35,629 bases of DNA from Gammaproteobacteria bacterium (lineage in GTDB: Bacteria; Pseudomonadota; Gammaproteobacteria; Pseudomonadales; Cellvibrionaceae). The position numbers were made by a program, and so were the translations under genes. The DNA is taken from assembly GCA_005801205.1 (NCBI GenBank), contig SYDJ01000130.1:1-35629 (forward strand). Direction: 5' to 3'. The notes under the pieces were generated by a model that was not told the DNA's origin, searched no databases, and was given only the letters and a program-made list of their open reading frames with translations. Below, piece after piece: positions 1 to 35,629 of this stretch (positions are counted from its first letter, which is position 1; each line of letters starts with the position of its first letter).

Positions 1-1
1 G

Positions 2-610
2 CATCCCGATGTGTTCAATATTTTGCTACAGGTTTTAGATGATGGTCGCTTAACCGACGGCCAAGGTCGCACGGTAGATTTCCGCAATACGGTGATTGTA
101 ATGACTTCAAACTTGGGTTCAGATCGCATTCAAGAGTTGGCGGAAGATAAATCGTTTGACAGTGTGAGTTTTGATACGGATGTTAGTGAAGATATGAATA
201 ATTCACTTAACAACGAAAATCGCTACAACGCAATGAAAGATGCGGTAATGGACGTTGTGGGAAATCATTTCCGCCCTGAGTTTATCAACCGTATTGATGA
301 GGTTGTGGTGTTTCATCCACTCGGGCGCGAACAAATTCGCGGCATTGCCGATATCCAATTAGAGTTACTGCGCAAACGTTTAGCCGAGCGGGATTTAGGT
401 TTGGAGTTAGATGATGCGGTGATGAATAAGTTGGCAGCCGTTGGGTTTGATCCGGTTTATGGCGCGCGCCCCTTAAAACGCGCAATTCAGCAGTTGGTTG
501 AGAATCCCTTGGCGAATGACATCCTCTCTGGAAAGTTTATGCCGGGTGCAATTATCCACGGTACCCTCAAGGGAGATAAATTATTTTTTGAACCCAAACG
601 CTTACAATAG
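2..610 (+). CDS. clpB: ATP-dependent chaperone ClpB, C-terminal part (5' end outside window)
   Basis: Open reading frame from the window edge ([41 protein letters not shown] ... [19 protein letters not shown] ... [13 protein letters not shown]-type C-terminus), characteristic of the ClpB AAA2 module. The listed start at 11 is an internal GTG. Confidence 0.95.
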
Positions 611-660
611 TGCAGCGATCACATGACTGATTAAATTGGAGGTCAAAGAGGGATCAAATG

Positions 661-693
661 AAAAGGGCCGTCAATTCGACGGCCCTTTTCATT
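661..693 (+). terminator. Rho-independent terminator after clpB
   Basis: AAAAGGGCCGTC-aattc-GACGGCCCTTTT, perfect 12-bp stem with A/T flanks. Confidence 0.85.
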
Positions 694-755
694 GTGAGAA
701 TCCTGCTTAGGATTATGCTGCTTGTGGCTATGAAATAGATATTGTCAGCAGGGAA

Positions 756-1190
756 CTAGTCGCAGCTCTCTTCAATAGCCTTAGTCGCCTCAGCAGTTTT
801 TTGTGTTTGCTCGTCGGGGGTTAAAAACCTGTATTCGCCATCATCGCCTTTAATCTTAATGCGGGCATAGGTCTTGAGTGTATCCAAGTTTTTACGTGCT
901 GAATCACAGCGCTCTGGGTCTTTTAACGCACTTTTTTCGTCGTCTGCTTTTTTCTCTACTTTTTTTCCATCTTTAGCTTTATCGTCACCGGGTGCTTGGT
1001 AGCTTACCGGCTCGCTGTGGCTGATGTCAGGTTTAACGACTTCTGTTTGGGTTCCAAGTGGTGGGCGCTGGCTGTAGTGAACCAAGCCTTTTTCATCTGT
1101 CCATTTGTAGACCTTTCCAGGTGCAGCATTCGAAAAGCTGGCGACCAACATGAAAGAAAGAGCAAGGGGCAGGGATACAATGGCTTTCAT
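756..1190 (-). CDS. DUF4124-domain-containing secreted protein
   Basis: Signal peptide (MKAIVSLPLALSFMLVASFSNAA) followed by VYKWTDEKGLVHYSQRPP, typical of DUF4124. Confidence 0.8.
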   Translation of the reverse strand: MKAIVSLPLALSFMLVASFSNAAPGKVYKWTDEKGLVHYSQRPPLGTQTEVVKPDISHSEPVSYQAPGDDKAKDGKKVEKKADDEKSALKDPERCDSARKNLDTLKTYARIKIKGDDGEYRFLTPDEQTQKTAEATKAIEESCD

Positions 1191-1400
1191 AAGGTTAACT
1201 CGTAATTAGTGATGATGGATCAACTATAGCGCTAATAATCTCATCACGGAACACTCAAAGGTATAGACATCGTTTAATTGTGGATTGATTTGAATTACCA
1301 TTGAAAAACAAGCCAATATTTCCGCTGGCAAAAGTATTTTTATTGGTAAAATCATTTACAATTATTTACATTTGTTTGGAGTGGGCTAATCATTTCTTTA

Positions 1401-1423
1401 CGTATGGTTGGGTGAACCATACG
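1401..1423. promoter_or_regulatory. Perfect inverted repeat upstream of the TonB-dependent receptor, candidate operator
   Basis: CGTATGGTT-gggtg-AACCATACG, 9-bp perfect arms, 5-nt spacer, about 140 nt upstream of the preferred start codon. Confidence 0.5.
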
Positions 1424-1564
1424 TCAGTTATCTATAGCATGGAAAAGTTGCGAGGAGCGTCTAAACTCTTTTCGCAGCTTGCTAAAACAACAGCGAAATG
1501 TCGTTTCGGCTATCTAAAAATTACACAAAAATCACCTAATCATAATGTTAAAAAGGGGTTGGCT

Positions 1565-4500
1565 ATGGGATTCCATAAAAATAATCAGGGCGACGCAGTA
1601 AAAAGCGTGAGATTTAAACGATCAATGCTTGCAATGTGTGTGATGGCGCTTAGCGCACCATCTTTCGCTCAAGATGCACCAAAAAATGATGATGCCGTTG
1701 AAGAGGTTATTATTACGGGCCAGCGTGCAAACCTTCAAAGCGCTCAAGAAATTAAACGTAATGCGTCTACATTTGTAGACTCAATCTCCTCAGAAGACAT
1801 TGGCTCATTACCTGATCGTAGTGTACTTGAAGCTATGTCGCGTATTCCTGGCGTATCTATCGAGCGTTTTGCGGCAGCGAACGATCCTGACCATTTTGGT
1901 GTGGAAGGTTCAGGTGCAGTAATTCGTGGTATGAGCGCCACTCGCTCAGAGTTTAATGGTCGCGATTCGTTCACTGCTAACTCTGGCCGTGGCTTGAGTT
2001 TCCAAGACGTGCCGCCAGAGTTAATGGCTGGCGTTGATATTTATAAAAACCAATCTGCTGACATGATTGAAGGTGGTATTGGCGGTACGGTGAGCTTGCG
2101 TACTCGCAAACCCTTTGACTCTCCTGAGCGACTTCTTGCGTTTAACGTAGATTATTCATACGGTGATTTAGCAGAGGGTTGGACGCCAACTCTATCTGGT
2201 TTGTATAGTGATCGTTGGGAAACATCGGCAGGTGAATTTGGGCTATTGGTTAACGCCTCAAACTCTAAGTTAAAAGGTGTTTCTAATGGGATCCAGGCGG
2301 ATGCCTATGTTCCATATCTTGACGATTACACAAATTTCCCTCGTCCCTTAGATACCAGTAATGGTCCTGCAGGAAACCATGCTGGGCCTAATGATATAAA
2401 AGGTGCTGAGCGATTTGCTGAAGCCGGCAAAGGTGTTTGGTTGCCAGGCGGTTCAAATGCTTCAATGAAAAATGATGATCGTGATCGCAAAGGCTTTGCT
2501 GCTGCCCTCCAATGGCAAGACACTGATCAGACTCTCCTTAGCACTACACAATTTTTACGCTCTGATGCGACCTTATCTTGGAAAGAAAACACCATAGGCT
2601 TTCAATCAGGTTACGACAGACGCCGTAGTTTGCCGCTTGAGGGTACAGAATATACCTTTGATGACAACGGCTTGTTCCAAGCGGGTACTATCACCAATGA
2701 TGGTGGGTTCGGTTCCAATGGCTGGCGCGCGCGCGATGGTGACGTTACCGATAGCGCGCGTATACCCAATCACGCATCTTGGGCAAACCCGAATTTACGT
2801 GTTTTTGGTAGCCAGTTCCAAACTGCTACACGTATGAAAGAAACGCACACCGTTATTAACGATTTCTCAACAACTCTGAAATGGACTCCCAGTGATAAAT
2901 GGGAATTTACCGCCGATTTACAATATATAAAAGCCGACACTTCCGATGATGACGGTGCAATTATGTTGGCGATGAATGCTATACAAAGTTTTGACACGCG
3001 CGGAGATTTGGCGAAGGTGACCTTCATGGAGCCTTGGCATGGGGTGCGTGATAAGAATATGCAAATCAACTGTGGCGGCAAAGAAAAAGGCGAGACGTGC
3101 CCTGGTTCTGAAGGCTTGGGACTCTTTGGTGTAGCGGGTGCAGGTACATTGGTTGGCGGCAAAACAATGCCTGGTTTCTCTGATGATCCTTTAGGTGACA
3201 GCAATTACTTCCAAGATAAAAACTCCTATAACTGGCAATCTGCAATGGATCACTACGAGCGTTCAGAAGGTGATTCTAAAGCGGCGCGGTTCGATTCCAC
3301 CTATCATTTTGATGAAGGCTTGATTACCTCCGTCAAAGCGGGTATCCGTTATGCTGATCGTGAGCAAACCGTCAGATCAACTACCTATAATTGGGGTGGT
3401 TTATTCCCGGTTTTTGCTAAAACACCAACGGGTATGGGTTGGGTGGATACACCTGGCGTGGGTAATCTTAATGGCGAGTGGGAATACGTTGATTGGAGCA
3501 ATTTCCAGCGCGGCGATTCAATGACAGTTCCAGGCGACGGTTTCTTGCATCCTAAAGCATCCTTAGTTAAGGACATGATTAACGGGCGCATGTTGGATAC
3601 TGGTGGTATTCTCAACCTCGATAATCCATGGGAGCGTATTGATCAAAGAGCGGGTGGTACGCCTGGGAATATATTCCTACCTTCTGAAATTTTTATAACG
3701 GGGGAAACCAATAAGTCGGCCTATGTTCGTTTTGATTTTGAAACGGATATAGCGGATCACAAAGCCAAAGGTAACTTTGGTCTCCGATATGTGAAGCTAG
3801 ATCGAACTGCAACAGGTTCGGTGCAATACCCAGATTTAATCACAAAAACTCCCGTTCCAGCTGGCGCTCCCTCACCTAAAGATATTGCTGCGTCCGACAT
3901 ATATGAAGCTCAGAAAAGAGCGGAGATAGAGGCGACATATGACGCAGAAAATGAGTATGTGCCGATTCCAGTCGGTGTAGAGCCTACGGCCGATCAGCTT
4001 AAAGCCGCCTCTGATAGGGAAACGGCAGTTAATAAGTTGCTCGAACCTATCATGAGCTATAGAAATACGTCTCAAAATTTCTTGAACGATACAGAGTTAG
4101 GCTTCGGTAACAATGCGGCCTCGGTAGAGAACGCTGAAAATTCATACGATGCCTATTTGCCAAGCTTTAACCTTGCTGTCAGCCTCACTGATGATTTGTT
4201 GGTGCGTTTTGCAGCGTCAAAAGCTATAGCCTTGCCTGATATGGGCGATGTGAGAAATACAACCTCATTGGATCCCTTGAATATTTTGGCAACTACGCGA
4301 ATCACGCCAAATCCACAGCCCTTTTTGCAACCAAGAAGAGCAATGGTTGGCGCGCAAGTAGAGAGCTGGACCGGAACTGCGGGTAACCCATACTTAAATC
4401 CGATGGAGTCTAAGCAGTTTGATTTGTCCTTAGAATGGTATTTTGCGAAGGCTGGTTCTGTCACCTTCACTGCGTTCAAAAAAGATCTGTCTAACTTCTT

Positions 4501-5119
4501 CATCAACGGAACCTTTGATCGTAGCTATACCAACCCTGTTAGCGGAGTCACGCAAACTGCTGAGGTTACTGGGACAATCAATAATGGTGAAGGTAATCTC
4601 AACGGGTTTGAATTTGCTTATCAGCAATTCTATGACTTCTTGCCTGCACCGTTTGATGGTTTAGGTTTGCAGGCTAACTTTAGCTACATTGATTCTAAAT
4701 CAATACCAAATGCAGGTAGCTTGGCTCTTGATAATGGTGGTGATATAGATACAGGGGCTCGTGTAGATCTGAACGGCTTGCCTTTGCAGGGGCAATCAAA
4801 AAGAACCTACAACGTCGCCGCAATGTATGAAAAGGATGAATGGTCGGTGCGTTTGGCATATAACTGGCGTTCTCGTTATTTGTTGACTACCAGAGACGTA
4901 ATCAGCCGTTTCCCATTGTGGAACGATGACTACGGAACCTTAGACGGTTCAATCTCTTATAAAATTAACGATAACTTCACAACGGGCATTCAGTTTAACA
5001 ACCTGACTAATGCTACTACTAAAACCATCATGATTCTGGATGGTAAAGGTTTGGAAGCGGGTCGTTCATGGTTCCAAAATGACCGTCGTGTTTCTGTGCA
5101 GTTGAAGGGCACGTTCTAA
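1565..5119 (+). CDS. TonB-dependent receptor (Xanthomonas/Caulobacter-type, TIGR01782-like)
   Basis: Start at MGFHKNN... preferred over the 1301 start because a signal peptide (KRSMLAMCVMALSAPSFAQ) follows; then VEEVIITGQRANLQSAQEIKRNA, plug-domain features (IPGVSIERF, VIRGM, GGTVSLRTRKPFD) and C-terminal beta-strand ending in VSVQLKGTF. Confidence 0.92.
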   Translation: MGFHKNNQGDAVKSVRFKRSMLAMCVMALSAPSFAQDAPKNDDAVEEVIITGQRANLQSAQEIKRNASTFVDSISSEDIGSLPDRSVLEAMSRIPGVSIERFAAANDPDHFGVEGSGAVIRGMSATRSEFNGRDSFTANSGRGLSFQDVPPELMAGVDIYKNQSADMIEGGIGGTVSLRTRKPFDSPERLLAFNVDYSYGDLAEGWTPTLSGLYSDRWETSAGEFGLLVNASNSKLKGVSNGIQADAYVPYLDDYTNFPRPLDTSNGPAGNHAGPNDIKGAERFAEAGKGVWLPGGSNASMKNDDRDRKGFAAALQWQDTDQTLLSTTQFLRSDATLSWKENTIGFQSGYDRRRSLPLEGTEYTFDDNGLFQAGTITNDGGFGSNGWRARDGDVTDSARIPNHASWANPNLRVFGSQFQTATRMKETHTVINDFSTTLKWTPSDKWEFTADLQYIKADTSDDDGAIMLAMNAIQSFDTRGDLAKVTFMEPWHGVRDKNMQINCGGKEKGETCPGSEGLGLFGVAGAGTLVGGKTMPGFSDDPLGDSNYFQDKNSYNWQSAMDHYERSEGDSKAARFDSTYHFDEGLITSVKAGIRYADREQTVRSTTYNWGGLFPVFAKTPTGMGWVDTPGVGNLNGEWEYVDWSNFQRGDSMTVPGDGFLHPKASLVKDMINGRMLDTGGILNLDNPWERIDQRAGGTPGNIFLPSEIFITGETNKSAYVRFDFETDIADHKAKGNFGLRYVKLDRTATGSVQYPDLITKTPVPAGAPSPKDIAASDIYEAQKRAEIEATYDAENEYVPIPVGVEPTADQLKAASDRETAVNKLLEPIMSYRNTSQNFLNDTELGFGNNAASVENAENSYDAYLPSFNLAVSLTDDLLVRFAASKAIALPDMGDVRNTTSLDPLNILATTRITPNPQPFLQPRRAMVGAQVESWTGTAGNPYLNPMESKQFDLSLEWYFAKAGSVTFTAFKKDLSNFFINGTFDRSYTNPVSGVTQTAEVTGTINNGEGNLNGFEFAYQQFYDFLPAPFDGLGLQANFSYIDSKSIPNAGSLALDNGGDIDTGARVDLNGLPLQGQSKRTYNVAAMYEKDEWSVRLAYNWRSRYLLTTRDVISRFPLWNDDYGTLDGSISYKINDNFTTGIQFNNLTNATTKTIMILDGKGLEAGRSWFQNDRRVSVQLKGTF

Positions 5120-5140
5120 TTTATACTCGCTCTTGTTAAA

Positions 5141-5173
5141 AAAACGCGCTACGAAAGTAGCGCGTTTTTTTTT
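5141..5173 (+). terminator. Rho-independent terminator between the TBDR and the halogenase array
   Basis: AAAACGCGCTAC-GAAA-GTAGCGCGTTTT followed by a T tract; GNRA tetraloop. Confidence 0.9.
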
Positions 5174-5252
5174 GCTGGTACTGCATTAATTCATTACAGG
5201 TTACTGTGGTTTCATATATGCTTTAATTCATAAAAACTTAGATAAGAAATCT

Positions 5253-6806
5253 ATGCTGAACGATAAAACTAAAACAATAACAATTGTAGGCGGCGGAACC
5301 GCAGGCTGGATGGCTGCTGCTGCGCTGGTACGATTTTTTCCTAAAGAGCATTATACCGTTCAATTAGTAGAGTCCGATTCAATTGGTACGGTTGGCGTAG
5401 GTGAAGCAACCGTGCCGCATTTGCGTTATTTTAATAACATGCTTGGCATTGATGAAAATGAATTTATTACGGCAACGCAAGCCACCTATAAATTAGGTAT
5501 TCAGTTCGAAAACTGGGGGCAGATTGGCGAGTCTTACATTCATCCGTTCGGCAGCCATGGCTACCCAATAAATGAAATCGCTTTTCATCACTACTGGATT
5601 AAATTACATCAGCAAAAAAAAGTTGTTCCTTTTGATCAGTTTTCAATGGCGGTGGTGGCTGCAGAATATGGAAAATTTAACTATCCATCGGATGACGCTA
5701 ATTCTCCGCTATCAACATACACCTATGCATTTCATATAAATGCTAGTGCATATGCGAGCTATTTACGGCAATATTCGGAGCCCAAAGGTTTGCTTCGAAT
5801 TGAAGGAAAAATAAACACAGTTGCTGTAAATAATCATGGCGAGATAGATCATCTTGTTTTGGAGTCAGGAAAAGCCATTTATGGTGATCTATTTATAGAT
5901 TGCTCTGGGTTTCGTGGTTTGTTAATAGAAGACGTTTTAAAAACAGGCTATGAAAATTGGAGCCATTGGTTGTTGTGTGATAGGGCGATAGCCATGCCTA
6001 GCGAGCCACAAAAAAATGCCGCGTTATTTACACGAGCTATTGCGCATGATTTCGGCTGGCAGTGGCAGATTCCATTGCAACATCGCACGGGGAATGGTTA
6101 TGTATATTCCAGCCAATTTATTTCTGATGATGTCGCTCATAAAACCTTGCTTGAAAATCTTAATACTGCTCCTATAGGCGAGCCAAATCTGCTCAGGTTT
6201 ACACCGGGACGCCGCATAAATAGCTGGAATAAAAACTGTGTGGCTATTGGTTTGGCAAGCGGATTTTTAGAGCCGTTGGAGTCTACGAGTATTTATTTAA
6301 TACAAATAGCTATTTTGAAACTGCTAGAATTTTTTCCTGAAGATTCAAATACAGCTATAAAGCGTGACGAATTTAATCGTCAAATAAAAAGTGAGTACGA
6401 AAAAATCAGAGATTTTATCGTACTGCACTACCATCTTAATAGGCGCACTGATTCTGACTTATGGAAATACTGCGCACAAATGAATTTGCCTGACGATCTT
6501 TTACGTAAGAAACAATTGTTTTATCAGTCTGGGCATGTTGAAAAGTATAGGCATGGGTTGTTTATGGAGCCCAGCTGGCTTGCGGTGTATCTTGGGCAAG
6601 CAAATCCGCCGATACATTATGATAAGCGAGTTGATATTTATGATAACGGTGCTCTGCCTGCCTATTTTAGTCGAATTGCACAAGAGGTAAAAAATATAGC
6701 GGAAAAAATGCCGGTAGCGGATAGGAATCTTTATAAAATGGTGGAGCAAAAAGCAAAAAAATATTCGACCGCGAGCATGAGTTTATATGGTGGGAATGTA
6801 AAGTGA
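5253..6806 (+). CDS. Tryptophan-halogenase family flavoprotein, canonical type (A1)
   Basis: IVGGGTAGWMAAAAL (FAD binding), IGTVGVGEATVP, ATYKLGIQFENW (Lys79-equivalent), GWQWQIPLQHRTGNG (WxWxIP), GLASGFLEPLESTSIYLI (Glu346-equivalent plus ST). Confidence 0.92.
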   Translation: MLNDKTKTITIVGGGTAGWMAAAALVRFFPKEHYTVQLVESDSIGTVGVGEATVPHLRYFNNMLGIDENEFITATQATYKLGIQFENWGQIGESYIHPFGSHGYPINEIAFHHYWIKLHQQKKVVPFDQFSMAVVAAEYGKFNYPSDDANSPLSTYTYAFHINASAYASYLRQYSEPKGLLRIEGKINTVAVNNHGEIDHLVLESGKAIYGDLFIDCSGFRGLLIEDVLKTGYENWSHWLLCDRAIAMPSEPQKNAALFTRAIAHDFGWQWQIPLQHRTGNGYVYSSQFISDDVAHKTLLENLNTAPIGEPNLLRFTPGRRINSWNKNCVAIGLASGFLEPLESTSIYLIQIAILKLLEFFPEDSNTAIKRDEFNRQIKSEYEKIRDFIVLHYHLNRRTDSDLWKYCAQMNLPDDLLRKKQLFYQSGHVEKYRHGLFMEPSWLAVYLGQANPPIHYDKRVDIYDNGALPAYFSRIAQEVKNIAEKMPVADRNLYKMVEQKAKKYSTASMSLYGGNVK

Positions 6807-8254
6807 ATATCCCCGTTAAAAAAATACTGATTGTTGGTGGCGGGCTTATAGGTTGGTGGGCCGCCGTTTTTCTTAAAAAAAGTGTACCTAATATTCATAT
6901 CAGTATTTTGAATTCGCAAGTAGAGGATACTTATGCGGAAACACTGGAGCCTAATTTTGCCAATTATTTGCAATTGATAGGGCTAACCGAACAACATATT
7001 ATCAAATATACAGATGGCAACTTTGCTTTTGCTCAAGCGTATTTTGGCTGGCTGCGCACTGGCAATAATTACTTTCACTCGGCAGATGGGTTGAGTTTTG
7101 ATTACGATGCAGTTGAGTTTAATCAATGGATATTAAAGCTTAGAAAAAATGATCCATCAATTAAAATAGATGATTATTCAGTGTCTGCAGTTGCAGCGAG
7201 ATTGGGTAAGTCGCCGTTAAGATTGAATAAAAAACCAATAGCTGCTTTAAGTTTTGATTTGGGTTTGCTCAAGAAATTGCTTATGTCCTACGCTCTTGAT
7301 CTGGCGATTGACGTAATTAATAAAGAGTTACTAGCAGTAGAGCTTGATTCGGCGGGCGATATTGACTTTATTGTAGCGTCTGACGCTAGTATTTTAACCA
7401 GCGATTTTTATATTGATGCAAGCGGCTATACGGGCGATTTAATCGCTAAGGCTATGGGGGTTGCCTATGAATCTTGGTCGGCTTATTTGCCATTTCATAA
7501 AAAGAAAATCAGTGTGGTTCCCCAGCAAGATTCTCGATTAATTCCCTTTACTTCCCTGCAGTTAACGCAGCAAGGATGGCTTAAAAGCATCCCGCTTAAA
7601 AATAAAATAGTCTGTGAATATATTTATGATGATGCCTTGCTTGGCGCGGAGAATGGAAAAAACGCAATAGCTGATTTTTTTGTGAATGGACAAGATGTTA
7701 ATTTTTATCCGGGGCAGCGCCAAAAAATATGGCATAAAAACTGTCTTGCAATGGGTGCGGCAGCTATTACGGCTGATGGTTTCAGTCATTCTCCCTTGTA
7801 TTTGGCTGCAGTAACTTTAAAACAATTTATGGCCTACTGGCCAAGCCACCAGCAATTTGATGCTGTTGAAAATGAATTTAATCGCTTAATGCGTACAGAG
7901 TATGAATCTATTAGAGACTTGCATTGCTTGCATTATGCCGTGATTAACATGCAAGCGTTTTCCACAAATACTTTTTGGCGTGAAATTAAATTGCCTGAAT
8001 CGCTGCAATATCGATTAGATCTTTTTATGGAAACTGGTCGTGCACTACCGGATGAAAGTACCTTGCTTCATCCTTCACAATGGATACACCTAGCGTTGGG
8101 GTTGGGTTGTTGGCCAAGAAAATATGACTATATCGCTAGTCATCACAGTGATGATATTTATGTTCAGTATTCGCAAAGTATAAAAGCTAGTATTCAAGCG
8201 TCGATAGAAAACTTGCCTGATTATACTGATTACCTTAAGAGTTATATTTCCTAA
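6803..8254 (+). CDS. Tryptophan-halogenase-like paralog with degenerate catalytic motifs (B1)
   Basis: IVGGGLIGWWAAVFLKK retained; family layout retained (DFYIDASGYTGDLI, GQRQKIWHKNCLAMG, EFNRLMRTEYESIRDLHCLHY); Lys position is Ala (GNFAFAQAYFGW), LEST replaced (ADGFSHSPLYL), WxWxIP replaced (GWLKSIPLKNK). GTG start, 4-nt overlap with the previous gene. Confidence 0.85.
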   Translation: MNIPVKKILIVGGGLIGWWAAVFLKKSVPNIHISILNSQVEDTYAETLEPNFANYLQLIGLTEQHIIKYTDGNFAFAQAYFGWLRTGNNYFHSADGLSFDYDAVEFNQWILKLRKNDPSIKIDDYSVSAVAARLGKSPLRLNKKPIAALSFDLGLLKKLLMSYALDLAIDVINKELLAVELDSAGDIDFIVASDASILTSDFYIDASGYTGDLIAKAMGVAYESWSAYLPFHKKKISVVPQQDSRLIPFTSLQLTQQGWLKSIPLKNKIVCEYIYDDALLGAENGKNAIADFFVNGQDVNFYPGQRQKIWHKNCLAMGAAAITADGFSHSPLYLAAVTLKQFMAYWPSHQQFDAVENEFNRLMRTEYESIRDLHCLHYAVINMQAFSTNTFWREIKLPESLQYRLDLFMETGRALPDESTLLHPSQWIHLALGLGCWPRKYDYIASHHSDDIYVQYSQSIKASIQASIENLPDYTDYLKSYIS

Positions 8255-8298
8255 TTTCTATTATCAAATACTCTATTTTTGAGCAGAACACTAAGCGC

Positions 8299-9810
8299 AT
8301 GAATCAACACTCAATAAAAAAAATTGTTATTGTGGGCGGCGGTACGGCTGGCTGGATGACTGCTGCAGCTTTAGCAAAAAAGTTTTTGCCAATCAACATG
8401 GATATAGTGCTTGTCGAAAGTGAAGCTATTGGAACTGTCGGCGTTGGTGAGTCTACCATTCCGCACATTAGGGGCTTCAATGAATATTTAGGAATAGATG
8501 AGAGTTTCTTTATTGCGGAAACCAAAGCAACCTTTAAATTAGGTATCGCCTTTAAACATTGGGGGCAGTTAGGTAATGATTATATTCATCCCTTTGGTCC
8601 GCTCGGTCATGATATAAATGGCGTTGAGTTTCATCATTACTGGCTGCGAATGCAGCAAGAGGGAAGTAAATATCCGCTCGACAATTATTCCATGGCTGCA
8701 ATGGCTGCGCGTGCTGGTAAATTCCAGCATCCATCGACGGATTCAATGTCATTATTATCAAATTATAATTATGCCTTTCATTTTGATGCGGCTTTGTACG
8801 CTAAATATTTACGAAGATATGCAGAGGCAATAAATGTTAAGCGAATTGAAGGTATTGTTGCTGCAACAAACCTAAATTCGGATAACGGATTTATTGAGTC
8901 TATTAGGTTGGATTCTGGCATTACCCTTGGTGGTGATTTATTTATTGATTGCACTGGTTTTAAAGGAATTTTAATTGATAAGGTATTAAATGCAAAGTTT
9001 GAAGATTGGAGTCATTGGCTGCGTTGCGATAAAGCAATAGCAGTTCCTTGCGCGCTTTCTGAAGAAAAATTAACGCCTTATACGCAGGCAACGGCGCAAC
9101 AAGCTGGCTGGCAGTGGCGAATTCCATTGCAACACCGCACGGGTAATGGTCATGTTTATGCAAGTGATTATTTGAGTGATGATGAAGCTGCAGCAATTTT
9201 GCTAAAAAATTTAGATGGCGAACCTTTGGCAGAGCCAAAATTTTTTACATTTAAGGCCGGTCAGAGAAAACAAAATTGGGAAAAAAATTGTGTCGCTATA
9301 GGCTTGTCAGGCGGTTTTCTGGAGCCATTAGAGTCTACCAGTATTTATCTTATTCAGGTGGGGATTCAAAAATTATTGGATTTCTTCCCGGATAAGAATT
9401 TTGCGAAAGCGAATAGCGCTGAATTTAACCGTCAACTTGATGAAGAATATGTGCGCATTCGTGATTTTATTATTATGCACTACAAAGAAAATGCACGCGA
9501 AGACTCCCCATTTTGGATGGATTGTAAAAACATGTCGGTGCCGGATGCCTTAGCGCAACGACAAAAGCTGTTTAAAAGCACTGGTTATGTAGATCATCAG
9601 CAATACGGAGTTTATGCTGCTGTTTGTATTGGGCAGGGGTTAATTCCTGACGTGTATGATTTTAAGATTAATGCATTTTCTCATCATAAAATTGCCGCAT
9701 ATCTTGAAAAAATCCATGGCAATATAAATGCAGCAGTTGCTTCGATGCCATTTGCGCAGGACTATATTAATCGTATTCTTGCTAACACTAATCAAGGCAA
9801 GCCATTATGA
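8299..9810 (+). CDS. Tryptophan-halogenase family flavoprotein, canonical type (A2)
   Basis: IVGGGTAGWMTAAAL, IGTVGVGESTIPH, ATFKLGIAFKHW, GWQWRIPLQHRTGNGHVY, GLSGGFLEPLESTSIYLI. Confidence 0.92.
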   Translation: MNQHSIKKIVIVGGGTAGWMTAAALAKKFLPINMDIVLVESEAIGTVGVGESTIPHIRGFNEYLGIDESFFIAETKATFKLGIAFKHWGQLGNDYIHPFGPLGHDINGVEFHHYWLRMQQEGSKYPLDNYSMAAMAARAGKFQHPSTDSMSLLSNYNYAFHFDAALYAKYLRRYAEAINVKRIEGIVAATNLNSDNGFIESIRLDSGITLGGDLFIDCTGFKGILIDKVLNAKFEDWSHWLRCDKAIAVPCALSEEKLTPYTQATAQQAGWQWRIPLQHRTGNGHVYASDYLSDDEAAAILLKNLDGEPLAEPKFFTFKAGQRKQNWEKNCVAIGLSGGFLEPLESTSIYLIQVGIQKLLDFFPDKNFAKANSAEFNRQLDEEYVRIRDFIIMHYKENAREDSPFWMDCKNMSVPDALAQRQKLFKSTGYVDHQQYGVYAAVCIGQGLIPDVYDFKINAFSHHKIAAYLEKIHGNINAAVASMPFAQDYINRILANTNQGKPL

Positions 9811-11282
9811 CGATAAAAAAAATAGTCATTGTTGGTGGTGGTGCTGTGGGGTGGTCCGTCGCTGCATTATTAAGAGCGCAATTTCCTCGTGAATTAGTGG
9901 TTATTCAACTAATAGAGGATTCGCGCAAAGATGCACTGTCTGTTGAGTGCGCAAGTTCTAGAATACACAGTTTTCATGATTTGATTGGATTGCAGGAAAA
10001 AATATGTATGCTTGATCCCTATACCCATTTTGGGCTAGGGGTTATGTATGAGGGTTGGAGTTATGATTCCCAGAAATATATGTTAGCTGGGGGGTATTAC
10101 GGAGCATCCTTGGATGGTGTTGATTTTCAAAATATCTATATAAAAAATTATCTTTCCGGTGAAAAAAACGATCTGGATGACTTCTCGTTGAATGCCGTGG
10201 CGGCAAAATTAGGTCGTTTTGGGCACCCTTCATCAGATTCGCAATCAATTTATTCTGCTATTAAATATGGGCTTCATTTTCAGCTTGACAGTTATGCTGA
10301 TATTTTAAAATCTCATGCCTTGGCGTTGGGGATTGATGTAATTATTGCAGACTGTACAGCTGTTAGTCGCGATAATAATAGCGGCAATATTACTTCTTTG
10401 GAGTTAGATAGTCAGCATTCTGTAATGGCTGATTTATATATTGATTGTACCGGTGAGGCAAGTGTCTTATTGGGTGATGCATGTGGTGTTAAATGCGCTA
10501 GCGATGATATGGATATTCTATGTGATAGAGTTGCTATAGGTTATAGATTGCAGTCTTCTTTGTTGCCTTCTATAGCGGTTCTGACCAGTACGGCTGATGG
10601 TTTCTTTAAAGTTATACCCTTAAAGGATCGGGATGTAATAGTTTATTATTTTTCCAGTGATTTGATCCGCGAGAATGACATCGAAACAATGCTAGCTACC
10701 TGGGGCTTTACTCATGTAACCATCGCGAATTATCGCTCTTATCGACGTGAAAAATTTTGGGTTAATAATTGTTTGGCTATAGGTCATTCAGGTGCACGCT
10801 ATTGTGATTTATTAGTGTCCCCTTTACAGAGCGTAAGAGACTCTATTGTAAGATTTTTGGATTTGTTCATTGATTTTGACAATGTTGACGCATCTCGAGA
10901 TGAGTTCAACCGTCTTTCACATATTGAGCTTGATAATATAAATGAAGTTATAGAGCTTCATATGTATGCATCGCAACATCATTCCGCAGTTTCATGCCGT
11001 TATTTTTCCTCGCATTCGCTGTCATCAAGTTCAGCGCATCGACTAAATTTATTTGTGTCTAATGGCCGGCATACGCATTGTGATCTAAGTTTGTTAACTG
11101 ACATTGAATGGGCTGCATTTTTTATAGGGAATAAAATTATTCCTAAATCCTATAGTTATGATGTGGATTTTTTGGATGGAGAAAGGGTGCGTGATTTTTT
11201 AAGTAAATTAAAAGCAGTTATTTTTGAGTCTGCACAAAAAATACCAAAACATGCAGATTATATCAAAAGTTTGTTGAAATAA
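9807..11282 (+). CDS. Tryptophan-halogenase-like paralog with degenerate catalytic motifs (B2)
   Basis: IVGGGAVGWSVAALLRAQF retained; YGLHFQLDSYADIL and DLYIDCTGEAS retained; Lys position is Gly (THFGLGVMYEGW), LEST absent (NCLAIGHSGARYCDLLVSPLQS), WxWxIP replaced (GFFKVIPLKDRD). ATGA overlap with the previous gene. Confidence 0.85.
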   Translation: MTIKKIVIVGGGAVGWSVAALLRAQFPRELVVIQLIEDSRKDALSVECASSRIHSFHDLIGLQEKICMLDPYTHFGLGVMYEGWSYDSQKYMLAGGYYGASLDGVDFQNIYIKNYLSGEKNDLDDFSLNAVAAKLGRFGHPSSDSQSIYSAIKYGLHFQLDSYADILKSHALALGIDVIIADCTAVSRDNNSGNITSLELDSQHSVMADLYIDCTGEASVLLGDACGVKCASDDMDILCDRVAIGYRLQSSLLPSIAVLTSTADGFFKVIPLKDRDVIVYYFSSDLIRENDIETMLATWGFTHVTIANYRSYRREKFWVNNCLAIGHSGARYCDLLVSPLQSVRDSIVRFLDLFIDFDNVDASRDEFNRLSHIELDNINEVIELHMYASQHHSAVSCRYFSSHSLSSSSAHRLNLFVSNGRHTHCDLSLLTDIEWAAFFIGNKIIPKSYSYDVDFLDGERVRDFLSKLKAVIFESAQKIPKHADYIKSLLK

Positions 11283-11295
11283 TTAAGGTGATAAA

Positions 11296-12813
11296 ATGAG
11301 TGAAGATAATCGCATTAAAAAAATCATTATTGTTGGTGGTGGTACATCTGGCTGGATGTCTGCGGCAGCGTTAATAAAGCTATTGAAAGATAAGTACTGT
11401 GAAATTCATTTAATTGAGTCTGAAGATATCGGCACTGTTGGGGTGGGCGAAGCTACTATTCCGCAGATTCAGATGTTTAATAAATTGCTTGATCTTGATG
11501 AAGATGAGTTTGTACGAAAAACTCAAGGTACATTTAAATTAGGAATTCAATTTGTTAACTGGAAACAAATTGGTCAAAAGTACTTTCACGCTTTTGGTGA
11601 TGTTGGCAGAGATATAGAATCTATTCAATTTTACCATTATTGGTTAAAGCTATTTAAGTTGGGAGAGGCGCAGGATTTAGGGGAGTATACTATTAGCGGT
11701 GTAGCCTCTGATCGCGGAAAATTTATGCGGCCGTTTGATGCAGGCAACTCTCCATTGACAAATATTGCCTATGCATTTCATTTTGATGCAGGTTTGTATG
11801 CACGGTTTCTTCGTGAATATTCTGAGGGCCGTGGTGTAGTGCGTACGGAAGGTAAAGTGGTAAGTACGCAATTAAATTCTGATAGCGGTTTTATCGAGTC
11901 CGTGACGCTTGAGGGCGGACAAAAGATTGAAGCAGATTTTTTTATTGATTGTTCAGGCTTTCGCGGGTTGTTGATTGAGGAGGCATTGCAAACTGGTTAT
12001 GAAGACTGGACGCATTGGCTTCCTTGTGACAGAGCTATTGCAGTGCCTTGTGCCTCGGCACCCTATCTGACTCCTTATACCCGTTCTACGGCGCATTCTG
12101 CCGGTTGGCAATGGCGGATTCCATTGCAGCATCGTATTGGCAATGGTCATGTATTTAGCAGTCAGTTTATGGCTGAATCTGAAGCAGAAACTATTTTATT
12201 AAAGAATCTAGATGGAGAGCCTTTGGCGCAACCGCGACAATTGAAGTTCACAACGGGTAAGCGTAAAAAATTCTGGAATAAAAACTGTTTAGCAATTGGA
12301 TTGGCAAGCGGTTTTATGGAGCCATTGGAGTCTACTAGCATTCATTTGGTGCAATCATCTATTGCACGGCTGATGACATTTTTTCCAAATAAGCATTTTG
12401 CTCAGGAGGATATTGATGAGTTTAATAATCAAGCACATTTTGAATTTGACCGCATTCGTGACTTTTTAATTTTGCATTATAAAGTTACCGAGCGCGATGA
12501 TTCCGATTTCTGGCGTTATTGCCGAAATATGTCAATACCGGATACATTGACGCAAAAAATTGAACAATTTAAAAGAAATGGACGTATTTTTCGTACCAGC
12601 AATGAAATGTTTAGTGATTTAAGTTGGCTCGAGGTTATGCATGGGCAAGGTATTCGGCCAGAGGGATATCATCCACTTGTCGATTTGATGTCAAAAGAAG
12701 ACATTGCAAATCGATTGGAAAGTGTTAAACGCGTAATTGATAAATCGGTTGATTATATGCCCACACATGAGCAATTCATTGCTGAAAACTGCCCAGCAAA
12801 AAAGATGATGTAG
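11296..12813 (+). CDS. Tryptophan-halogenase family flavoprotein, canonical type (A3)
   Basis: IVGGGTSGWMSAAAL, IGTVGVGEATIPQ, GTFKLGIQFVNW, GWQWRIPLQHRIGNGHVF, GLASGFMEPLESTSIHLV. Confidence 0.92.
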   Translation: MSEDNRIKKIIIVGGGTSGWMSAAALIKLLKDKYCEIHLIESEDIGTVGVGEATIPQIQMFNKLLDLDEDEFVRKTQGTFKLGIQFVNWKQIGQKYFHAFGDVGRDIESIQFYHYWLKLFKLGEAQDLGEYTISGVASDRGKFMRPFDAGNSPLTNIAYAFHFDAGLYARFLREYSEGRGVVRTEGKVVSTQLNSDSGFIESVTLEGGQKIEADFFIDCSGFRGLLIEEALQTGYEDWTHWLPCDRAIAVPCASAPYLTPYTRSTAHSAGWQWRIPLQHRIGNGHVFSSQFMAESEAETILLKNLDGEPLAQPRQLKFTTGKRKKFWNKNCLAIGLASGFMEPLESTSIHLVQSSIARLMTFFPNKHFAQEDIDEFNNQAHFEFDRIRDFLILHYKVTERDDSDFWRYCRNMSIPDTLTQKIEQFKRNGRIFRTSNEMFSDLSWLEVMHGQGIRPEGYHPLVDLMSKEDIANRLESVKRVIDKSVDYMPTHEQFIAENCPAKKMM

Positions 12814-12833
12814 TTTTTAGAGTGTTTTTGTAC

Positions 12834-12877
12834 AAAAAAAATAGGCCATAGAATTAACCCTATGGCCTATTTTTTTA
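12834..12877. terminator. Bidirectional terminator between convergent genes
   Basis: A-tract, ATAGGCCATAG-aattaacc-CTATGGCCTAT, T-tract; lies between the + strand halogenase array and the - strand gene at 12904. Confidence 0.88.
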
Positions 12878-12903
12878 GAGTCTTATTGCTTTTGAGTTTG
12901 TGA

Positions 12904-13566
12904 CTATTTGGCGCATCCTTTCTCGCCCTCAGGCAATTTTTGTAAGCGAATATTGACGATGGTTAACCCCAATTTCCCTTCTGTACTTATTAATACTGGG
13001 CCACTAATTTTTTTAATATCGAGCCCTTCTTTGGTGAAGCAATTAAGTGGGATAGGGAATGTGGTCCACTCATCTTTCTTCAAGTCTTTCAACATAGCGC
13101 TAACCTGTATTTCACTGCGGCAAGGGTAGCCGCAATCCATACCGAAGGTGACATCTTTGTCGGGCTTCATATCCATCTTCATATCAAACACAATTGCACC
13201 TTCATTTTCAAATTTACTCAAGTCAAGTGCAGCCCCAGAAATAGCAAATACACCCTTAACGGCTTTGCGTGGTGACCAAGAAAGTTTTAGAGCATCGCCT
13301 GTCGCCTGAAAATCTATGGGCTCGATAGATACTTTGCCAGTGGCGGATTTACCTTTGCGGCTGGCATCAACGGAGGTTGACCAGTTTTCTGGATCGCCTA
13401 GTTGAATACCCCAGCCGCCTACGGTCTTGCCTTCAGACATGTAGTTAAAATTTGGGTTAATAGCTGGTTTTGCAGCGTCTGCTGCGTGCACCACTTGTAC
13501 GCACAGGCTAGAAAAAAGGGCTGCGCAAAAAAACGTTTTAATGGCGTGTTTGGAACGGTTAGTCAT
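12904..13566 (-). CDS. Secreted standalone ExoP_C-like (galactose-binding-like) domain protein
   Basis: Start at MTNRSKHAIKTFFCAALFSSLCVQVVHAA (signal peptide, GAGGTAAT RBS upstream); VTFGMDCGYPCRSEIQVSAMLKDLKKDEWTTFPIPLNCFTKEGLDIKKISGPVLISTEGKLGLTIVNIRL resembles the C-terminal domain of ExoP-type GH3 glucan hydrolases. Confidence 0.6.
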   Translation of the reverse strand: MTNRSKHAIKTFFCAALFSSLCVQVVHAADAAKPAINPNFNYMSEGKTVGGWGIQLGDPENWSTSVDASRKGKSATGKVSIEPIDFQATGDALKLSWSPRKAVKGVFAISGAALDLSKFENEGAIVFDMKMDMKPDKDVTFGMDCGYPCRSEIQVSAMLKDLKKDEWTTFPIPLNCFTKEGLDIKKISGPVLISTEGKLGLTIVNIRLQKLPEGEKGCAK

Positions 13567-13690
13567 GATAATTACCTCGTTCTTATTGGTTATAAAGTAA
13601 TGTTTATTCGCACCACATGATCTTTGCAAAGCAGGTGACTATTGTCAAAAACAGAAAAGCGCTTAAATCATTTTCGTAATTTAATAAAAG

Positions 13691-13717
13691 TATAGCCCAG
13701 CTTTTGGCTGGGCTATA
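13691..13717 (-). terminator. Terminator-like hairpin downstream of the GH10 gene
   Basis: TATAGCCCAGC-ttttg-GCTGGGCTATA; on the minus strand it is followed by CTTTTATTAA. Confidence 0.7.
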
Positions 13718-13820
13718 GGGATTCGCGTTCTTTACAAGGAATTTATTTTTTAAAGGTATTCGGGGTTTGAACGGCGCCATCTGCATTGTAGTGAGGGCCG
13801 CTCATTAAGAGAAAATAGAA

Positions 13821-15119
13821 TTATAAATTGGTGCAGGCGTTACCTAATAAACCATCGGCAAAACCGCGTAGAGCAGGTTTGTCGTTATATTGCGCATCAA
13901 ACAACAATGGCCAAGAAATTTTCTCATGGTTGAATTGCGTTTTGTAGAGGTCATCTAACCAAGTGGCTCCGTCATTAGAGCCCCACACGGTAATGCCGCC
14001 GCGTTTATCAGCCGGTACTGTCTCCAAATAAGCTTTCACCACTTCACAGTATTTTTTCTTTTGTGCAAGCGCCGCGCTTTGGGTAAAGGTGCTGACTTTA
14101 TTATCGGGGTATGAGTCGCAATAAGGTTGGTTAATCGCAATATCCAATTCCGTAATTTTAACTTTTAAACCTTTATTGACCACTTTTTTCATAGCTGCGG
14201 CAATAGTGGCTGCGCTCGGGTAGTTCAAACAAATATGCATTTGGAAACCGATGCCATCGATTGGAATGCTGCGTGCTTGGAAGTCAGTAATCATCTCAAT
14301 GAGTTTGGTGGTTTTCGCATTATTTTGATCAATGTTGTAGTCGTTGTAGTAAAGGGTTAGGGTTGGGTCAGCTAAGCGCGCGGCTTTAAAGGCGCGTTCA
14401 ATATAGACCGCGCTGTTGCCGCTCTTGGTGTAGAACGTAGAGTCGGTGCGGAAGTTGGAAGGCGTATTGTCGTTTAACGCTTCGTTTACTACATCCCAAC
14501 TGGTGATATTACCCTTGGTTTCAAAGTGATCGACAATAGTCGTGACGTGGGTGTCCAGCATGGTTAAAAACTCATCTGCAGTGCCAGCCCAGTCTTTCAT
14601 AAAGTTGGGTACCTGATAGCTTGAATGCCATACCAAGGCGTGGCCGTGAATTTTCATATTTTTGGTTTTCGCATAATCAACAAAAGCATCGGCATTGGTG
14701 AAGGTGAAGCTCGCTTGCGTTGGGTGTAAATAGCTGACTTTCATAATGTTGCCCGCCGTCATTTGGTTGAAATGTTTTTCAGTCACGGCTTTTTCAGATG
14801 CATTGGTGAGAATGTTGTAGGGGGGTGAATCGTTATTAGACACAGCAATGCCAATCGGGAAAACTGCTAAGTCTTTTAAGCTATTAACATTTGCTGAGTA
14901 AGCCGATGAGCCGGAAGAATTGGCTAGACTCGAGCTACTGTTTGAATTGCTGGTGCTGGATGAGCTGCTACTCACCACATTGGACGAGCTACTGCTAATG
15001 ATGGCGGTTGAACTACTTGCTACTGGTAGGGTGCTTGAACTGTCACCGTCTTCCCCTCCGCCGCACGCAGAGAGAATTAGGCTTAGTGAGATGAGCGAAT
15101 ATAGTTGACGACTGTGCAT
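13821..15119 (-). CDS. GH10 endo-beta-1,4-xylanase, lipoprotein with Ser-rich linker
   Basis: Lipobox LSAC after signal peptide; poly-Ser/Asn linker; GHALVWHS, TSWDVVNEAL (acid/base Glu), KITELDIAI (nucleophile Glu), ITVWGSNDGATWL. Confidence 0.93.
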   Translation of the reverse strand: MHSRQLYSLISLSLILSACGGGEDGDSSSTLPVASSSTAIISSSSSNVVSSSSSSTSNSNSSSSLANSSGSSAYSANVNSLKDLAVFPIGIAVSNNDSPPYNILTNASEKAVTEKHFNQMTAGNIMKVSYLHPTQASFTFTNADAFVDYAKTKNMKIHGHALVWHSSYQVPNFMKDWAGTADEFLTMLDTHVTTIVDHFETKGNITSWDVVNEALNDNTPSNFRTDSTFYTKSGNSAVYIERAFKAARLADPTLTLYYNDYNIDQNNAKTTKLIEMITDFQARSIPIDGIGFQMHICLNYPSAATIAAAMKKVVNKGLKVKITELDIAINQPYCDSYPDNKVSTFTQSAALAQKKKYCEVVKAYLETVPADKRGGITVWGSNDGATWLDDLYKTQFNHEKISWPLLFDAQYNDKPALRGFADGLLGNACTNL

Positions 15120-15133
15120 GATGGGAATCCATG

Positions 15134-15162
15134 ATGGTTATTGATGTAGTCAATTAAACCAT
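15134..15162. promoter_or_regulatory. Imperfect inverted repeat upstream of the GH10 gene, candidate operator
   Basis: ATGGTT-attgatgtagtcaatta-AACCAT; arms share ATGGTT/AACCAT with the repeat upstream of the TBDR. Confidence 0.35.
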
Positions 15163-15250
15163 AAGCTATGTTTGCTTGTATACAGCTGCCTTGGGAAGAA
15201 TTGTTAGGATTTATTTATTGGGTGTGCTTTGGCTTAAGGGGCTGAAAATA

Positions 15251-15277
15251 AAAAGACCGCATCGCTGCGGCCTTTTG
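15251..15277 (-). terminator. Terminator downstream of the sugar symporter
   Basis: AAAAGaCCGCA-tcgc-TGCGGcCTTTT, one mismatch. Confidence 0.7.
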
Positions 15278-15295
15278 TGTTCAATGAAAGAAGAA

Positions 15296-16741
15296 TTAAC
15301 CTTCCATTTTTTCTAGCTCGACACCTTTGGTTTCTTTTACCCACCAGATGATGAAGAAAATAGAAAACAATGAGCAGAATGCGTAGATGCTATAGGCACC
15401 AGCTAAGCCGAGTGATGACGCTAATAGAATGGGGAAGGTTGTGGTGATTGTCCAGTTAGCAATCCATTGTGCGAAACCTGCTACGGCTAAACCCGTACCG
15501 CGAATTTGATTTGGGAACATTTCGCCCAGCATAATCCAGACCACTGGGCCCCAAGACATATTAAAGAAAACAACATAAAGGTTGGCTGAAACTAAGGCCA
15601 GTATGCCGGTTGAGCCGCTTAATATGAGGTGACCTTTATCGTCGAGCGGTGCGCCAGCAAAAGCATATGCAACGAGTGCAAGTGTAATGGTCATGCCCAC
15701 TGAACCGATTAATAACAATGGCTTACGGCCAATTTTATCGACTAAAAAGAAGGTGATAAAACAGGCCCCGATGGAGACGACACCGGATACAACGCTAATG
15801 GCTAAAGAGTCGCTTTCAGAGAATCCTGCGGCTTGCCAGAGCACGGCACCGTAATAAAATACAACGTTGATGCCTACAAATTGTTGCAGAACCGCTAAGC
15901 CAACGCCAATCCACAGAATAGGGCGAATACGGCCTTTGGTTTTATCTAGTAGGTCAGAGAACGCGGGTTTATGGTCGTGTGATAAGGATGCATAAATTTC
16001 ATCGGTGGTTTTGAGTGCGGCTTTTTCGCCGTAAAGTTTGGTGAGTACGACTATAGCTTTTTCTTTCTTGCCGTTGCTGACTAAAAAGCGAGGGCTTTCA
16101 GGAATGGTTAGCAGTGTTAGTAAAAATATCACCCCAGGGATAATGCCTACCCAATACATCCAGCGCCACGCAGTAAAGCCAAGCCAGAGTTCATTAACGG
16201 CGGAGCCTGCAGATGTGGCGAGAAAGTAGTTGCTAAGTGCTGCTGCTGTTAAGCCGGAAATAATGGCTATTTGTTGAATGGAGCTTAATTTTCCACGGTA
16301 TTCAGCTGGAACCAATTCACTTATGTAGGCGGGGCAGATAATGCTTGCAGCCCCAATTGCCAAGCCGCCAATCAGTCTATAAATAACGAATTCAAGGGTT
16401 GATGAGGCAACGCCTGCACCCCAAGAAGACAAAATAAACATTGCTGCAGCAAGAAGCAAAATGCCGCGACGGCCGTACGTGTCAGCCCAGGTGCCAGCAA
16501 AAAAAGCGCCAATGGCGCAACCAATAAGAATGGAGGCCACCACTGTGCCTATCGCGTTTGGGTTGATAGTGAATGCTTGGGTGAGCCCATCAACGGTGCC
16601 GTTGACCACACCGCTATCAAAACCGAAAAGAAAGCCGCCAATGGTTGCGATGATGCTTATAAGAACGATGGAGGTCATGTTTCTCTCGCTTGAATCTACG
16701 GAGATACTAACCTCGTTATCTGCTGAGGATGGTGAGTGCAT
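15296..16741 (-). CDS. MFS sugar porter family transporter, probable D-xylose:H+ symporter
   Basis: GGFLFGFDSGVVNG, ADTYGRRGILL, VPAEYRGKLSSIQQ, PESPRFLVSNGK, DKIGRKPLLLIGS, PNQIRGTGLAV and VKETKGVELEKME; located beside xylAB. Confidence 0.88.
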   Translation of the reverse strand: MHSPSSADNEVSISVDSSERNMTSIVLISIIATIGGFLFGFDSGVVNGTVDGLTQAFTINPNAIGTVVASILIGCAIGAFFAGTWADTYGRRGILLLAAAMFILSSWGAGVASSTLEFVIYRLIGGLAIGAASIICPAYISELVPAEYRGKLSSIQQIAIISGLTAAALSNYFLATSAGSAVNELWLGFTAWRWMYWVGIIPGVIFLLTLLTIPESPRFLVSNGKKEKAIVVLTKLYGEKAALKTTDEIYASLSHDHKPAFSDLLDKTKGRIRPILWIGVGLAVLQQFVGINVVFYYGAVLWQAAGFSESDSLAISVVSGVVSIGACFITFFLVDKIGRKPLLLIGSVGMTITLALVAYAFAGAPLDDKGHLILSGSTGILALVSANLYVVFFNMSWGPVVWIMLGEMFPNQIRGTGLAVAGFAQWIANWTITTTFPILLASSLGLAGAYSIYAFCSLFSIFFIIWWVKETKGVELEKMEG

Positions 16742-16964
16742 GGTGATACCTGTTTTTTAAATTATGGGTTGTTGGAATTATGGTAAAGCAATCTGCCGGT
16801 GGAGCACCTCTAAGGCGGTCTCTCTCCCCCTTTAAGGATGCGCGACCATAGCATAGAGCTGTGTTTCTAGCATATGGGTTGGCGTGCGAACTAACTTATT
16901 TTTAGGTACTTTGTTGGCCGTGGCGCTGAGTTTTCACTCAAGGCTTCGCCGCGAAAGTTTATGG

Positions 16965-16981
16965 TAAACCAATATGGTTTA
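16965..16981. promoter_or_regulatory. Inverted repeat upstream of the sugar symporter, candidate operator
   Basis: TAAACCA-ata-TGGTTTA, 7-bp perfect arms; overlaps a second small dyad GTTTA-tgg-TAAAC. Confidence 0.4.
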
Positions 16982-17067
16982 AATGACTATATGTCTTAAT
17001 GGGGGATTTCACGATTTATCGATGGGTTCTGCTCTGGGGTGGTAGCTTGCGTTGTGATCCCAGAATC

Positions 17068-17796
17068 TTAGATTTCAAATGAGAAGCCGCTTTCGCTCAA
17101 GTGCTGATAAGCGTCGGAGTCAAAACGATAGAGGTTGGCGGCGCGATGAGGTACGCCCTGCTGTTTTTCATTGCAAGGCGTCAGAAGGTTCATTTTCATG
17201 ATTTTGCGGCGGAAATTGGGTTTGTCTAATTTGGTATCTAGGATGGCTTCATAGAGTGCTTGCAGCTGCAGCAAGGTGAATTTTTCGGGCAGCAAGTTAA
17301 AGCCTATCGGCTGATGGCGGACTTGATGGCGCAAAAACTTCATACCGTGGGCAATGATTTCGGCATGGTCGTAAATCAAATCGGGCAACGCATTAATACG
17401 TTGCCAGCTCACATCCGCAGCGCTTTGGCCGGCCACCAGCGAGTAGTGTTCTGCGCTCACCAAGGCGTAGTAGGCAATGGTGACCACGCGCTCGGTAGGG
17501 AAGCGGTCAACGCGGCCGAAGGTTTTGAGTTGCTCAAGATAGAGCTGCTTAACGCCCGTTAATTCTTCTAGCAAACGATAGGCAGCATCGCGCAGGTTTT
17601 CATCGTAGCGAATCCAGCCGCCGGGGAGTGCCCACTTGCCTTGGTGCATAGGGTCTGTTTGCTTGACCAGCAATATCTTCAGTTCGTCGTTATCAAGCCC
17701 GAATACCAAGTTATCAATAGAGAGCGCCTTAATAACATCCTGTGGCAGATTTAAAGGTTCAACATGGCTGTGGGCTGGCGCAACAATATTTGACAC
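17068..17796 (-). CDS. NUDIX-domain (NrtR-like) transcriptional regulator with C-terminal winged helix
   Basis: NUDIX fold region (LLVKQTDPMHQGKWALPGGWIRYDENLRDAAYRLLEELTGV) with a degenerate Nudix box, followed by LLPEKFTLLQLQALYEAILDTKLDKPNFRRKIMKMNLL typical of Nudix-related regulators; divergent from xylB. Confidence 0.82.
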   Translation of the reverse strand: MSNIVAPAHSHVEPLNLPQDVIKALSIDNLVFGLDNDELKILLVKQTDPMHQGKWALPGGWIRYDENLRDAAYRLLEELTGVKQLYLEQLKTFGRVDRFPTERVVTIAYYALVSAEHYSLVAGQSAADVSWQRINALPDLIYDHAEIIAHGMKFLRHQVRHQPIGFNLLPEKFTLLQLQALYEAILDTKLDKPNFRRKIMKMNLLTPCNEKQQGVPHRAANLYRFDSDAYQHLSESGFSFEI

Positions 17797-18089
17797 GATG
17801 GATTCCTGAACGAATTGGCGATAGGTGGCTATTCTAAAATAGCGGCGTAAGCTTGTGTAAAAAATGGCGTCATATGCGCCATCATCCTAAGTGTGCGGCC
17901 TCATTGTAGCGATCACCCCCCAATTGTCCACAAGAAGTATATGGGCAAAAGTCTTTATATTTATCTTGTGGTCAATGGGACAATAAGATATGTTATACAC
18001 ATCGCAAGAATAAGCATTCATGAGTTCTATGCTTGATTGGCAACGAATGGAATTTGCTGCTTCATTATTTCCCTTAAAAGAGATTCATT

Positions 18090-19577
18090 ATGTTGTTTCT
18101 AGGTATTGATGTTGGAAGCTCCTCCACCAAATTATCTGTGCTCGATGGCAAAACCGGCAAATGCCTAGGCGCCTTGTCTTACCCTGAAACCGAGCTTGCC
18201 ATTGCCAGCCCAGAAGTTGGCTTTGCAGAGCAAGATCCAAGCGTGTGGTGGGATTGCATCCAGAAGGGCGCTGCTAAGCTTTTTGCCACGGGTAAGTTTG
18301 AGAGTAAACACATTCAAGCGATCGGGATCTCCTACCAAATGCACGGGTTGGTGGTGGTAGATGCTGAGCAGCAAGTGCTGCGCCCCTCCATTATTTGGTG
18401 TGATAGCCGTGCCGTTCCTCTGGGCAACGCCGCCTTGGCGGATATGGGCCGCGATTATTGTTTTGGCCATTTATTGAACTCACCTGGCAACTTCACTGCG
18501 GCCAAATTGCGTTGGGTGCAAGAAAATCAGCCTGAAATTTTTAGCAAAATTCACAAAGTTATGTTGCCCGGCGATTACATCGCCATGAAATTAACCGGTG
18601 AAATCACCACCACGGCTTCAGGTTTATCGGAAGGCACTTTGTGGGATTTCAAAGCGCAGCGTGTCGCTACCGAGTTGTTGGAGCATTGGGGAATTGATTC
18701 CTCCGTTATTCCTACCATTGTTCCCAGCTTTGGCGTGCAGGGCACCGTTAAAGCCGATGTTGCTGCAGCCTTAGGTTTGGGTAGTCATGTAAAAGTGTGC
18801 TATCGCGGTGGCGATCAGCCCAACAATGCTTTTAGTCTCAATGTGCTTGAGCCGGGCGAGGTGGCGGCAACGGCGGGAACATCGGGCGTTATTTATGGCG
18901 TGACCGATAAGCCAGCGGCAGATCTCGATTCGCGCGTAAATACCTTTTTGCATGTCACAAATACCGAAGCGCAAAAGCGCAACGGTGTTCTAGTCTGTGT
19001 AAATGGCTGTGGCCGGTTGTACTCTTGGTTGCGTCAAACGCTAAGTCAATCGGGCGCTACACCTTCTTATCCTTTGTTGAACAGTCTTGCTGAACACGTT
19101 GCGGTGGGCAGCGAGGGTTTGGTGTTTCATCCTTTCGGCAATGGCGCAGAGCGTATTTTCCAAAATCAAAATATCGGCGCGCAATTGCGCAATCTGGATT
19201 TTAACCGTCATGGCCTCGGTCACATGGTGCGTGCTGCGCAAGAGGGCATAGTGTTTTCGCTCAACCAAGGTTTCGATGTATTGAAATCCTTGGGCGGTAG
19301 TTGCGATGTGGTTCGCGCAGGCAAAGGCAATATGTTTTTGAGCGATGTGTTCACCCAAGCCTTTGCGAACACCACGCAAGCGGCAGTGGAATTATTTGAA
19401 ACCGATGGTGCCGAAGGCGCAGCGCGCGCAGCGGCTATTGGCTGTGGTTTTTATGTCTCTGCCAAAGAAGCCTTTGGTGGTTTAACACGTCTGGGCGTGG
19501 TTGAACCTAAACAGGCGCTCTTAGCTCAGTATCAAGATGCATATCAATATTGGGTGTCATTGTTGCCCACACAATAA
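18090..19577 (+). CDS. xylB: Xylulokinase
   Basis: FGGY kinase motifs: FLGIDVGSSSTKLSVLD, EVGFAEQDPSVWW, GISYQMHGLVVVD, LPGDYIAMKLTGE, YRGGDQPNNAFSLN, ATAGTSGVIYGV; adjacent to xylA. Confidence 0.93.
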   Translation: MLFLGIDVGSSSTKLSVLDGKTGKCLGALSYPETELAIASPEVGFAEQDPSVWWDCIQKGAAKLFATGKFESKHIQAIGISYQMHGLVVVDAEQQVLRPSIIWCDSRAVPLGNAALADMGRDYCFGHLLNSPGNFTAAKLRWVQENQPEIFSKIHKVMLPGDYIAMKLTGEITTTASGLSEGTLWDFKAQRVATELLEHWGIDSSVIPTIVPSFGVQGTVKADVAAALGLGSHVKVCYRGGDQPNNAFSLNVLEPGEVAATAGTSGVIYGVTDKPAADLDSRVNTFLHVTNTEAQKRNGVLVCVNGCGRLYSWLRQTLSQSGATPSYPLLNSLAEHVAVGSEGLVFHPFGNGAERIFQNQNIGAQLRNLDFNRHGLGHMVRAAQEGIVFSLNQGFDVLKSLGGSCDVVRAGKGNMFLSDVFTQAFANTTQAAVELFETDGAEGAARAAAIGCGFYVSAKEAFGGLTRLGVVEPKQALLAQYQDAYQYWVSLLPTQ

Positions 19578-19659
19578 ATAACAAAATCTACAAAAGTGTT
19601 AACGCTTTCCAGTTTAAAAAACAACATTCAATTTTTTAGAGCAAACGAGGTTAAACATC

Positions 19660-20991
19660 ATGAGTATTGTGCTTGGTAGTAAAGAATTTTTCCCCGGCAT
19701 TGGCAAAATCGCGTTTGAAGGTGCGGACTCTGACAATCCCTTAGCGTTCAAATACTACGATGAAAATCGTGTAGTCGCTGGCAAAACGCTGAAAGAGCAT
19801 TTCAGATTCGCTACTTGCTATTGGCACACGTTCTGCGGCGCTGGCCACGATCCTTTTGGCCCAGGCACTAAAGTATTCCCATGGTCTAGCACTGCTGATG
19901 CCGTTGCGCGCGCGCACGAAAAAATGGATGCCGCGTTTGAATTCATCACTAAACTCGGCACGCCTTACTACTGCTTCCACGATATAGATTTAATCGACGA
20001 AGGCAGCAGCCGCGCAGAAACCTCTAAGCGTTTGCAGGTGATTGTTGAATACGCCAAACAAAAACAAAAAGAATCTGGCGTGAAATTATTATGGGGCACA
20101 GCTAACCTGTTCTCTAACCCACGTTACATGAACGGCGCATCAACTAACCCAGATTTTAACGTTGTGGCCTATGCGGGCGCACAATTGAAAGATGCTTTAG
20201 ATGCAACTATTGCATTAAACGGCGAAAACTATGTGTTCTGGGGTGGTCGTGAAGGTTACATGAGCTTGCTCAATACGGATATGAAACGCGAACAAGAACA
20301 TATGGCGCGCTTCTTAACCATGGCTCGCGATTATGCGCGCGGCCAAGGCTTTAAAGGTACTTTCTTCATTGAGCCAAAACCCATGGAGCCTTCAAAGCAT
20401 CAATACGATTTCGATGCTGAAACCGTTATTGGTTTCTTGCGTCATCACGGTTTGGATAAAGATTTCAAATTAAATTTAGAAACCAACCACGCAACTTTAG
20501 CTGGCCACACTATGTGTCACGATATGCAAGCAGCGGCAAACGCTGGCATGTTGGGTTCATTGGATGCTAACCGTGGCGATTACCAAAACGCATGGGATAC
20601 CGATCAGTTCCCTTACAACATTAACGAAACAGTTGAGATGATGTTGGTGTTGTTGCGCAGCGGTGGTTTGCAAGGCGGCGGCGTAAACTTCGATGCAAAA
20701 GCACGTCGTAACTCTCCAGACTTTATCGATTTGTTCTACGGCCATATTGGCGGTATGGATACCTTTGCACGTGCGTTGATTATTGCCGATAGCTTGTTGC
20801 AACAATCGCCGTTGGAAGGCATGCGTAAAGAACGTTACTCATCATTTGATGCCGGAAACGGTTCAGCTTACGAACAAGGCAAATTAACCTTGCAGCAGCT
20901 GGCTGATATTGGCAATGCGGGTGGTGAAATCACCTTGCAAAGCGGTCGTCAAGAATTATACGAAAACGTTATCAATCGCTATATTCGTTAA
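19660..20991 (+). CDS. xylA: Xylose isomerase
   Basis: [105 protein letters not shown]. Confidence 0.97.
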
Positions 20992-21194
20992 TGCGATTGA
21001 GTGCCATTGTCTGTGCCTGCTTTTTTAATGCTTGGGTGTAAGTTCAGGTATTAAACATAACTGCCAGTCATGAAAGTGAATTCATTGTTTGTGATCGGCA
21101 GTTTACATTTTTGGTATTTGAAAATATAAAAAGTTCATGGCTGCAACATAACGAATAGTAAAAATACAGTTGACAATCCAGTAGAGGTAAACGA

Positions 21195-23639
21195 ATGAAA
21201 CTATATTCATCCAGCATTATAATTTTCCTTGTTGTAAGTATGGTTAGCGCTAGCATTTTTGCGGCTGAAGCTCCACTTTACAAAGATCCAAAACAAACTA
21301 CAGATACACGCGTGAAAGATTTATTGTCTCGAATGACATTAGAAGAAAAGGTCGCGCAACTTGAAACTGTATGGGAAAAAAGAAAGCAGCTTGAAACCGA
21401 TGGCGGTGAATTTACGGGTGAGCGCGCCAAAGAATTTTTAAGCTTGGGGATTGGTGAAATTGCGCGGCCAGCAGAAAACAAAAAGGCACCCAACAAAACC
21501 GCTTTGCAAACTGCCTTGTTTACCAATGCTATTCAAAAATGGGTGATCGAAAATACGCGTTTGGGAATTCCAGTGTTATTTCACGAAGAAGCGTTGCACG
21601 GGCATGTTGGCCGCAACTCCACCAGCTTTCCACAAGCAATTGGTTTGGCAAGTACGTGGGATCCAGAAATGCTGACACACATTTATTCAGTTACGGCGCA
21701 AGAAGTTCGTGCGCGCGGTGCGCATCAAGCATTGGCGCCCATTCTGGATGTGGCGCGTGATCCTCGTTGGGGTCGCATTGAAGAAACCATGGGTGAAGAT
21801 CCCTATTTAATTGCAGCTATGGGGGTGGCCGGTATTAAAGGTTTTCAAGGCAGCGATAACGGCGTTGCAAAAAATCATGTGATTGCCACGCTTAAACATT
21901 TGGCGGGTCACGGTGAGCCTACCGGTGGTTTAAATACCGCGCCTACACCGATTGGTGAACGCGGTTTGCGCGAAACGTTTTTATTCCCCTTTGAAGCTGT
22001 GGTTAAGTTGTCGCATCCGCGCAGTGTCATGGCGTCTTACAATGAAATTGACGGTGTGCCTTCGCACGCTAACGGTAAAATGCTCAATGGTATTTTGCGT
22101 GGTGAATGGGGCTTTGACGGTTTATTGGTGAGTGACTATTACGCCATCAATGAATTAGTTAATCGCCATAACCTTGCAGCAGATCGTAAAGCTGCTGCAC
22201 TGATTGCTTTTAATGCCGGTGTGGATGTTGAAACGCCCGATGCAGATTCTTACCCACATCTTATCGATTTAGTCAAAGAGGGTAAGTTGACCGAAGCGCA
22301 AATAGATGTGGCAGTTGCACGGGTATTGCGTGAGAAATTTACTATGGGTTTGTTTGAAAATCCCTATGTAGAAACCAAAGGTGTCGATGCATTCGTTGGT
22401 AACGCGAAACATCGTGCTTTAGCGCAGCAAGCAGCAGAGAAAACAATTGTGCTCTTGAAAAATGATAAAAATATTCTTCCGCTAGATATTAAAAAGTTAA
22501 ACTCTATTGCCGTTATAGGCCCACATGTTAACGAAACCTTATTGGGTGGCTACAGCGATGTACCCAAGCAAACGGTGAGTGTCTTACAAGGCATAAAAGA
22601 ATACGTGGGTAATAAAGTACAAGTGAATTATGCGCAGGGCACTTTAATCACATTGGATAAATGGACTCCGGCACATGATTCTATTTCTGCTAACACCCGT
22701 TCAAAAGAGCGTTGGAATACCGATAAGGTAGACTTGGCAACACCTGCAGATACCAAGGGTATGATTGAAGAAGCCGTTGCTGCTGCGCAAAAAAGTGATG
22801 TGGCCTTAGTGGTAGTGGGCGATAACGAAGCGACTTCGCGCGAAGGTTGGGCCGAAGCGCATTTGGGTGATCGCACTGATTTAAATTTGTTGGGGCAGCA
22901 ACAAGAATTGGTGGACGCGATTTTGGCCACAGGTAAACCAACCATTGTATTGTTAAATAATGGTCGCCCACTTTCTATTGCAAAAATTGCAGAAACAGCA
23001 CCGGCAATTCTAGAAGGTTGGTATCTCGGTCAAGAAACTGGCCGCGCAGTTGCGCGGGTTTTATTTGGCGATGTAAATCCTAGTGGAAAATTACCTGTAT
23101 CCATCGCCCGTTCAGTTGGCCAATTACCTGTGTACTACAACTACAAGCCTGCTGCGAAACGCGGCTATGCTTTTGCCGAAACCACACCGCTTTATCCTTT
23201 TGGTTATGGCTTAAGTTACACGCAATTTAGTTACTCGGATTTCACTATTCATAAATCTGACGCTAAAGCGGGTGATGTTGTTGATGTCAGCGTAAAAGTC
23301 ACCAATACCGGTGCACGTGCCGGTGATGAAGTTGTACAGCTTTATATTCACGATGCAGTTGCCAGTTTGACTCGCCCTGTGAAAGAGTTGAAAGGTTTTA
23401 AGCGTATTAGTTTAAAAGCCAAAGAGTCTGCTGTTATTACCTTTAGTTTGGCGGTGAATCAATTAGGTTTTTACAATACCGACATGAAGTATGTTGTAGA
23501 GCCGGGTAAATTTGACGTTATGCTTGGCTCTTCATCGCAAGATATTCGCGCAACGGGTGAGTTTACTGTGGTGGGAGATGTAACTGATATCAGTCAGCAA
23601 AAGGTGTATTTCAGCGGTGTGAAAGTCGCTAAAAAATAA
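21195..23639 (+). CDS. GH3 family beta-xylosidase/beta-glucosidase, secreted
   Basis: Signal peptide; TRVKDLLSRMTLEEKVAQL, RWGRIEETMGEDPYL, VIATLKHLAGHGEPTGGLN, GLLVSDYYAI (nucleophile Asp), PFGYGLSYTQF, fibronectin-III-like C-terminus. Confidence 0.92.
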   Translation: MKLYSSSIIIFLVVSMVSASIFAAEAPLYKDPKQTTDTRVKDLLSRMTLEEKVAQLETVWEKRKQLETDGGEFTGERAKEFLSLGIGEIARPAENKKAPNKTALQTALFTNAIQKWVIENTRLGIPVLFHEEALHGHVGRNSTSFPQAIGLASTWDPEMLTHIYSVTAQEVRARGAHQALAPILDVARDPRWGRIEETMGEDPYLIAAMGVAGIKGFQGSDNGVAKNHVIATLKHLAGHGEPTGGLNTAPTPIGERGLRETFLFPFEAVVKLSHPRSVMASYNEIDGVPSHANGKMLNGILRGEWGFDGLLVSDYYAINELVNRHNLAADRKAAALIAFNAGVDVETPDADSYPHLIDLVKEGKLTEAQIDVAVARVLREKFTMGLFENPYVETKGVDAFVGNAKHRALAQQAAEKTIVLLKNDKNILPLDIKKLNSIAVIGPHVNETLLGGYSDVPKQTVSVLQGIKEYVGNKVQVNYAQGTLITLDKWTPAHDSISANTRSKERWNTDKVDLATPADTKGMIEEAVAAAQKSDVALVVVGDNEATSREGWAEAHLGDRTDLNLLGQQQELVDAILATGKPTIVLLNNGRPLSIAKIAETAPAILEGWYLGQETGRAVARVLFGDVNPSGKLPVSIARSVGQLPVYYNYKPAAKRGYAFAETTPLYPFGYGLSYTQFSYSDFTIHKSDAKAGDVVDVSVKVTNTGARAGDEVVQLYIHDAVASLTRPVKELKGFKRISLKAKESAVITFSLAVNQLGFYNTDMKYVVEPGKFDVMLGSSSQDIRATGEFTVVGDVTDISQQKVYFSGVKVAKK

Positions 23640-23657
23640 ATCTAAATATCTTCTGTT

Positions 23658-23687
23658 AAAAACCGCAGCGGGTCTGCGGTTTTTTTA
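23658..23687. terminator. Rho-independent terminator after the GH3 gene, also serving the convergent EamA gene
   Basis: AAAAACCGCAG-cgggt-CTGCGGTTTTTTT. Confidence 0.88.
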
Positions 23688-23697
23688 TGGACTCTTG

Positions 23698-24600
23698 TTA
23701 TTTTTTATTCGCTCGTTTCTTGAACTTCCAGCCGCTCGAAATCAAAACGCCCGCCAATACTAATAACATGCCTAGTACTTGCACGATATTGGGTATAGAG
23801 CCAAATACCAAGCTCACTAGCAGTGTAAAAACCGGGACTAAATTAAAAGCAATCGCGGATTTTTCTGGCCCTAAAAAGTAAACACCTTTAAGCCAATAAA
23901 TATAAGCCAATACTGAGCCGCATACACCCATGTACATTAAAATGCTGTGGGTGGTAAATGAAAGTTGAGGTATATCTGTAAGTGGTTGCTCCAACAATAG
24001 CGCAGCAATAATTAATGCGACTGCGCCTATGCTGACGGTCCAGCGTGCAAATTGTAGTGAGGGAATATGTGGCGCGTATTTTTTTGAGCCCACGCTGTAC
24101 AGGCTCCACACAAAACAGGCCAGCAGCATCCATAAATCACCTACTGCGCTGTGCAGCAAACTAAAATGCCCGCCGGTAATAACAAAAACGACACCAATGA
24201 AAGCGATTAGCATACCGAGATATTGGTGCGCGCCAATACGCACTTTTAGCATGACCACGGAAAGTAGTGTAGAAAGCATAGGTGACAGCGCCATGATTAA
24301 CGCGGCGTTGAGTGCCGAAGTCGTATGCATTGCGGTAAAAAACGCATAGTTGAAGCCAAATACACCGATAACGCCTAGAGGTATTAGAATGAAGGCATCG
24401 CTGGCTGCAAGTTGTGACTCAGCTTTACCAAAACTAAAACGAATTGCCCAAAATAACATCAGCGCTATTGCAAATCGTTCAGCGGCAGCGGTTAATGGCG
24501 TAACATCGCCCGCGACGGCATGGCCGGCATTGAAATTACTGCCCCAAAAAAATGTACTAATAATAACCATTAGCCAAATACGGCCGGATGTTGACTTCAT
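23698..24600 (-). CDS. EamA/DMT family transporter
   Basis: Ten-TM hydrophobic pattern, FFWGSNFNAGHAVAG, two-repeat EamA architecture, SAIAFNLVPVFTLLVSLVFG. Confidence 0.85.
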   Translation of the reverse strand: MKSTSGRIWLMVIISTFFWGSNFNAGHAVAGDVTPLTAAAERFAIALMLFWAIRFSFGKAESQLAASDAFILIPLGVIGVFGFNYAFFTAMHTTSALNAALIMALSPMLSTLLSVVMLKVRIGAHQYLGMLIAFIGVVFVITGGHFSLLHSAVGDLWMLLACFVWSLYSVGSKKYAPHIPSLQFARWTVSIGAVALIIAALLLEQPLTDIPQLSFTTHSILMYMGVCGSVLAYIYWLKGVYFLGPEKSAIAFNLVPVFTLLVSLVFGSIPNIVQVLGMLLVLAGVLISSGWKFKKRANKK

Positions 24601-24722
24601 TACTCTGCTCTGTGTTGGTTGAAAACTAGGAGGGCATTATAGAGATAAGCCGCTTTAAACATATATTTTTGTTTTTCCAAGTGGCATTAGTGTTTAGCAA
24701 TTTGATTTTTAAGGTATAGCAA

Positions 24723-25259
24723 ATGAAAAACTTTACAGAAGTAGATCCCTTTAAGCCTGAACTTGTAGCTGCCCGCAAGCGTGCGAAATTACTCTGCCAA
24801 CAATTGAATGCACTGCGTGCCGATCAGCACAAGGCGCGCAAGCCTATCTATAAAGAATTATTTGGCAAAGTATCCACTGCGTATATAGAGCCTAATTTTT
24901 TCTGCGATTACGGCAGCAATATATTTTTAGGTGAAAGTTTTTACGCCAACCACAACTGTGTCATTTTAGATGTAGGTGAAATTCATATTGGTGATCGAGT
25001 TTTATTTGGACCAAGCGTGCAACTTTACGGTACAACCCATCCGCTAGATCCTATAGAGCGTGCGAGCGGGAAAGAATTTTGTGCGCCTATTGTTATTGGT
25101 GATGATTGTTGGATTGGCGGTGGCGCTATCATTATGGCGGGCGTTACCATCGGCAAAAGATCTGTAATTGGTGCGGGGGGTGTAGTCACACAAGATATTC
25201 CCGCTGGAGTGGTGGCGGTTGGCAATCCTTGCCGCGTATTAAAATCCGTGGAGAAATAA
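24723..25259 (+). CDS. Sugar O-acetyltransferase (maltose/galactoside acetyltransferase type, left-handed beta helix)
   Basis: FFCDYGSNIFLGESFYANHNCVILDVGEIHIGDRVLFGPSVQLYGTTHPLD, IGDDCWIGGGAIIMAGVTIGKRSVIGAGGVVTQDIP, NPCRVLK. Confidence 0.92.
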   Translation: MKNFTEVDPFKPELVAARKRAKLLCQQLNALRADQHKARKPIYKELFGKVSTAYIEPNFFCDYGSNIFLGESFYANHNCVILDVGEIHIGDRVLFGPSVQLYGTTHPLDPIERASGKEFCAPIVIGDDCWIGGGAIIMAGVTIGKRSVIGAGGVVTQDIPAGVVAVGNPCRVLKSVEK

Positions 25260-25308
25260 CACTTCTTAATTTAATTGTTCTCCACTAAATCCTCGATAGG
25301 AGATAAAT

Positions 25309-26130
25309 ATGAAAATAAATAAAAAACATGCGCTAATACGTTTTATTGTGGCGGGCTTATTGTTGGCATCAACCACCTACGCCGATGATGCTGCGCAAGC
25401 ATTTAAGTGGCCTAAGGGTCAAAAGGCGGCCGTGAGTTTGGCTTACGATGATGCGCTAAATTCACAGTTGGATCATGCGATTCCCGCGCTCAACAAATTC
25501 GGTTTAAGGGGGACTTTTTATCTGCAGCTTTTCAACCCTGTTGTTGATCAACGTTTGGCTGAATGGCGCGCAGCGGCTAAAAAGGGCCACGAGTTAGGTA
25601 ATCACACCTTGTTTCATCAATGCTCAAAATCAAAGCCTGGCCGCGACTGGGTGGGTGTGCATCGCGACTTGGATAAGATGAGCGTTGAGCAAATGAAAGA
25701 CCAAGTGATTATGGCGAACACCATGTTGTACTCCATCGACGGCAAGCGAGATCGTACCTTTACTGCGCCCTGTCTTGATAAGGAGGCGGGCGGTAAAAAT
25801 TATATTGATGCCGTTAAATCAGAATTTGTTGCCATCAAGCTGGAAAGCGGTAACGTCGTTCCCGATATGAACAAGCTGGATCCCTATGCGGTTCCCGTGG
25901 CCTTCCCAGCGGATGCAACAGGTCAGCAACTGATTGATATAGTCAAAGAAGCCGCCGCTAAAGGTACCATGGCGAACTTTACTTTCCATGGTGTAGGTGG
26001 TGATCACTTAAGTGTGACAGTGGAAGCGCATGAAGAATTGCTGAAATATTTAGCGGCTAATAAAAATATTTACTGGGTAGATACGTTTGTGAATCAAATG
26101 AAATATGTGAAAGCGAATCAGAAGAAATAA
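25309..26130 (+). CDS. Secreted polysaccharide deacetylase family (CE4-like) protein
   Basis: Signal peptide, AAVSLAYDDALNSQLDHAIPALNKFGLRGTFYL, KGHELGNHTLFH, FTFHGVGGDHLSV. Confidence 0.82.
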   Translation: MKINKKHALIRFIVAGLLLASTTYADDAAQAFKWPKGQKAAVSLAYDDALNSQLDHAIPALNKFGLRGTFYLQLFNPVVDQRLAEWRAAAKKGHELGNHTLFHQCSKSKPGRDWVGVHRDLDKMSVEQMKDQVIMANTMLYSIDGKRDRTFTAPCLDKEAGGKNYIDAVKSEFVAIKLESGNVVPDMNKLDPYAVPVAFPADATGQQLIDIVKEAAAKGTMANFTFHGVGGDHLSVTVEAHEELLKYLAANKNIYWVDTFVNQMKYVKANQKK

Positions 26131-26156
26131 GTCTGCGCTAGCTGCAATGCTCAATC

Positions 26157-26193
26157 AAAAAGGGTGGTCTGTGCGAGCAGGTCGCCCTTTTTT
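26157..26193 (+). terminator. Terminator after the CE4-like gene
   Basis: AAAAAGGG...CTG-tgcgag-CAG...CCCTTTTTT with an internal loop. Confidence 0.65.
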
Positions 26194-26312
26194 CTTTATA
26201 GACTTAGCTTAAAAATTACCGATAAGCGAATAACTGTGTAAGAATGCCTAACTGTTTCCGTCATGGTGATAGCGGATACGGCAATTTTTTTCACCTTAAA
26301 GAAGAATGTAAT

Positions 26313-26519
26313 ATGAGTAAAGGTACAGTTAAGTGGTTTGATGCGACTAAAGGTTTCGGTTTCATTACCCCTGAAGACGGTAGCAAAGATTTGTTTGTTC
26401 ACCACTCTGAAATTCAAGCTGGCGGTGGTTATGCCACGTTAAATGAAGGCCAAGCGGTTGAATTTGATGTTGGCCAAGGTCAAAAAGGCCCATGTGCTAA
26501 TAAAGTGCGCCCCATCTAA
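26313..26519 (+). CDS. Cold-shock protein, CspA family
   Basis: [38 protein letters not shown]1 and RNP2 motifs. Internal ATG preferred over the 26244 start. Confidence 0.96.
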
Positions 26520-26546
26520 CAACCTGTTAGATAGTTGGACACAATC

Positions 26547-26601
26547 ATTACGTCTAAACACCGGTGTGGCTTCAGTGTTTGGTGCTTTAGGCGTAATTTT
26601 C
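26547..26601 (+). terminator. Long hairpin plus T run downstream of the cold-shock gene
   Basis: ATTACGtCTAAA-CACC ... GGTG-cTTTAGgCGTAAT followed by TTTTC. Confidence 0.55.
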
Positions 26602-26643
26602 TGCTCATAATGACTCTGCTAAACCTTACTCTACTCTTTAAAA

Positions 26644-27561
26644 CTAGCTTTTCGCTAAACATTTAATCGCAATAGCGGCAGCGGAAGTCCTATTCTCAAC
26701 CCCAAGTTTGCGAAACACCTGTTCCAAGTGTTTATTCACCGTGCGCGGGCTCATATCTAAGATTTGGCCAATTTCGCGATTGGTTTTTCCGTTGGCAATC
26801 CATAAAAGTACATCAGCCTCTCGCCCCGTTACGCCAAATTGTTCTTTGAGTGCGTGTGTATCGTCAGCCGGTTTGTGAGGATTGGATAAGCGCAATAAGT
26901 ATTCGCGGTTATCAATCAGATTGAGCATTTCAATGGTTAATGGTTGTAATAAATGTGGCAGTTTTAAATGATGCCCCGTTTCTGGTTTGTGCTTTAACCA
27001 ATCTGCTAGCACCGATGCTAAGCGTAAGTTCAGCGCTTCAATATCGTGTTCACTTTCTGCAGACGCTAATAATTGATTTACTTGCGGCGTTGCCCACAAT
27101 AATTGTCCGTTTAAATCGACTGTAAATAAATATTGCCCAGCCGTGTCTAATGCCATACGCGCGCTTTGGGTCATGCGTGCATTAGTAAGGTGAACGCGCA
27201 TACGGGCGATAATCTCATCGGCATTAATCGGTTTGGTTACATAATCTACGCCGCCAGCAGTGAGCCCCATCACCACGTGTTCGGTGTCGCTTAATCCGGT
27301 CATAAAAATAATGGGTACATCGACGAGTTGTGGGTTTAGTTTTAATTGCTTACAGGTTTCAAAGCCGTCCATGTTGGGCATTATGGCATCGAGTAAAATA
27401 ATATCTGGCTTAATATTTTTAGTGATGGTTAATGCTTGCGACCCTTCTAGTGCAACTAATACGGTAAACCCTGCCTCTTCAAGCACGTCATTGAGCATAT
27501 GAATACTTTCTATGCTGTCATCAATAACCAGTACGACGTTACGTTCTTGCTTGCTGCTCAT
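26644..27561 (-). CDS. Response regulator, receiver domain plus C-terminal LuxR-type HTH
   Basis: VVLVIDDSIESIHMLNDVLEEAG, DIILLDAIMPNMDGFE, FMTGLSD, VTKPINADEI; C-terminal FGVTGREADVLLWIANGKTNREIGQILDMSPRTVNKHLEQVFRKLGVENRTSAA. Confidence 0.92.
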   Translation of the reverse strand: MSSKQERNVVLVIDDSIESIHMLNDVLEEAGFTVLVALEGSQALTITKNIKPDIILLDAIMPNMDGFETCKQLKLNPQLVDVPIIFMTGLSDTEHVVMGLTAGGVDYVTKPINADEIIARMRVHLTNARMTQSARMALDTAGQYLFTVDLNGQLLWATPQVNQLLASAESEHDIEALNLRLASVLADWLKHKPETGHHLKLPHLLQPLTIEMLNLIDNREYLLRLSNPHKPADDTHALKEQFGVTGREADVLLWIANGKTNREIGQILDMSPRTVNKHLEQVFRKLGVENRTSAAAIAIKCLAKS

Positions 27562-27567
27562 GATGAG

Positions 27568-30500
27568 TTACTCTGGGGTGTTAACACATTCTTGGGTGTC
27601 AACAAGTTCGGAATCAACCCACTGAATAATTTTTTCAAATTGAAAACTATTGGTGAGTGTTTTTAATTGCTGAATAAATTCAGCCGAGGCTAAGCTCTGT
27701 TGTTCAAGTTCAATGATTTTTTCCTGTAATCCTTTTTTGTGACCGATGCGAGCCAAGTGTGAAATATCATCCAGATGTTCATCACTAGGTAGTTCCACGG
27801 TATTGATGAGTCTACTGATGATGGGTGGATTTTCATTGGCAGGTTCATAGCGCCATTGCAGATTTAACAGCGCTTGAATTTGGTCGAGTAGCGCTTGCAG
27901 TTGCACGGGCTTGGTGATGTAAGCATCGTGTAATAGCGGTGTGTCGGGCGATTGATTACGGCCTTCGCTGGCATCGGCGGATACCATAATAATTGGCGAA
28001 TGAAAATGTGCCTGCCGCAACTGCTTTGCTAATGACCAACCATCTAATACGGGCATGGAAACATCCAGCATAATTAAATCAGGCCGATTATTTTCGTGTG
28101 TCTGTTGAGCAAAAACCCTTAAAGCATTTAGCGGATTATCCACTTCAATGACTCTAAACCCTAAAGGCGTTAACAGTGTGCGCATTAATTGGCGATGCGT
28201 TTCTTCATCATCTACCAGCATGATAGTGCGAGCATTTCCTTGGTAGCCGTATATGGTTTGCACAGGTGCGCGAATGGGCTCGCTGAGCGGTGCATTGATG
28301 CTTGCCAACATTAAACTGGCTTTAAATGTGCTACCTTCACCGGGCAGGCTTTTTACCGCAATATCGCCGCCCATTATTTCAGTGAGTAAGCGCGTAATGG
28401 TTAAGCCAAGCCCTGTTCCTGTGGCGGTGGAACCGGGGCGACGCAGGCGTTCAAACGGCCTGAATATTCGCTCTAAATTTTCGAGTGCTATACCTTCGCC
28501 GGTATCTTTAACGGTGAACTCAGCAACTTGACTGCGGTAACGCAATTTAAAAAATACGCTACCTGAATCAGTATATTTAATGGCATTGGATAATAGATTA
28601 ATCAGAATTTGGCGCAGGCGTTTTTCATCGGTGCGCACCATTTCTGGCAAGCGATCTGTGCATTCATAAATAAATTGCAAGCCTTTGCTTTCCGCTTGAA
28701 TGCGGAACATATTAACCAGTTGATCCATCAGCATAGGCAGGCGAACTTGATCTGTGTGTAAATCAAAACGGCCTGCTTCAATTTTGGAAATGTCCAAAAG
28801 CCCTTCAATTAAATCCGCAAGATGTTCGCTGCTGCGGCGAATAACACTTAATGCCTCTTTGCGATGCGCAGGCATGTCTGGGTCTTTTTCTAATAATTGT
28901 GCATAACCTAACACCGCATTGAGCGGTGAGCGCAATTCGTGGCTAATACCGGTTAAATAACGGCTTTTAGCTTGGTTCGCGGCCTCTGCTTGCTCTTTGG
29001 CAAGTTGTAAGGCTTTGTCGGTGCGTTCATGCGCTTCTATTTCTTCCATTAATAAACGGGTTTGGCGCTGTGATTCTTCTTGTGCGACATGGCGGCTTTC
29101 ATGCGCTAATACAAATAGCCAACTCACAACACCGGTAATAATTACTAGCAAGAAAAATACTTTCCACAAAGTATTCTCTAGCAGGAGTGCAGTATCGCTA
29201 TCGTTAATAGGGGTTTGAAAATAAATGAGAGACAGCAGTATTGCAGAGAGGCCATTGATTAAAATAACCAAGCCTAAAAACTGGCCGACGTGCGAATTAA
29301 TTTTTGAGGTAATGGCTTGTGGTAAAAATAATGTAAAAAATTGCTGCAATTGCTCGCGATAATTAGCACCGGGTTTGCAGTAGTCGTGACAGCGTGCATC
29401 CAACGAGCAACACAGCGAACAAATATCGCCAGCGTAGGCGGGGCAGTAGGTAACATCTTCGTGTTCAAATTTGTGCTCGCAAATACAGCAGGTCACAGTG
29501 CTGTAGGTGTTGTGTTTATGTTCATGCAGATCGCTAAAATAAATTGTCTCTGCTGCAAGGCTAGGCCGTGCAATATAGTAGCGGCCTTTAGTGATCCATG
29601 CGATACAGGGGGCAGCAAGTAATGCACAGGCGAGGGCAATAAAATGTGACAGTGCTTGGGCTATTTCGCCTAATAATCCGGTGTGGCACATAATGCCGAT
29701 AATAGACGCAAGCAACATTGCGCCGAATCCAACAGGATTAATATCGTAAAGATGTGCACGTTTGAATTCGATATGTTTTGGGCTTAAGCCCAGTGGTTTA
29801 TTAATCACTAAATCGGCGACTAATGCACCTAACCATGCAACGGCGACAATGCCATAAAATCCCAGCGTTTGTTCAAGTGCGCGATAAACACCTAACTCCA
29901 TGAGCAACAATGCAATAGCTACATTAAAGACTAACCAGACTACGCGGCCGGGGTGGCTGTGTGTTAAACGCGAAAAGAAATTTGACCATGCTATTGAGCC
30001 GGCATAGGCATTGGTGACGTTAATTTTTAATTGACTGAGTATGACGAAAATACCTGCAAACGCGAGCGCCACTTGCGGTGAGTGCGTTAAGTAGCCAAAG
30101 GCAACCATGTACATGCGTGTTGGATCGGCAGCTTCATTGCTGGGCACATTGTGGTTAAGTGCGAGTACCGCGAGAAAAGAACCCGCCATAATTTTTATGG
30201 CACCAATCACAATCCAACCTGGGCCGCCGGCAATAAGCGCTGCCCACCAGCGCCACTCTTTACCTTTTTTGGCGGGAGGCAAAAAACGCAAAAAATCGAC
30301 TTGTTCACCAATTTGTGCAATCAATGAAAATACCACGGCCGATGCCGCGCCAAAAAATAAAATGCTAACGCCTTGTTGTCTCTCTGTTGATTGCAAATTG
30401 CCAGAAAAACTAGTCCAGTCTTTTACTGCGTTTGCATCAGTATAAATAATAAAAACAAAAGGAATTAACTGCAGAATTATCCATAGGGGTTGGCTCCACA

Positions 30501-31026
30501 GTTGAAAGCGGCTAATGACGGTAATGCCGTGAGTTACTAAAGGAATAATCGCAATGGAGCTTAATAGGTAGCCCCATGCTAGCGGTATATCAAATAGTAA
30601 CTCTAAAGCCATAGCCATAATGGCGGCTTCAAGCGCGAAAAAAATAAAGGTGAAAGAGGCATATATTAGTGATGTGATGGTTGAACCTATGTAACCGAAG
30701 CCTGCACCGCGCGTAAGCAAATCAATATCCACACCGTACTTAGCCGCGTAGTAGCTGATGGGAATCGCGGTTAAAAAAATAATTAAACTCACCGCGCAAA
30801 TTGCCGCAATGGCATTGTTAAAGCCGTAGTGCAAGGTTATCGCACCGCCAATGGCTTCTAATGCGAGAAAAGAAATAGCGCCTAGTGCTGTAGTAGCAAC
30901 TCGTGCATTACTCCAGCGGCGTGCGCTCTTGGCTGTAAAGCGTAGCGCGTAGTCTTCCAGTGTTTGGTTAGCAACCCACTGGTTGTAGTTGCGCCTAACG
31001 CGAAAGATATGTTGTTTAGCTGTCAT
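27568..31026 (-). CDS. Hybrid sensor: NCS1 purine/cytosine-permease-like N-terminus, Cys-rich segment, histidine kinase, C-terminal receiver
   Basis: Start at MTAKQHIFRVRRNYNQWVANQTLEDYALRFTAKSARRWS preferred over 31155. Permease-like TM bundle; Cys-rich CCICEHKFEHEDVTYCPAYAGDICSLCCSLDARCHDYC; HisKA ISHELRSPLNAVLGYAQLL; HATPase VKDTGEGIALENLERIFRPFERL, TGLGLTITRLL; receiver IMLVDDEETHR and LIMLDVSMPVLDGWSL. Confidence 0.9.
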   Translation of the reverse strand: MTAKQHIFRVRRNYNQWVANQTLEDYALRFTAKSARRWSNARVATTALGAISFLALEAIGGAITLHYGFNNAIAAICAVSLIIFLTAIPISYYAAKYGVDIDLLTRGAGFGYIGSTITSLIYASFTFIFFALEAAIMAMALELLFDIPLAWGYLLSSIAIIPLVTHGITVISRFQLWSQPLWIILQLIPFVFIIYTDANAVKDWTSFSGNLQSTERQQGVSILFFGAASAVVFSLIAQIGEQVDFLRFLPPAKKGKEWRWWAALIAGGPGWIVIGAIKIMAGSFLAVLALNHNVPSNEAADPTRMYMVAFGYLTHSPQVALAFAGIFVILSQLKINVTNAYAGSIAWSNFFSRLTHSHPGRVVWLVFNVAIALLLMELGVYRALEQTLGFYGIVAVAWLGALVADLVINKPLGLSPKHIEFKRAHLYDINPVGFGAMLLASIIGIMCHTGLLGEIAQALSHFIALACALLAAPCIAWITKGRYYIARPSLAAETIYFSDLHEHKHNTYSTVTCCICEHKFEHEDVTYCPAYAGDICSLCCSLDARCHDYCKPGANYREQLQQFFTLFLPQAITSKINSHVGQFLGLVILINGLSAILLSLIYFQTPINDSDTALLLENTLWKVFFLLVIITGVVSWLFVLAHESRHVAQEESQRQTRLLMEEIEAHERTDKALQLAKEQAEAANQAKSRYLTGISHELRSPLNAVLGYAQLLEKDPDMPAHRKEALSVIRRSSEHLADLIEGLLDISKIEAGRFDLHTDQVRLPMLMDQLVNMFRIQAESKGLQFIYECTDRLPEMVRTDEKRLRQILINLLSNAIKYTDSGSVFFKLRYRSQVAEFTVKDTGEGIALENLERIFRPFERLRRPGSTATGTGLGLTITRLLTEIMGGDIAVKSLPGEGSTFKASLMLASINAPLSEPIRAPVQTIYGYQGNARTIMLVDDEETHRQLMRTLLTPLGFRVIEVDNPLNALRVFAQQTHENNRPDLIMLDVSMPVLDGWSLAKQLRQAHFHSPIIMVSADASEGRNQSPDTPLLHDAYITKPVQLQALLDQIQALLNLQWRYEPANENPPIISRLINTVELPSDEHLDDISHLARIGHKKGLQEKIIELEQQSLASAEFIQQLKTLTNSFQFEKIIQWVDSELVDTQECVNTPE

Positions 31027-31471
31027 GCCGTGCCTGTTATTGGTTCTATCTGTTGAGTCGCTTTTGTGTGTTAATGGAGCGTCCATAAGTATTTGCGCGC
31101 TTATCTGGTGCAGGTGTTGAGCTAAAGAATCTGCAGTTGTTTGAAAACCACGCAAAATGAAACATATCTCATATTTTTTTGCGGGATGAACGGGGCCTAC
31201 TAATGCTCTTCAATTCCCGTACCACTTCAAATATGAGCCTGTTTGTTGTTCTTCCTTCTCTATTACTTAATTGAAAAATACGGAATCACGTTGCTAGGTG
31301 CTATGCGTTAAATGACGTAGTTGTCTGCGCTATTTATCGAATGGGTTTACTAGGGTTATGTGCGTAGATTGCGGTTTGTGGGCAAAGATCATTTCATTCG
31401 AAATTATTTGCTCCGCAAGAATTTATTCGAGCACTTAATCAAGCCTGAAAAATTTAATTTGAGGAAAGACC

Positions 31472-32734
31472 ATGAAGACATTATTTTTTAAAGGTGAGCA
31501 AGCTAAAGCACTCACCAAAACAGCCAAAGCAATTAGCTGGAAAACCTGTTTATTCACCTTGGCTGCCTCATTTGCATTTAGCACTGCGCATGCGGCGGAT
31601 GTGAATACTACAGGCCTTGCAGTAACAGACAAAACCGTGAAGGTAGGTATTCTTCACTCAGTAACCGGCACCATGGCCATTAGTGAAACAGGTTCAGTGC
31701 AGGCTGAGAAGCTCGCTATTGAGCAGATCAATGCCATGGGTGGTGTGCTTGGCCGCAAGATTGAATTTATTCAAGAAGACGGTGCGAGCGATTGGCCAAC
31801 CTTTGCGGAGAAATCCAAAAAATTATTGGTGAATGATAAAGCCGCCGCCGTATTTGGTTGCTGGACATCCGCCTCGCGTAAAGCGGTATTGCCGATTTTT
31901 GAACAATACAACGGCATGCTTTACTACCCAACTTTCTATGAAGGCTTGGAGCAATCCAAAAACGTGATTTACACCGGCCAAGAAGCTACCCAACAAATTA
32001 TTGCGGGTATCGATTGGGTGACTAAAACCAAAGGTGCTAAATCCTTCTACTTGCTCGGTTCAGATTATATTTGGCCGCGCACATCCAACAAAATTGCACG
32101 CAAGCACATTGAAAAATTGGGCTTGAAAGTGGTGGGTGAAGAATACTATCCACTTGGCCACACGCAATTTAACTCTGTGATTAACAAAATCAAACTGACT
32201 AAGCCCGATGTGATTTACGCCATTGTGGTAGGTGGCTCAAACGTAGCCTTCTACAAACAATTGAAAGCGGCGGGTATTGATATGACCAAAGAGAAACCAC
32301 TGGTATTAACCATCTCCGTAACTGAAGACGAAGTTCTCGGTATCGGTGGTGAAAATATGCAGGGTGCTTATGCGTCTATGAAATATTTCCAAAGCTTAAC
32401 CAACGACAACAACACAAAATTTGTTGCGGCTTTCAAAGCGCGTTGGGGTAAAGACGTAGTGATAGGCGATGTAACTCAAGCAGCTTACCTAGGCCCATGG
32501 TTGTGGAAAGCAGCGGTCGAAAAAGCGGGCTCATTTGATATTGATAAAGTGCGCGCAGCTTCACCCGGTATTGAGTTGACTACTGCACCAGAAGGCTATG
32601 TGAAAATTCATCCTAATCATCACCTCTGGTCTAAAACACGTATAGGTCATGCACGTCCTGATGGTCAGTACGACGTTGTGTTTGAAACCAAAGATCTGAT
32701 TGAGCCAGATCCATTCCCTAAGGGCTATCAATAA
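31472..32734 (+). CDS. urtA: Urea ABC transporter substrate-binding protein
   Basis: KVGILHSVTGTMAISETGSVQAEKLAIEQINAMGGVLGRKIEFIQEDGASDWPTFAEKSKKLL, VFGCWTSASRKAVLPIFE; followed by urtBCD. Confidence 0.93.
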   Translation: MKTLFFKGEQAKALTKTAKAISWKTCLFTLAASFAFSTAHAADVNTTGLAVTDKTVKVGILHSVTGTMAISETGSVQAEKLAIEQINAMGGVLGRKIEFIQEDGASDWPTFAEKSKKLLVNDKAAAVFGCWTSASRKAVLPIFEQYNGMLYYPTFYEGLEQSKNVIYTGQEATQQIIAGIDWVTKTKGAKSFYLLGSDYIWPRTSNKIARKHIEKLGLKVVGEEYYPLGHTQFNSVINKIKLTKPDVIYAIVVGGSNVAFYKQLKAAGIDMTKEKPLVLTISVTEDEVLGIGGENMQGAYASMKYFQSLTNDNNTKFVAAFKARWGKDVVIGDVTQAAYLGPWLWKAAVEKAGSFDIDKVRAASPGIELTTAPEGYVKIHPNHHLWSKTRIGHARPDGQYDVVFETKDLIEPDPFPKGYQ

Positions 32735-32742
32735 ACCTGTGA

Positions 32743-32771
32743 GAAGAGCCGCTCTCCCTGAGTGGCTCTTC
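32743..32771 (+). other. Strong intercistronic hairpin between urtA and urtB
   Basis: GAAGAGCCGCTC-tccct-GAGTGGCTCTTC, 12-bp stem with one G.T wobble. Confidence 0.7.
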
Positions 32772-32853
32772 TTGTTTCAACACAGTAAGTAGTTAGTCGA
32801 AAAATTTTAGCAATCTTTTTAGCACGGCTTTCACAATTAAAGAGGATTACGCA

Positions 32854-33780
32854 ATGTTCGCTGAATATAGCACCTCCGATTTACTCTCCATCTTCGCCAT
32901 GCAAGGCGTCGCGGGTTTAATTTTGTTTTCGGTATTTGTATTAATGGCGCTCGGGCTTGCCATTATTTTTGGGCAAATGGGCGTGATCAATATGGCACAC
33001 GGAGAATTTATGATTCTCGGTGCTTACGTTACCTATTTAACGTCACATGTTTTTGAAACTTATCTACCGAGTTTATTCAGTTTGTATTTTATTCTTGCGA
33101 TGGTGCTCGCCTTCATTGCCGCAGGCGCACTCGGCGCTTTAGTCGAGTGGGGAATAATTCGGCATCTCTACAACCGCCCGCTCGATACTTTATTGGCAAC
33201 CTGGGGTTTAAGTTTAATTTTGCAGCAAACTTATCGCAGTGTGTTTGGTGCGCGCGAAGTAGGTGTGACTTTGCCGGATTGGTTAATGGGTTCGGTAAAA
33301 GTCAGCGAAACCATCGAATTGCCAATCAACGGATTATTTGTGATGTGTTTAGCGCTGGGGATTTCTACTGCGGTCGGTATTTTAATGTATCGCTCGCGTT
33401 GGGGAACGCAGGTTCGCGCCGTTGTACAAAACCGCCCAATGGCGGGTGCAGTGGGAATTAATACGGCAAAAGTAGATCGTATTACCTTTGCGCTGGGTTG
33501 CGGTATCGCGGGTGTTGCTGGTAGCGCATTCACTATGATCGGCTCCACTGGGCCAACGTCTGGCCAACTTTATATTGTGGATACTTTCTTGGTGGTGGTA
33601 TTCGGCGGTGCGACAAGTTTGCTAGGCACTATTGCATCGGCTTTCACTATTTCGCAAGCGCAATCCACCATGGAATTCTTTATGAGTGGTTCCATGGCCA
33701 AAGTATTAACGCTTTTGTTTGTGGTGTTCATCTTAATGTTGCGCCCACAAGGTTTGTTCACGCTGAAAGTTCGTCGTTGA
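32854..33780 (+). CDS. urtB: Urea ABC transporter permease UrtB
   Basis: FGQMGVINMAHGEFMILGAYVTYL, DTLLATWGLSLILQQTYRSVFGAREVGV, VFGGATSLLGTIASAF; position after urtA. Confidence 0.92.
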   Translation: MFAEYSTSDLLSIFAMQGVAGLILFSVFVLMALGLAIIFGQMGVINMAHGEFMILGAYVTYLTSHVFETYLPSLFSLYFILAMVLAFIAAGALGALVEWGIIRHLYNRPLDTLLATWGLSLILQQTYRSVFGAREVGVTLPDWLMGSVKVSETIELPINGLFVMCLALGISTAVGILMYRSRWGTQVRAVVQNRPMAGAVGINTAKVDRITFALGCGIAGVAGSAFTMIGSTGPTSGQLYIVDTFLVVVFGGATSLLGTIASAFTISQAQSTMEFFMSGSMAKVLTLLFVVFILMLRPQGLFTLKVRR

Positions 33781-33790
33781 GGAGTACATC

Positions 33791-35020
33791 ATGTCTTATC
33801 AAGGCTTAGCATCGCTGTTCCCCAAAAAAGAAATTTCCGGTTTCTTGGTACTGGCAGTTTTATTAGTCGTGGTGCTGCCTTTATCGCTGGATATTTTCCG
33901 CTTAAATTTAATGGGTAAATATTTGACCTACGCATTTGTCGCCATAGGCTTAGTCTTGTGCTGGGGCTACGGTGGCATTTTAAGTTTAGGGCAGGGCGTG
34001 TTTTTTGGATTGGGTGGTTATTTAATGGCGATGTTTCTGAAGTTGGAAGCATCTGATCCTATCACCACGAAAATTCAATCGACACCGGGTATTCCCGATT
34101 TTATGGATTGGAATCAAATAACGGCGCTGCCATTTTTTTGGAAACCTTTTTACAGTTTTCCGTTTACGATTGCAGCCATTTTAATCATCCCGGCCATCAT
34201 CGCCTATCTAGTAGGTGCTGCCATGTTTAAGCGCCGCGTAGGCGGTGTTTACTTTGCGATTATTACGCAGGCCATTGCAGCCATCCTCACTATTTTAATT
34301 ATTGGTCAACAAGGTTATACCGGTGGTGTAAATGGTATGACCGATTTGCGTACGCTCTTGGGGTGGGACATTCGCTCCGATCAAGCAAAATATATTCTCT
34401 ATTTTGTGTGCGTGGGCATGTTGTTCTTGTGTTTGTTTGTCGCCCAGTTTGTGCGTAAAAGTAAATTTGGCCGCTTGCTGGTTGCCATGCGCGATAAGGA
34501 AGATCGTGTGCGATTCTCGGGTTACGATGTCTCTAACTTCAAAATATTTGTGTTTTGTTTAGGTGCAGTGTTTGCAGCAATTGGCGGTGCGCTCTTTACC
34601 TTACAAGTTGGTTTTATGTCGCCAACCTTAGTGGGGATTGTACCGTCCATTGAAATGGTGATTTTCTGTGCGGTGGGTGGGCGCATGTCTATCATAGGCG
34701 CGGTTTACGGTGCGCTTTTGGTGAATTGGGCAAAATCCAGTTTGTCAGAAAGTTTTCCGGAACTTTGGTTGTTTGCGCTCGGCGGTTTATTTATCGCCGT
34801 GGTTATGGCCTTCCCTAATGGTTTGGCAGGCTTATATACAACTTATGTTGCGCCAAAAATTAAACAGTGGCTTGCTGATTTTAAAACACCCAAACAACCT
34901 AAACCACAGCTTGAAGCAATCAAAGAGTCTGCAAAGCCAGCCCCTAGGCCTGAGCCAAAAGTTCAAACGATTGGCAATCTCGGTGCCTCGCCTTTAACCC
35001 AAGGAGTTCTCCATGAGTAA
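33791..35020 (+). CDS. urtC: Urea ABC transporter permease UrtC
   Basis: YGGILSLGQGVFFGLGGYLMAMFLKLE, VGGVYFAIITQAIAAILTILIIGQQGYTGGVNGMTDL, PSIEMVIFCAVGGRMSIIGAVYGALLVNWAKSSLSESFPELW. Confidence 0.92.
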   Translation: MSYQGLASLFPKKEISGFLVLAVLLVVVLPLSLDIFRLNLMGKYLTYAFVAIGLVLCWGYGGILSLGQGVFFGLGGYLMAMFLKLEASDPITTKIQSTPGIPDFMDWNQITALPFFWKPFYSFPFTIAAILIIPAIIAYLVGAAMFKRRVGGVYFAIITQAIAAILTILIIGQQGYTGGVNGMTDLRTLLGWDIRSDQAKYILYFVCVGMLFLCLFVAQFVRKSKFGRLLVAMRDKEDRVRFSGYDVSNFKIFVFCLGAVFAAIGGALFTLQVGFMSPTLVGIVPSIEMVIFCAVGGRMSIIGAVYGALLVNWAKSSLSESFPELWLFALGGLFIAVVMAFPNGLAGLYTTYVAPKIKQWLADFKTPKQPKPQLEAIKESAKPAPRPEPKVQTIGNLGASPLTQGVLHE

Positions 35021-35629
35021 CAACACAGATTTTTTGTTAGCGGTTGAAGGGCTCACAGTTTCGTTTGACGGTTTTAAAGCGGTAAACGATTTAACGTTTT
35101 ATGTGGACGAGCACGAAATTCGCGTGATTATAGGCCCCAATGGTGCCGGTAAAACGACAGTGCTCGATTTAATTTGTGGTCGCACTAAAGCAACGCAAGG
35201 CTCCATTAAATTTCGCAACAAAGAGCTAACGGCCATGAAGGAGCACGACATAGTAAAAGCGGGTGTCGGTAGAAAGTTTCAAACCCCTTCAATCTATGGT
35301 GACCTGAGTGTATTTGAAAATTTGGAAATTTCTTTTCCGCGTGGTCGCTCAGTCTTTGGTGCACTTGCCTTTAAGCGCGATGCTGAAGTGATTAACAAAG
35401 TGCATGAAATTGCGGACATGATTTTCCTCACGGAATTTTTAGATAAGCAAGCGGAGCTGTTAAGTCATGGGCAAAAGCAGTGGTTGGAAATTGGCATGTT
35501 GCTTATTCAAGACCCTGAATTACTGATGCTCGATGAGCCTGTTGCGGGAATGTCGGTAGCAGAGCGGCAACAAACGGCAGATCTCTTACGACGCATTACC
35601 AAAGATCGCTCGGTCATTGTGATTGAACA
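35013..35629 (+). CDS. urtD: Urea ABC transporter ATP-binding protein UrtD (truncated by window end)
   Basis: Not in the ORF track because it is open at the edge. ATG at 35013, overlaps the urtC stop by 8 nt: MSNNTDFLLAVEGLTVSFDGFKAVNDLTFYVDEHEIRVIIGPNGAGKTTVLDLICGRTKATQG ... LLSHGQKQWLEIGMLLIQDPELLMLDEPVAGMS. Confidence 0.92.
   Translation, partial: MSNNTDFLLAVEGLTVSFDGFKAVNDLTFYVDEHEIRVIIGPNGAGKTTVLDLICGRTKATQGSIKFRNKELTAMKEHDIVKAGVGRKFQTPSIYGDLSVFENLEISFPRGRSVFGALAFKRDAEVINKVHEIADMIFLTEFLDKQAELLSHGQKQWLEIGMLLIQDPELLMLDEPVAGMSVAERQQTADLLRRITKDRSVIVIE

Follow-up and report, generated by a model that had tools for sequence, protein, structure and literature searches.

We propose that Aup and B, a flavin-dependent halogenase and the degenerate halogenase-family protein encoded immediately downstream of it, constitute an old module in which B is the dedicated non-catalytic partner of the upstream enzyme, likely in a heteromer, stabilizing, activating or specifying it. 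On balance, we judge this explanation of the locus to be likely, and it is plausible from the sequences that A and B together form one two-component halogenase.

The window, the whole 35,629-nucleotide stretch of DNA analysed, was initially annotated as carrying five consecutive same-strand genes of the tryptophan-halogenase family between 5253 and 12813, and the five open reading frames were confirmed at the positions below, each matching PF04820 over its full length (A1 604, A2 597, A3 663, B1 226 and B2 229 bits). The features of the locus are as follows.

1301..5119, + strand: TonB-dependent receptor (TBDR) of the TIGR01782 (TonB-Xanth-Caul) type, 649 bits to TIGR01782, with TonB barrel and plug domains; translation probably begins downstream of the TTG at 1301.
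5253..6806, + strand: A1, catalytic-type halogenase of the Aup clade (A genes preceding a B), from PF04820 and motifs; K80 and E343 are kept.
6780..6794, + strand: SLYGG motif in the C-terminal tail of A1, Aup-specific by the count of [LF]Y[GE] among A proteins.
6803..6806, + strand: 4-base stop/start overlap of A1 and B1, with GTG as the B1 start (ORF lists).
6803..8254, + strand: B1, pseudo-halogenase that retains GxGxxG but has neither the GVGE loop nor the catalytic Lys or Glu; fold from AlphaFold2.
8299..9810, + strand: A2, catalytic-type halogenase of the Aup clade, without an SLYG tail (PF04820, motifs, tree).
9807..9810, + strand: 4-base stop/start overlap of A2 and B2 (ORF lists).
9807..11282, + strand: B2, pseudo-halogenase of the same class as B1 (PF04820, motifs, AlphaFold2).
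11296..12813, + strand: A3, a canonical halogenase that groups with the downstream (Adown) paralogs; its identity to the last A of locus L124 is 77%.
12904..13629, - strand: convergent gene with an Exop_C galactose-binding-like domain (Pfam Exop_C, E 2.6e-33).
13821..23639, strands mixed or not given: xylan/xylose genes, namely a GH10 xylanase, an XylE-like sugar MFS transporter, an NrtR/AraR-type NUDIX regulator, an FGGY kinase, a xylose-isomerase-like TIM barrel and a GH3 protein (Pfam, NCBIfam).

With a TBDR, GH10, GH3 and a sugar transporter, the window has the make-up of a TonB-receptor carbohydrate utilisation locus. In 28/34 B-containing cassettes of family relatives the first A is immediately preceded by a TBDR, and the families flanking other B cassettes include GH18, GH43, GH5, GH3, CBM families, Cupin_8, AraC regulators and Exop_C, the last among the commonest (8 of 102 flanking proteins). 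Such flanking families are suggestive of polysaccharide use, and those in the window more specifically of xylan. The source assembly (3.5 Mb, 77.5% complete) contains 12 PF04820 genes, two of which are B, and genus relatives hold about 8 to 30 matches per genome. Farther along the window, between 26644 and 35020, are a LuxR-type response regulator (26644-27561), a hybrid histidine kinase (27568-31155) and, from 31472, a periplasmic binding protein followed by two branched-chain-type permease genes.

A1, A2 and A3 are, as judged from their sequences, canonical flavin-dependent halogenases of the BrvH/Xcc4156 type. The initial annotation had assigned every recognisable halogenase signature to genes 1, 3 and 5, and indeed GGGTxGWM, GVGE[AS]T, [YF]KLGI, WQW[QR]I and EPLEST are kept in all three, which thus combine a full-length PF04820 match with GxGxxG, the GVGE loop, the catalytic Lys, WxWxIP and the catalytic Glu, this Lys and this Glu corresponding to K79 and E346 of PrnA. 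A3 aligns over its full length with BrvH (PDB 6FRL), Xcc4156 (6Y1W) and the Pseudoalteromonas sp. L11 halogenase (9LUQ) at 520-533 bits. Conservation is nearly complete across 281 A proteins, with GVGE intact in 279, Lys and Glu in all 281 and GxGxxG in 280. A second PF04820 type, carrying GVGEG[TS] and EPLEA[TS] and scoring 360-445 bits, was also encountered (L068 15267-16772, L075 5231-6826, L131 10367-11926 and L233 2429-3991); it too lies near TBDRs and is frequent in these genomes.

B1 and B2 have lost the catalytic motifs and kept the fold. The positions of the A motifs read GGGLIGW / -YAETL / FAFAQ / WLKSI / DGFSHS in B1 and GGGAVGW / S-VECA / FGLGV / FFKVI / CDLLVS in B2, such that FAFAQ and FGLGV replace [YF]KLGI, DGFSHS and CDLLVS replace EPLEST, and both the GVGE FAD loop and WxWxIP are absent, while GxGxxG is intact in both proteins. 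Genes 2 and 4 had been described as retaining the N-terminal FAD motif and the C-terminal helical signature without the catalytic motifs, and this description holds; both also match the overall family profile. The two B proteins are 27-28% identical to each other. Their AlphaFold2 models are confident (pLDDT 90.2 for B1 and 93.8 for B2) and their best structural matches are Xcc4156, BrvH and 9LUQ, with TM scores to these BrvH-type solved halogenases of 0.89-0.94 overall, 0.90-0.94 for B1 against the three and 0.93 for B2 against BrvH. Thus the window's B proteins share the fold of the characterised enzymes.

The loss extends to the whole B group. Intact GxGxxG occurs in 18 of 66 B proteins, the Lys in 11, and GVGE and the Glu in 2 each; none has GVGE, Lys and Glu together. 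Most FAD-domain residues of the IDCSG and W-KNC types survive, and the regions that persist are the N-terminal domain and the helical C-terminal part. Short B proteins of 344-403 aa lack the segment between IDCSG and W-x-x-N, roughly 80-150 residues including the WxWxIP motif. They are encoded in a gammaproteobacterium and in alphaproteobacteria (L078 11061-12272, L152 7377-8483, L165 7362-8396, L181 6943-7989 and L196 7419-8456), the hosts of core-deleted B being that of L078 and Sphingorhabdus/Erythrobacter. The deletion end points differ, which suggests at least two independent deletions. The least degraded B, L197 7432-9003 from an alphaproteobacterial MAG, retains GAGEGT, FKLGI and EPLGAT, in the last of which Gly replaces the catalytic Glu; it branches at the base of the B clade and possibly represents an early stage of the lineage.

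Single-protein searches with B1 or B2 found no close relative above about 32% identity in the genus, and a profile built from several B was needed to find B relatives. Two sets of loci were assembled, the first comprising the window and 60 loci taken from relatives in its family and order, the second from named genomes and a 399-genome draw of the phylum, a few of whose loci repeat first-set loci. Within the window's family, about 30 genomes were found to have a TonB receptor-A-B-A cassette. Cassettes in the first set were ABA (26), AB (4), ABABA (3; the window, L062 and L124) and AAB (1), with further loci holding A or AA but no B; these counts are not frequencies because the loci were picked for containing matches. 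The window's array is therefore not unique, being joined by the two further ABABA arrays in L062 and L124. In the second set the common forms were ABAA (alphaproteobacteria, Aestuariibacter) and ABA; ABA or ABAA occurs in Caulobacter, Asticcacaulis, Sphingorhabdus, Erythrobacter, Maricaulis, Glaciecola, Aestuariibacter and Gilvimarinus, and hosts also include Sphingomonas and Pontixanthobacter. Recurrence of the A/B pattern in dozens of genomes is more than chance would give. TBDR-A-A cassettes without B (L073, L080, L081, L115, L126, L127, L129 and L147) were also seen; their first and second A mostly belong to separate clades, a parallel paired arrangement with both enzymes intact.

B is obligately adjacent to an upstream A. 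A search across genomes for conserved A-B adjacency had been suggested, and B lies directly 3' of a same-strand A in 37/37 cases among family relatives of the first set and in 32/34 of the second, the other two being at a sequence end. The genes overlap at 58 of 66 Aup-B junctions, 27 of them by exactly 4 bases (-4). Genome-wide PF04820 profile searches listing all members in G012, G004 and G019 gave scores of about 560-674 bits for canonical A, about 360-445 for the second type and 284-322 for B. Two B were listed in each of G012 and G004, every one inside a cassette, and none in G019. Outside cassettes, the canonical A genes of G012 and G004, and three from G019, score at most 7 bits better with the Aup profile than with the downstream-A profile, compared with a difference of about 75 to 150 bits for the Aup genes of the family that were compared. 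Thus every A outside cassettes in the complete genomes G012 and G004 scores as non-Aup.

Phylogeny indicates a single origin of B. In an IQ-TREE analysis of 173 rows, all 50 B fall on one side of a branch and all 53 Aup likewise form an exclusive group (SH-aLRT 99 each), with downstream A elsewhere; one upstream A (L144) fell outside the Aup clade in the first fast tree. Since B branches are long, a second tree was built in careful mode from an outgroup, 15 of the slower-evolving B and A proteins matched to them. B again formed one clade (100/99), nested within the BrvH-type radiation, which speaks against a long-branch artefact as the cause of the grouping. An exclusive Aup group was recovered in 57% of bootstrap trees of this reduced analysis, and the internal order of B is unsure owing to its branch lengths. 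The trees also bear on the A-B-A-B-A array initially described: live and degenerate genes do alternate, but gene 5 does not repeat genes 1 and 3, A3 belonging to a different paralog clade from A1 and A2, so that three equivalent A genes can be dismissed.

Duplication of an AB unit within the source genome, for which A1/A2 and B1/B2 should be sister pairs, is likewise ruled out as the sister of each module sits in another species. A1/B1 pair with L062 8663/10213 and A2/B2 with L062 5678/7159, the module order being swapped there. This indicates that the modules are old and move as A+B units.

B co-diverges with the upstream A and not with the downstream one. Patristic distances of Aup and B are correlated (Mantel r 0.55, P 1e-4, n 48) whereas those of Adown and B are not (r -0.09, n 33), and the partial r is 0.60 for Aup-B against -0.02 for Adown-B given Aup (the latter with n 26). 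Nearest neighbours are concordant in 30/48 Aup/B pairs where about 1 is expected. Operon linkage alone could produce co-divergence, yet the equally adjacent Adown shows none. Thus Aup-B is the unit of inheritance and gene 5 is a third, different paralog.

In close pairs omega is 0.075-0.25 for B (one pair 0.45), 0.05-0.18 for Aup and 0.03-0.14 for downstream A, values which are approximate because dS is high in several pairs. On these values B is under purifying selection which, together with adjacency that is universal among the B found, upholds the earlier suggestion of a conserved enzyme/pseudoenzyme pair. They also decide against B being decaying pseudogenes or junk copies. That explanation would account for the lost catalytic motifs and for the fast divergence (median patristic distance 7.3 for B against 2.1 for Aup), but omega mostly of 0.08-0.25 and full open frames in alpha- and gammaproteobacteria rule it out, the confident folds and strict gene position speak against it as well, and its probability is close to nil.

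Other roles for B are harder to separate from a partnership. B could act on its own in the A pathway, as a ligand-binding or regulatory protein that perhaps binds substrate or product or presents a carrier, co-transcribed with A and forming no complex with it; retention of the fold and of the N- and C-terminal parts after loss or deletion of the catalytic core would fit such a protein, and operon position alone would explain co-inheritance. That B tracks one specific A subclass, and shows co-divergence with Aup but none with an Adown that is just as adjacent, makes this unlikely. Intact GxGxxG in B1 and B2 and the mostly kept IDCSG- and W-KNC-type residues would instead suit a flavoenzyme that has acquired a new function and a chemistry of its own, or a FAD/FADH2 carrier or reductase serving A. 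Over the 66 B, however, the flavin motifs are mostly broken (GxGxxG intact in 18, GVGE in 2) and some members lack about 80-150 core residues, so that a flavin role is not general and we regard this proposal as quite improbable.

A different question is what the A enzymes do in vivo, which might be another oxidation of the imported ligand through the same active site, modulated by B; this would be compatible with Aup-B pairing. In the available text of PMC7336383 neither BrvH nor the Xanthomonas enzymes have a known natural substrate, and about 10-30 such genes occur per genome, many beside nutrient receptors and glycoside hydrolases. On the other hand, almost no A has lost Lys, Glu or GVGE, and BrvH and Xcc4156 are described as halogenating model substrates in vitro (PMC5945002, PMC7336383). 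We consider this possibility real but doubtful.

Returning to the partnership of Aup and B, the locus would consist of two tandem copies of the old Aup-B module followed by a third halogenase, A3, behind a TonB-dependent receptor. PF04820-type halogenases make HOX from FADH2, O2 and halide. Aup is predicted to be catalytically competent, and the A genes, but not B, would be expected to make HOX. B would have arisen once from such a halogenase, losing the FAD loop along with both catalytic residues (Lys and Glu), and would since have been kept as a dedicated non-catalytic partner. Its most probable association would be a heteromer with the Aup of the preceding gene, possibly by way of the dimer surface that halogenases already use, and Aup activity may depend on B. 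A conserved crystallographic dimer is reported as common to family halogenases (PMC7336383), which makes an Aup-B heterodimer the simplest reading. B would stabilize, activate or specify Aup in the manner of prozyme-type pseudoenzymes, and the pair would act on the ligand brought in by the co-encoded receptor, the window's neighbours pointing to xylan breakdown.

Few residues are fixed in Aup alone, G435 being the clearest, so no interface could be proposed from sequence. The C-terminal tail provides one distinguishing element, [LF]Y[GE] occurring within the last 14 residues of 29/64 Aup and 0/223 other A. The SLYG tail is confined to gammaproteobacterial Aup, many of which carry it, A1 included, and its absence from A2 and alphaproteobacterial Aup rules it out as a universal B-docking site; in each of the three ABABA arrays one Aup has the tail and the other lacks it. 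That it serves as a docking peptide is a guess.

Pairs of halogenase-family genes in one pathway are known from KtzQ and KtzR, which are both active and act in sequence; Aup/B resembles them in pairing and differs in that B lacks catalytic residues. The reference list of PMC8269204 names the KtzQ/KtzR tandem halogenases. BrvH is adjoined by a second halogenase gene, 42.7% identical (PMC5945002), which in the available text is called a halogenase and not degenerate, unlike the window's B. None of BrvH, Xcc4156 and 9LUQ is described with a pseudoenzyme partner in the accessible parts of their reports, and as far as the available text of the BrvH, Xcc4156 and halogenase-genomics papers extends, these treat single enzymes or active tandems (PMC5945002, PMC8269204, PMC7336383). 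The closest functional likeness is to trypanosomatids, in which prozyme, a dead S-adenosylmethionine decarboxylase paralog, and a dead deoxyhypusine synthase paralog are reported to activate the live enzyme as heteromers (PMC5201418, PMC3663545). As proposed for B, a dead paralog is kept there as an obligate activating partner, and B is likewise a single-origin inactive paralog, obligately paired and under purifying selection; those systems, however, are unrelated eukaryotic enzymes and experimentally proven, whereas the Aup-B complex is deduced purely from genomes. TonB-dependent receptor CUT loci (PMC1790865) are alike in joining an outer-membrane receptor to carbohydrate-degrading neighbours in the same broad bacterial groups, and the paper makes no mention of halogenase genes. 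No description of a degenerate halogenase partner was found in the open-access literature; a prior description is possible, as most subscription papers fall outside that search. Recurring as an inseparable unit kept by selection in many alpha- and gammaproteobacteria, the live-plus-dead pair suggests a previously undescribed two-subunit halogenase.

There is perhaps an even chance that the Aup-B module represents a widespread class of heteromeric halogenases in Pseudomonadota, in which a pseudo-halogenase subunit is required or sets specificity and which processes ligands imported by TonB receptors. TonB-receptor-linked halogenases are numerous and structurally studied. If the proposal is true, a dedicated partner would explain why one subclass might have been missed or might fail alone in screens, the partner subunit would be a new handle for stabilizing biocatalyst halogenases, and a pseudoenzyme-dependent system would be added to a family treated as single-gene enzymes.
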